Shown here in pieces: positions 1 through 64,000 of a stretch of 64,000 nucleotides of DNA. The stretch is from Branchiostoma floridae (Eukaryota; Chordata; Leptocardii; Amphioxiformes; Branchiostomatidae): assembly GCF_000003815.2 (NCBI RefSeq), contig NC_049993.1, positions 5,609,686 to 5,673,685 on the forward strand, written 5' to 3'. The position numbers were made by a program, and so were the translations under genes. The notes beneath the pieces were generated by a model, which did not search any database, had not been told where the DNA came from, and saw only the letters and a program-made list of their open reading frames with translations. Each line of letters starts with the position of its first letter. The first letter of the stretch is position 1.

Positions 1-3000
1 CTATATAGCTGAATTTTCTGTACTGGTACCTCCCCCAACCAACAATAGATTTTTTTCTTTCTGTCCTTTCACATCTTATTCTTTGACTTTAGATTCATTT
101 TGGCATTCTATATAGCTATGGCATTAGTTATCTGTTTTCTGATACTTTTTTTTCAATCTACGGAATATTTGTGCTCATTTTACAGCTGCTTTGCACAATT
201 TATTGTGTGGTCGAAAACTTTTTTTTTTTTTGGAAATGGCCGAAAATTGGTGCGAGCGCGGATGTCATCCATATAATCAAATCATCGTGGCCTTATATGT
301 GGAAAAAAATCATATTTTAGAAAATTCACGGTTGTCGATCCAAGATGGCGGGCAATGATGTCATTTTCCGACGTCATATAGACGTCAGTGTCGTCGTCAT
401 TGGCAACATAAGACTTGGCAGACTCAGACAACAATAAGATAAGCTTTATTGTCAACATTTTGCTCAAAACATTTAAGTATAGCGGAAATTTCATATTTTG
501 ACGATTTTAGCCCAAAATATGACATTATGATGTCATAATTACGTCATATTACGTCATAACGATACCAAAATTACAGAAAAGATAAAACTTTACTAGTACA
601 TTATCCCCTCCAAATTTGATGATCGTAACCCAAGCCGTTTTGAGAAAACGAAGGGGGGGTCAAAAGAGCCCCCCCCTGGTCCCAGGGATCCCAAAAAAGC
701 CTGGTCTAGATAGGGTTAAGTGGGATACTGTGCTAAATCACTGTTTCATAGTCACTTGCTCCCCCTGGCAATTCTATGTGAAACAACACCTAGCTTTACA
801 GTTGTTGCTTGTAAGTGGACTGATTGACAAAGTAAGCTACTCCCCCTGGTGACAGTATTCAAATCTGGCAATACTGGTGACAGCAGTAGTATGAAAACTG
901 CCCGCAGAATGACAAAATGCGCCTTCTTTGTTTGGCATTGTAACTTTTAAAAGCATTGTAAGGGGTAGACTGAAGCTAAGCATAGGAGAGTAAAGAAAAG
1001 ATGAAGATTGTACTACAGGTATCAGAGAAACATTTGCTCAAAAAGCATAAAAAATGCTTCCACAGAAAACAGAGATAAGATACAAATCACCACTCCTGCA
1101 GATATAACCTGGACGTACGATATGTTCTTTCATATCAATACTAAAACATCTTCCATATATCTCATAACATGTAAGTATAGTATAGCTATGACTATATCTA
1201 GTTCCTTTGAGTGTCTCAGAAGTGACCGTTGTTAGATGAACGTAGACTCTATCCGCTGCCATGCTGTACATAGTACGACGGAAAGACCTCGGAAAGTGAC
1301 GTTTTCCATTTAGCAGGAATGCCTTTCATCACGGTCTTATCTGAACGTGACTACACGGTACTGCAAAGGGGTAGACGCCTTTTACGGGGGGAGCGTGCAC
1401 GGTCTGCGGCCCAACGCCCCTTCAGACGCGCAGAACCAACACGAGCTTTACTTTCCACAGTCCCGTAGCTCGTGGAGTGGCGTATTTACCGGGCAGACAG
1501 AGCCCCAAGCATCCACTCCCTTGCTAAAAGCCATGTAGCACAGGCCATCGTTGAAAATTGATACGTTCCATTAAGGGGGGGCTAAGCCCGACCAAGCCTC
1601 TCAACGGATGCAATATTGTTCCAATGCTTTTAGCCTTGTGCACGGAAAAGAAAATACTGCCAGGTTTTGACGCACGGAGAGAATATTTTCTGCCATCTGT
1701 GCTAAGATAACACGATTCTCTGGTAACCCGCCCCCATGTTCCGAGGCAAGTGTGCTAAGTGCCAAAATGGTGGGACACTAAATGGAGACCCTCAAGATCA
1801 TTTTCTCAAGAGCTAATTGGATGGGCCATTCACTTAGAGGAGGAAAGAGCCTTTGTCTTCCACATTGCAAGTGTGAAGAGTCTGTCTATGGAGAGTACCC
1901 ACAGTTTTTACATAAAGGAAGTAGCAGCTGTGCTTGTAGCTGTAGGTGTGTGGGACTGTGTTTGACATTTGCATTGAAAACATTATTAACCCTCTCCCCT
2001 TCATTGCTTTTCGTGACCAAATTTTACTGGTTCTGAGGTTAGGGTGGTTGTAGTAGTTGAAGAGGGACCTATTCATTGAGGTTTAGACATCCTAATCTGC
2101 TTCTAATCTCTTCAATGCTGGCAAAATATCCCCATCTATTATCTTTTACATAGCCCATGCAGTTTACAAAACTTCTGCTTGGTCATGAAACAATCTATTT
2201 CTATCTTTTTTTGCTGTATACGTAAAAATGATGGTTATCAGTTGGTTGAACTAACAGTCTTTTAAAATCTAGTTCAAACAATGTCAAAAGACAGCATTGT
2301 CATTACTGTTGGAAGCTCTGCAAAGATAAAGTCATAGTTTCACCCTAAATTTTCTTTCAAGTTAGTACATCACGTAGTCGGTCCAAATGAGTAGATCATG
2401 AACCCCATCATAGTTATCTATGTTAACATGTTGGATCCTAGCACTTTCGGAATGCCTCAGTCTCCCACATGTGAGCTAGGTACTACAGACTGTCCAAACT
2501 TGTCCTGTCTATTTTGTTGCAAGTAGTTTGTCCAAATGTATTAAAAATACAGATTATCAACCATACAGTAGTCATGTATCTTTACATAGGCCATGGCACC
2601 CGAAATGCTGTGTCCATATTAGAGTACTAGGATTCTCAGTCTCCCCACATAAAAGCTAGGTACTGTTCAAACTTGGCCTGACAAGTCTATGGTTTGTTTC
2701 TGTAAGACCCATAATTGTGTACCAGGCTGACCACTGATACCTGGGCCTGTTTGAGTTAACCTGGGTTTTAGGGAGGGGACCTCTAACCCCACAGTCAACA
2801 CTCTCAGCCCGCATGCTTTGTTTTTGTTGTCACTGCAAACAGCTGTGGTTTCTAAGAAAATTTTACTACAATCTTCTTTTTCCTTTCTTTCTGCTGTACT
2901 ATATAATTCGTAGCTTATAAACTTGCTGCTTTGCAGCACAAAAAGACGTTATATTTTTGTCACAGATTTAATGAATTGTGATTTATTGTACAACATGGAA

Positions 3001-3506
3001 CTTTGTACAGGTATAAAATAAGACTAAGAGGTTTATATATGCATGGCCAAACAATCTGGTTAATATAATGTACTAACACAGGGCGGAACATCCGTAACTT
3101 CCCAGTTCAACCAACAGTGTAAGCTTGCAGCCATGCAAGAAAATGTCTTCATTTGTTTCCTTCATTCTGTTTGATTGGATGCAGCATAACAACCCGCAAG
3201 GACTGAACAACACTCGCATCACACAGGGCTAAACCTGGTGACAAAGAACGAGAAATTGTTGAGTAAAAGTACAGACCATGATGTTTGACTGAAAGCACTT
3301 ATGAAGTAAAATATCTGTTTTTAAAATCGTTGATATCATGCATGAGATAACACCATCTAAGTACCAAATGTTAGTTACAGGGAACTTGAGGTTCCTGCTA
3401 CTGATCTACAATACTGATTGTTTTCTGTAGTAACAGGTAAAAGATAACACACACAGCCTTGTGTATGTGAGAAAATAACAGCACGTCTTGTTTGTTTCTA
3501 CTCCAG
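1..3506. other. non-coding stretch, probably SLC35E1 intron
   Basis: I see no convincing exon here. The stretch lies upstream of a phase-0 SLC35E1 exon, so it is probably intron, with the earlier exons outside the window. It holds AT-rich sequence, a repeat-like block around 200-720 with T runs, clustered GTCA/TGAC motifs and C/G runs, and no open reading frame that resembles a known protein. Short open frames near 1759-1965 do not match this transporter family. Confidence 0.5.
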
Positions 3507-3758
3507 TCCGACAAAGAACAGTGGTTCTGGGTTCGAATCCTAGGGCTGCTCGTCACCAGCGGCTTCTGCAACTTTGCGCAGAATATCGTGGCGTTCACGG
3601 TCATCTCCATTGTCAGCCCGCTTAGCTACTCGGTCGCGAACGCAACCAAGCGGATCCTGGTTATCACAGTCTCCCTGATCACGCTGAAAAACCCCGTCAC
3701 CTCGACCAACGTGTTGGGGATGTTAGTGGCCATTATAGGAGTCCTCGCATACAACAAG
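3507..3758 (+). CDS. SLC35E1: SLC35E1 penultimate exon (transmembrane core)
   Basis: An 84-codon phase 0-0 exon bounded by a CTCCAG acceptor and a GTGAGT donor. It encodes the conserved C-terminal part of the TPT/EamA fold: the motif [15 protein letters not shown], then [12 protein letters not shown], then a hydrophobic helix ending LAYNK. Three hydrophobic segments are visible. The open frame continues past the donor into intron sequence, but the donor is strong and the following residues are not family-like. Confidence 0.88.
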
Positions 3759-6700
3759 GTGAGTCAAGACTGCTTATGGTATTGTCCTGTTCTTGCTACC
3801 TGTTTTCTTTTGTCATCAAATTCTTTCCTGACATCTTATGTAAAAAAATAACAGAACCAAGTGATTCATGAATTGAGCAAACTTGTGGCTTCGTGTTTTG
3901 TATCCATACGCCCTCCCAACACATTGTGCATTTGGCTTTGTACATTCAGAACAATATAGATATATATCTAGAAGCCTGTTGTGATGTAATGGTTGTAATG
4001 TATTTTATTGCTTGTTCTGATTTGACATATTGTATCTTTAACCTCAAAACGTTTTGTTTTGATGTGTTGCAAATAGAATTATTATTGTTGAAGGTGACGA
4101 TCTAACCAGACATTATTTTATATAACTGAAGTTTGGGGTTGCTTATTCAACATAACTTACTTTAAAGAAACAAGGTTTACTTTGTGTATGCAAAGTCTGT
4201 GTGGGGAAAAAAGAATATAATAATCTCTATTATCATAAGCAAAGTTGCTTGCATAGGTCTTCATCAAGAAAGCTATGGAAGATGCCAAAAGAAATGATTG
4301 AACGATTTAAAAGATGGATGGATGGATGGATGGATGGATGAATGAATGAGTGAGTGAGTGGACTAATGATTGATGAGTAAAGTGTGCTCTAGTGCTGTGC
4401 TTATCAACCACAGCAACAGGTAGTAGAAAATGGAAACCTACGTGGTAAAATGCCCATTGCAAAATAAGCTTTTATTTCTTACATTGGATTCAAAGTTCCA
4501 GAGGATATCACAAAGTTTGTGTTGTTGTAGACAATAAAGAACAGCATCATCATGTTTGTGTTGTAAGATACTTGTAAGATAGTTCTGGTCATGGGAATGT
4601 GTGTGTGAGGGTAGAGGAGGACCCATCCCATGGACAGCTGTACTCACACACCCATGCTGTACCAGGAAACCACTGCCAGGGTGGGGTGGGTTTTCTTTAC
4701 AGCTGTCCTGGTAACTGCCTGGTACCAAAATCAGGCAGCACAGTGTCATTTTACGCTGCCTTTCTGTGTCATCTAAACATTACTTTCATCCACCGAGTTT
4801 ACTGTCAACTTCAATTTAGAAATGTTTTAGATTTTTAAAAAGATTTTTACATTCTTAGAATATATATAGAATGTGGGAATCCGTATCACAGTATCTCCAA
4901 GTGCATCACATATTTACCTAGATGAGAGAAGTGGTTGCTTAGATCAATAAAAGTACAAATGTACTTGACTTGAGAGCAGCACCCCCCTCCTCTCCACACT
5001 ACCACCCCACACTATACTGTACACACATCATGTTGGGGACAAAATTGGGGGACTTAACTATACAGGGGCCTCTATAGTGTGCATTTTCACCCAGGCTTTA
5101 TGATCCAACTATCAAAACAGATCTGTACAATACAGTATACGTAGTTTTACTACTCTCATAGTAAACGTTAGTAGAGATTTGATGTTGTCAACCTGTTGTA
5201 TCATTTATGTCAAATAGTGCACTGCCTTTTTCTTCAATTGGATAGGAGATGGTCCAGTTCTGCTCAAAATGTACATATTTGGTCTTAAATGTGGAAATAT
5301 GACAGACTTAGTCACATGAGTACATGCACTTGGCAGTTTTTTTTATTAGATAGGATATGTTCCATTTCTGCTGAAGATGTACAAATTTGATATTCAATAT
5401 GCAAATATGACAGACCTAAGTCACATGAGTCACATCCAGTGCTGATGTGAGTGGAAGAGTCCAGTATTGCCTTACTGCCATTCCTGCTGGCGCCAGGAGA
5501 GCTAAGCCAGGTTCTGTAGCACCTTTATCCACAGCAGACACGGTAAAGCTGTGGGTAAACAACGACATGACTGACACCGGGGGACGACACCGCGGGGGAT
5601 TAGGGGTTAAGGGTCATCTGGAGATGGTGCCAGGGCCTGTGAACTTCAGGACTTTTATCGAATTATAGAAACATTATTTTTTAGTTTATGTTTAATATTG
5701 AACAACAGATCTTGTATCCCATGAGTTAAATGATTATTTTTGTAGCATGTCTATAAGAATTGCATTGTAGTTATATTTGAAAACAATAACTTTGAATAAG
5801 ATCTTAATGGATCTTCTTGACTTCAATTTCTATCAGTTTTTGTGTGTGTTAGCATGTGTGTGTGTGGGGGGAGGGTATCAAACCTTTAACTTTATGGAAA
5901 TGTACAAAAAAGGTAAAGAGCACTTTGACATTCTTGTGGGAAGGGCTTCTAATGGAGGTATTAAGAAATTGAAGTAATCAATTAATTTAAGACCCGGGTA
6001 TTAACCTGTACAAACATGCATTACGTGGTCATCTTGTGTTCAGCTCCAGGCCACACAAGCTTGATACAGTGGATCACATCAACGCACATTCATTTTGTTT
6101 CAACATCTCTTCATTGTTAAAGTCCTATAGTACATGTAATGCATTTTCAGGTCTATCTTCTTTTCCTTTTCTTATATCAGACCTTTGTTGTCCGTAGGAT
6201 GTCATCCATAAAGTTTATGTGGCTATAGCTACACCTCAGTAACAACATCACGACTGAGTAGGAGTTTCCAAATATTATCTCCAAAGTACCACCTTAGCCC
6301 ACTGTTTAACAAATTTGCAATATCATTTTACCATGCGTAGCACCAAAGTACTAAAGTGCCCCATTATGTCATAGATTGATAATCACTTCTAAATTAATTG
6401 AACAAATTGTGCAGCTTTCTCTATTATTACCAGTATTATTATTACAGTGATTCTCCTATGCAACCTCAATTGTACATGTGTATAGCAATAGATATATTCC
6501 TTCCAAAATATTTTACAAAGAAAACAAGATTAAGATGTCTTAACCAGAGTTCCCAGAGGGTGTATTACGTAGGTGTGTCCACTTGAGGTCAGGTTTCTGT
6601 AAATCTCTGGGCAGTAACATGTCTGTCATCAGCTGGCCTTATCATTGGTCATCTTATCAGCTGCACAAACTGCCCTGGGAACAGGAGCAGCTCTCTGTCC

Positions 6701-9700
6701 CAGGAAACAGGTGCCGATCTCTGTCCCAGGAATATTGAGGTGGATGAAGTTGTTCAGTAAAGATCACTTATTATGAGTAGATTTTTTTTGGGCAAACGTT
6801 GACCTTTATTAACATTATATTTTTTGTGTTTGTAATGTTTGATGAATGGAGCTTCTGTGTTGAAGTCGGAGCTTCTGTGTTGAAGTCATTTTACAAAACA
6901 ATTGACACCAATTCAAGTTCCCGGCATTTCCCTTAGTATGCGTTGAAATAATTCTACAAAACAATTTCCTCTCCTCTTAGTTTCAGTATTTCCCTTCAAT
7001 AACAAAATAAATAATATCAACTGTAGATGCAGTGATGATGATATTTTAAGATGGTAATACATTGTAATACAAAGCCTACAGAACATGTTAGTCTACAGAA
7101 CAATTACCCGATCGACTAGCCCCTCCCACCCAATTAGTGTTCGGTTTCCCTGCCTTTTTTCTTCAAGGAGGAAGAGATTTGGACCATTTAGTTCTGCCTT
7201 AATTATCGGACACATCTTAAGGCGATGTCTTTAGGAAGAGTTGTTGTCCCTCTCGTCTTCAGTCGTTCCTTATCATTTCAATGGCGCGAGACTGCCCCCC
7301 TCCCTCACAACCAGGTTTAGGGCACAGCTTTTGAGTTGAGATGACCAAAGAGCTCTGACCAGGGAGCGATTTGGCGTTTACAGCCACTAATATATATAGG
7401 CTAATACGCGGTTAGCTTACGGCTATCCGTCGGCACCTTTGGACGTGTTTTTTTCGTTTGATGCACCTTTTTTCGCAAACACATTAGCACAAAGAAATAC
7501 CACGAATCTTGACAGAAATCGCTATCGAAATTTAAGAGATATATTTGCACTAGTAGAAACAACAGTACATTAGTTAGTGAGGGGAACAATTTTAGACAGA
7601 AAATGATACCGACACAAAGTTAAGTTTGATGCGTCTTTCAGTGTTTTTTTCGCTTTACCCTTCGTCTTCACTAGTCTGTGTAATACCCCCCTCACATTAG
7701 GCGCGATTCGATCGGACGACGAGTCTGCGAGCTCTAATTTACGAGGAGGCATGACCCTGATGCCGACGAAATAATGGCAGAGTTCCCCCTTGCCATCAGG
7801 GTCATGACTCCTCGTAATTTCGAGCTCGCAGACTCGTCGTCCGATCGAATCGCGCCTAATGTGAGGGGGGTATAACGCAAACTCCGCTATCCGGAGCTTG
7901 TAGGTACCTCCCCGCGCGCGGCAATGTAGGACGGGCCTAAGGAGTGCGATTAAATCAGGCTACGTCTTAACAAACGTCGCAATTTTTTCTTTACGGATCT
8001 TTTTTGTTAGTTTGTTAATTTTGATCATTAAAAACATAGGCATATCCGCACATGGACATCTCATAGACAGATGTATTACTTTGTATGTCAAAGCTTACAA
8101 TTGAGTTTTCTTGAAGTGATTTTGAGAGGATTCGTTTGTATTAGGTAGTAAAACACTATTTATGTGTTGTATTTCTCTATGTTTTCAACGTTATATCATT
8201 TCGTCAAAATTGCAATTAATTAGAATTGGATTGGAACAGTCGTATTCTATATTATGAACTGGTCGCAGAAAAATAAACTTGCAAGTTTTAAACGGCTTCG
8301 TTGTGTACAAAATATTCCGTCATCAAATAGCTCATTTCCGAACTAAGTGACCATCGCGAAAACGGTCACATGCATTTTGTTAATACATAAAGGCAAATCT
8401 AGCAAATTTACTCTAGCAAATAATGTAGACATTGTAGAAATCTCAACATAAAAGATCGTCAGAATTTTGTCTATTTCGGTTGCTTGGATGTTCGAAGTGT
8501 TGTTAATGGCAAAAGATTTCGTTACTTCTAAGATTTTAACCTAGTCTTTTAAAACGTTCCGTGGTTTGCAGTGTGCCTCTCAAACAAACATCGGCCAAAC
8601 CTGTCGTTATCTAACTCACATCGGAATTTTAAAGATATTTCTCAAAATACCAGCATTTCATCAGAAAGTATTTGTCTATTGTGTGAACTTTATTTGTTTC
8701 TCACCACGTTGTTTTATGCTAACTGGAGTGAGCATTCCAAACTTGTTTTGTTCAAAGACCTTTTCTTTTCTAATTTCTTGTGCCAGACGTACAGCGCAGC
8801 GAATCTTTGAAGCTTCGAGAAATAAAGTAATCTGCCGTTACGTTTTAGTAGACCCTCAGAAAATTTCGGTCCTTTATATGGACTGTTTTTAGTATCGAAA
8901 CGTTTGTTACTTTTGTGACCTCAATTGTTTCGTTTCATTAATTAAACTTGATATTTTTTCGTTGACGTTGATTTGAACGGTACACTTTCGTTACATCTAT
9001 CCCGTGGAGCATACAAGTGTTTAGCGCTAACGACAACTTGTGGCACAACCTTATACTCGAAAAGGGTATATAACCACGAAACATTTCTTTAGTCTACCGC
9101 ATCCTGTACATGCTCTTGTATCACATCGTTTCGTTGACTGATATATTAATGGTCTTGAAAAGATGCAAAGGAACCGCTCAGGTGCGGACAGAGCGCGTCT
9201 ACGCCTTGTAATCTTCAAAAGGAACCCACGAACTCTCCACCTTACAAGTCACTTTCCCTTCCCAGATGAAGAGATAACGCCAAGCCTCAAGTTTGTGGCC
9301 GTTATCTCTCCGAATCTCGCCTTCAAGTGCCAACACTGAGTCTTTTCTTCCCGGACTCTCAGAAGTTGGTTTTCCCAGAGACGGACTTTGTCGGCTGTCG
9401 TTCTTACTTAACATTCCCGGACAGTGAAGTAGTAGGGGTGGCGGCGAAAGTGGGGGTTCCGAGACAACGGTTCTTGTACCATGCAGTTTTACTGGTCGGG
9501 AAGAGCAAGGAATTTCTCTGCAACATTGAACCTGTATATACTGTATGTACGCCAAAAAGCAGTTACTCAAGCAATTTCTATACTGTATATAGCCGTCCAC
9601 ATTTCTTTTGCGACCAGTGAAAAATAGAAATCTGTAAGCTAAGATTGCATTGAGATGCCGTATGTTTCTATACAGTACCTAAAGTTTATCTCTAATCACA

Positions 9701-12700
9701 CAAAGTTTATCTACAGGTTTTAAAGTGTATCTTATGAAACGTTTGTGTTGTAGTTGTTAGTGTTAGTCTGTTACCGGCTTCTGCAAATTCACATTCATAA
9801 TTGTGTGAGTTAGGTGATAAATATTTGAGGAACCATGAAATGTGTCAACTTTTCACGCAAACAAAGTTTGTGTCAATTATCAGAAGCCCGTATTTCTTTG
9901 CAGTGTGTGTTTTAGAAGATATCCTGTCCAACGTTTGTACCTGTGGTTAAACCTTAACGACTAACAACACAACTGCGGTTGTGCCAGCATGTTTTCCCAG
10001 TGATTTTGCACAGGAGGAATGTAACATGCGACTATTTTGTGACAAGGCAAAACTTCCTGTTGTTGCCGTTTAACGTCAGGTGCAACACGTCGTCCCTTCT
10101 TCTCTATTCTTGTCCTTTCTTTGTTTACCTGAACGTCTTCCCTTGGCCTTGTAAGCATGACCGCAGGATGTACGTACTTGTATTGTCTCTCCACGTTTAC
10201 TCATCTTAAGGTAAATATAGTGCGAGGATACAAACATTAGAAATTGGCTGCGGTGTTTTGACTTATTTTTTGCCAACAAAGTGTTTTGTCTGAACAAACA
10301 GGACGAGGTCATTGCTGGTTGTTAAAGTTTCCAACTACTTCCTTGTCAGATTGTACATGTCTGGTAACGTTACCCACAACAACGTTGACAGGAATAGAAA
10401 ATGGCTTTCAACGATGGGAAATCTTTCTTTTTTTTGTGTACAAACTGACTATTTTCTATCTTGTGTCAGATGATTCTTTTGAAATTTTTTTAAAATTTGT
10501 TTAGAAAATGACGATCCTGTGTTTCAGTACTTTTGTCAGTACATGTATCATTAAAATGTTGCCACTTGTATGAAAATGGCAGACCCTTGCTTGCGTCACA
10601 AAAACATGCACGTACTTGAAGAGGAGCCAAAAACTGTCAGAGATTCAAAGATTTATTTCTAACTGGTCTGTATTTTGACAGAGTATACGTGTGTATTTGT
10701 AAAGGATATGGTACTAGTTGTCTACACCAAAGTCACGCACCGTGCAGTAGACGGAAACGGAGCCTGGTATCCGTTTTCCCTCAGTTGAAAACTTTAGACG
10801 GGGTACAGTAGAAGCCATTTAATTGCACAGCAAATTAACGCACAGTTCTATGCAGTCCAGCCGGATAATTGCACCAGCTTCGCATTATTGCACTAGCCGG
10901 ATAATTGCACGAAATGCGCTTTCAGATAGGCTGTGCAATTAAACGGCTTCTACTGAATTGGATAGGGCTACAGGTACTACGTAAGGCTACCACGGAGAGG
11001 AACTTAGGGTCGGTACCAGGCATCTGAACCGTCCCCTGTACGAGCCCCGGGTTTGTCTGCGGTCCCCGTGCACAGTTCCCGCTGTGCTGATACCATCTCG
11101 CATATAATGTCCCCCTACGCACTCGCGCTGACGCACGCGTCAAGCCAGGCTGCAAAAGCACAAAACGGCATGTCATGTCCGCTCCACGTCTGGTCGCACC
11201 TTTCGCGCCGCTTCAAGGCAACAGCCTTTCGGGAGCACCTGACCGTCCCCCCGCGGGTCAGCTACGAGAAGTCCCGGCGGCTTCTCTCTGTACCACCCGA
11301 TCCTGACGCGCGTGGCGCCGCCGGTTCTACTGCCATAGGAGTGGCCCGGGAGGGTTTGACAAATGGTCTGCCCAACCTGACGGATGAAACGGGCTGAAAA
11401 CAACCGTAAGACACAATGAAAACACTTTCACTTTCTTCCTTAGAGCGCCTGCATTCCAAGGAACCCCTCTGCCCCCCGCTCGCTCACACAAATGAGGGCA
11501 CACCTGCTGTATTCTCCCACATGTAGGTACACCAAAACTTGAGAAGCTTTAAAAGTGACCAACGCTCTTAAGACAGGAATGTGCCCTTAGTTCTTGCGCT
11601 GACCGTAAAGACGTCACCTTAAGAGCCACCCCTTTGGGCGCCCCAACACTCAAGAAACAACAGTTTGCTCAAGTCCTCGAGAAGACGTAGCGATGTGATC
11701 TTAAGAAATGGTCGCTACTGTCGAGATTGCGATCTTTGAGTCCCCCAAATATTTGTGGGAAGGTCGTGTGTTGTGCCTGTACCGTAGGTAGCACCATATG
11801 CTATCTGTAGGGTTACGGGAGGTCAAAACCTGATCCTTGAACATCAACAAATTATCAAATCATCTCAATTGCATTGCCCGTCTTGATAACGTTAACAATG
11901 ACGTTAAATTTGAATACAGTTGAAGCTAACCAATTGCATTACGGCCTATCGCATACCTCGGGAATCTGCATAAAATTCTGAAAACCCAAACCATTTCCCA
12001 TTCACCCCATTATGAATGTGATGGCTTAACGGCATACTTCGGAGATCTGCATAAGATAACTACATCGCATACTGACCCAAAAATATATAATAAAAGACAA
12101 CGTTGCAACCAAAAATGATCGACATTGAGCTGACAAGAGTCTGTTCAAAGGCATTAAATCAACATAATTTTAGAAATTGTCCACGGAAAATACGGTTTCT
12201 ATTGAAAATCGAGCCGACTTCCGATATGTTGCTGTGACGGACTTGTGTTATAAACGTGCAGAATTGAAGTCTACAGTCGGGCTGTAAATGACGCAGAGAC
12301 TATGCATTGTTCGGGTTTGCTTTGTTTGAAAACAAGGGTGAACATGACCGACAAACCAGCGATGCGCTCCGGTACAATGAACAGGATATTTGGACTCGCT
12401 GTTCGGAGCGCAAAGAATGGACGCCAATTTCTCATAGACGTCATTTTGCGCTGTGTTCCTGTCAAAACCAGATTGTTCGGGGGGAAAAGAAAATAAGAGG
12501 AGCAAAACTTTAGAATTTTATGAATGTAAGGAACTTCAAGTGCTTGCAGTGTCCGTTTCCTTCTTGTTTCTTGGATTTTTGGTGCACAAAGCTAACCTAT
12601 GTAATCTGTTTTATTGCTTGTATGAGAGGGCTTGCTAAAACATCAAAAGGCGTTTCTCCTAAGTTTACTTGCAAGATTCGCGTTGTTATCAATTGATAGT

Positions 12701-15700
12701 TTTTTTTTGCATTTGATATATCACTGATACAGGAGCTTTAATGAAAATTTTGTCAAAATCTAAAATAATTTTAGTTTATCATACAAATGTTTAACTTAAG
12801 GGGCAGTTGATACCGTTTGTTCTTGGAATGTTTATGAACAGCTTGAAGACGTTGAGACCGGTGTTTTAAGAAGTCCATTAGTTTCTTTACCCGGGCAAAC
12901 ATCTTGCTTTAATGCAAGGACAATACGTTGTTGAACCCTCTATCGTTCTAATTGCCTCTGCCAGCTATAGACACGCGAGAGGCGTGAACCGACTTGTTCG
13001 ATTGTCCGGGGATAACAACTTGGCCAAACAAGCGCCAGCTTTTCTAAAAAAGTTGGTTGTGGCTGAGGTTTTAATCTGTGTACAAACTGCTTAGGTTTTG
13101 TGCAAACTTCGCTGTTAAAACTCCCATTTGTCCGCGCCACGTGGGAAGCGGAGAGTTCTCCGTACCACAAACAACCTGCTCTTATTGACCAACAGATAGG
13201 CAATGATGACTTCCGTCGGTGCGTGGGCATATTTTCCACGACTTGTAACCGTGCAGTCGGGGATCCCTTCTATAGTACTTATGTCCTACTCTGTAAGAGG
13301 GAACTGGACCACTTAGCCTTTTGAGTTCGGAAGGGGGATTCGCTTGCGGGGAGGGAGATAGGGCCGAAAAGCGGATTATAGGGTAGGAATTCGGAGTAGA
13401 GTTACGCGGCTCTGCCAATCTGGATTTTCCCTTTCCGCTCCATATCCCGTGAACCGGCGGGGCTTCCTGGGGGCGCGGGCTGAGAGAGCGGGCTGGCGAC
13501 AAGCCGGCGACACCGCCAGCCTGTCCACAACGGTCCCAGTCACGACAGGCTTCCCCACATCTCTCAGCACTGAGTATAGGGACCGTCGGGAACGAACGTG
13601 GCGTTGCTTGGCGACCGATCCGTAAACTTTACGGCGGACTAACATTCTCAAACCATCGACACTTAAACACGACATAAAATCCCGTGCGAAAACGTATTTC
13701 TTCAGTTCCCGAAATATTACATGTACTTGCTTACGACTAGGGACATCGTAATGTTGGAAAAATACCTGTACAATTTTCTAGTCCAAATCAATATAACACC
13801 TGTCTTCTTTTTTTCCAACGGTTTGGCTAAACTGTCTATAGTGTCCGACTTATCCTGTCTAAAATTGCATACTTTTGATAAAAAGTCGAATCTTTAAGAC
13901 ATTATCCAACACATATTTTATTATCTCTGACTGATTAAAAAATATGTAATATCATCGTTGGGTTTGGAAATGAAGACTTGATTTCTATCACATCTGTTAA
14001 CATTCTGGGAAAACAAAACGACGTTTCTTCCTAAACTGATTAAACAAGCCCACTCATGTCCCCCTCCACAACTCGTATTTCTTTAATCTCTCTCATTTAT
14101 CTAAATTGTCAATCAAAACATGCTAATTCTCTCCTTTCTTGAAGAAACGCTATCACCCCGTGCCGTCAAAACACTTGTGTTCTTAGCCCTCTCCCCGGTA
14201 AATAGACATGAGTGCCCCACTCGCCACCTTATCGAGTGTACGATTGCTGTTCGGTAAATATTGGCTTTGCTCCGCCCACCAATTAGCGGAAAGGTAGTCT
14301 CTACCGGCCTCCTTTGGATGCTGAAAAACTGCAAGAAATTGCCCGAGTGAGGCAGGATAGTTTGATAGAACACTTAGTTGCCAACATAAAATCCTCTGGT
14401 TGGCTAAGTTGGCTAACTACTGACAAATTATTCGCCTTAGTTAAACCGATTACTACTGTTTTACGGCCTTGTGGAGGTCTGGTGGAAACGTAGCCTAGAA
14501 GCATAGACTCTCTTTTCTTGAAACGAAAATAGCCAGTAAGAGGGCTGGTTTCTAGATTAAGTTTATGTCTTGAATGAATATTGTAATGATTGAAAGTTTG
14601 ACATGTTAGTTGTCCTTTAGAAGACTGTGTGCGAGGCTAAGACAAATCCCCGATGGCGCCCTGGCTACATTTTTGGCTTGGGTTCGGGGATTGGGAATAA
14701 ATCTTGGGTAAACCGACCGCACAATGGGTTAGGAAACGGTCCGGACTGTGTTTAGCTTCATCCGACCCGACCACAAGGGTTGGCATCGCTGAAAGGAGCG
14801 CTTTGTGCCGTGGTCTTCCTTCCTTTAAGACCGAGGGGGACTGGGGTACACGGGACGAAATATATGCGAAAGACTGAACGAAAATAAAGAGAAAGACGAA
14901 AACCCTATACTAGACCCAGGCTAGGGAATATTAGTTCTCAGTCAGGCGGTGTGAGATTTTCTTACTGATAGCCGTTTGCATAAATCCACACCCATGGATA
15001 AATGTATTCAAGAAATAGACCAAAACATGGTGCTAAGTTTTCCAACTGAGTCTTCTCTGGCGGACAGAGTTATTTGGCAAACTATTTACGAATCTTTTGA
15101 AGGCTGTGTTATTTCGCAAACTATTTACGAATCTTTTGAAGGCCAAAAAGTGCGCAGAAAAGGCTATATCTGTATATGAATCTCCCTATCTCCACGCTAC
15201 ATACACCTTAACATCGGATCCGACTGAGTGCAGACAGACAAGCCTGTGTTTTTCCAGGGTGACAGTTACATGTTTGCGTCTCAAACAAAGTACAAGAGAC
15301 GGCTGTCAACTAATGTGACAGAGCCGAGGGGCCCGTCTCACAACACGTCTTATATACGCCGCCTTCTTGTGTCTTGTACAGTGAGGAACTAAATAGTTTA
15401 TCTCCTGAGAGTTATGCTTGTCCACCTGCAAGATTACAAGTTTGGGCTCGGTAGTGCGATAGGTGTGCGACAGGAACTTGGGAACACCTGGGTACGTTGT
15501 GTTCATTGTGACAGTGTCGTACAAATTTCAGCTATCTTCTGAGAGGGAAAGGTTGTCGAATACCCTTGTTAACAATCGGATAAATGATTTACATTTGAGA
15601 ATATATTTTCCTATCCATACAATGTAAAAGTCTGACGTTTAATTTTATACATTAAATGTTTCTTATAACGTTTCTGTTTTCGCTGTAGGCAAAATACGAC

Positions 15701-15964
15701 CAAAGACAGGAGGAGAAGAAGACGACGTTGCTGCCAACGATTCACAAGAACACCTTGGTGCACAACCACTTCCAGCTCGAGTCCCAACCGAACGGCCCCA
15801 CTTCCGCTTCCGGTTACAACCCGGCCTACCTGAACAACCTGCCCAACTTCAGCAGCAGCAGTGGCTTCACCGGAAACAGAAGTACCCCGGGAACGACGAG
15901 CACATCCGGTTATGTCGGCAGCCCCTCTGTGATGAGTCAGACAAGAACGTACATGGATGTCTAG
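3507..15964 (+). CDS. SLC35E1: SLC35E1-like transporter, last two exons (gene span)
   Basis: This is the 3' part of a solute carrier family 35 member E1-like protein, a multi-pass Golgi/ER-type drug/metabolite transporter whose substrate is not firmly established. Two exons are visible: 3507-3758 and 15689-15964. The first ends AYNK at a GTGAGT donor in phase 0; the second begins AKYDQRQ after a TGTAG acceptor in phase 0, which matches the NKTKYD-type junction of vertebrate SLC35E1. The intron between them is 11.9 kb. Upstream exons are not in the window. The family assignment is confident; orthology to E1 rather than other E members rests on the [11 protein letters not shown] and YNKAKYD motifs. 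Confidence 0.85.
4313..4361. repeat. GATG/GAGT microsatellite
   Basis: Seven or so consecutive GATG units pass into GAAT and GAGT units. It is a simple tetranucleotide repeat within the SLC35E1 intron. Confidence 0.85.
7681..7873. mobile_element. foldback MITE, near-perfect hairpin
   Basis: The two arms, about 7681-7762 and 7792-7873, are inverted copies of each other with only a few mismatches over some 80 bases and a loop of about 28 bases. The outer ends read ATACCCCCCTCACATTAG. Such near-perfect hairpins without coding capacity are typical of foldback-type miniature inverted-repeat transposable elements. The near identity of the arms suggests a recent insertion or arm homogenisation. Confidence 0.75.
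10806..10955. mobile_element. 150-bp MITE with 26-bp terminal inverted repeats
   Basis: The element starts CAGTAGAAGCCATTTAATTG and ends with the reverse complement of that sequence, with one mismatch over about 26 bases. The interior has two copies of a CCGGATAATTGCAC motif and no coding capacity. The superfamily cannot be assigned because no clear target-site duplication is visible. Confidence 0.75.
15069..15143. repeat. 39-bp tandem duplication
   Basis: Two head-to-tail copies of a unit with core CAAACTATTTACGAATCTTT differ at one base (TTTGG versus TTTCG). It lies in the SLC35E1 intron just upstream of the terminal exon. Confidence 0.8.
15689..15964 (+). CDS. SLC35E1: SLC35E1 terminal exon (cytosolic tail)
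   Basis: A 91-codon terminal exon with TAG stop. It starts [16 protein letters not shown], the charged stretch that follows the last membrane helix in SLC35E1. The rest is a Ser/Thr/Asn/Pro-rich low-complexity tail that includes a TYMDV C-terminus. The end of human SLC35E1 is also short, hydrophilic and ends in DV, consistent with a PDZ-ligand-like terminus, though that role is only an inference. Confidence 0.85.
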   Translation, partial: AKYDQRQEEKKTTLLPTIHKNTLVHNHFQLESQPNGPTSASGYNPAYLNNLPNFSSSSGFTGNRSTPGTTSTSGYVGSPSVMSQTRTYMDV

Positions 15965-16622
15965 CAGGGTCTGTGGCCAGGGTTGGGGAAATCTCCAGGC
16001 AGATATTGAGATAAAGAAAGGCAAAATTGTAACATTTCTTGATCTTTCTTCAGCTCCCAGTTCCTCAGAGCAACTGGTATTTTGCTGCACGGAATATGAA
16101 TCTTGAGAAATGTTACCATGTTGCCTATCAACATCTGCTTAGAGATTAGGGTTGAGGTACAATTGTTAACAGTAACGTGGTCAATGAGGCAAAGTATGTT
16201 GCTAAGATAGGAAGTCGTCACTGTGAAAATTCTATAACCTTTCAGAATTGCTTTTATTTCATTTTCAACATTGCTTTGATTTTACTTACCTCATATGAAA
16301 GGAGTAACACTTCTGAAGAAAAGCTAATGATTTTTTTGTGAAAGTCTGTCGCAAAGTTGCGTCTTTTATTTATTTTCACTGATGTGTAGTTGTTAAAATG
16401 TTTTCCTTTTAACCTTTATGTTTTTAAGTCTTTGCTGCATGTGTCGTGTGGTATGTATGAGGAGGTTGAAGAAGAAGACAAGGAATAATGTACATAATCT
16501 TGGATACCACTCAAGGAGATAACCATTCAATAAGTGCAAACGTACGGAACTACAGTTCGCGTCCGCTGAAGGGTTTGGACGACACTGCAATATGCGCAAC
16601 GATCTTCGCAAACCTCTGTCCC

Positions 16623-16644
16623 AATAAACGCAATACTAAATAAA
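16623..16644 (+). terminator. candidate polyadenylation signals of SLC35E1
   Basis: Two AATAAA hexamers lie at 16623-16628 and 16639-16644, about 660 bases after the SLC35E1 stop codon and on its strand. They are the first clear pair of canonical signals downstream and would give a 3' UTR of roughly 0.7 kb. No transcript evidence is available. Confidence 0.4.
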
Positions 16645-17545
16645 CGTACGCGGCAACGCCATAATCTCTACGCCATGGGGAACCTATTTTCGCCATGGTA
16701 ATACCACAGCTTTAGGCTCCACCCTGAGGCGTTGTCAAAAAATTCAAGCACATAACGTTGTCTGTTCGAACAACCAGTATAGAAGTTAGCGATTCACTTG
16801 ACGCGTGGCAGGAAAATAGGAAATATTTGAATTTTGTGGAGTAATGTCCTATGTTTTGAATTACGTGTTAAACGTTTAAGGAAAATGACTGTGGAAGTCC
16901 ACAAAATCTGAAATATTGAAAGAATTTCTCATCACTTGTATAGAAAGAGACCCATCCAAAGGGGTCGGATTTATTTTTGTGTTTGTATGATAGCATGGTT
17001 CTTGTGGCATAGTAAAGATAGAATTCTGTCTTCACTTGAAGTTGCGAAACAAGGGGCCTTCCTTCTAAACAGGAAAGACTACTCCACATATCATTGAAGA
17101 AATGGTAAAAATTAAGCTGTATAGACTTGTATAAAGTACAATGAAATCTACATTTTACTGGAGTCGTCAGAATTCTTTGGTGTATGTAAAAATAGATGAC
17201 GATATGTTGTGTATAATACAAATGTTCACTGCACGTCAGCATCTTATGCTTTAATTATGAGTATTTTCCCCGTCTTTTTATTCCACGTAAGCTGCTAGTT
17301 TTGTTTTTACCTTTAGCGTCCGTGTGTATGAAATATTTGTCAAAATCTGGATTTGTTATAAACGTTAATTTGTGGCGTTTTGATTAGTCAAAGCAATACT
17401 GAACACCATGTTGAACAACTTATTTCATCGAAATATTGTCGCACCATGAAACACGTAACAAGAAACAGAATACAGCTCATATGTGTGTAGTAGTCATATT
17501 TGTTAACGCGCGAAAACAGTAAAATTACAGCAATGATTTCAGCCA

Positions 17546-17818
17546 CTGTCACAGATCCAGGGCTTTCCCACGACCAACCCCCGACTATTTCCCAACCAAG
17601 ATCTGCACTGAGTCGGGAGCACCTGTTCCCTTCGACTAGAAGAAGCAGAATATGACTTCACCAACTTTGATTTTTCGAAACGTATGGTGCAGACGACATT
17701 TAAAGATTAAAAGTTAACCTCGCCGACCAACTCCCAATCACAGAAGACCTCTCGTACGTCTGACTCCCAACCGTAGTCTGGAGAAGGTCGGGAGACCATG
17801 GTCGGCTATGTGTGACAG
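17546..17818. mobile_element. MITE-like element with CTGTCACA ends
   Basis: The left end begins CTGTCACA and the right end finishes TGTGACAG. Inside the ends are imperfect inverted blocks containing CGACCA and CCCGAC. About 270 bases, no coding capacity. It is likely a degenerate miniature inverted-repeat element; the arms are diverged, so confidence is moderate. Confidence 0.5.
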
Positions 17819-20800
17819 GATTTTAATAGTCAAATGTCTCAATTTTGCCACAGAATATTTTTTTCTGTAGTTATTCTACAACTCAGAAGTAACTAACAAT
17901 CGAAATCCATTGTTGTCGGTTTTTTTAATCATGTCCACCATTGCAATTTTTGTGCTGCGTTGCTTTTCCTTGTTTCTGATTTTAACAGCTGCTCGGATTT
18001 ATTTCTTAGAAAAAATGATAAGAATGCTGAGAAACTCTGGAAGACGTCGTGTCCGTGTCGTGTCATTGCCCGGGTGAATCCCTGTCGTCTTCTGTGTCTC
18101 ACCGATGACGGTTTTCCGATGGGAAACTGAGCAAAGATGCGGATCGAATAACATCTAGTTGTTCTTACGAAACACTGCTTGCAATAATAGGACCACAGCG
18201 GGCTAGACCCAAAACAACGGCGTCATGATTTTGATAGAAAAGTAAGCAGTTTATTTTAGTCTGGTATCGATTTGATTAAGACTTCCTAACCCGATTTTTT
18301 TATTGTGAAGGGGGTAAACTCAGTTCACGTATATGTCGAATCGGTGTGCGTTGAGAAGAATTGTGTTGTTGTAACGTTGTCCGCTTTGCAAAGCCATTGT
18401 TGAAAATGTCTTCTGTGCGAACAGTGACAAATAACGGTGTGTACAAACACGGCCATTCGGACATGTGTGAAATGCTGTCTGTGTGTTTCTATCGCAACAC
18501 GCAGTGTTTTCTGCGCTGGTTGAGGAGTGGCAACACTGCGCCCTAGAAAGGAAAGGCGTGTAAATCGTCACCAAAATGGATCTAAATCGACGCTGAAGTG
18601 CCTCTCCACATAATTTAGGCGGGGTAGATGTTGCCCTTAATGGCCCTTGTGCAGGGGAAATGGAGGGAATAAGAAGTCTGGAGTGGGGATACGAGGACAA
18701 TAAATGGTAAACTTGGAACGTAAAGTCGTCGTGTCCGTATGGGGCACCGTTTGTCCGCGGCCAGTGGGGCCGAACAACTAGCACGTCACTAGCGGGCAGG
18801 AACGGCCACTTTTCCGTCTCACCTCACGGCTAATTTTGTGAAAAGATTTGGAGGGCCGATACGGAGCGCAGGGTTAGAATGGACACACAAGGTGGATGGG
18901 AGAGTGACGTGAGAGGGGCAGTGTTTTCAGGGGGGTTGGTATGTGGAGGGGGGTCGGGTTACCAGGAGGGGGGTAGCACCAGTGTGAGAAAAACTTCAGC
19001 AGGGCGTACTCACAGTTAAGAGCCGTAGGTGGATGGGACTTGGAAGGGTTGTATTTTACAGAGCTCTGACCTTCTTTTTGTGCAGTTCTGGCCCGTACGT
19101 GCCAAGTACAGGTCAAGATAGAATAAACTAAATAAACTAAAGATAATTGTTCCACAGGCACAAACATGCTCAATGATATGTACAGGACAATTCTGTTTGA
19201 CAGCCGAGTAGAAATCCGTGGTTCTTACTTTGACTTCCGTCTGAATCAAAAGTTCCATAATACACGTTAGAAAATCGAGAAATTGTAAGTCCACGTTAAA
19301 CTTTTGTTATTAGTTGTGTTACGAATGTTTGGACTTGCTGCGTTGTTTGCGTACACTTCGTGCCCCTGACCCAGTGCCATACACAAATTATTTACTTAGA
19401 GTGAAAACTGGTTTCAATAATAATACCTTACATCTTATTAAGAACATACGGGGAGGAAGAAGACTTTATATCAACCTTAAGGTTTGTGCATAGTTAAGGC
19501 TAATATCTTTAGATACTTTCAATCCGTCCTAGTCAAAAAAGGCTCATGATAAACCATTCCGTTAAACTGGGTAACAAGTGAAATGAAGAGATTCTGTGTG
19601 AGCGAAGTACGTACTAAACTATATTGTGAGAGAGTTATATAAGAGGTAAACTAAGGCACCAGGGAGAAAAAAAATGTAGTAAATAACGATGAACGCCTGA
19701 ACAACATCTCCACTGAGCACAAACTGATTGGCGCAAACAAGAGCTTGTAGCCTTCATCATTATGCACATGAAAAACATAGTTTCATTGCAGTGGTATGTA
19801 CCAAAGTGCTGTATTTTCCCATAGAAAAAATAATATTTGGGGGCAATAAAACCTGATGACGTCATCCATATGGCCCAAAAAATCAGATTTAGAATTCTTT
19901 CATGCCGATCTATCAATATTCGTTACAGTTCCATTCTTTCTTAATTCATTAATGAGAAAACAATGGAAAGTCAAAATGCTAATTTAGCCAACCCTGAAAC
20001 CTTAAATTTGTCACTTCTGATCACGAAAGCAAATTTAAAGAGAACTTTTGGTCGTTTTATATCTAAGGAAAGATGACTTCAAAAGTCTACCATTTTCAAT
20101 ACCACTGAGACAAAAGAGCACGTGTAGCTTAACTCTAATCAAACTTTCAGAGGGAAGAAGAATACTTGTTCGTACTCTCATTGAAGAAGAAAACGAAAAA
20201 TTTTGCGCAATCAAGAAGATGCTCAGTTTTGCAAACACTTTGCTTGGATAAAAAAAAAATCTGTGCTCACTTTAACATTGTATCCTGCCTACCACAAAAG
20301 ACTAGCATCCTACACAACGTTACGTTGTTGTTACATTAGTGTATTTTCCTTCTCGCGACATTGTAGCGTTTCCCGCATACCCCGCCGTCAGCGCGTGTTG
20401 TGCCGACCGTCCGCCTCGCCACACGTCATTAGCCCGCCGACAACATTCTCACTCCGGCCCGCTGATTCTACATGTTTACCCTTCGAGATAGCAAGACGGC
20501 TATGTCCAACAATCATTTCTACATGCTGAGAAATACTACAGCATTTCTCTTGTCCTTTTTATGTGATATTGTCAAAACATGTGGCAAATTTCAACTTAAG
20601 AAAAGTTACAAAATGTCTTTTTGACGTTGAACTATAACGAATCAAAAAGCTTAAAGGTTAAGTCTAGTCCAGTCCACAATTACCCCGCCCCCAACATATC
20701 GTCCTCTTCACTATATTTGTTTGACTATGTTGGAACATGTCAACATAGTGTCGCCGCTGTCATTGCCCGTTGTTTCAGCGCGGTGTCGAGTTCTGTCGAC

Positions 20801-21397
20801 AAATAGGGCGGGAGTGTCGACAAGTGTGCACCGTGTGAGAAGTAACAGTACCTCCTCATCTACAGTCATGCCCCTGCTTTTAAAAAGAAAATTATATGTT
20901 TGGAGTATGCCCTGTTTTAGTATATTTCGTACGTTGATGAAGAGAGGTTATTTTTAATGTTTTTTTATCGCTGCGGTGTCCTAGAGTGAGTCGAGACCAC
21001 TGACGACCGCCCGGCCTTCCCCCTCCCTTAATCGCTAATTGTTGGTAATTGATTGTCCTTTTGCGTTTGCTTGTTGTTACAGCTCACAAAGATAACCAAT
21101 AACGTTCGCGTGCGGTCCTGGCGGCGAGAAATCCTCACGCTTCCGCCTGTGACATTGGTGGAAACGATCAGATATCACCCTGCATTTTTTTTACCTGAGA
21201 AAAAATTAAGCTAAGCGGTGATGCGCTTAATGTGCGGGGTGTAAGTGATACGGCTTGGAAGGCTTTGGTTGGAGCCTGAGGTCGAACAATGCGTGCACAG
21301 TGGGTGGGCACAATAGGCCAGGGCTTCTCATGACGCTTGAGATCCCTCTCACAACGAGCTGGCGCCAGATTTGCTCCCGGCTCCAGGTTAGACCGGG

Positions 21398-21404
21398 TAT
21401 AAAG
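21398..21404 (+). promoter_or_regulatory. TATA-like box of FoxE
   Basis: TATAAAG lies 223 bases upstream of the FoxE start codon in a GC-rich setting (CGGGTATAAAGCACGCGG). A start site about 30 bases downstream would give a 5' leader near 190 bases. This is inferred from sequence only. Confidence 0.45.
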
Positions 21405-21620
21405 CACGCGGGAAGTGCCCTGGCGGATCACATTATCACGTACCTGCGCCGCAGGACCGTTACCTGCCCGACTCACCTGTACCTGTGCGTGTGTGTGTAG
21501 AGGGACTTCACCTGTCTCGTTGAGAAGTATCAGACCGTCAACACTCTGTGGGAGAAAACACACACAACAGTCGTCTTCGCCACGTTGTGGTCACATAGAG
21601 AGAACCAACCCCGTACCAGC

Positions 21621-22766
21621 ATGACCGCGGAGACCAAGTGCGACGCGGCGGAGACACCCGCGTGTGTCACCGAGAACCGGCCGCCGCAGGACCCGCTGTC
21701 GGAGAACGAGGCCGTGCAGATAAAGGCAGAGCCGGGAGAGGAGACGCCGGCTCAGCAGAACACGAGCGGAGGACGCCGCCGTAAGCGCCCGGTCCAGAAG
21801 GGCAAGCCCCCGTACAGCTACATCGCGCTGATCTCGATGGCGATCGCCAACTCCCCCGAGAGGAAGCTGACCCTGGGCGGCATCTACAAGTTCATCATGG
21901 ACCGGTTTCCCTACTACAGGGACCGCGACAAGAAGTGGCAAAACTCCATCCGACACAACCTGACGCTGAACGACTGCTTCGTGAAGATCCCGCGGGAGCC
22001 AGGCCGTCCAGGCAAGGGCAACTACTGGACTCTCGACCCCGCCGCCGAAGACATGTTCGACAACGGCAGTTTCCTGCGGCGGAGGAAGAGGTTTAAGCGA
22101 GCAGACAGCTCCACGTACATGGCGAACTTCATGCAGGACTCCACCAGCGCCTTCACGCCGACCCAGACGGGCAGGCCGCCGTACCAGACCATGTACGCTG
22201 CGCGGGACTACCTGTCCCAGCTGCCGGGAGGCACGGGCCCGACGCACCCGGCCATCATGCATCACTACCCGAGCACCACCATGTCGCAACACCGCATGTT
22301 CAGCATCGACAACATCATCGCCGAGCGGCAGGCCGGTCTCATGTCCACCAGCCCCTCCGACCTCACCAGGGGGTCCCTGGGGATGGACCAGAACCCCCTC
22401 AACACCCTCACTCCCCCCGCCCCACAGCTGACACACTCCCCATCCATGCCCAGCCCGGGTCTCCAGGTCTCCAACTCCAACCATTCGTCCTTCGGCGTGT
22501 CCGCGGCCATGATGCAGGCCAACTCCCAGAGCATGGCCTCCTCCCTGCCTTACCCCTTCACACCGGCCACCACCAACACGGCCTTCGGTACCTCCTCCTA
22601 CTCCAACGGGAGTAGCTGCGCGCAGATGTACGGTAACGCCGGGATCCGCGGGACGGGCTCGATCTCCGACGACCTGTCGCAGGTTGCCGCCAGCGTGACG
22701 CAGCTGAACGGGAACTACATGCGGCAGCAGGCCTACAACTTAGAACGGTACGTCTCGCCAATATGA
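21621..22766 (+). CDS. FoxE: FoxE forkhead transcription factor (FoxE4-like)
   Basis: An intronless 381-residue winged-helix transcription factor. The forkhead domain runs from about residue 62 ([20 protein letters not shown]) to about 156, includes [17 protein letters not shown], and ends in the basic stretch [10 protein letters not shown] typical of FoxE. The [17 protein letters not shown] lead-in and [13 protein letters not shown] exit match vertebrate FOXE1/FOXE3. The start at 21621 is chosen because MTAE matches the start of vertebrate FOXE1; an in-frame ATG at 21585 would add 12 residues. Other features are a SUMO-consensus IKAE near residues 44-47, an eh1-like Groucho-binding motif FSIDNII at 227-233, and a C-terminus ERYVSPI resembling the FOXE1 end. 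FoxE genes act in pharyngeal endostyle/thyroid (FOXE1) or lens (FOXE3) development. Vertebrate FOXE genes are also single-exon. Confidence 0.95.
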
Positions 22767-25700
22767 CACGGACACTGATCATGAACTATCATGGACTTCT
22801 TCTAGCAAACAAGACTTTATAATTAAACCGTGCAAATAGCAAGAACCGGTTTCGTCTCTTGTGAAGATGCCTCGGCACGTCTTAGAATCGAAGCTTACAG
22901 TACCTGACATGGTGACTTCAACTTAACGTATTTAAGAACTGCAGTGTGTACATTTCTGCGACGTAGGACACCTAACCAACTTCTGAGATTTCACAGTCAT
23001 TATTCTACTTATTAAGGACAATCAAAGATTAACCGAAGAAGTTTTAAGATTGAATCCTGAGATTTTGATTCTGCAATATATGAAGATCTGGTGGAGAAAT
23101 TGTTAGAGGTATGTTGTACATTTTGTGTTAGATTGATAGATCTTAAGTATGGTAAGATTATTATTGCAGTATGGTTTCCAGATATTTATTATCAATGTGT
23201 GTTCAAATGTACTGATAAGATGATATTCAACTAAGCTTTGTTCTACGTACAGTTTTGTGCAGTGTTTATAATTGATCAGTCTCTATGCAATTAAAGTAAC
23301 GATGTAAATATGATTTTAATGGGTTTGTAGGGATCGCTGCTTTCGTGAAACCAAGTCGTCATATCATATAGATGGGTTTATCCCTTTTCTAAGATTTAAA
23401 TTCTTTTTATTTGAAAAGAAAATATTGTTACAGTCGAGATCGAGACCAAAAAAATATACAGTATGTTTTACATGTCGCTCGCGATCGTCTCTTGTAGTTG
23501 GGAGTGAGGCAAATAAAGTGATCAAAGCTTGCTTTACACTAGTTTTCTGAACTGTCGCATTATACATCGTATTCTACTTCCGTCGTAGACTACAATTTTT
23601 TTCTGAGTGTAAACAGAAATGAAGTGAAGTCTATTACAGAAGTGTTCTACAGTCTTAAATTCTGAGGTACACTTCGGTGGTAGAATTCACTTTATTTCAA
23701 TTTACACTCACGAAGCTGTAGTCTACAAGGGAAGTTGACTACGATGGCTAGTACGACAGTTTCAGAAACAAGTGTAAAGCGTGCCTAACTTGACGACTCC
23801 CTGATAAATGTGAAATGTCAAAGAACGTTCCCGTGGATGCAAAATTCTCCGGACGTGTGCTAAAACACTGACGTGTCAGGAAGTGACCTTGTCGTCCCAC
23901 ATCCAAAACACGACAACTGATCTTTGTCAAAACAGGAACACAAAATAGTTAAAATAGCACCAACAGGTGTCAATCCATTCATAGACGGTTCGCACGTGAA
24001 CTATGTTTCATGTAAAACAAATGATCCACAGACTGCATGCAGTCGTGTAGACGTGTTCTTTCGCACGTGGTGAATAATATGTCACCGTGCTTTGTTGTAC
24101 ATCTCACAAAGGTACTGACGTCTAGCGTGCATACTCTGTACGCAGATAGGTTGTTGGTTCACTTCGAAACATTTTGCAAACCTGTCGAAATTTCATTCTG
24201 TATTATAAAACTGAAAATGACTAGCGGAAAACTTGCAGTAGTTTGTATCTGGTCGTATAATCCAAGCAGAGGTTTCGATCGGGGGATAGCAGTACGTAAT
24301 AAAAAGAGGAGGAATTTTCTGCAGTATTAAAGAGAAATATTCCATGGCTATAAGATGTTTGCGGCCAATTTCTTGAAATTCGTTGACGATGTTTACTTTG
24401 TTATCTGTAAATTTGCAGTGTAAATTACTCGTCGTTATTCGGTGACGTAACTTTGAAGACATGGCATTGCCGTGGATATTCAGCTGTTTTTCTGTTAACT
24501 TTCTAATTTAGATTCAGTCTACATAAGTCGTAATTTTGTACAGTACATTTCTATAATTTGGACGCATAACTCTGTTTTCCTAGCGCACGCATAGAATTTG
24601 TGAGCAGCAAATTTCAAAAGTGATGTATTTTTTCGGTTCTGAACGGAACTCGATCTAACGTTATCGCTTGTTAGTATTGTAACAAAAGCAATATCTAAGC
24701 CTTGCGAGAAAAACTATAATCCATGTGTTTGTAACACTGTGAGAGAAAAACTCGTCAGAACAACAAATGACGCACAATCCGAGCGAGTAAAGTTGCCTCT
24801 GAGATTTCAGAAAAAAAAAACGGCCATTCCTTTCCACTAGACGGCGATCGCGCTGCGCTCTCACTGCGACCTAAATAGGATATGTGTAACCTTTGATTTC
24901 ATACTGGATATATCATATAGCATGTAAAAGTGTGACTGATCAGACAACAAAACACAGAAAGTTAAAAAAGATTCGTTTTTCTATACAATATGTTGAGGGA
25001 TACGTCAAATATTCTAGTTTGCAGAGAGAGCGCGGCGAGAGCGCCGTCCAAGTGGAAAGGGGGTATAACGACAGACTTATGGCACAGAAATGTAAAAAAA
25101 AAGTTTTAATTAAGTTTCCTAAATCTTCAAAGTGCTGATTTTAGATGTTTTTCTTTCCCGTGTATCTAAATCGACACATGTTTTCCTACTGTGTTGTTAA
25201 TAGCTACGCTGTTGTTACGTTTAAAGACAAAGTTGAAAGTGCTTTTTTTGGGATGTGACAGTTTACAAATGGCTTGGCTTTAGCCAACAACTCTCTTATA
25301 GTAGGTACAACTGTTCTAACTTGTTGATGCTATGTGTAAAAGTGTCATTCTTACCGTCATTTTATATGTATACAACTGGTTATTTGAATAAATACAGAAA
25401 CGAGAGGGTGCTTTGCATGTATGGTTTTTGTGTTTCATTAGCGGTTTAGCTGAATAACAGTATTTTTCATTATATAAATGAAGATTGTGTCCAAGCGTTT
25501 CCGACAATTTTGGTCGTTCTAGATTGGAAAGGACATCAGAAATTCGACATTTCCACGTGGTTTTGGATGGGAGGCCATATTATGGAAGAAAGCTTAAGCT
25601 TACTCTATCAAAAGACCTGTATTTCTGGGATCTAGGATTAGACTAGGAATATACCGACGGCAGAGCTTACGAAACGGTGTCGAAGCGTTTTTGTTCCGAC

Positions 25701-28700
25701 GCATAATTTTATCGTTGTTATCAAAATGGTCTTTGGCTATCATTCTCGTCCGCGGCATGAAAGACACGGGTTTGATTCCCTCTAGTTAAGTTACGTATAA
25801 TTCATATTTTTATACAGGCATCTCAAGCAATACATATCAATGCACACACACCACAGACGGCTGTAATGTTTAATGTGTTTATCAGATTTCGTGACTTCTG
25901 GAGTGAGGTGTAACAGGTGGACCTACTTCATAAACCACCGCCAGTGCCATATTCAACGATACAGAACAGTCACACCAAAATAAAGATACTTTATAACTTG
26001 ATCTAAAAAAATTCAAGGGAATTTTGAAGGCAAGAAAACGCAGATAAGCTGATATATACATACATGAAAAACACACGCACACGTCTATAGCTAAGCATGA
26101 ACCCAGAATGTAGCCAGGGCCTACACAGCCTAGCTCCTCGGCTCCATGGCCAACATGCCCCAAAGAATGTTTGCCTGTGGTCCCCTGAGGAAAGTGCTGA
26201 ACCTACACCTTCGGGGTTAACACGGTACCCCAATGCCAGTACTGCACTTGATGTGTTCCAAGCTGCTTACTTAAATCCGTGAAAAGACTAGAGAACAGGT
26301 GTGAAAAACTGAAGCTTACAGGTTGAGTACATGTGTGTTTTGTACAGCAAAATGTACCGAGTGGTCGTAGCCATAATGTATTCTTGCTGTATTGTGTTGT
26401 GTTGTGTTCAATTTGTCACAACATGGTTTTCTCCTTTATTGAAAAATTGCTTCAGAGACGGTTCTTGATCATTGATCTGATGTACATTCTCACCCTTTTT
26501 GGTGACACAAGTAGCAAGTCACCCACCCACTAGACAACAAGCTTGCAGTTTTGCAACACCGTAGAACCTTATGACACAACCACAATCAAGTGAAAAAGTC
26601 CACATTCTCGTCGCAGAAGACCTAAAATTGGAGCTGTAGCAGTATACGCAGTCCCCCTCTGCTCTAGACACATATGTACAGGCTTTGATGGACCCAGGTC
26701 CGTCATTATCAAATTTTACCGAAACTGCCTGATATAATTTCATTCTCACGGTGTGTCTCTCTGCAATCAAAGTTTCTGTGTCCCTTCACAAAAGCTTACA
26801 GCCTTATCTGAGCACATATAGTCCATATGTTCAGGTTGTCCGCCTGCAAACTTCCCCCAACTTTGATCCATCGACAAACATATCGTAGACTGTTGAAGAA
26901 ATAACAACCTTGTTTGCCGCCTGCCGTAGAAATGATAGTACTAAGAAGCGGACAGCATATGCTCTTTTCTGACTAATACATAACCAAAGGAGAAATTGAA
27001 ATGGTAAAATAAAATCCAACGAGGGCTCAAGAGAAAGAAAAAATAAAGAACAGCTGTAAAAAATCTCTCTCCCCATTTTTTCGTTCTCAGCGATTCTATA
27101 TATTCGTGTAATTAATAGTATCATCCATTGCATATTTATTATGATTTGCTCTTTTTTCTAAATAGTTGCCATGGTTTGACACATATTTTCCCAAGTTGTG
27201 ACGGAAAAGGCGATCCTAGATTCCTGACGACGTTTTGTTCTGTCTTTCCATCCTTGAAAATACTACGGCAAAAGCCTACTATCGCAAAAGTGTACACCTG
27301 GTTTTTACAGTCAGCGTGGTAAAAATACAAGGGACGGATTCTCACTTTGCCCATGCTACACTAAAGCAGGGGAAAAACTATTATTTGAGTAGTTTGCGAT
27401 GCGTTTTTTTAGGTTTGCTAAAAAAATCTGTGTGTAGGTACTAGTACCACGTTATGACCCCCCGTTGGTGCTTTCTATACCGAACAGAGGAGTTAAGCAA
27501 GTCGGTAAACAACAAACACGTTCTGCTCGTAAACTGTTGTCCTTGTCGATAATTTGTTTACCAACACCCACAGAAAAGGCCGTGGGTTTATCTGTAACGT
27601 GTTATCGTGTTGGAGAGATCCCACAATACCCGTTCCCTAATGTAGTACCTCTTCAGCGTACTGATAGCGGCCGGAGGGCGGCTCGGAGAATTAACGATGG
27701 GAAAAACGCACAAATCTTCACTTAACGTGAGATACCGATCACTTCTTCCGATTTGCGTGGGATTATAGATGAGCGTTGATATCAAATTAATGAGGGCGAA
27801 GGGGCCATACCTAAATGCAAATATTATATGTAGTTAACCATTTGTTTTTTCACCATCTTTTCGCTCGGTATAGTAGCAAGATATACAACTTGTTTGACTG
27901 AATTTGCTATTTTTGAAAGTCTTCAAAATGGCCTAATGCATATAATCGTTGATTGTAGAGATCTTACGGAGCAAGTCGCAAAACCACTGTACAGTTGAAA
28001 GGGTTAGCACGAAAAGTGATATGTTTTTACAAGTCAGTTCGGGTTATCAAAAATAAAAGTTAGATCATTTCTCTCACTTGCACGTGATTTCTAAAATGTC
28101 CATTCTTGCTGTGAACTGTAAAAGTGAGATCTACCCATGTCCATTAGATGTCAGTCGACAGTTCGGTGTTTTTTGGACTTCACGCGTGTTTGCTATCACA
28201 AGAGTAAGGCATGTACAGGTATAACTATACCAGTTACACGGTTTTTAACCATGAGGGTGGGACAAAGTGAACTACGGATCAATTGCAAAAGCGCAAGGAA
28301 TTTGCTGCGCCCTTGGTATAGAGCGAAAGTACTAGTAACACAGTTTGGTGTTTTTCTGTCAAGTTCTTGGAATAAAATAAGTGGCATATATATTATACTT
28401 TTCTGTTGATTTTGACATTTGCTCTACAAAATATCGACAGCTGACCCTTGTGTAAGATAGATTTATACACAAACGTGGTTTTTACTTGCCTTTATTTATT
28501 TTGGAAGCGAAAAGCGAAACAAACAACATGTGTGTCAACACTTTAGGGTGATGTAAAGCTTGTATTGTATAGAACTGTTGCGGTTCAAAATGTGAAAGAT
28601 TGATATATCATGCCAAATACTTACTACAGTGGATTCCAATTATTTGTATTACGCTTTTTTTGGATAATTCGGGTAATTGTATAGAATTACGAAATCCCAA

Positions 28701-28972
28701 ACCATTTGCCATTCATTCTATTGTTTAAGACGTCGCAGAATCGGATAACCCGCCATCTCAAACTTCGGGTTTTTGGATAGAATTACGTCAAGTTACAAAG
28801 AATAAAAATGAGAAAATATACCTAAAATGTCACAAAATGAGTCCAATAGTAACCAATAAATGTATGTATGAAGGCATAAGATCATGATAACGACCATAAG
28901 GAAGGTAGACTTCATCGCAAATCTCGCCGATAGCGTCGATTCCACTCTGTTGCATCTATTTTTACCGGTTTT

Positions 28973-29017
28973 CCTTGCATTCGCTGCCCTAATTTTTTTA
29001 GAGCAGCGAATGCAAGG
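28973..29017. repeat. short strong hairpin
   Basis: Two 15-base arms (CCTTGCATTCGCTGC and its exact reverse complement) flank a 15-base loop that itself contains CTAA/TTAG pairing. The function is unknown. It could be a MITE remnant or a structured transcript element. Confidence 0.7.
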
Positions 29018-29922
29018 TGCCCCGTAGAAATAGAATGGTACCTAGGCTAATATTGTGTCATAGCATTTGCCTATTTTTCAGCTCAGCAAAATTTTATGTA
29101 CAAATTGTGTGCAAATTGAAGTCCTGCCACAATTTAAAACATGAACATCGTGAAAAAAGATGTCTGGACCTCTTTTTCAACCTACACTTCTGTCTGTAAA
29201 CGGACTCCGCTAAACCTCCGAGAGTCACAAATGACATCCCTCCTTCCCTAAACTGTTCGCAATTTCCTTTTCCGGTATTCATACCGCACGCTAAACTGAC
29301 ACGCTGTGGAAACCGCACGTAGCGGGCACAAAACGTCGTCTGCAATCCTCTCAGAACGGCGCTGGCGGGGCGGCGACATATGGCCCTTAGAATAACATTT
29401 TCCACTTCCATTTATCCCCGCAACACAACATTAAACATCCCCAGTGACGATGCGCTCGCAGAAGACCAATAAAACCGAGCCATGTAGTCGTTCTTTGTGC
29501 TAGACGTCGCTCTTAGTCAGTAGTCTCTACCAGACTCTGGCCTGGCCGAATAGTACTAGTAATAGGGGACTTTGGCCAAGTTAGGAATAAAAAAAAAAAC
29601 AATGAAAGTTTATTTGCAAGTTCTTGCCCGAGGGCTAATTGTAACATGAAACATACATAGAATATATTAAACATACCTAAAATAAAATACCTTGGTATAG
29701 ATAACAATGGTGACAGGTGACTATTCTATCAATGATATGGACTGCTGAGAGCTACAATCTACGCATTTAAAAGCCTTGTAGGATTTAATTGACCTAGGAG
29801 TAAACTGACCGGCCGGTGGATAGACTGCAAAAGACTGAGATCCCATGGCAACTTATTCATCCCTATTTTGGCCAAATTCCTCTCTTTTTGGTCATCCAGC
29901 TGACACGTCTGCTTGGAGACCA

Positions 29923-30123
29923 CTTAGGCTTAGGTCACATTTCCGAACCGGGACCCGGCCGGCCAGCTTTCGGGAGCGAAAAGAATGATATTAAAGACAT
30001 CAAAATACACAAAATGTCAAAATATGATACATGGGCATGATATGTGTATATTTCTAGCTGTAATTTTGATTTTTCGTTTCTTAGAACATCCCGGCCAGGC
30101 CCCGGTTTGGACCTAAGCCTTAG
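29923..30123. mobile_element. 201-bp MITE with imperfect terminal inverted repeats
   Basis: The left end CTTAGGCTTAGGTC and the right end GACCTAAGCCTTAG are inverted repeats, followed inward by matching AACCGGG and GGCCGG blocks, so each arm is about 40 bases. No coding capacity. Confidence 0.65.
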
Positions 30124-30745
30124 TCAGGATGTACGGAATTCCGACCGCGGACGGGATACTCGCCTTGCACTGGGGACATTCAGCTTGACCAATTATCGGC
30201 TTGGGTTACCGTCTATCGTCGAAAAATGCTGAGAACGCCCCGGAATAACAGACAGGGTGAAAGACAAGTGTCTTCTGACGTAACCTTGACCCACAATGCA
30301 TTCCAAACTCATGCGTTGATTGACAGCTGTGGCGGACGACGTTTAACGATTTCCCGCGCTATACCCAACACTTGCCAGGCGTGTAGTTTACATGTATGAC
30401 AGAAACGCCCCCAGAAATAGATAGGATGAACTATAAGTGCGACGAAATTGTGTGAACTTCACAAGAAAATTGCTACAAATAAATAGATTGATCGTTGTGG
30501 TAATGATGTAAGACTATCCGTTTTGTCAAGGATTGATGATTTTTCTTTCTGATGCTGCAAAGTAGTGACAATCTAAAAGACAAAATGAATAGAAGAAAGA
30601 AAAGAATACATTTAAAACTACGAACCAAACACTAAACCATGCCCAATGTGTACATTTACGCATTGCTCTTTTCGGATCGGACATAACTAGAAACATAAGT
30701 TTTCTAGAACTTTACTTGTATCCAATATTCCATGGCGACTTCCAA

Positions 30746-30780
30746 AGAGAGAGAGGGAGGGGGAGGGGAGAGAGAGAGAC
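30746..30780. repeat. GA-rich microsatellite
   Basis: A purine-only run of GAGA, GGGAGG and AGAGAG units. Confidence 0.8.
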
Positions 30781-32807
30781 GCTATGCCCTTCCCGACATG
30801 TGGTGGACTCCTTCTGAAACAGAGCAGTGTGTGTGTTCCACGATGTAAGGAAAACCCGCGCCATTGTCCAGGTAAATCCTTGGTCGTGAGCTCCTCTGTC
30901 ATCGCTGGAATCTCCGCATTGTGCCCGCCGGAACTGAAGAGCGCGTCATCGGCAAATGGAAAACACGTAAGCCGCCATGACGGCATCCATGTCTTCCTCT
31001 CCAGCTCTGCTCTCTCCGTCTTCTGAGAATGTCCTTCTGTTATTAAAGGTTAAAACGATAATTCTCTAGAGTTTGGTATCTACAAGGTGAGTCCTTTTAT
31101 TTTCCAAGGATCAGGATTTCTTATCTTAGATAATAGTTACAAAGCAGGAACGTTTTCTTCTTTTATACCTTTCCACTCGGGGGAGTGCGAGACAGTTCGT
31201 TTTTTCATTCAAAAAGAATGTCAGACGAGGACAATGTGGCAATGCAAGTTATTAAATTATTTCGACAGTGCCACGCAAAAAGGGCAGCGGATAGAAGGTA
31301 AAGTAGTCCGATATATTTTTCTCGGGCATATTATTGAAGGCGGAGCCCAACCCACTTCTTCCACCATCTTTTACCTCCACGTCCTTTTTCATGTTAAGAA
31401 GACGACGTGTTTCTTATGTGTCTGTACTTTATTTGAGATTATTCTTGTTTACAATTTACCATTAATTTACACTGATGTTACTTTTCTTATGTAAACGATA
31501 CTACCTTATACTGCTGTATTAGTTTATTTGGTTGGTATTATTTTCTTCCCGCTGTAGTATTGTTATATATTTTTGGATCCGTGGTTTATGTTTATGTTTT
31601 GTCTCAGTTATTGTCTCCATCTCTATTGTCATTATGTATTCTTCTGTTATTTCTGTTTATTTGAAATGCAATAAATATTAAAAAAGAAAGAAAAGAAGAC
31701 GACGTGTTTACTCTTGACAAACAAAGACACTGACAATATTTTTACTGTCGTAATATTAAATGGAATATTGTCAGGTTTTCTCAACACGTAGTGGAAGTAA
31801 GACATGCAGAATGGTTGTAGTTTGTCTACTTGTCGTTAGGAGGCAGCCCATGAAGTGTTTTTTATGGCTTGAACGAAACCACTATCTAAAAGGGGTATCT
31901 TGAGAATACGAAGATGTTTTGTTTAACAATATTTAATTCATAAAGAAAAATAGATAGATTTCGATGTCATCAAATTTTAAATCTTAATCTTTTTTGTGCA
32001 TCAATAATAGTTTTGTACATAAAACAGTCAATTAAGGTAACTAACAAAGACCCCTATTTTCATAAGTAAACTAACCTATTTTCAAAATGGCTACGGAAGA
32101 GTAAAGTTTGGTAGATCTTCCACGTTTTTCAGCCAGTATTCGGCAGAACAATTGTCATCGTCTTCCAATTTCTGTAAACCACATCCTATACATCTGTTCA
32201 AGGTAAACTGAAAATTTTGATTAGAATCTTAAACTTGGTTTTCTAATATAGCGAAGTTTAATGTGTGTGTGAGGGAGGGGGGTGCCACGAAACATGTCTC
32301 TTGCCCGGCCCGAAGTTGCTGTGCAAGTTTTGTAGCAGATGTACTAGAGCAGAAGACGCTTAGAATAAAGGGGATTTTATCTAAAAAGCCTTTGCTTTCT
32401 CAGATTTATTTTGCTGTACATGGGTCTGCCTAATTGCTCTAACGTTAACATGTTTGCGTCTGTTAGTGTTACTCAATTATGGAGCGAATTGAAGATAAAA
32501 CGATAACGTTACAACTGTTCAGCCTTTATACTGACAGCATCAATGCATAATATAAAAACAACCTTATTTATAACCAGAAATGGAGTTTCACACCATCTAA
32601 TAATACTGTGTCTACTAGTCTGTGTAACACAACTCTGCTGTCCGGGGCTGTAACTGGCCCCTCCCTGCAGAGTTTCTAGGAGGCTGAATATTGGGCAACC
32701 TGCTATAAGTGAGATTTAATCAGGCTATCTCTTTACCTGCAGTATTGAGATATGATGCAAACCAGTAACATCTCGGAGAACCTTCCTTTCCCAGAAGGTG
32801 GCAGACC

Positions 32808-33292
32808 AGACTTGTGTGAGGTGCCAGGCTGACGTGTGACGCCTGCATGCGTGTGTGGAGGAAAGGAAACCAGACCAGACTTGTGTGAGGTGCCAGGCTG
32901 ACGTGTGACGCCTGCATGCGTGTGTGGAGGAAAGGAAACCAGACCAGACTTGTGTGAGGTGTCAGGCTGACGTGTGACGCCTGCATGTGTGTGTGGAGGA
33001 AAGGAAACCAGACCAGACTTGTGTGAGGTGTCAGGCTGACGTGTGAGGCCTGCATGTGTGGTGTGGAGGAGAGGACATCAGACCAGACTTGTGTGAGGTG
33101 TCAGGCTGACGTGTGAGGCCTGCATGTGTGTGTGGAGGAGAGGAAACCAGACCAGACTTGTGTGACACTGTGAGGTGTCAGGCTGACGTGTGACGCCTGC
33201 ATGTGTGTGTGGAGGAGAGGAAACCAGACCAGACTTGTGTGAGGTGTCAGGCTGACGTGTGAGGTCTGCATGTGTGTGTGGAGGAAAGGAAA
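32808..33292. repeat. 69-bp minisatellite over the fukutin start codon
   Basis: About seven tandem units, with CTTGTGTGAG recurring at 32811, 32880, 32949, 33018, 33088, 33157 and 33234. Five periods are 69 or 70 bases and one is 77 because of an 8-base insertion. Every unit contains the core TGCATG(T/C)GTGTGTGGAG, so every unit carries an ATG (32847, 32916, 32985, 33054, 33124, 33201, 33270). The last ATG is the modelled fukutin start. In five of the six upstream units the ATG opens a 13-codon frame, M(C/R)VWR(K/R)GNQTRLV, closed by TGA; the unit at 33054 is frameshifted by one extra G and reads a longer 20-codon frame. Confidence 0.9.
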
Positions 33293-33380
33293 CCTGCGAT
33301 GTTTCATCTTCCTTCTCATCGCCAGCACCTTGTCTCTCATCTTCCAAATATGGTTCATCCACAACAACCCTCAGTTTCAG
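33270..33380 (+). CDS. FKTN: fukutin exon 1 (signal anchor)
   Basis: Encodes [10 protein letters not shown] and then the hydrophobic helix [20 protein letters not shown], ending in phase 0 at a CAG|GTAGGA donor. A short basic cytoplasmic start before the helix matches the human architecture. The ATG lies in the last unit of the upstream minisatellite, and the coding sequence departs from the repeat right after GGAAACC. Confidence 0.75.
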
Positions 33381-36300
33381 GTAGGACAACATGAATATTC
33401 ATAAACTACAAACCTTTACTTTGATGAATGACAGTTTATGGTTGAGGCCAAAGGGCAGATGGCAGAGAAGGCTCAGAGGGTAAAAGTGGGTGAAAAGATG
33501 TATAAACTGTCTACAAGTTTCCATAATATTATCATTTTTCTCTTTACGTGAGGCTACTATATTCAGTGTACCTTAACACCACAAACAACCACAAATGGAC
33601 CTATTTAGTAATATGCAGTGTACATGGAGCAAAGACCTTGTCTAACCTTAATCAACAGACCATGTATGACACTCTGGATACAAATATTTTTTTGGGTGCA
33701 ATTTTATAATTATCAACTCACAGTACCTGTTTTTCAGCCCCAGAGCACATATTCATAGGGTTTAATATGTTTCAATTGTACCTCACATATCAGGGTGGTT
33801 CCTTCCAAGGCATGGTCAACAAGTGGCTCAACACAGACAACAAAGATGCTCAAGTGAGTCGCAATGAATAAATTACCAGTACCTTAATATATTGTATTAC
33901 TGTACCAAACTTTTGGTGGTTATCAGGCAGTAGTGTTCATTTTGCTTAAGTCTGTGGGATCAAGTCCAAAGGAATTTGTGACTCACACAGGAATCTGTAT
34001 TGAATTTTCAGAAATCTATGCTTTCCTCATAATTGCCTTGTCATATTGCCTTGCAAGGAAACAAGTCGGGAAAATGTAAAGGCATAGTTGTAAGTTAATC
34101 TGCAGTTTGTATTCCTACAGGAGAATTTGAAACTGTTTATGAAGCATGCGTCCCAAGCCAACCTGCCGTTGTTCCTGATGGACCCCTTTGTGCTGGCAGC
34201 TGTGAGGAATGTGACCAGAGGTTCAGCAGATGAGAGTATGGGCCCACACCACTGTAGATATCTGTGTAGTTCTCAGGGTGTCATCACACTGGGGCTGCTG
34301 GGGGATTCTGATATAAAGGTCAAGGTAGGTTCAATCAAGGAGCTTTTATCAGATCTGATAAAAGCTCCTTGTAAAAAAGCTCCTTGTTCAATCCATCCAG
34401 AAACAAAGTTAGAAAAACCTTGGTTTGTACTTTTTTTGCAGCATTTTAGCCTATAGTTGTCATTTTGAATCACAAAATTTTCCCGATACACTGGTCCTTG
34501 CTGTCGACACTAGACTTTGGATATCTCCATATGTAAATCATATGTAATGCCATCCAGAGAAATAAGGATATAGTCCTTCAAATATTTACATGTTTTATTC
34601 TGTCATATCTTTACGAAAATATAGTGTACATCAAGTCATCAACATAGAACTAATTATAAGGTACAGTACTACATTGCAATATCTAATTGGTCATACTTTT
34701 ACTAATATTTTCCACCATATCTTCCAGCCTGACCTGTTGCAGGATCTCCATGATGATGGTTTCCAGTATGTCATCACTGTGGGTCATGACCCCAGACTGG
34801 CAAGTGTGGCATCTATGGCTGCTGGCAAGGTCAGGTGGGGAGGGGGGATAGTGTACAAGGTCAGGTGGGGAGGGGGGCATAGTGTACAAGGTCAGGTGGG
34901 GAGGGGGGCATAGTGTACAAGGTCAGGTGGGGAGGGGGGCATAGTGTACAAGGTCAGGTGGGGTGGGGGTCATAATCTACAAGGTCAGGTGGGGAGGGGG
35001 GCATAGTGTACAAGGTCAGGCAGGGAGGGGGCATAGTGTACAAGGTCAGGTGGGGAGGGGGCATAGTGTGCAAGGTCAGGTGGGGAGGGGGCATAATGTA
35101 CACGGTCAGGTGGGGAGGGGGGCATAGTGTACACGGTCAGGTGGGGAGGGGGGCATGGTGTACACGGTCAGGTGGGGAGGGGGGCATAGTGTACACGGTC
35201 AGGTGGGGAGGGGGGCATGGTGTACACAGTCAGGTGGGGAGGGGGGCATAGTGTACACAGTGAAGTGTTATCTAGTCCAAATGGCATACTAGTAAATGAG
35301 GAGGAGGTTGTAGTACTGTGGATGGGTGTTGTGATTACAATAGTACAACATTGGTTCCATATTTTACATACAGTCAAGTCTGCCCAAGATGGCCACTCAG
35401 GATAAAAATCTCATTCTGGTCTGTGTGGACAGGTGGTCACTATAGGATTCTCAATGCTTGTGTCAATGGGAATATTATCTAAGGTAGTTGCATTGGCCAG
35501 GTGGTCTTTTTGTAGAGGTGGTCACTTGTACAGGTTTGAAGTTCAGAAACCTTATGAAAATATAAGAACACTGTGTGTGCCTTTATGTCTAAAACCCATC
35601 CCAAACACCAAGGAAGTTATGAAGTCCTTGCAAACAGTATTTCAAATGTGCTGTCCATCACTACAGCACTGTACTATGCCGCCTAGACTGCCTGTGTAAT
35701 CTTACTAAGGTAAGTATGTACAGTATGCTGAATGTACATTGTTTTTTCACCCTGCAGGTTCCGCATCAGATGTTGTTCAGAAGGCACACCTCTGTTATCC
35801 ACATCGTAGTGTTGTACGAGCGTCCGGGCCAGTTCCTGTGGCATGCAGCAGTGGACCCGGAGAAAACACAGGAGTGGATGTCACTGGTGGAAGACAGGGA
35901 ACTACAGTTTGGCGAGTATGAAGGGGCATATGACAAGTAAGTGTTACATGTGAGTGTAGTGTAGTCAAATTATAGCTAAGGCCACACTGGTTTAATTTCA
36001 TGAATGACAGCTGTGCGCGCATCCCTGGTCAATCTGGATTTTATGCTTGCCAGCGGACCTGCTCTCCAGGGAGCATGGGACCACAGTGCCCTTGTTTCCC
36101 TTTTTAGTAAAATTTAAGAATTGCAATAAAATCATTATTGAAATGGCGACAATTGTGCCTTACTGGAGTACCTGTGGTTTAGTGGCATTTTCTTTTGCTG
36201 GATTTTTCTTTTTTTTTGCCCTTGTGCATTAGTTTTGGGGTCTCCAGACGATGTCATCCATAAAATTAAGTCAGTGTGGTCTTGACTGTCAAAAGTTGAA

Positions 36301-39300
36301 ACACCATTCCCGTATTGTGATTTTGAGAGGAGAAAATGGGATTCCTTATGTTGCATCTTGTCAATAGAACTTTAGACGCTATCAACTAATTGATTTGGAA
36401 ACAGTAGTCGTTTATTTATCTTGTGGCAACATCACATTGCTGGGATTCCAACAGTCAATTATACCATGTATGTTTCCTTTCCAGAATGGAGATAGTGCCT
36501 ACCAGACTAGATGGTGTAAAACTCAACATTCCCAAGGACCCATCAGCGTTCCTCCAGCAGATTCCGCATGCCAGGTTCCTGGAGTGTAACTACGCGCAGG
36601 CCAGGAAATTCCACACAGCGTACGGGTCGGACCAGACTGCAGAGGGTGTTGAGTTTGTGGGGAAGGCCAAGTCTCTGCTGTCTCAGGGCAGGGCTGTGCT
36701 GGACAGGATAGGGGTGCGCTTCTGGATGAGCAGTGGGACATGTTTAGGTGGGTACTGGGACAGTGGGACATGTTTAGGTGGGTACTGGGACAGTGGGACA
36801 TGTTTAGGTGGGTACTGGGACAGTGGGACATGTTTAGGTGGGTACTGGGACAGTGGGACATGTTTAGGTGGGTACTGGGACAGTGGGACATGTTTAGGTG
36901 GGTACTGGGACAGTGGGACATGTTTAGGTGGGTACTGGGACAGTGGGACATGTTTAGGTGGGTACTGGGACAGTGGGACATGTTTAGGTGGGTACTGGGA
37001 CAGTGGGACATGTCTATTGGGTACTGGACAGTGGGACATGTTTAGGTGGGTACTGGACAGTGGGACATGTTTAGGTGGGTACTGGGACAGTGGGACATGT
37101 TTAGGTAGGTACTGGGACAGTGGGACATATTTAGGTGGGTACTGGGACAGTGGGACATGTTTAGGTGAGTACTGGGACAGTGGGACATGTTTAGGTGGGT
37201 GCTGTGACAGTGGGACATGTTTAGGTGGGTACTGGGACAGTGGGACATGTTTAGGTGGGTACTGGGACAGGATAGGGGTGCGCTTCTGGATGAGCAGTGG
37301 GACATGTTTAGGTGGGTATGATGATGATGATTGTTTTATCAGAAATGAAGATACCTGGCTACTTCACCGCAAACTTAAAACCACAGCAAACATTTTTCCA
37401 TGGCAGTAAGAGACTACAGTGCATGGTGCTACCGCGAACTTAAAACCACCGCGAACAGTCCTTTTTCCCCGCGAACTTAAATGCATTTACAGTACTAGGA
37501 TAGAGGGGTATAACATGTATGCTGTAAAATGGTTCTAACAATTCCAATACTTCATTACCAATAGTCAAATTTCTTCCTTAAACAATAATGACTGAAATGT
37601 ACTTGTAGTGTACCTTCACAATCGACTTGCACAATATGATAATGTAGCAATTTCCAATCTACTTTTATCATATTGATATTAGGCACATTTATACATAAAA
37701 ATATGAAGCTTCCTGAACCTCTCCTCTTCATCTTTATTGTCATGCATACTTTTACTTATTTCTTCAGTTTTTTTTATTATGTTTCTTCTATTACTCCTTC
37801 TCTTTCTCCACCCCCCTCCTATCCTTCTCACTAGCACTCACTATCTGGTTTATTAGATGTTGATGCTAGATGGCAGCTCACCAGCAGTCTCTGTGTTTAG
37901 GGCTAGCACTGTGTAGTTGAAGATATGAAGATCCTCCTTATCCTTCTCCTTATATCAACAGCCATTATAACCTACCTGTCCTGTATGTCTTCCCCTAGGT
38001 TGGTTCCGACAGTGTGGGATCATCCCCCACAGTAAAGACGTGGATTTTGGGATCTGGATCAAGGATTACAAGGACACACTGATCCCAGCTTTCCAGGCAG
38101 CCGGGCTGCCACTCAAACACAGGTTTGGAAAGGTGGGCAGATATTGTCAATATGTGTGAGGGCTAGGAAGATGTGTGTTACTTTGCAGTCTTTACTGTAA
38201 CTTGTAGGGAAGGGTTCAAGCTAGAAACACAGTTATTGCCAATTGCCAATATGACTTTGTTTTTCTCTGGATTTCTGTCCAGATTCCTGTCCAGGTTTCT
38301 GTCCGTTTTTCCGTCCGGACTGAACTTTTGGCAGTGGGCATCCTAGCGAAACAACCCACCCACCCCTTTTATTAAAAAAAGGAAAAATACTCTAGGTGCC
38401 TTTACCTGCTTTTTGTGGCACATAGCATGAAATTTTTCATTGATTATATCAACCATTCAATTAAATCAAATTATGCTATACAATTCCTTTCTTACTTTCA
38501 AACAAATTAAATTTCAACAAAATTCTTCAGTTCTTTTAATTAAAGGCCTTTGATGAAGCAATCTCACATAAATTATGTTAATCCTTGCAGGAAACTACAC
38601 AACAATGCAATGGCTGCAATTTACCTTGCAAAGCAAAAGTGGGTCCATGATACAATTGGATCAAATTATGCCATACAATTTTTTTTGTATGATTTTCCAT
38701 GCAGGTTGAGGACAGTTTTGAGCTGTCCTTTCAGTCAGGAGACGTCAAACTGGACATTTTCTTCTTCTATGAGGATGATGACATCATGTGGAACGGTGGG
38801 ACACAGGCGCGCACAGGCAAGAAGTTCAAGTAAGCCTTCATTCACTTTGAAAAAAAAGGAGAGTTATGTAGAAGCCTTTTTTACCTTTGCTTGCAAGAGG
38901 AGTGGATGTACAAGTAATGAGAGGTCAGCATTTTGTTGGGTTTATAGATTAAAAAATTTGCATAGCAGTTGTAGTGACTTTTTTGCTACATAACAATAAT
39001 TCTAATCTACCTTACAAAGGTAGATTACTACATCACTAGAACATGCATACTGGTATACATGTATCTAGTGGTTTTGGTTGTTAAATGTAGGGTAACAGTT
39101 CTTGGAAGGGGGCTCACATACATTTAAATTAGACAGACTAGGGATACCATAGAATAAAAAGCCTTTGTGTTATACCACATCCTTGTTATTCACCAATTAC
39201 ACCATACAGATCCTGCTTATTTTGTTTGTCATTGATGTATATTATCTTAATCACTACTACAACTACAAAATGTCAATTATTTGCTGAATTATAAATCCGC

Positions 39301-39546
39301 CTTTTCCTTTACTGATTTCACAGGTACATATTCCCCAGGTTCAGCCTGTGTTGGACAGAGTTTCTGGACATGAAGGTTCGGGTGCCGTGTGAGACTCTCG
39401 CGTATGTCCAGGCCAACTATGGTGCCAACTGGTACGAACCGGTCAAGCAATGGGACTGGAAAAACAGTCCGCCGAACGTCCAGCCAAATGGCCAGTGGCC
39501 AGAAGAGCAGTGGTCAGAAGTTATACAGTTGTATGATGTGAGATGA
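33270..39546 (+). CDS. FKTN: fukutin (ribitol-5-phosphate transferase of alpha-dystroglycan), nine exons
   Basis: A complete fukutin gene. Fukutin is a Golgi type II membrane protein that adds ribitol-phosphate to the O-mannose glycan of alpha-dystroglycan together with FKRP. The exon model is 33270-33380, 33794-33853, 34121-34324, 34728-34829, 35758-35936, 36485-36747, 37999-38132, 38705-38829 and 39324-39546, giving 466 residues against 461 in human. All junctions are GT-AG and all phases agree. In order: a short cytoplasmic start, a signal-anchor helix (about residues 11-30), a stem and N-terminal domain, then the LicD/nucleotidyltransferase fold with SGTCLG (302-307) and the DVD acidic motif (320-322), followed by the conserved stretches [46 protein letters not shown] and a terminal EVIQLYD. 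The three minisatellites at boundaries are described separately. Confidence 0.93.
33794..33853 (+). CDS. FKTN: fukutin exon 2 (stem)
   Basis: A 20-codon phase 0-0 exon between a TATCAG acceptor and a CAA|GTGAGT donor, encoding [20 protein letters not shown]. It links the membrane anchor to the globular part. Confidence 0.75.
34121..34324 (+). CDS. FKTN: fukutin exon 3
   Basis: A 68-codon phase 0-0 exon (TTCCTACAG acceptor, AAG|GTAGGT donor). It encodes the N-terminal domain core [17 protein letters not shown], equivalent to the NVPVFLIDPLIL segment of human fukutin. A perfect 36-base palindrome starts 12 bases after its donor. Confidence 0.85.
34336..34371. repeat. perfect 36-bp palindrome in fukutin intron 3
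   Basis: An uninterrupted perfect palindrome centred on AGATCT, with outer ends CAAGGAGC and GCTCCTTG. A direct copy of AAGCTCCTTG follows at about 34377-34386. There is no loop, so it would extrude as a cruciform or fold as a hairpin in the pre-mRNA just inside the intron. Confidence 0.9.
34728..34829 (+). CDS. FKTN: fukutin exon 4
   Basis: A 34-codon phase 0-0 exon from a CTTCCAG acceptor to an AAG|GTCAGG donor, encoding [12 protein letters not shown] through MAAGK. The donor hexamer and flanking bases form the first unit of the minisatellite that follows. Confidence 0.8.
34827..35262. repeat. G-rich 31-bp minisatellite that starts on the exon-4 donor
   Basis: About 14 tandem units of 30-31 bases with core AGGTCAGGTGGGGAGGGG and spacer CATAGTGTAC. 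Units 1-9 retain AAG|GTCAGG, the same sequence as the authentic exon-4 splice donor at 34829/34830. Units 10-13 have ACGGTCAGG and the last full unit has ACAGTCAGG. The runs of G make it a candidate for G-quadruplex formation on the + strand. Confidence 0.9.
35758..35936 (+). CDS. FKTN: fukutin exon 5
   Basis: A 179-base exon, phase 0 in and phase 2 out (CCCTGCAG acceptor, AA|GTAAGT donor). It encodes [20 protein letters not shown] and [11 protein letters not shown], matching IHLVVFHERSGNYLWHG and QFGRYPGAFD of human fukutin. Confidence 0.9.
36485..36747 (+). CDS. FKTN: fukutin exon 6 (nucleotidyltransferase entry motif)
   Basis: Starts phase 2 after TTTCCAG and reads [34 protein letters not shown] and [15 protein letters not shown]. 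The proximal donor TTTAG|GTGGGT at 36748 joins in phase 1 to GTTGGTTCCGACAG of exon 7, restoring the family-typical SSGTCLGWFRQC. The end of this exon and its donor are the seed of a large in-frame minisatellite that continues to 37311, so the exon could in principle end at any of about 18 donors. Confidence 0.9.
36731..37316. repeat. 30-bp in-frame minisatellite copying exon-6 end and donor
   Basis: About 19 units of CAGTGGGACATGTTTAGGTG plus GGTACTGGGA. Each unit translates as a version of [10 protein letters not shown] and contains TTTAG|GTGGGT, the exon-6 donor. Units of 28 and 29 bases near 37011-37067 shift the frame and restore it. A unit near 37158 has the stronger donor GTGAGT, and one near 37098 has GTAGGT. 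The array is flanked by two identical copies of about 50 bases of the exon end (36702-36754 and 37266-37318), both encoding [15 protein letters not shown]. The distal end is 564 bases, exactly 188 codons, beyond the proximal donor. Confidence 0.95.
37362..37493 (-). mobile_element. truncated copy of the ACTGTAAATG-ended MITE
   Basis: Ends in GCATTTACAGT and contains the CCGCGAACTTAAAACCACC blocks seen in the complete copies at 41551-41760 and 49262-49469, but in reverse orientation and lacking the other terminus. It lies in fukutin intron 6, directly after the exon-6 minisatellite. Confidence 0.65.
37999..38132 (+). CDS. FKTN: fukutin exon 7 (DVD motif)
   Basis: Phase 1 in, phase 0 out (TCCCCTAG acceptor, AAG|GTGGGC donor). 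It encodes [20 protein letters not shown], including the catalytic-type DxD of the LicD/nucleotidyltransferase fold, and ends [10 protein letters not shown]. It is very close to [20 protein letters not shown] of human fukutin. Confidence 0.93.
38705..38829 (+). CDS. FKTN: fukutin exon 8
   Basis: Phase 0 in, phase 2 out (CATGCAG acceptor, AA|GTAAGC donor). It encodes [20 protein letters not shown] and [15 protein letters not shown]. Nearly identical to the vertebrate exon, so this is the most conserved part of the gene in the window. Confidence 0.93.
39324..39546 (+). CDS. FKTN: fukutin exon 9 (terminal)
   Basis: Starts after TTTCACAG in phase 2 and ends with TGA. It encodes [33 protein letters not shown], a Trp-rich [14 protein letters not shown] motif and a final EVIQLYDVR, three residues longer than the human end. 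Confidence 0.93.
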
Positions 39547-41017
39547 TGGTGAAGAAATTTCAGCCAGAATTTGCCTAAAGATGTCTTCCAATGCCAGATA
39601 ACTGTATATTATGTATATGGATGTACACAGTCATATATTAATTTAGCACATTAATATTGAAATTACTTCTATTGGCTACTATTTATAGTGTGTTATTTAA
39701 TAGTACTCTATGTTGATAAAGCCACAAGGAGTACAGGCATGCCTAATACTAATACTGTAAATATTTTAGCTTCATGTTCAGAACAATCAGATTGTATAGT
39801 TTTATATTAACATGAACTAGAATGCAGTATGTATGATAGAATACTAGAGATTCTTGTGCATGACCAAGCCCTTCGTACCTGACCAAGTTATGGTAGTCCT
39901 CATGACTATGAATGATGAACTACAGGTGTAAGGAGAGGGGTAGAGAGTAAGCCTTGTTTGAGAATACATTTTCTCTGCAGAGCCACCTAGCGGTGAAAAG
40001 TGGTCTTACAGCCTGATTGAAGCAGACAGTAACACGTGCAGGTAAAAACTTGGTTGTGTAAAAGAAAACTGTTAGATCCTATGGTCTACCAAGGTGTTGA
40101 AACCATTCATGGGTTGTGTTGTGTGATAATTTATTTTTGATACTTATTAAGCAAATGACAGTATCATAATTTTGTGTGAGCTAGTATGGTCCTGGAGACA
40201 ACTCTCCATCTTCTTGTCTAGCTTGTCCCCCCAATGACCAGGAGGTCAAGGGACTAGGAAGGTTAGTGGTCGTAGTAGGTAGTATGATAAGGGCATAAAA
40301 GTCTCATGGTAAAAGTTGTGAGTTTGGCAGTAACGAAAGATAGTGCAATAGTGTCAAGACAAAGTAAGAAAAAGAAAAACGATGGACATGCAGATAAGGG
40401 AGTGTCTCACTGTTGCAGACATGTAGCAAGGCAGTAAGTGTTGGGAATAAAGATATGTATTGGTGGAAATTACTGCCTTTCTGAGTGTTGTTCTTCATGC
40501 ATTGACTCAGTATTCTATTTTGTATCTTTAGAAAAAGACAAAAGTACATGATGCAGCCAGGAAACTCTTTACCTTTTAGATACTGAGTGAGTGCAAAAAT
40601 GAATATGTTTGTCATTGAATGATTAAGAAAATGAATGAATGAGTCAGTGAAACTATCATGTTAGAAAACTTCAGGTGTATTTCATCCTGTTGCATGATAT
40701 TTTCTACTATGTATACAATCAATCTATCATCACACTTTACCTGTAATTATTATAACATCTGTTTGCTTGTTGGACATCCTATTCTGTAGCTTCTGCTTTT
40801 GTGTTTTTACTTGTTGTTATGATTTAAGATCCCCGCAGGCAAATCAACAGCACCTATCTAAGTGGTAGGACGACTGTGTTCCCTGGCACAGAAGCCTCAG
40901 GCCACACAGGAACAATGGTGTTTGTGACCCTGATGACGTGCATGTGACATTACAGCATATGACCTGAACTGAGGTTCGTTTCCTCCTGCGTCCTTACTTG
41001 CCCGAGCCACAGTCGTT
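39547..41017 (+). other. fukutin 3' flank and duplicated 5' flank of receptor A
   Basis: No gene. From about 39.9 kb the sequence shares blocks (for example ACTTGGTTGTGT, TGCAATAGTGT and the 40826-41017 leader) with the regions before receptors B (45.8-47.6 kb) and C (51.4-52.7 kb). The tandem duplication unit therefore includes roughly 1 kb or more of upstream DNA. Confidence 0.55.
40826..41017 (+). promoter_or_regulatory. shared 5' leader/promoter block of receptor A
   Basis: AAGATCCCCGCAGGCAAATC here corresponds to AGGATCCCCCCAGGCAAAC before receptors B (from 47361) and C (from 52443). All three blocks then share a GTTGCAGGACGACT-like segment, an ACAATGGTGT segment and a CCGA..CCACAG segment next to the start codon. 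Copy A is the most diverged. It is presumably promoter plus 5' UTR. Confidence 0.5.
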
Positions 41018-44000
41018 ATGGGAGGACCAAGCTTCTGCTGTGTTGTCTTGGTGGTAATGATGATTGTGCAGCTTGACTGTGTTATAGGGAATGTACAAGG
41101 TTAGTCTAATGCCATGGTGTGTTTGGCTGGCTGCCATTTGTCCTTAATATTTATCAGAAAGACTGCTGACTAATTTTTTAAAACTTCACTTCCTGATGGC
41201 TTAGGGTAACATAGAGGAACAACCCATATGAGATTCAGAGATTTGTTTTGCTGTTCTGAACAATCTGTGATGTTAATAGTCTCCGTTTTATAAGGTTCAT
41301 TATGACCACCTGTCTACAATTCTACATTAAAAACGTTATCCAACTAAATTTTTAAAACTTCACTTCCTGATGGCAAAGAGGAACAGCCCATATATACATT
41401 CAGACATTTCTGTTCAGAACAACCTGTGTTTTAATTGTTTCTGCTGCTATTACACTAAGTCTTTCTGTTTTATTAGGTTCATTATGGCCACCTGTCTACC
41501 ATTTTACATTGAGAACTTTATCTAAAACTTACTCTTATTTTTAGTTGTATACTGTAAATGTATTTAAGTTCGCGGGGATTTAATTTCGCGGTAGCGGGAA
41601 AAAGGACCTTTCGCGGTGGTTTTAAGTTCGCGGTACCACTCTTAGTAGTCTCTTACTGCCATGGAAAAAAAATTTTCGCGGTGGCTTCAAGTTCGCGGTG
41701 AAGCGGCCACCGCGAAAACCGCGAACATTAAACCACCGCGAAAGTTTCTGCATTTACAGTTTCAGCTGTTTTACACATGAAATAGTACAATACATTTCAT
41801 AATTCAAGTGACCAAAAGGGAGATTGTGTCAGTGTTCAGTTTGTGTGAGCCATTAATTTATTTATTTTTAAACAGATCTTCGGTTAATAGGGGGTCAGAC
41901 ACCAAATGAAGGACGAGTTGAGGTACAATGGCGCAACAAACGTCGCATACGCTGGTTTGTAGTCTGTGAGAAGGGATGGAACAATGATGACTCCAGTGCA
42001 GCTTGCCGTCAACTAGGATATCCTGAAGGTGGTGAGGCCACGGACAAAAATATGGAACGGGGAAGTCTACCTTTTCTCCGGAAAAAATTTGAATGCAAGA
42101 GAGGTAAACTCTAGGGATTTTAATGATTCTTAACAATGATAATAACATAAATACCAACTCCAGTAATAACAGACAATGAATCATTTTATTGACTTGGTTA
42201 CAAAGCATTTCTTTGACATAGCTGCCACCATCTCTGTACAATGAAAACTGATTGATTGAATCATGGAAAAAAAATCACAATTTTTACATGTACTTTAATA
42301 ACTTTTTGCAATTTCAGGAGATTCTGTTTTGAGTGTCTGTAAAACTAGAAGGTTTAAAGAAAAATGTGAACCAGAGCATGAGCCTGCGAAATTCATCTGC
42401 AATGGTGAGATAATTTGATGTTAAGTTATTATACATTGCCTAAGGCAAGTGGGGAATTATTGGGTAATACATGTGTCAAGGTTGATTACTTCAAGTCAGG
42501 AAGTTTTGTCTCCCAGAGCTTTAAGGGTATAACAGTTGAATGGGAATAAGTTTGATGAAAGGTCTGCCATATGTAAGTTAAGAATTAGTGCACACCCATT
42601 ACAGATTGAAAGAGGCCGCTATATAAAGCTACCTGTCCACGAGAGATTTTGTAAATATTGCTCAATGAATGCGGTGGAAAATGAAATACATTTTATTAGT
42701 CAGTGTCCTCATTATGAGGTTGAAAGAAACCGATTATTCCAAACAATCGCTACAATTTCACCCAGTTTTTGCAACCTAGGACATCGCCAAAAGACTACAT
42801 TTTTACTGAAGTCACAAAACCCACTTATTTTGCAGGGTGTGGGACAGTTCATTAACCACTGCCTTCTAAGAAGAAGTCAAATCCAATAATAAGATGCAAC
42901 TTCAGCTGAATAGACATTAGTGCTATGTACTACATTGTATTTTGTTTTCCTCGAGAATGTTCCTGCAATTAGCCTTCGGGCATGACTTTGCAAATAAACT
43001 TGTTGAAATTGATGTGGGATACATTCTGACATTCGATAATACCAGTACATAAAAGTCCATTTGCAAGTTGGTCTGATTATATTAATTATGTAACATAGTA
43101 ACAGGTAACAGGTCACCTACTAACTTCTACTACTACATTGTCACCTGGACCTGGATATATCCCCACAGTGATGCTCAACACCACAGACACCACAGCTGAG
43201 CTGAGCCTAGCAGACAGCACTATATTGTGGCCAGCTACCACAATAGGGACTACAATTGAAACAACTTTGTTCGAAGATTTAATGACCAATGATGCAACAC
43301 AAGGTACAGAGTCTATCCTATAATTTTGTTACTGTTGCCTAGATGAAATTAGCCTGATTGGTTGGTGAGTTGAGAGTATGGGAGTCCCAGTAAATTAACT
43401 AACTTAAAGATGACAATCAGGCTAGATGAAATATGAGATTTCTGAAAAATTAACTGATACATTGAAGAACTTATGCCAAATCACTACTTATTACCCAGCT
43501 GTTAGCAATCTTGTTTGAAGAATATCATTGTTTGAGGATGCTGTTTCTTATTGTAAACTGTAGGCACTATAACTGCAGGAAGGAAGAGCCAAGCACCAAG
43601 CCCTCCTATTCAGTTACAGCAATTTCCTATTGGTGAGTAGTGCTATTCCCAACCTTATACTTTTTCTACTACATTTCATACATGTAGTTCTTAAGAGTAA
43701 TCCTCATCAAACTTAAGACAGAAGTTAACAAAGTTAACAAGAGGTCTTGGTACTGAGTTGAAAACCGAATTGAATGTAGTACATAGTTATGATATATGAT
43801 TGAAAGATAGTCTATAATGTTACATGCCAAGTGACACCGAAGACCATACACAACTAAGACTTCTAATATCAAAGTACATTAATGTGATTAAGGAAAAGTT
43901 TTATTAAGAAACAAAGTTTTGAAATTTCTCATTAATATGTGCATTTTAATCATATTCCAGCCGACTTGAAACTTTTAATCATTTTTATTACACTTAGAAA

Positions 44001-44770
44001 CTGAACTATACTCTTTTTTCTTCTTACAGTTCCAGTAGCAGCTTCCCTCGGCACTGTTCTTGGTTTGTTGTTGTTGTTGGCAGTATTACTGTTCATCTTC
44101 TGCAGAAGGAGAAGGTATGGTAAACATGATTTTAGTTCTTAAATACTAATTAACTGAGTCTTGAATTTCTCTTGACATAAAGTACAGGTATTTTCTCAAG
44201 ATGCAAATCACTAATGAATGAAGACCTTTATTGCACATTTTTGCCCCACTGGGCTAAGTACAGGTCACACGGTAAGAATCACATTATATGTAGCAATGGA
44301 AACAATCATACACATCTATATATGCAGATGTGCGTCTAATCTATTCTATGACATTCGACTTCCTAATGATGTTCATCTCTAAAACTCTTATTCTAAGTTT
44401 TAGTGATACCCTGGTACAATATATTTCCTCACCCCCAATAATGTCTTTGTATGTATCATGATTCAGGGCCAGGAGTCAAGAAGACAACATGACTGCAAAG
44501 CTGGACAAAGATACTGACCAGGTTGGTATGGGAGAATTAGGGACAGGACAACATGACGATGATGAACATAACTATCATACAATCCAGGAGCCTGCTATCA
44601 ACAGCAAGGGGCTGCCCATCATCCCAGCATCACCCAGTGAACACGATGAGAACTACAGCACCATCCCAGACCTACTGTCAGACAGGCTTGAAGAACGTGC
44701 CCCGGCCCCACCGCCGAGCCAAACGGATGAGTGTGGGACAGTGGAGAATGTTATTTATCAACCATCTTAA
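41018..44770 (+). CDS. receptor A: SRCR-domain type I membrane receptor with tyrosine tail
   Basis: An unnamed receptor. Exons: 41018-41099 (signal peptide), 41876-42103 and 42318-42404 (SRCR domain), 43169-43303 (stalk), 43564-43632 (stalk), 44030-44114 (membrane helix), 44467-44770 (tail); 329 residues. An alternative stalk acceptor at 43112 would add 19 residues that align better with receptor C (SPGPGY versus SSGPGY) but has a poor pyrimidine tract. The SRCR domain starts DLRLIGGQTPNEGRVEV, contains VVCEKGW and ACRQLGY, and has six cysteines over two exons, as in group A SRCR domains. The helix is LGTVLGLLLLLAVLLFIFC followed by RRRR. Tail tyrosines: NYHTI, NYSTI, IYQPS. All exon joins up to the helix are phase 1. 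Ligand unknown; SRCR receptors usually bind microbial or modified-self surfaces. Confidence 0.85.
41551..41760. mobile_element. 210-bp MITE with ACTGTAAATG ends
   Basis: Starts ACTGTAAATG and ends CATTTACAGT. The interior is rich in TTCGCGGT, AAGTTCGCGG and inverted CCGCGAA motifs. Related copies lie at 37362-37493 and 49262-49469. It sits in intron 1 of receptor A. Confidence 0.75.
41876..42404 (+). CDS. receptor A SRCR-domain exons
   Basis: Two exons, 41876-42103 and 42318-42404, each phase 1-1. Cysteines are in VVCEKGW, ACRQLGY, FECKRG, SVCKTRR, EKCEPEH and FICN. The split over two exons and the six cysteines fit a group A SRCR domain. They occupy the position where receptors B and C have a single C-type lectin exon. 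Confidence 0.88.
42500..42889 (+). mobile_element. fragment of a non-LTR retrotransposon (C-terminal zinc-binding region)
   Basis: A 117-codon open stretch reads KLRISAHPLQIERGRY, then RFCKYCSMNAVENEIHFISQ and CPHYEVERNRLF. The C-x2-C, then H and C spacing with E(N)EIHF(I) is typical of the region after the reverse transcriptase in LINE-like elements (CR1/L2/RTE-like copies in many invertebrates). The rest of the element is absent, so this is a 5'-truncated relic in intron 3 of receptor A. Confidence 0.7.
43169..43632 (+). CDS. receptor A stalk exons
   Basis: Exons 43169-43303 and 43564-43632, both phase 1-1, encode Thr/Ser-rich sequence (NTTDTTAEL, TTIGTTIETT) and then SQAPSPPIQLQQFPI. This resembles an O-glycosylated stalk. 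The second ends QQFPI like receptor B (QQFPI) and C (NQFPI). Confidence 0.7.
44030..44770 (+). CDS. receptor A transmembrane and cytoplasmic exons
   Basis: Exon 44030-44114 (phase 1 to 2) encodes VPVAASLGTVLGLLLLLAVL and a basic stop-transfer. Exon 44467-44770 encodes the tail with HNYHTIQEP, ENYSTIPDLL and ENVIYQPS. Compared with receptor C, the tail lacks about 80 central codons: SQTD is joined directly to ECGTVENVIYQPS, and the tyrosine of C's DEYGTV is cysteine here. Confidence 0.85.
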
Positions 44771-45294
44771 AGGGGCATTCCACTCCACACGATGGTGTTA
44801 TTTTCCGATAGATATTAAATTTAGGAAGTAATAACTGCATACTACTTCACATTATACGATAAATTACCCAGTTGCTCCACGTGCCTCAAAGGCATTCAGT
44901 CTTCTACTTAACTCCCCAAGTACCCTCTAATTGAATTAATCCTACGGCTGAATACAATGCAAAACTTTTAGGTAAAACTACAAAACTAATTTCAGGTTCG
45001 CTAAGAAATCTCGTCTTGTTCTTGTATTCTTTGCTATCTTATGAGCAATTTGCCTTCTCGGTGTGCTTAGCGTACCTCATTTATTCCGAAAATATGTACG
45101 ATAAACAAAGTGTCTATGCGCATAGGGAATGCATGGGAAGGGTCTGCATGGGTTTAGTGAGTGTCATTAGTGTTTACAAAACATACATCGCGTAATTCAT
45201 CCCAAGATGAATTTCACAAAATTCGGCTGATTGTGTATTCATTGACACATTATCAATTGGAAAACAAGACTCCCTTCTGGAGTGGAATGCCCCT
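44771..45294. mobile_element. 524-bp MITE at a TTAA site on the receptor A stop codon
   Basis: The element has 17-base terminal inverted repeats beginning AGGGGCATTCCACTCCA, flanked on both sides by TTAA (44767-44770 and 45295-45298). In receptor C the uninterrupted site reads TCTTAAGGGCACTTTCTC, and here the same GGGCACTTTCTC follows the right TTAA. The TTAA duplication is the hallmark of piggyBac-type transposition. The left TTAA contains the TAA stop codon of receptor A, so insertion preserved the stop and replaced the original 3' UTR start. Confidence 0.88.
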
Positions 45295-46674
45295 TTAAGG
45301 GCACTTTCTCACATAACTGTGCACCATCCTGAAGTACTGGTACAAAGCCTTGAGTGAATATGCCTGGGTCTTTGCATGTGACACCACATCATTGCTTGAA
45401 ACTGAAAGAGTAATCCCTATGTTATGCCTCTAATCATAAAGTATACAAAGTCAACTCCCATGTTCAGCCATCCAGCTTAGTATCCAAGACTACCATCATA
45501 GTCAGATGAGATTAGATTATGTAGGGATATTACATTAAAGGAAGGACCAGAATGTGTTGAAAGTCATGATGAAATGTTTTAACCAAGTTAACCGTTGCTT
45601 TATATTTCCTTATTATTTTTTCAATGTTCTTGTACATATTTTTTCCTGACATAATTGACTCATTTGGTATGCAAGGATGTATATATTATGTAACAGCATT
45701 GAATGCTATGTTAAGAAAACACTGCTGATTAATACATTTATCAATATTTACATAGTAAGGGAATCTTGAAGAAATTGAAAGGACAAGCCAGTGAGCTTTC
45801 CTTCATACAAATCAGATAACACAGATGATATTTAATGCAATACAGTACTCAAAGGTGAACTTTTCTGAGGTTTGGTTGTGTGTAAGTTCTGGTAAGGTTG
45901 TTGTACATTATTTCTACCTTATACATGTACTGGAAACTGTATTATTCATAAAAATCTGCCTAAGGCAGTAGGTAAGTGTAGCAATACAGTAGCATACAGA
46001 CTAATGGAACAGAACATGGCCAGAACTTGGTTGTGTGCAAGGAAACTCCTCTGCCCTTCCAACAAGTTGAAACTGTCCACAGATAAGTTTATCAATAATA
46101 AATTTTGTAGTAATTGACAGTAGATTGGAGCTAGTTTGGTAAATGCACTAGAAAAGCTTATGGGAGAAGATGTGAGTAACATTAACATGTGCAATAGTGT
46201 AAATACAACATGAGAAGGACAGCAAGGAAAGAGAGAAAATAATAACAGACTTGCTGATGTAGAGTCTCTCACTTAATTGCAAACAGCATGAAATAAAAAA
46301 AATACTGGTGGAATTTAACACCCTATTATTTTTTTCAAACATTGACTCAGTAGTCTACATTATTTCTATATGTTTAGATATCACCAGTTGAAAGAATGAG
46401 ACTGGCTGCAGATAGAGTGTCGCACGACGTGCGAGCTACTATAAGTCTAAGTAAGTTGACAGAAAGGAGTAAAATAAAAGTTGCCAAAGGGGCCATTCCA
46501 TTAAGAGTTTCAGGACGGTCAGTCAAGAAACTACCGGTATTTCCCCTCTAGTGATTGAGTGGATAGATGATTGAGTTCGTCAGTGAATGAATGAAAGAGT
46601 CAGTGCTAGAAAATAAACAATCATGTCAGAAAAGTTCTGGTGCATTTCATTCCCCTAACAACAACTACCTTATG

Positions 46675-46771
46675 TAGCCTGAGCACCTTCCATCCTGGCG
46701 CAATCCTTTTGCTTGCTAACCATGCAAAAGGATTGAGCCGGCGGTCACTACGGATGATGGTACTCAGGCTA
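46675..46771. repeat. hairpin element upstream of receptor B
   Basis: TAGCCTGAG at the left and CTCAGGCTA at the right, with inner arms CAATCCTTTTGC and GCAAAAGGATTG. The left arm lacks about 12 bases present in the right arm. An orthologous hairpin lies upstream of receptor C at 52211-52313. Confidence 0.75.
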
Positions 46772-46785
46772 CACTATAATCAGGT

Positions 46786-47224
46786 TAAAAAAAGTTAAAC
46801 CCTTCCCGCGCCAAGGACAGTGCCCATTTCTGGTGCATAGGGCGGTGCCCATCTCTGTTTCGTTAGCCCTGGGCCACACACAACACAATCACTGCAGCAG
46901 GGGGCTAGTCCACCGGTAGTGGTGTGTGTTCAACTTCCATACTCTTTCCCGAATGCTGAGTGCTAAGCAGAGAAGGCAGCACGTACCATTTTTATAGTCT
47001 TTGGTATGACTCGGCCGGGATCGAACTCACGACCTTCCGAATGCAAGGCGAACACTCTACCCACTAGGCCATTGCACCGGCTACTCATTTTCACCTGAGC
47101 ATAGTGAGGAAAGTCGTGTTAAGTGCCTTTCCCAAGGGCACAAGATCGGTGACACGCAGTCGGATTCGAACCCGCAACCTCTCGGTCACGAGGCACAAAT
47201 GCCGCCGCTGTGCCATGCGACTTC
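46786..47224 (-). mobile_element. composite tRNA-derived SINE with 15-bp target duplication
   Basis: The direct repeat ACACTATAATCAGGT flanks the element at 46771-46785 and 47225-47239. On the - strand it holds two tRNA-like units: CGCATGGCACAGCGGCGGC ... GCGGGTTCGAATCCGAC, and then AATGGCCTAGTGGGTAGAG ... TGAGTTCGATCCCGGC, resembling pol III A and B boxes. It contains CTTGGGAAAGGCACTT and has an A/T-run tail on the - strand (GTTTAACTTTTTTTA). It is absent at the matching place before receptor C, so it inserted after the duplication. Confidence 0.85.
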
Positions 47225-47360
47225 ACACTATAATCAGGTACTAGTAATCAATACATAAACCTGTAGAAAGGTGTCCTTGGCTACTCTCTCAATCCTTATA
47301 CATGTGGCATGCACGTTAACACAACTTAGGATTTGTGGAATTGTTATGATATATATATGT

Positions 47361-47580
47361 AGGATCCCCCCAGGCAAACTATCAGTAACAACACCATACC
47401 TAAGTTGCAGGACGACTCTACGCTGTGATGAATGAGTTTCAGGCGACAGGGAGACAATGGTGTGTGTCACCTTGTTGGCCCGAAGTGATTATGACAGCAC
47501 GTGACCTATCACATCCAAGGTCTGTTTTCTTCTGTTCCCCTTTCCTTACCCGACCAGGCCACAGATCTACAGTGTGTATC
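47361..47580 (+). promoter_or_regulatory. shared 5' leader/promoter block of receptor B
   Basis: Starts AGGATCCCCCCAGGCAAAC and is nearly identical to 52443-52662 before receptor C. It contains a CACGTG E-box in GACAGCACGTGACC and ends CGACCAGGCCACAG close to the start codon. The transcription start cannot be placed. Confidence 0.5.
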
Positions 47581-50486
47581 ATGGCTCTTCAATCTGGCTT
47601 CTGTCTTATTTTTGTGGCTTTGATTATGACTGTGCATCTGCACTATGTTCTGGGGAACATACAAGGTTAGTTTGGACTCCTGATGTGCCTTAATTCTTCA
47701 CTATATCTATTGAATGTAAATGTTGGTAATTTATTCATTTTCTCTTTAGATTTACTTCCTGAAAGCTTTTTTAAACCTTGTTTAACAAGTGATGGCTTCG
47801 TGTGACAGTATGTTTAATGTATTCTGTTTCACAGCACAACTATTACAAAGATGGTACATGTCTAGATCTAGTGCTTGAGGAAATTGTCCCATTCAGCTCT
47901 AAAGGCTCTATAAGTGAAGACCTAAGATCAGTAAGAATAATGGAAAATGGTCATCACTACTGGAGGCATCCCGAAATTCCCACAGTTGATACTTTAAAGT
48001 CATCATGATGTTACATGTAGATGGTATCCCAGATATTTTCATTTCCTATCATTAAAAATCCAATAACATGACTCATTCACAGATTTTAGAATAGTGGTTC
48101 CTTGAAGTGGTGGATGTATGTGTGTAAATTGATAAAGTATAATACTGCATTTGATTATCCCCTGCAGTGTGTAGTACTGGGTACTCTCTCAAAGGTGGCT
48201 ACTGCTACAAAACATCCGGGGGTAACTACACTGCTGCACAAGCACGGTCATACTGCACTGATGAAGGAGCAATTGTAGCCGAGCCAAAGAGCCAAGAAGA
48301 GCACGACTACATCAAATCATTTATATCTGAAACCACCTGGATTGGAATAGCTGACCTTGATGATAGTGGCTCATTTGAGTATGTCAGTGACAATACATCA
48401 GTAGGTTTCAAGTCATTGGCTGATTCCCTCGGAATTGGCAAATGTATGGCAATGGACAAAGATCAAGATTATAACTGGATACGCACTGGCTGCTCCGCAG
48501 AACATCCAGTTGTTTGTCAACAAGGTAAGCTATTCTACCTGTCATCATAGTTGGGTTGCATGTTCAGTAACTATTGTTCACACTAACTTGTGGAGTTAAC
48601 AAGTGCAAAGTCTTACATACCATTGACAGTGCCAGGCTGACACCTGCGGTATTGATGTGTTTTGGATATGTGGTAAAATGTAAGCCTTTTTTGGTGGAGA
48701 TGTTAAGCTAAGACCATGTGAGGGTAAACACCATGCATTTGCTTGCCAATGTTTTCTACTTGTTTTCCCTCAGTACCTATAGGTAACATGGCATCTACAA
48801 CCGTTTTCCCATCATTTGGCCATAACACCCCAACACGAGGTACAGCAAGTATGCAATTGATCTCTTGTACTGTCTTGGCTTCTCTGGTGACACATTTAAT
48901 GTTGATACAAGGTCTTGTGTTCATTAATTGCTCTTCATTGATGTATTTATGATGCATATGAAATATACTGTTTGCTCTTAGCATAGAGTAATGACATCAC
49001 AGAAAGGACCGCTACTAGTTGCTTGTGGTGAAGTCCAAAGAGCATTTATTAGACAATTGGTTGAAAGATTATTAGATGTTTTCAGACAAGACCAAATTCA
49101 AATGTGAATGATAAAGGAAAGTTGATTTCACTTTAACATCAACAAATGTTTCCCATTGTGCATGGTAGGTCCCAATGAGAACAAAGAAAGCAGTACAACA
49201 GCAGGATTGAACTCATCTCCACGCTCCAGCAACCAGTCTCAACAGTTTCCCATTGGTGAGTACTGTAAATGCATTTAAATTCGTGGGGATAAAATATCGC
49301 GGTAGCGGGAAAAGGGACTTTCACGGTGGTTTTAAGTTTGCAGTAGCACCATACATTGTAGACTCTTACTGCCATGGAAAAATGTTCGCGGTGGTTTTAA
49401 GTTCACGGTGAAGCGGCCACTGCGAAAACCGCGAACAGTAAACCATCTCAAAAGTTTCTCTATTTACAGGATGTGATTTTTTTCATTTTGTCCCAAACAG
49501 TACAGTTGTATACTTTTTTTGATAAACAACAATTTATCTCCAAAATCATTTTATGAGTTTTTCAATCAATAACAAAGTGAAAATCAATAGATTTACATAT
49601 TCGAAATGGTCAAGATTCAATGCATGTAACATGAGTAGTACAACACTTACCTGGGGTACATGTATGTGCCTTTACAGTATGTACTGGTTGATTCAATGAG
49701 ACATACTGTACAGAAGGTGTAGGCTGAGTTAAAACAGTTTTCCTTTGAATTTGGTAATTATTAGCTTTTGAATGTCACTTGAGCATGTGTCTCATTAACC
49801 ATAATTCATACCAAATTTTCTGTGAGTAATTTGAAAATACTGGTAGTGAGTTGTTTGTATAACATACCTAATAACTGTATTATTATTAACCCTATTACTC
49901 TCACAGTTGCAGTAGCAGCTTCAGTTGGCACCGTTCTTGGCTTGTTGCTGTTGTTGGCAGTTTTACTGTTCTTCATCTGCAGAAAAAGGTAAGTTCAATA
50001 TGCTTTTTGTTATTGAATACTTGAGTCTTCTTCAATGATACAATTAAAGTATATGTATTTTCATCTACCAATGTGCAATCTAGTTCTAATTTTTTTCTAT
50101 CCATATGCTTGTAAGTTTGTGAAATTTTTGACCCCAGATAATGCCTTTGTATCTATTGTAATTCCTGGGTCAGGCACCAAGAAGACAACATGAATGATGG
50201 AGTTGAAAACGACTATGAAACAATCCAGGATCCTGCTATCAACAGCAACGGGCTGCCTGTCGCCTCAACAACTCCACCTAGTGAACACAACGAGAACTAC
50301 AGCACCATCCCCGACCTACCATCAGACAGGTTAGATGAACGTACACCAGCCGCACGGCTGAGCCAAGCCAATGTCTACTACAACGTTGTTGGGGACAGTG
50401 GTACCCCCAGCCCCATAGACCAGGCTGGAACGTCGGACACTACAAATACTACACAAGAACCGGAGTATGTCAATGTCAATATATAA
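47581..50486 (+). CDS. receptor B: C-type-lectin type I membrane receptor, truncated tail
   Basis: Exons: 47581-47665 (signal peptide), 48168-48524 (C-type lectin domain), 48774-48839 and 49169-49255 (stalk), 49907-49988 (membrane helix), 50174-50486 (tail); 329 residues. All ectodomain exons are phase 1-1. The signal exon MALQSGFCLIFVALIMTVHL is homologous to that of receptor A. Tail motifs are NDYETI, ENYSTI, VYYNVV (fits the ITIM consensus V-x-Y-x-x-V) and PEYVNV; it stops early, at NVNI, compared with receptor C. The tail acceptor is six bases downstream of the homologous site in A and C because the outer AG is mutated. Ligand and partner unknown; a role in innate recognition or cell-cell signalling is an inference. 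Confidence 0.85.
47835..47930 (+). other. possible cryptic or poison exon in receptor B intron 1
   Basis: A 96-base AG-to-GTAAGA bounded segment. If spliced from the phase-1 signal exon it would hit a TGA after 14 further codons. In another frame it is open without a stop. The matching segment in receptor C (52917-53012) is also 96 bases with the same borders. Because the surrounding intron is equally conserved between the recent duplicates, this may be chance. Confidence 0.25.
48168..48524 (+). CDS. receptor B C-type lectin exon
   Basis: A single phase 1-1 exon encoding a complete domain of about 119 residues: GGYCYK, TAAQARSYC, the WIG motif TWIGIADLDD, GKCMAMDKD, W-I-R-T-G-C and HPVVCQQ. 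It has the conserved cysteines, but W-I-R replaces the calcium-binding W-N-D and no EPN or QPD is present, so classic calcium-dependent sugar binding is unlikely. One N-glycosylation sequon, NYT. Confidence 0.9.
49262..49469. mobile_element. MITE with ACTGTAAATG end in receptor B
   Basis: Begins ACTGTAAATGCATTTAAATT two bases after the GTGAGT donor of the second stalk exon and ends in CTATTTACAG. The interior shares GGTGGTTTTAAGTT and AAGCGGCCAC with the 41551-41760 copy. It is absent from the same place in receptor C. Confidence 0.7.
49907..50486 (+). CDS. receptor B transmembrane and cytoplasmic exons
   Basis: Exon 49907-49988 encodes VAVAASVGTVLGLLLLLAVL plus FFICRKR; exon 50174-50486 encodes the tail. 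The tail follows receptor C until PEY, after which a net 7-base gain including a GTCAAT duplication shifts the frame and stops translation at 50486. Confidence 0.85.
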
Positions 50487-50514
50487 CAAGGCATCCAAAC
50501 GCAAGGAAAACAAG

Positions 50515-51176
50515 TGACCATAGGTAACATAGGTGATGTATTTATGGTTTCTGCCACATCAGTTGCAACAATATATTATATATTATGATATGGACAGTCC
50601 CAGACAAATAACAACGAACAGAAAAGAAAATGAAGTCCTAATGATAGCTCAGGACAAAGTATGTAGTAACATTACTTTTTTAACTATAACATTGTCACTG
50701 TTATGTGCTGTAATGTACATGTAATGTGCTAGGAAGCCAGACTCTAACATCTGTTTTGGGATTCTACATTAGAGAACACATAAATAACCTCGTATCTACT
50801 TGAAGATAAGCTAATTACCAAACCCCAAAATGACCATGGTACAGCATGGAATAACTGATAACACGACGTGTACAAAAGGATCAGAGAAAATCATGCAACA
50901 TTTGCTTGACAATATCCAATTACCGCAAGGCCCTAACAGGCGGAGATATTGCAGACCTGGACCAATATTCCGAAGGATGTAAGGGTAATTTCTGAAATTA
51001 TCGCATTGATTATAAAAACAGCTAACGTGAAAAAAATGTGCATAGCTGCGTGCAGAGGATATGCCAAACTACAAACGAATGTGGCAAAGGAAACATACAG
51101 ATGGAGATGCCAACACTCATCACATCGTACAAAAACAAAGCTCTGTCGCTGGGGGTTACCCTCCAGTCACAGAGCA
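50515..51176. other. about 660-bp insertion in the receptor B tail sequence
   Basis: Sequence absent from receptor C interrupts the homologous tail between CGCAAGGAAAACAAG and GAAGGAGGGATCTGATG. I see no terminal inverted repeats, no clear target duplication and no recognisable coding domain. It could be a retroelement fragment or a filler segment. Confidence 0.55.
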
Positions 51177-51340
51177 ATAAGAAGGAGGGATCTGATGACA
51201 CCACAGAATGGGGAACAGGTGCAGATGTGCCAGAGTATGCAGTTGTGAATAAGATTAAGAAGGACCAGAAAAAATAAGTAGAGGGTAAAGTAGAGGATGA
51301 GTATGAGACAGAGGAGAATGTTATTAAGGCACTCTCACAC
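51177..51340 (+). pseudogene. orphaned 3' end of receptor B tail
   Basis: Downstream of the insertion the sequence again matches the receptor C tail: SDDTTEWGTGADVPEYAVVN followed by KIKKDQKK and a stop, then a relic of DEYETEENVI that runs into the former 3' UTR without the final YQPS. It is no longer in frame or contiguous with receptor B and is presumably untranslated. Confidence 0.75.
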
Positions 51341-52210
51341 ATCTTTATCGCAACATAACTGTGCACCATCCTGAAGCATGATACAGTATTTGATGCAATA
51401 CAGTACTCAAAGCTGAACTTTTCTGAGGTTTGGTTGTGTGTAAGTCAGGTACTAGTTCTTGTACATTATTAATGATACTTATGTATAGTCTACATTATAC
51501 TGGGAACTGTATTATTAATTTAAAAAAACTGCCTTAAAAGGCCTAGGTAAGTGTAGCAATACAGTAACATACAGACTATTGAATAGAACATTGGAACTTC
51601 CGCCAGAACTTGGTTGTGTGCAAGAAAACTCCTAGTACGCATTCCAACATGTTGAAACTGTCCATGGATATGTTTATCAATAATCTATTTTTCAGTAATT
51701 GACAGTAGCATAACTAGATGGGAGCTGATACATTAAAAAAGCTTGTTGGAGAAGATGTGAGTAACAGTAACATGTGCAATAGTGTAAATACAACATAAGA
51801 AAGACAGCAAGAAAAGAGATAATTAATAACAGACATACTGATGTAGAAGTCTCTCGCTATTGCAAACAGCAGGAAGTATCTGAAATAAAAATACTGGTGG
51901 AAGTTTACACCCTATTATTTGTCCTCATACATTGATTCAGTAGTGTAACCTTTTATGTTTCGCGATATCACCATTTGACAGAGGAAGAAGCAAAACAAAT
52001 TAAAGTAGCCAAAGGGGTCATTTCATTAAGAGTTTCAGAAGGGTCAGCCAGGAAACTGTTTTACCCTTTAGTGATAGAGTGGATGAATGAATGAGTTTGT
52101 TAGTGAATGAATGAAAGAGTTTGCTAGAAACAATGATGTTAGAAACATTCTGGTGCATTTCATTCCCCTTACACCATTATCCTACTCAATGTGCATCTAC
52201 CTACTTAATA

Positions 52211-52313
52211 TAACCTGAGTATGATCCTCTGTAGTGACTGCTGGCTCAATCCTTTTACTTGCTAATCATGTGAAAGGACTGAGCTGTCACTACAGAGGAT
52301 CATACTCAGGCTA
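52211..52313. repeat. hairpin element upstream of receptor C
   Basis: The arms contain TGAGTATGATCCTCTGTAGT and its exact reverse complement, with weaker pairing inside (CAATCCTTTTAC / GTGAAAGGACTG). The counterpart is 46675-46771. Confidence 0.8.
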
Positions 52314-52442
52314 AAATTTATGTGCATGCCATCAGTTCATCAATACACATGTAGTAAGGTGTTCTTGGCTCCCCTCTCCCGATCCTTGTGCATGTAACAT
52401 GTATGTAAACACAATATAGGATTCATGGAATTGTTATGATTT

Positions 52443-52662
52443 AGGATCCCCCCAGGCAAACTATCAGTAACAACACCGTAGGTAAGTTGCAGGACGACTC
52501 TACGCTCTGTGATGAATGAGTTTCAGGCGACAGGGAGACAATGGTGTGTGTCACCTTGTTGGCCCGAAGTGATTATGACAGCACGTGACCTGTCACATCC
52601 AAGGTCTGTTTTCTTCTGTTCCTGTTTCCTTACCCGACCAGGCCACAGTCCTACAGTGTATC
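52443..52662 (+). promoter_or_regulatory. shared 5' leader/promoter block of receptor C
   Basis: Almost identical to 47361-47580 before receptor B, including AGGATCCCCCCAGGCAAAC, the CACGTG E-box and CGACCAGGCCACAG, with only scattered substitutions. Confidence 0.5.
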
Positions 52663-55534
52663 ATGGCTCTTCAATCTGACTTCCATCTTATTTTTGTGGC
52701 TTTGATTATGACTGTGCATCTGCACTATGTTCTGGGGAACATACAAGGTTAGTTTGGACTCCTGGTGTGCCTTAATTCTTCACTATATCTATTGACTGTA
52801 AATGTTGGCAATTTATTCATTTTATCTTTAGATTTACTTCCTGAAAGCTTTTTTAAACCTTGTTTAACAAGTGATGGCTTCATGTGACAGTATGTTCAAT
52901 GTATTCTGTTTCACAGCACAACTATTACAAAGATGGTACATGTCTAGATCTAGTGCTTGAGGAAATTGTCTCATTCAGCTCTAAAGGCTCTTTAAGTGGA
53001 GACCAAAGATCAGTAAGAATAATGGAAATGGTCATCACTACACATTATTGAATAGTGGTTCCTTGAAGTGGTGGATGTATGTGTGTAAATTGATAAAGTA
53101 TAATACTGCATTAATGATTATCCCCTGCAGCAAGCTCCTTGCCTGCAGTGTGTGTTACTGGTTACTCTCTCAAAGGTGACTACTGCTACAAAACATCCGG
53201 GGGCAACTACACTGCTGCACAAGCACGGTCATACTGCATGGATGAAGGAGCAATTGTAGCTGAGCCAAAGAGCCAAGAAGAGCACAACTACATCAAATCA
53301 CTTCTAATAGTTCTATCTAAAACCACCTGGATTGGAATAGCTAACCTTAAGGATAACAGCTCTTATGTGTACGACAGTGACCATACACCAGTAGGTTTCA
53401 AGTTATTGGGTGTTGATTATGGAAGTGGCAAATGTGTGGCAATGGACGAAGATCAAGATTATAACTGGGCCCGCTATGACTGCTCAACAGAACATTCTGT
53501 TGTTTGTCAACAAGGTAAGCCAGTCTACCTGTCATCAAAGTTGGGTTGCATGCTCATACTAATTTGTCAGCAAAAGCAGTCTCACATGCAATTAACAGTG
53601 AGAATTGCATTTTTCCAGACTGGCTGACATCTGTGGTATGGATATGTGGTTTAGATATGTGCTAGTATGTGGTTAAAACCTAAACCTTTTTTGTTGTTGT
53701 AGAAATATTAAGCTAGACCATGTGAAGGTAAACATCATGCATTTGCTAGCCAATGTTTTCTACTTGAGATGTGTGATTTCCCCTCAGTACCTGTAGGTAA
53801 CATGGCATCTACAACTGTTTTCCCATCATCTGGCCCTGGATATGACACCACTATGATGCTGAGTATGACAACAGCCCCAACACCAGGTACAGCAACTATG
53901 CAATTGATGTCTTGTTTGTCAGTACTGTTTTGGCTTCTCTGGTGACACATTTAGTTTTGATGCAAGGTCTTGAGGTTATTTATTGTTCTTCATAGATGTG
54001 TTTATAATGTATATAAAAACATAGTATTACTGTGTACTCTTTAGTGGGACAAGTTAGCAACCAGTCATGACATCAAAGAAAGGACCCCTAGCTATACCAA
54101 CTTAGTGATGCAGTCCACAGAACATTTATTACACAATTGGTTTAAAGATTATTAGATATTTTCAGACAAGATCAAATTCCAATGTGAATGATAAAGGAAA
54201 CTTGATTTCACTTGAACATCAACGAATGTTTTCCATTGTACATGATAGGTCCCAATGAGAACACAGAAGGCAGAACAACTCGAAGCTCCAGGAACCAGTT
54301 CCCCATTGGTGAGGAACCAACATGTTTTTTTTTCATCCATAACATGTATGGATTATTTTTAGGGATAAATCACTGTATAGAATTGCTAATTTATGGCTTT
54401 GAAAAAAGCACTCAAATATGAAGTGAAAACCAACTTGGAAATATATTCAAAGCATAAGAACATGCAGATGTCTATATAGTACAGTAACTGTTTGATTCAA
54501 CAGGACATAGCCATGTAACATTATGATACAAGAGATATAATAGGTAGTTGTCCTTTAGATTTGCTGATTAATCTTTTAAATGGCACATGTGTGTGTTTGT
54601 CAGTGTCACTATCATACTCTATACCAAATTTTCTGAAAATGCCAGTAGTAGCTGTTAGCATAGTATGCCTGATAAAGTTAACTGTATTATGCTCTTTTAC
54701 TCTCACAGTTGCAGTAGCAGCTGCAGTTGGCACCATTCTTGGCTTGTTGCTGTTGTTGGCAGTTTTACTATTCTTCATCTGTAGAAAAAGGTAAATTCAA
54801 CAATGTGTTGCTTTAATTGAATACTTAAGTCTTCTTTTGATACAAATTAAGTACAATGTCATGTATTTTCATCTACCAATGTGCAATGTGGTCATAATTT
54901 TTTTCAATTGAAAACATTGTAAGTTTGTGCAATTTTTCACCCCAGATAATGCAGTTTGTATCTATTGTAATACAGGGTTAGGCGACAAGAAGACAACATG
55001 ACTTCAAAGCCCGACAAGGACACCGACCAGGTTGGTATGGGAGAATTAGGGATGGTGCCAAATGATGGAGTTGAAAATGATCATGACTACCAAACAATCC
55101 AGGATCCTGCTATCACCAGCAAGGGGCTGCCTGACATCCCAACAGCTCCACCCAGTGAACACGATGAGAACTACAGCACCATCCCAGACCTACTGTCAGA
55201 CAGGGTGGACGAGCGTGCCCCGGCCCCACCGCCGAGCCAAACCGATGTGTACTACAGTGTTGTTCGGGACAGCGGTACCGCGCGCCCCCCAGACCAGGCT
55301 GAAGCATCGGACACCGCGAAGACAACACAAGAACCGGAGTACGCCGTGGTCAAGAAGGCATCCAAACGCAAGGAAACAAAGAAGGAGGAATCTGATGAAA
55401 CCATAGACCAGGGAACAAGTGCAGATGTGCCAGAGTATGCAGTTGTGAATAAGATAAAGAAAGACCAGAAAGCAGAGGGTAAAGTCAATGATGAGTATGG
55501 GACAGTGGATAATGTTATCTATCAGCCGTCTTAA
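52663..55534 (+). CDS. receptor C: C-type-lectin type I membrane receptor with full tyrosine tail
   Basis: Exons: 52663-52747 (signal peptide), 53149-53514 (C-type lectin domain), 53788-53886 and 54249-54308 (stalk), 54709-54790 (membrane helix), 54976-55534 (tail); 416 residues. A second acceptor at 53131 is in frame and would add six residues (ASSLPA type). It is the longest copy. The tail holds seven tyrosine motifs: DYQTI, NYSTI, VYYSVV (fits the ITIM consensus), two PEYAVV, EYGTV and IYQPS, separated by Lys/Glu-rich spacers. It is the best guide to the ancestral tail of the family. The ectodomain is close to receptor B. Signalling through SH2-domain proteins is an inference from the motifs. 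Confidence 0.87.
53149..53514 (+). CDS. receptor C C-type lectin exon
   Basis: Complete domain of about 122 residues on one phase 1-1 exon: GDYCYK, TAAQARSYC, TWIGIANLKD, GKCVAMDED, W-A-R-Y-D-C and HSVVCQQ. Three residues longer than receptor B before the WIG motif (LLIVLSK versus FISE). As in B, the W-N-D calcium motif is replaced. Confidence 0.9.
54709..55534 (+). CDS. receptor C transmembrane and cytoplasmic exons
   Basis: Helix VAVAAAVGTILGLLLLLAVL then FFICRKR (54709-54790); tail 54976-55534, which opens RVRRQEDNMTSKPDKDTDQV and ends DNVIYQPS. The 3' flank after the stop (TAAGGGCACTTTCTC) preserves the pre-insertion state of the TTAA site disrupted in receptor A. Confidence 0.87.
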
Positions 55535-57256
55535 GGGCACTTTCTCACATCTTTATCACAACATAATTGTGCACCATCCTAAAGAGTAGAAGTTCAACAT
55601 TGAGTGAATATAGTTGGGTGCTTGCTCATGACATCACAAGGTTGCTTGAATCTGATTAATATGATATGCCTTTCTTTCATATTTCATTGTTATCACAATC
55701 ATACAGTATACAAAGTCAACTCCCTGGTTCAACCATATTCAGATGAGATTAGATTATGCAGGGTGATTACATATGGTTAGGAAGGATCATAGCTATATAG
55801 GGTAGGAAGGATTATGGAGAATGTGTTGAAAGCCATGGTAGAATGTTTGTCCAGGTCAACAGTTTCTTTATATTTTCTTATTTTTTCATTCTTTTTTTTT
55901 TCAATTTTTGGCACATTTATAAGGATGAGTATATCATATACTAAAAATCTATGGTAAAAAAACACATATATCGATCTTAGTATGGTAGGGGAATCATGAA
56001 GACTTTGAAATGACAAGCCATTGAGCTTTGAAATTCCTTCATACAACTCAGATAACAGATGAGAATTACATGTATTATGCTATACAGTACTCAAAGTTGT
56101 ACTTTTCTCCAGTTTGGTTGCAGGGTGTAAGTCAGGTCCTAGTTTACTACATCATTTGATACTATGTACATGTATAGTACAGTCTGAAGTATAGTGGGAA
56201 ACTGTATTATTCATAGTTGAAAACTCTGTGTGGATCATGTCTTAATGTAATTCAAATCTCATCAGTCAAATACTTAGACAGTTATAATCTCTATATCTCA
56301 GTAACATAAGTTGAAGTACACAGTTATAATCTCTATATCTCAGTAACATAAGTTGAAGTACAAGTTAATCAGATAGTAGTACTTGTATTGATATTTATAC
56401 CAAGGGGTTAGAAACGGTATATCTTTCCTAGAATTGTTTCAAGATATCAATGTGATAAAGATTTAAAGTTAGAAACAGTAGTAGAAAGCTGGTGCAGTTT
56501 CTGTGCTGTGAATGCAAACCTGTCCTTCGTTGCTTTTCTGCAGATCGAGATTGATTAATGCAAGCTTCATTCTAGAATGTTATTATGGAAAGATAGCGCA
56601 TCATTTAGTACAGTAACTCTAATGAAGTTTTCTTTGTTTTTCTATAGAGGAATGACGGGTTAGAATGATAGTTTGTTCCCAACAATACACATAAAGTAGG
56701 AGTGAGCAATGAAACAAAAACCGGTTAAGGTTAATAGATAAGAAGTGAGAGAACTGCTGGGAGAAAATCAAAGAATAAAGTTTGTCACCATTCACCATTT
56801 TTCTTGTGAGTTTTTCTTGATTACTTGAGTGGGAAAGAAGAATGTTGACAGTGTGGAATTTCTATGTGCAAGGTGACATGTAGATTGGAGCAAGAGTATA
56901 ACGTTAGTTCTAATTAATTTCAAAATGCCCCCTCTTTCCTTCTCAACAACGCACAATTTAGCTTGTAGAAAATAACAGCAAGACATAAATACATGCACAT
57001 GTAGTAAAAAAGTTTTCATTAATTGTAATCTATACGTATTCCTTACTTGTTGCGCCAATCGGATAGATCCATATTCTTTCACTCACGGATCAAAAGCCCC
57101 GCCTAGTGGTGAAAAATATCATTGCAGGTAAACCTGCATTCGGTTGCTGCAATTATGATATCAGTTGCTAGAGGTCCCCACTGACACGTGCGGTTGAGTC
57201 AGATATAAATTGACGTTCTGCGACGTTCAATATAATAAGTAATCAGGCGTCCTTTG
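55535..57256. other. receptor C 3' flank
   Basis: Contains the third copy of the receptor 3' flanking sequence (to about 56.2 kb), an exact 42-bp tandem duplication at about 56278-56361 (unit core CTCTATATCTCAGTAACATA), and no gene I can support beyond that. Confidence 0.55.
56278..56361. repeat. 42-bp exact tandem duplication
   Basis: Two head-to-tail identical copies of a unit starting ACAGTTATAATCTC and ending AGTTGAAGTAC. Confidence 0.85.
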
Positions 57257-58048
57257 GGTCTGGTGTGTTTGTAAAGACAGGTAGAAGGAAGGTCGAAGGT
57301 AGCGTGTGCCTGAAAACGTGCCCCGTCCGGGGCGACTTTCTTGGAAGTCGTGGCGTTTGGAACCGCCGCACGACGGGCACTGCAACCTCTTCTCTTGCCT
57401 TTCTTGATATAGATTAACAGTCGTAAAAGAGTAAAGCAAAAACAAAACATGGAAACAACGTATTGTGGATATGAACATGGACAAGTAAAATAAGTACAGT
57501 AAGGTGCCAAAGTTGTCATAGCAAATCAGATAAGGTCTCCAAGCAGATGTTGGGGTGAAAGATCGTAATATTTTCTGAGTAACCGCCCGTATTCCCTTTC
57601 CCCGTAGAAGCAGGTTAACAGTTGAGTAAAAGGACAAATTTGTTAAAAGAAAACTGATGATGTCCACCCATTCTTAACCCATTCAATACGTAGAATATGT
57701 GATGCACACATGAATGTAGGCGGCGCTTCAACAGGCGGACATGGTGCCACATGGAGTTTCCTCGCGGTGACTGAAAACTACTCTCTTTATGTGAACTAGC
57801 GTCTTGAATGTCATTCTCGGCGTGTGTAAAGATGTCTGGACCTATTTCGACAAGGTTTCACTAGACTTAAACTTATCTCTAGTATGTTTAGGCATTTCAC
57901 AGGTCGGGACTACATACCCCATGAGAGCCCAAGCTGCAGTACCGATCACGACCGCGCCCTGAAAAGTGACTAAGACGACCGCCAAATTGCCAAATTTCCC
58001 TCTTTTCATGAATGGGGAAATACTGAAAGGCTCGCAAAGGGGTTAGAA
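57257..58048 (-). repeat. left arm of a large inverted repeat
   Basis: Read on the - strand this arm matches 60148-60979 on the + strand, with substitutions and small gaps. Shared landmarks: CCCCAACATCTGCTTGGAGA, GGCAAGAGAAGAGGTTG, GACGGGGCACGTTTTCAGGC, CAAATTTGGCAATTTGGCGG-like sequence and GAGAGCCCAAGCTGCAGTAC. The arm has a short conserved open reading segment, KKGKRRGCSARRAAVPNATT then SKKVAPDGARFQAH. Confidence 0.8.
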
Positions 58049-60147
58049 TTTTTGTGGCTTATTTGACTTTGTCTGAGATTAAATATGGTCAATGACTAAT
58101 ATTCTAGCAGTTCGTAAGCAAATCCACGGACATATTACTAATGTTAGGCCAGGAATGACGTGATGCAGAGTATGTACTGTAAATTGTCTGTTGGGCTGCC
58201 ACAGCCAAATTCTATTTTGGGCCATGGGATACATGTACAAGACGACGTCGACGTTCGACAAATGCAAAAACGTTTCTGTTTTTATCAATAAATCTAGCTT
58301 TTATTTAAAAATGTTCTAAGCTGTGTAGCTTGTGAATGTAACTGTAACATTGGGCACCAGGGGGTTGTTTGATGGGCCTTGGACTGAAAGAGCAAGACTT
58401 GGTGTTAGATTGCAACTTACCTCCTGATGAAGGAACATTGATAACGGATTTGATGCGTCATTGTATAAAAGCATGTCAGAGTGGTCTTCTGTGCTATTGA
58501 ACTTGAAATGGTGAAGGTGGAATGGGAGACTGAAAATACAAACGTATGGGAGAGTTTTTAACAAAACAGGAGCACAGAATGAAGGGAACGCAAAAAGATG
58601 AGATGAAAGGAGAGTATCTGTATTTCATTTCTTTTATATTTCCATCTACCGATGACTGTATGTAGCTATTAACTGCAATATAGACTGTTTATGTCAAATA
58701 ATGATATTAATGTTATATATCATGTGACGGAAACGTAACTAGTAACTCATTCTGATGAATACAGTATTATCATTATCATAATTCATTCATATGATTTTGA
58801 TGTTCTGTTTGTATCAGATATTTATGCTGTTTGTAATAAAAGAACGTTAGTTGCATTTCACGTAAGACACGTATATCTATGTTATGTTGTGTTGGTGTAC
58901 AATTGGTTGGCTGTTGTTATTGGAATATCGAATTTCTGTTGTACAGGCTGTTTAAAAACCACGAATAAAACTCACTGAGTCCTAATCAAGCCCAAAGGCA
59001 TAAACACATGCCCATATGAATTGTTTCTTACAACGGTTACCAAGATGGTATGTCTTAGATATATTACTAGTACATGTTATTGTAGGAAGGGTTTGGCCAA
59101 GTCAGAGCAAGGTAGGTTCAAAGAAATGCCTGAAAGCAAATATCCTTATCTTCCACATGTTACGTTTAACCGTATGTTGTTGACTATGTTGTTGTCATAT
59201 CTCCCGTATGTTGTTGTTGTCATATCTCGAGATTTTTTGTTTTATTAGCCGGGTTAGGGTTAAGGGTCCGACATACCAGGTTCGGGAAAGAGTTACTTTC
59301 AACCCCCACACAGAACGATTAGACAACCTATCTTCATCGTCAGACAGTCTATCACACTAGTAACAAAGATTTGTCGTTCTAGAAACTGTTGTAAAACACA
59401 CAAAGAAAAGTTGAGTTCGTGCCGCTCAAATACAGAATACCCAGGAAGTTTTGCTTGTGGTTTATAACACAAACCGAGAAAGAGTTTCGACATGCATCCT
59501 AATAGCAACAACCAATCAATAAAACAGAATCACACACCAATACATCAAAGCCTATATACTGTGTCTTCATGTAATGTTATTTGATGACAAACAGCACCTA
59601 TAACCAGAAACACACGATCAAATTGATAAATTATGATGAATTAAATTACATTCACTTTTCATCAGACGTTGGTTTACGTTTCTGTCACATAACGTAACAT
59701 TCGTATCGTCATGTTGCTTAAAAACAGCCTGTTGTAATAAGCTACATGGCATGTGAAAGAAATATATGCATGTAGAGGTTTTGTGTTCCCTTCATTCTGA
59801 CAAGATTCTGTGCTCTTGTTTAGCAAAACATTCCTACACACAGTAGCACAAAAGGTCACTCTTATTTGATTTAATGGATTACACTCTCTGGACAGCCCCC
59901 AAAACCGATTTGAACGACTTCGAAAGATCACAAAGGTTATAAAAAAATCCTTGATACACAGAACATGGTATAACATACACTAAATCAGTTATCTTTCTTC
60001 CTGGAGGTAGTTTGTGTTGTTTTAGAAAAATATGTAACAAACCAACTTCCTTTTACACAAATATCTAATATCCAGTTTGTGAACTGTCGACATGTCTTGA
60101 ATATTGTCATTCTTAAGTTCAAATGTTCCCTTGTTCGAAAACAAAGT
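58049..60147. other. spacer of the inverted repeat
   Basis: AT-rich and without a supportable gene. Short open frames on both strands have no recognisable domains. A TTGTTG-rich stretch lies near 59172-59220. Confidence 0.5.
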
Positions 60148-60979
60148 TTCAAAAAGTTAAACCCCTTTGTGAGCCTTTCACAATTTCCCCATTCCCGAAA
60201 AGACGAAAATTTGGCAATTTGGCGGTCGTTTTAGCCACATTTCATGGCGCGGCGGTTAGCGGTACTGCAGCTTGGGCTCTCATAGGGTATGTAGTCCCGA
60301 CTTGTAGAATGTGAAAATTAACAAGAACTTAGGCTTAAAGCTTCTGAAAGTTTTCATAAATAGGTCCAGACATCTTTACCCACATTTAGAATGACCTTTA
60401 AGACACAAGTTGACATAAGAAGGGTCGATTCTTAGGCGCCGCGTGAGGAGCCCAGGTAACACCATGTCCGCCTGTTGAAGCGCCACCTACATTCATGCAT
60501 ACATCATGTACATACGTCTTGTACGAAATAAGAAGGTTAAGGATATATGTGGATGTCACTTGCTTTCCCCTGACACATTTAGCCTTTCACTTAATTGTTC
60601 ATCTACTTAAATGGGGTAAGGGACTGTCAGAAAAGTCCGTTCGTCACTCACAAAACATTACGAGCTTTCCCCCCAACATCTGCTTGGAGAAGTCATCTGA
60701 TTTACTATGACAACTCTGGGCTTTTACTTGAGTTCATATGCATATACACAAAGTGATTATTACATTGTTAACGTTGTTTTCGTGTTTGCGTGTTTGTAAT
60801 AGGCCTTTACAACTGTTCATCTATTTCAAGAAAGGCAAGAGAAGAGGTTGTAGTACTCATCGCGTGACGATTCCAAAGACCAAAACTTCCAAGAAAGTCT
60901 TCTCGGACGGGGCACGTTTTCAGGCACACACTACCTCCGACTTCCTTCTACTTGTCTTAAACACTGAACACACCTAACC
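60148..60979 (+). repeat. right arm of a large inverted repeat
   Basis: Inverted counterpart of 57257-58048. Its homologous open segment reads KKGKRRGCSTHRVTIPKTKT then SKKVFSDGARFQAH. The arms are divergent in orientation, with about 2.1 kb between them. The element type is unknown: a very long inverted repeat, or two inverted copies of a non-autonomous element or gene remnant. Confidence 0.8.
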
Positions 60980-62975
60980 TTTTCCAACCAATGACATACG
61001 GTCAGACCAACCTTCCTCTTGCCTTCACTTGTGATATGAATCGCTAGAGGCCGCTATTGCGTGGTTTTGGATGGCGTTCAGCACCAAGGACAGGTATGCT
61101 TGAAAGCAGCTTGGCGATTTGGAGCTGTAAGTATGAATAGGATAAATACTTTATGGTCATTTCTGTACTATAGTGGATAAAGAGCTCCTGACGACCATCA
61201 TTGTGTTACTGAAAACCCGCAAACTGATAATAATTGTTACAGATATCTCTTCTGAAGGTGGTGCAGCCAGATAGAAGAGGCGGGCGGCATCAGGAACCGA
61301 GGTGCACATATCTAGACCAGACAGTAGCGACCTCTAGTGACTCAGATGTAAACTGCAGTGTAAACTTGACCATAACAGCCCAATGTCATCGGCGACCAAC
61401 TTGGTTTCCTTATCATTCTCACCGCTATGAATGGACGACTGCGACATATAATTTCCTCGTTCAGACTGCAATGTATATATCTGGAGTTTCTCAACGCATT
61501 GAACGTTTCTAAAACTGTGATATGCCACAGCTAGTAGTAAATAAAGCCAAATCTGAACTTTCTCGTCAAATACTAGTTTCTTTATTCATTTTCAAAATCC
61601 TTGTACATCATGTCTCCAGTAACTTCACATTATATGTTTAGATGCTTTGATTAACAACTCTGTGCTTGTTTCAGTTTTAAGTCTAAATTTTCAATTTTAA
61701 AATTTGAATAAAACTCGAGGTAAAGTAAATAGATAAATAAAGTACACAGAATGTTTCACATTTCACCTAACAGCTATCATCCATTGTTGCTAATCATAGC
61801 AATGTCGAATGATATAAATATTCCTTAATTATATCAGAGTTCTAGAGGTTGTTTTCTGGCATTCTATATGTCTCAACTATATTCCACACAGAAACTACTG
61901 TTGATTGATAAATACAATTTCTGATAATAATTGCTAAATGAATACTGGAACACATATGAATTGTCAATCCTAATTGTAGTTAGATTCTGTAAGAGACTTA
62001 ATGAATCTATTCTACTTTCTTTCTTGATGTAATTCATTATTAATGAACTTAGGAGTCCTTTTAAAATGCTACTTATAGGATTAATTTTTATACACTTACC
62101 TTGGGCATGAGGTCATCATAGCTTGAATGAATATAACAATGTCTGTATGTAACATGCCAACAGCCCTACAAGTCACTGATTCAAAATATGATAAATCTAC
62201 ACTCGACCACATACTCACAGTGAACATCATTCTGATTAGCAATCTAATTATCCTGCTACAATTCCATTTCTTTCTGCAGTGAAAGAATAATCATTACACA
62301 CCAGTCCAACGTCCACAGCACGGACTGCTAATTTGGTCCGTACAATATTCAGTTTTTACATACTATTCATCTCAGACCACGTTTCACGTATTTACTACGT
62401 ACGTATACGGATCACCGGAGGACCGTGTCACGGTGGTGCCGGGAGTTGGTCTAACTCCTAGGCACGGCCTGAACAGGTATGAATGAAATTATCATAAATA
62501 GAATGTTGAACGTCTGTAAGGGTGTTTTGAACCAACAGCAATGATGCATATCTTTCAATGCGTGAAGACAAGCAAAAAATCACACCGCATTCATATTACA
62601 ACACTCCGACAAGACATGGTGAAGGCATACTCAAGTCATTATTTTCATACCGACACCAACACAAAGACAATGCATGAGTACATGAAGGCAATAATACAAA
62701 AATACAAATAAACAAACAAATTCACCAATACATAGATGAAAAATTATGAAATGAGGTGTCAGTGCCCCATAAGACTAATAGGATGATACTGATAAGTTAA
62801 TCGTTATAAAAGTGTTTGGCCATGAAATCTGAAAAAAAGGGCTGGGCACACTGTAATATTTGCGAAATTGTCTAGGGGACACTGTTTATCCTTTTTGACA
62901 CTGTCTTTGCCCCCGATAGAAAAGCATGGAGATCTCTGGGAAAGCAAATACTAGTACATCAAATCGTTTCCTTAC
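60980..62975. other. stretch without recognised genes
   Basis: No exon recognised. The collectin-like gene on the - strand should continue into this interval with the rest of its lectin domain, but I could not identify a matching WIG or W-N-D exon; it may lie here in a diverged form or the domain may be truncated. Confidence 0.4.
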
Positions 62976-63170
62976 GTTGGCAAACGAAGAAGACCCCACG
63001 GTACAAGGAGACGAAGAAGGCGCTGGTCTGGGCGCCTTGAGGCATGGCGAGGGTCCCCCCGTCTGCACGACAGGCCTCCGCCGCTTCACGGAAGCCAAAA
63101 TTTGGTATTTTGTACACCTTGTAGCAAATCCCGCGCCTGGTCATTTCCGTATCACCTCCGGGACAAGACA
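62976..63170 (-). CDS. C-type lectin domain, N-terminal part
   Basis: A 195-base phase 1-1 exon between a TTCAACAG acceptor and a GTAAGG donor (- strand). It encodes [20 protein letters not shown], then [20 protein letters not shown]. The C-YK-Y and [16 protein letters not shown] pattern is the start of a C-type lectin fold. The C-terminal half (WIG, W-N-D, last cysteines) must lie on further exons that I could not find. Confidence 0.78.
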
Positions 63171-63982
63171 CTGTTGAAGATGGGGCAGAGAGATGAGGAT
63201 GGGACAGATGACATGGACATCCAAATTCTAACATTAATCTCACGTTGATTGTAGATCTATTTCATTGGAATAATGTGTAGTCTCTATCTGACTTTTCCTT
63301 TTATGACATATATTAGACGTGTATTAGAGTAGACTTATCGGTCTATAAAGGATAGGCCGATGTTAATGACATAGAACTGAATGCCTGTGGAAGTAGAGGA
63401 TAGCGAAAGGAGACAGTACACCACCATTTCTTATTTAGGTAAAAATGACTCAAATCACATCGGAATATTTGAAAGACTTGCCCCGAATGTATATCTTAGA
63501 GTGTTCAGGCGGTCCGGTAAGGTCCGGACAGGTTAGCATTCCTGCCGGCCCGGGAGGCCCAACTGGTCCCGGCGATCCTGGAGAAACATCGGAACAATTT
63601 TCTCCCGGGGGTCCCGGAGGCCCGGGGACTCCAGCCTTGCCAGACGGTCCCCTGGGTCCGGCTGGTCCCAGGGGACCGTCTGGTCCCACCGGTCCATTTT
63701 CTCCCGGGGGTCCAGGAGGCCCGGAGACTCCAGCCTTGCCAGTCGGTCCCCTGGGACCAGTCTGACCCATGGGTCCCCTTTTTCCCGGGGGTCCAACAGA
63801 CCCAGGGACTCCTGACTGGTCATCTTTGCCCATGGGGCCCATTTCGCCTGACTGGCCAGGTGGCCCTGGAGAGCCATGAGCGCCCGGGGGTCCAGGTGGG
63901 CAGCCACACCCGGTGTACCCTGCCAAGATGAGCCCAGACCCAGTTATGTTGGAAGCGTTCAGTCCCATAGGTCTCCCCTTCC
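62976..63982 (-). CDS. collagen plus C-type-lectin gene (collectin-like), partial
   Basis: Part of a - strand gene that begins beyond the right edge. The collagen exon starts at 63982 (CTCCAG acceptor on the - strand, phase 1) and runs to about 63450, encoding [18 protein letters not shown] and then Gly-X-Y repeats ([36 protein letters not shown]). The lectin exon 62976-63170 follows. Collagen triple-helix plus lectin domain is the layout of collectins, secreted pattern-recognition molecules. The collagen exon 3' end is uncertain because no strong phase-1 donor is visible. Confidence 0.75.
63450..63982 (-). CDS. collagen triple-helix exon
   Basis: About 38 Gly-X-Y triplets with two sequon-containing residues (NAS, NIT) and a cysteine pair (GCGC) at the N-terminal border. 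One break in the repeat occurs where GKD is followed by DQS instead of GQS, consistent with a single Gly to Asp change. Two near-copies of a segment with core GKAGV(S/P)GPPGPPGEN show internal duplication. Confidence 0.8.
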
Positions 63983-64000
63983 CTGGAGTAACAGGTAACA

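Follow-up and report, generated by a model that had tools for sequence, protein, structure and literature searches.

Phase 1-1 exon shuffling has already been published for lancelets, and the part of that report available to us credits these animals with the fastest exon shuffling among metazoans (Huang et al. 2014, PMC4284660). In the same part, phase 1-1 domain exons have moved between genes, and SRCR and CTL proteins are counted among the fast-turnover receptors of lancelets. A second lancelet receptor locus, FrLRR of B. belcheri, involves a Slit2-N LRR region that is thought to have been shuffled into another gene, and its authors, in the available excerpt of their paper, prefer illegitimate recombination as its origin (PMC10199209). 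We have analysed a locus of Branchiostoma floridae, within a window of 64,000 nucleotides (the whole stretch of DNA under study), that appears to be a tandem receptor family whose leader, stalk, helix and tail have been retained through an exchange of the recognition domain by exon transfer; from the sequence we put the probability of this reading at roughly 0.75. All comparisons were made inside one assembly.

The locus comprises three neighbours on the + strand, genes A (41018-44770), B (47581-50486) and C (52663-55534), whose AG-acceptor/GT-donor models are open throughout and give products of 329, 329 and 422 amino acids, respectively. A preliminary description had proposed three head-to-tail genes with a shared 5' region, leader, stalk, helix and tail, and blastn and the gene models bear this out; Pfam likewise agrees with its assignment of a two-exon SRCR domain to A (PF00530, E=5e-16) and a one-exon C-type lectin domain (CTLD) to B and C (Lectin_C, PF00059, E=5e-14 and 1.4e-13). 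It had also placed all exons upstream of the helix exon in phase 1-1, which holds for the ectodomain and stalk exons of A-C, the leader exon itself being 0-1, the helix exon 1-2 and the tail exon 2-end. The parts of the three genes are as follows.

40814-41017, + strand: 5' region of A (promoter/5' UTR), homologous in B and C (blastn, local alignment)
41018-41099, + strand: A exon 1, signal/leader, phase 0-1 (gene model, blastn)
41876-42103, + strand: A exon 2, first part of SRCR, phase 1-1 (Pfam, gene model)
42318-42404, + strand: A exon 3, second part of SRCR, phase 1-1 (Pfam, gene model)
43169-43303, + strand: A exon 4, stalk; acceptor 43169 or 43112, same phase (gene model, homology)
43564-43632, + strand: A exon 5, stalk, phase 1-1 (gene model, homology)
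44030-44114, + strand: A exon 6, transmembrane helix, phase 1-2 (gene model, blastn)
44467-44770, + strand: A exon 7, tyrosine tail; acceptor 44467 or 44473 (gene model)
47581-47665, + strand: B exon 1, leader (blastn, gene model)
48168-48524, + strand: B exon 2, CTLD, phase 1-1 (Pfam, blastn, gene model)
48774-48839, + strand: B exon 3, stalk (blastn, gene model)
49169-49255, + strand: B exon 4, stalk (blastn, stalk comparison)
49907-49988, + strand: B exon 5, transmembrane helix, phase 1-2 (blastn, gene model)
50174-50486, + strand: B exon 6, shortened tyrosine tail (blastn)
52663-52747, + strand: C exon 1, leader (blastn, gene model)
53131-53514, + strand: C exon 2, CTLD; acceptor 53131 or 53149, same phase (Pfam, blastn)
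53788-53886, + strand: C exon 3, stalk (blastn, stalk comparison)
54249-54308, + strand: C exon 4, stalk (blastn, gene model)
54709-54790, + strand: C exon 5, transmembrane helix (blastn, gene model)
54976-55534, + strand: C exon 6, tyrosine tail, the longest of the three; acceptor 54976 or 54982 (gene model)

The acceptor of A exon 4 may be 43112, because homology to C exon 3 begins at about 43103, and the tail-exon acceptors of A and C are ambiguous, with a choice of 6 nt. In the 5' region and leader, blastn aligns A 40814-41105 with C 52431-52753 (E=3.9e-14) and A 40822-41105 with B 47357-47671 (E=3.6e-8), and in the best local alignments of A 40600-41017, 151/200 bases are identical to C and 157/211 to B; used as an assembly query, the 5' region of B matched B and C only. 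By blastn the helix exon with its edges is 82% identical between A and B (E=7e-30), and the tail 82% between A and C (E=6e-88). The stalk matches of A are 67-70% identical, with A 43103-43175 against C giving E=2e-6 and A 43564-43642 against B giving E=7e-8, both in a small search space. For the A ectodomain exons there was no match in B or C, whether in DNA or in protein, and a Pfam scan of the helix-plus-tail of A and B gave nothing above cut-off.

The lectin domain of B and C points to an otherwise unrelated gene on C10, a different contig (chromosome) of the assembly. A segment of B matches C10:9936060-9935280 by blastn with E=1e-94 to 6e-94, and its partner is a tandem multi-unit EGF-CTLD gene at about 9.935-9.937 Mb, the matching unit being 9935k. 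The match spans the last ~33 bp of the C10 EGF exon, the intron that separates it from the CTLD, and the CTLD exon itself, and part of it is also found in C.

47777-48546, + strand: putative transferred segment in B, comprising an EGF-exon end (47777-47807), the donor intron, the CTLD exon and 22 bp of the next intron
52859-52941, + strand: intron 1 of C, with the same EGF-exon end and donor intron (76.5% to C10, L044; E=3e-12; 0/300 shuffles)

The C10 gene shares with B and C the CTLD, the preceding intron and an EGF exon whose end survives in them, and differs from A, B and C in its multi-unit EGF/CTLD make-up; outside the CTLD, tblastn of A, B and C against it gave a best E of 0.7. Pfam recognizes the EGF exon of unit 9935k (EGF_3 4.6e-11, EGF_CA 4.6e-10); in B and C its remnant is an unused stretch of intron 1, put out of frame by a 2-nt deletion and running on to a stop. 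The intron alone aligns with unit 9935k in B with a score of 67 (229/315 identical, 72.7%) and in C with 105/142 identical, in each case with 0/300 shuffles reaching the score; neither the B and C introns against the neighbouring unit 9936k (247/300 and 208/300 shuffles reached the score) nor A intron 1 (41100-41545) against unit 9935k (231/300) gave a match. Shuffles kept dinucleotides in the tests of the C segment and of A intron 1, and permuted non-overlapping two-base units in the intron-alone tests against the C10 units. Among 150 scored matches the nearest CTLD relatives lie on C10 (62% and 54%), the next reaching 44%. The joins of the transferred segment in B fall within 47672-47776 and 48547-48773, and because both are intronic and the CTLD exon is of phase 1-1, the reading frame was kept. 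The CTLD shows the marks of exon shuffling, namely 1-1 flanks, presence of the module in an unrelated gene, and remnants of the donor intron and exon.

Since the EGF-exon end in B and C is broken and unused, and the donor intron was carried along, the CTLD most likely moved from a C10-type EGF-CTLD donor to the shared parts of the receptor genes (the chassis). We suggest that the CTLD exon of such a gene, together with the preceding intron and the EGF-exon end, would have entered a chassis intron. The donor intron (72.7%) is about as diverged as A is from B and C in the 5' flanks (74-79%), and an import before or after the split of A would therefore fit. Several observations count against the import. 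The EGF remnant is short (~33 bp). Trees of the CTLD were made with 11 and then 9 rows, hand-picked from the best of 150 scored matches plus one fragment, and in the 9-row protein tree 9935k pairs with 9936k at 81/83 and B and C are not nested inside the C10 units; a clade of B, C and 9935k is neither shown nor rejected by this tree (p-AU 0.147). Lax blastn, moreover, joins the two C10 units across introns too (61.9% over 885 columns), the intron alone not being significant (77/300 shuffles). On C6 there is a 99.86% identical counterpart of the C10 lectin segment, which was left out of the trees; because it abuts a run of N and may be an assembly matter, we do not regard it as a transfer. Ca2+-dependent C-type lectins carry EPN or QPD plus WND motifs; no EPN, QPD or WND was found in the CTLD exons of B and C, and sugar binding is not implied.

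B and C also share a tract of low divergence, about 1 kb long, that runs from the 5' region to the middle of the CTLD.

47345-48355, + strand: B side of the B-C low-divergence tract, partner C 52435-53345 (identity comparison, block shuffles)

Identity in the tract is 95.7% over 880 columns as against 79.6% over 2225, a value reached by 0/100 block shuffles. The tract is best read as later gene conversion, which would have taken place between B and C after import of the CTLD.

SRCR domains of group A are defined by six cysteines and a domain split over two exons, and A exons 2-3 show both features. Elsewhere in the genome this SRCR has only distant relatives (best match 39% over the full domain); its exons with introns, as an assembly query, matched themselves only and so gave no SRCR donor, and no donor intron or exon remnants were seen on its flanks. 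A intron 1 (41100-41545) showed no significant similarity to the start of intron 1 of B or C (23/300 and 42/300 dinucleotide-keeping shuffles, respectively, reached the score). The SRCR may be the older ectodomain, or it may reflect a second exchange. It is possible, and we suggest it tentatively, that the cassette is a standing acceptor whose intron 1 took recognition modules more than once (the CTLD from an EGF-CTLD gene, and the SRCR), with gene conversion spreading the new ectodomain; if so, this would amount to a slow germline re-targeting of one signalling tail. A repeat lies in intron 3 of A.

42545-43003, + strand: repeat within intron 3 of A, judged by reading only to be the 3' end of a LINE (41 matches; 40/1005 candidates scored)

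Among the scored matches, its best copies elsewhere are 94-99% identical, and the repeat is therefore probably younger than the domain change. LINE-mediated transfer of the SRCR is unlikely, the repeat being young and downstream of the SRCR exons.

Two other histories would be compatible with import of the CTLD. We consider it unlikely that A, B and C descend from a common ancestor whose ectodomain held both SRCR and CTLD, the CTLD having then been lost from A and the SRCR from B and C. EGF, SRCR and CTLD exons do occur in a row at C2:6.897-6.899 Mb, and the donor intron, whose divergence is no smaller than that of A from B and C, would suit an import before the split of A; however, the domains at C2 are only distantly related (28-38%), and we detect no trace in A of a CTLD (best E 0.25) or, at 41100-41545, of the donor intron, and none in B and C of an SRCR (best E 1.0). 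It is similarly doubtful that A is a recombinant in which unequal crossing-over joined the 5' region, leader and SRCR of an older paralogue to a B/C-like stalk or tail. That A and C are less alike in the 5' flank (identity 0.755-0.787) than over the 3' UTR (0.831), that dS is about 0.95 in the leader and 0.28-0.39 in the tail, and that the B-C tract points to DNA exchange elsewhere in the cluster would all agree with such an event, but the leader value comes from only 17.7 synonymous sites, the stalk matches of A stand at the 67-70% given above, and the intron between helix and tail has diverged in A to the same degree as the 5' flank (identity 0.78-0.79 over 71-83 bases).

A reversed direction, with the CTLD passing from the chassis to the C10 gene, which then added EGF, is very improbable. 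Although the CTLD tree alone sets no direction, units 9935k and 9936k both have EGF then CTLD, sharing the order EGF-intron-CTLD, and the broken EGF end within an intron of B and C would be unexpected in a source gene. We give equally little credence to the idea that gene A is an annotation artefact, with SRCR exons and tail on different transcripts: the acceptors of two A exons are ambiguous, but the frame is open through seven exons, and leader, stalk, helix and tail are each homologous to B and C in the same order and phase.

Exon transfer onto a retained chassis, the reading that we prefer, upholds part of the preliminary description, namely the sharing of one chassis by differing recognition domains and an exon transfer in phase 1-1 (for the CTLD, with carried intron and EGF end), but not its constant signalling part. 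The tail exon of A lacks, in frame, 246 bp present in C, with ends at a GATGAGT/GATGTGT repeat, and the tail of B stops early, the remainder of the old tail sitting in the 3' region of B.

51179-51376, + strand: distal-tail relic of B, downstream of the stop, with about 670 bp of other DNA in between (blastn)

The tails of A, B and C are 104, 106 and 188 amino acids long and have in common the motifs YxTIQ-P and ENYSTIPDL, with YxxI/V tyrosines. A proposal that these are paired receptors found no support: the tails contain no ITAM (YxxL/I-x6-12-YxxL/I), the three helices contain no charged residue by reading, and none of the three has the look of a short-tailed activating partner. Strict ITIMs (S/I/V/LxYxxI/V/L) number 0 in A, 1 in B (VYYNVV) and 1 in C (VYYSVV). 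Further copies of the chassis had been expected, and searches of the assembly gave none beyond A, B and C: the B helix-tail had 7 matches (6 in A/B/C, one weak, E=0.32), the A tail 4 (3 in A/B/C, one weak, E=0.93), and C distal-tail pieces 5, all in C, the B tail or the B relic. From small counts, dN/dS is 0.36-0.46 in the tail as against 0.83 for a part of the CTLD almost wholly outside the low-divergence tract. The predicted proteins would be type I membrane proteins of the cell surface whose SRCR or CTLD binds ligands, and their YxxI/V tail tyrosines may serve in signalling or uptake.

In vertebrates, CD5/CD6 and C-type lectin receptors combine, as A-C do, an extracellular SRCR or CTLD with one helix and a tyrosine tail; to our knowledge, vertebrate SRCR-type and CTLD-type receptors have no common chassis, unlike A and B/C. 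In the A-C cluster one tail would serve two unrelated recognition domains, with the donor gene and both join intervals named; other lancelet genomes could therefore be used to date this history, and cells to test the receptors. The lancelet survey of exon shuffling is genome-wide, and the part available to us does not describe the A-C cluster, a donor intron with an EGF fragment, or two ectodomains on one tail (PMC4284660). FrLRR, as presented in the accessible text, differs in being GPI-anchored, in its read-through transcript and in having no cytoplasmic tail, nor does that text describe sister genes that join the same tail to a different ectodomain (PMC10199209). The A-C cluster is a well-preserved new example of an already known process, and single cases of this kind, in which the type of donor, the intron that was carried along and a broken piece of the neighbouring donor exon can still be recognized, are useful in giving the direction of a transfer and its joins.

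We have found that three neighbouring receptor genes carry two types of ectodomain on one common chassis of leader, stalk, helix and tail exons. In the window (C15:5609686-5673685) the genes lie head to tail:

41018-44770, + strand: gene A, seven exons, product of 329 aa
47581-50486, + strand: gene B, six exons, product of 329 aa
52663-55534, + strand: gene C, six exons, product of 422 aa

Each gene opens with a hydrophobic leader exon in phase 0-1; the ectodomain and stalk exons that come next are all of phase 1-1, the helix exon is 1-2, and a single tail exon closes the gene. The ectodomain is an SRCR domain encoded by two exons in A (PF00530, E=5e-16) and a C-type lectin-like domain (CTLD) encoded by one exon in B (PF00059, E=5e-14) and in C (PF00059, E=1.4e-13). 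At the DNA level the 5' region and leader of A match those of C (E=3.9e-14) and B (E=3.6e-8), and the helix exon, tail exon and 3' flank of A also match B and C. In small searches the first stalk exon of A matches C at E=2e-6 but B at only 0.037, whereas the second matches B at E=7e-8 but C at only 0.025. Homology between A and B ends 6 bp into intron 1 and restarts at the stalk exon; the sole DNA match in the leader-to-stalk interval joins a short repeat in intron 1 of A to one in intron 4 of B. The preliminary description had the coordinates and exon phases of the three genes right, as judged by our gene models, and the gene models, Pfam and the DNA matches confirm its observation of two ectodomain types on one chassis.

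The short repeat (41550-41759 in A, 49261-49469 in B; 84.5% identity) reads as MITE-like. Elsewhere in the window, an open frame at 36408-37406 begins with a match to the fukutin N-terminus (PF19737) and continues into an in-frame minisatellite with, by reading, a repeat unit of 10 residues; upstream of the fukutin exons is a 420-codon open frame with a forkhead domain (21501-22760; PF00250, E=2.2e-38).

Outside the cluster, the closest relatives of the B CTLD in the genome (513.4 Mb, 431 contigs) are a pair of exons from contig C10, with 62% and 54% identity, followed by one on C8 at 44%. A match on C6 that scores equal to the second C10 exon sits in a near-copy of that exon; this copy of the C10 CTLD segment (L046, 4154-5581; 99.86%) adjoins a run of N and may be an assembly matter. 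By Pfam, the C10 exons belong to a gene in which EGF and CTLD exons are repeated in tandem; we refer to two of its neighbouring units as 9935k and 9936k. The segment 47777-48546 of B can be aligned with C10:9936060-9935280 (66.7% identity, E=1e-94 to 6e-94). This alignment takes in the last 33 bp of the 9935k EGF exon (EGF_3, 4.6e-11), the splice donor of that exon, the intron between EGF and CTLD, the CTLD exon and 22 bp beyond it. The intron alone matches 9935k in both B (229/315 aligned bases identical; score 67, reached by 0/300 shuffles, the highest being 18) and C (105/142 identical; 0/300 shuffles), while intron 1 of A (41100-41545) does not match 9935k (231/300 shuffles reach the score) and the 9936k intron matches neither B (247/300) nor C (208/300). 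The EGF remnant in B and C has a 2-nt deletion relative to 9935k, and its frame reads CLTSDGF and then a stop. Because copied-in segments leave the broken end of an adjacent exon in the intron, it is most likely that the CTLD moved from an EGF-CTLD gene into the chassis. The domain exchange proposed earlier is supported, and for the CTLD the intron match and EGF remnant point to the type of donor and to a likely direction.

Two results run counter to this reading. The first is the CTLD protein tree, which pairs 9935k with 9936k (81/83) and does not group B and C with 9935k; it neither establishes nor rejects a clade of B, C and 9935k (p-AU 0.147), and a larger tree does not separate the four within their 98/97 group. 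The disagreement between tree and intron could reflect exchange between the tandem C10 units. The second is a lax blastn self-comparison of the C10 locus, which also joins the units across introns (61.9% over 885 columns). The introns of 9935k and 9936k alone do not match (77/300 shuffles); EGF plus intron does (0/300).

In best local alignments, donor intron identity is 72.7%, compared with 74-79% for the 5' flanks of A and B/C, 83% for the A-C 3' UTR and 84-87% for B and C outside a low-divergence tract. Judged from these identities, the CTLD import would be about as old as the split of A, or slightly older, and A may once have had a CTLD. The tract (B 47345-48355, C 52435-53345) extends from the 5' region to mid-CTLD, with 95.7% identity over 880 aligned columns versus 79.6% over the other 2225, and its log-likelihood gain is 75.2; the highest gain reached is 31.9 when blocks are shuffled 100 times and 8.1 when columns are shuffled 100 times. 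No synonymous difference separates the leader exons of B and C over 19 sites. The tract is probably the product of interlocus gene conversion; a recent double crossover would leave an identical pattern. For the part of the CTLD that falls almost entirely outside the tract, dN/dS is 0.83, a ratio from small counts without significance test.

The tails contain three tyrosines in A, five in B and eight in C. That of A lacks 246 bp present in C, a gap whose ends lie at a GATGAGT/GATGTGT repeat, and that of B has an early stop, then about 670 bp of other DNA and a relic of the old distal tail at 51179-51376. All three tails share the tyrosine motifs YxTIQ-P and ENYSTIPDL. Neither motif fits the strict ITIM pattern, which VYYNVV (B) and VYYSVV (C) match and nothing in the A tail does; no tail matches the ITAM pattern. 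Tail dN/dS is 0.36 for A-C, 0.36 for B-C and 0.46 for A-B (small counts, without significance test). Synonymous divergence is alike across all pairs in the tail (0.28-0.39) and lowest for B-C in the helix exon (0.10 versus 0.35 and 0.53).

The best SRCR relative of A has 39% identity over the full domain among the 150 best of 307 candidates scored; half-domain exons on C15, C17 and other contigs reach 43-51%, and the genome search found no DNA-level relative of the SRCR exons. The domain has six cysteines over two exons, in keeping with SRCR group A, and in the PDB it is related to CD163 and other SRCR proteins. PDB relatives of the CTLD include lymphocyte antigen 75. Neither CTLD contains an EPN, QPD or WND motif, so the sequence does not imply that sugars are bound in a calcium-dependent way. 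Judging from sequence, A, B and C may be type I surface receptors in which the SRCR domain or CTLD would contact ligand, a stalk and one helix would follow, and signalling or uptake could be triggered by phosphorylated tyrosines in the tail or by sorting signals of the YxxI/V type.

SRCR exon arrays also occur at four loci, L050-L053 (C17 near 6.02 and 6.08 Mb, C15 near 0.96 Mb and C17 near 2.09 Mb), with matches that end about half-way, as in A, and 35-51% identity to the first SRCR exon of A; CTLD exons lie near some of these arrays. A gene region on C2 (L048, 6588-9100) has consecutive EGF, SRCR and CTLD exons.

The larger chassis family that the preliminary description expected did not emerge from helix-tail and tail searches of this genome, in which one protein was used per query, the best candidates were scored and very diverged copies could escape. 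The B helix-tail query gave 7 matches (6 inside A/B/C, one weak at E=0.32), the A tail 4 (3 inside, one weak at E=0.93) and the C distal tail 5 (two in C, one in the B tail and two in the B relic).

In the parts of the literature searched, no description of the A-B-C cluster was found. Excerpts of PMC4284660 describe lancelets as having the fastest exon shuffling in metazoans, with a phase 1-1 bias, and name SRCR and CTL among lancelet receptors with fast turnover; SRCR expansions are covered in portions of PMC10855680. The cluster is a new, well-preserved case of a known process, and the lancelet receptor locus of PMC10199209, according to excerpts of that paper, is likewise thought to have arisen by exon shuffling.
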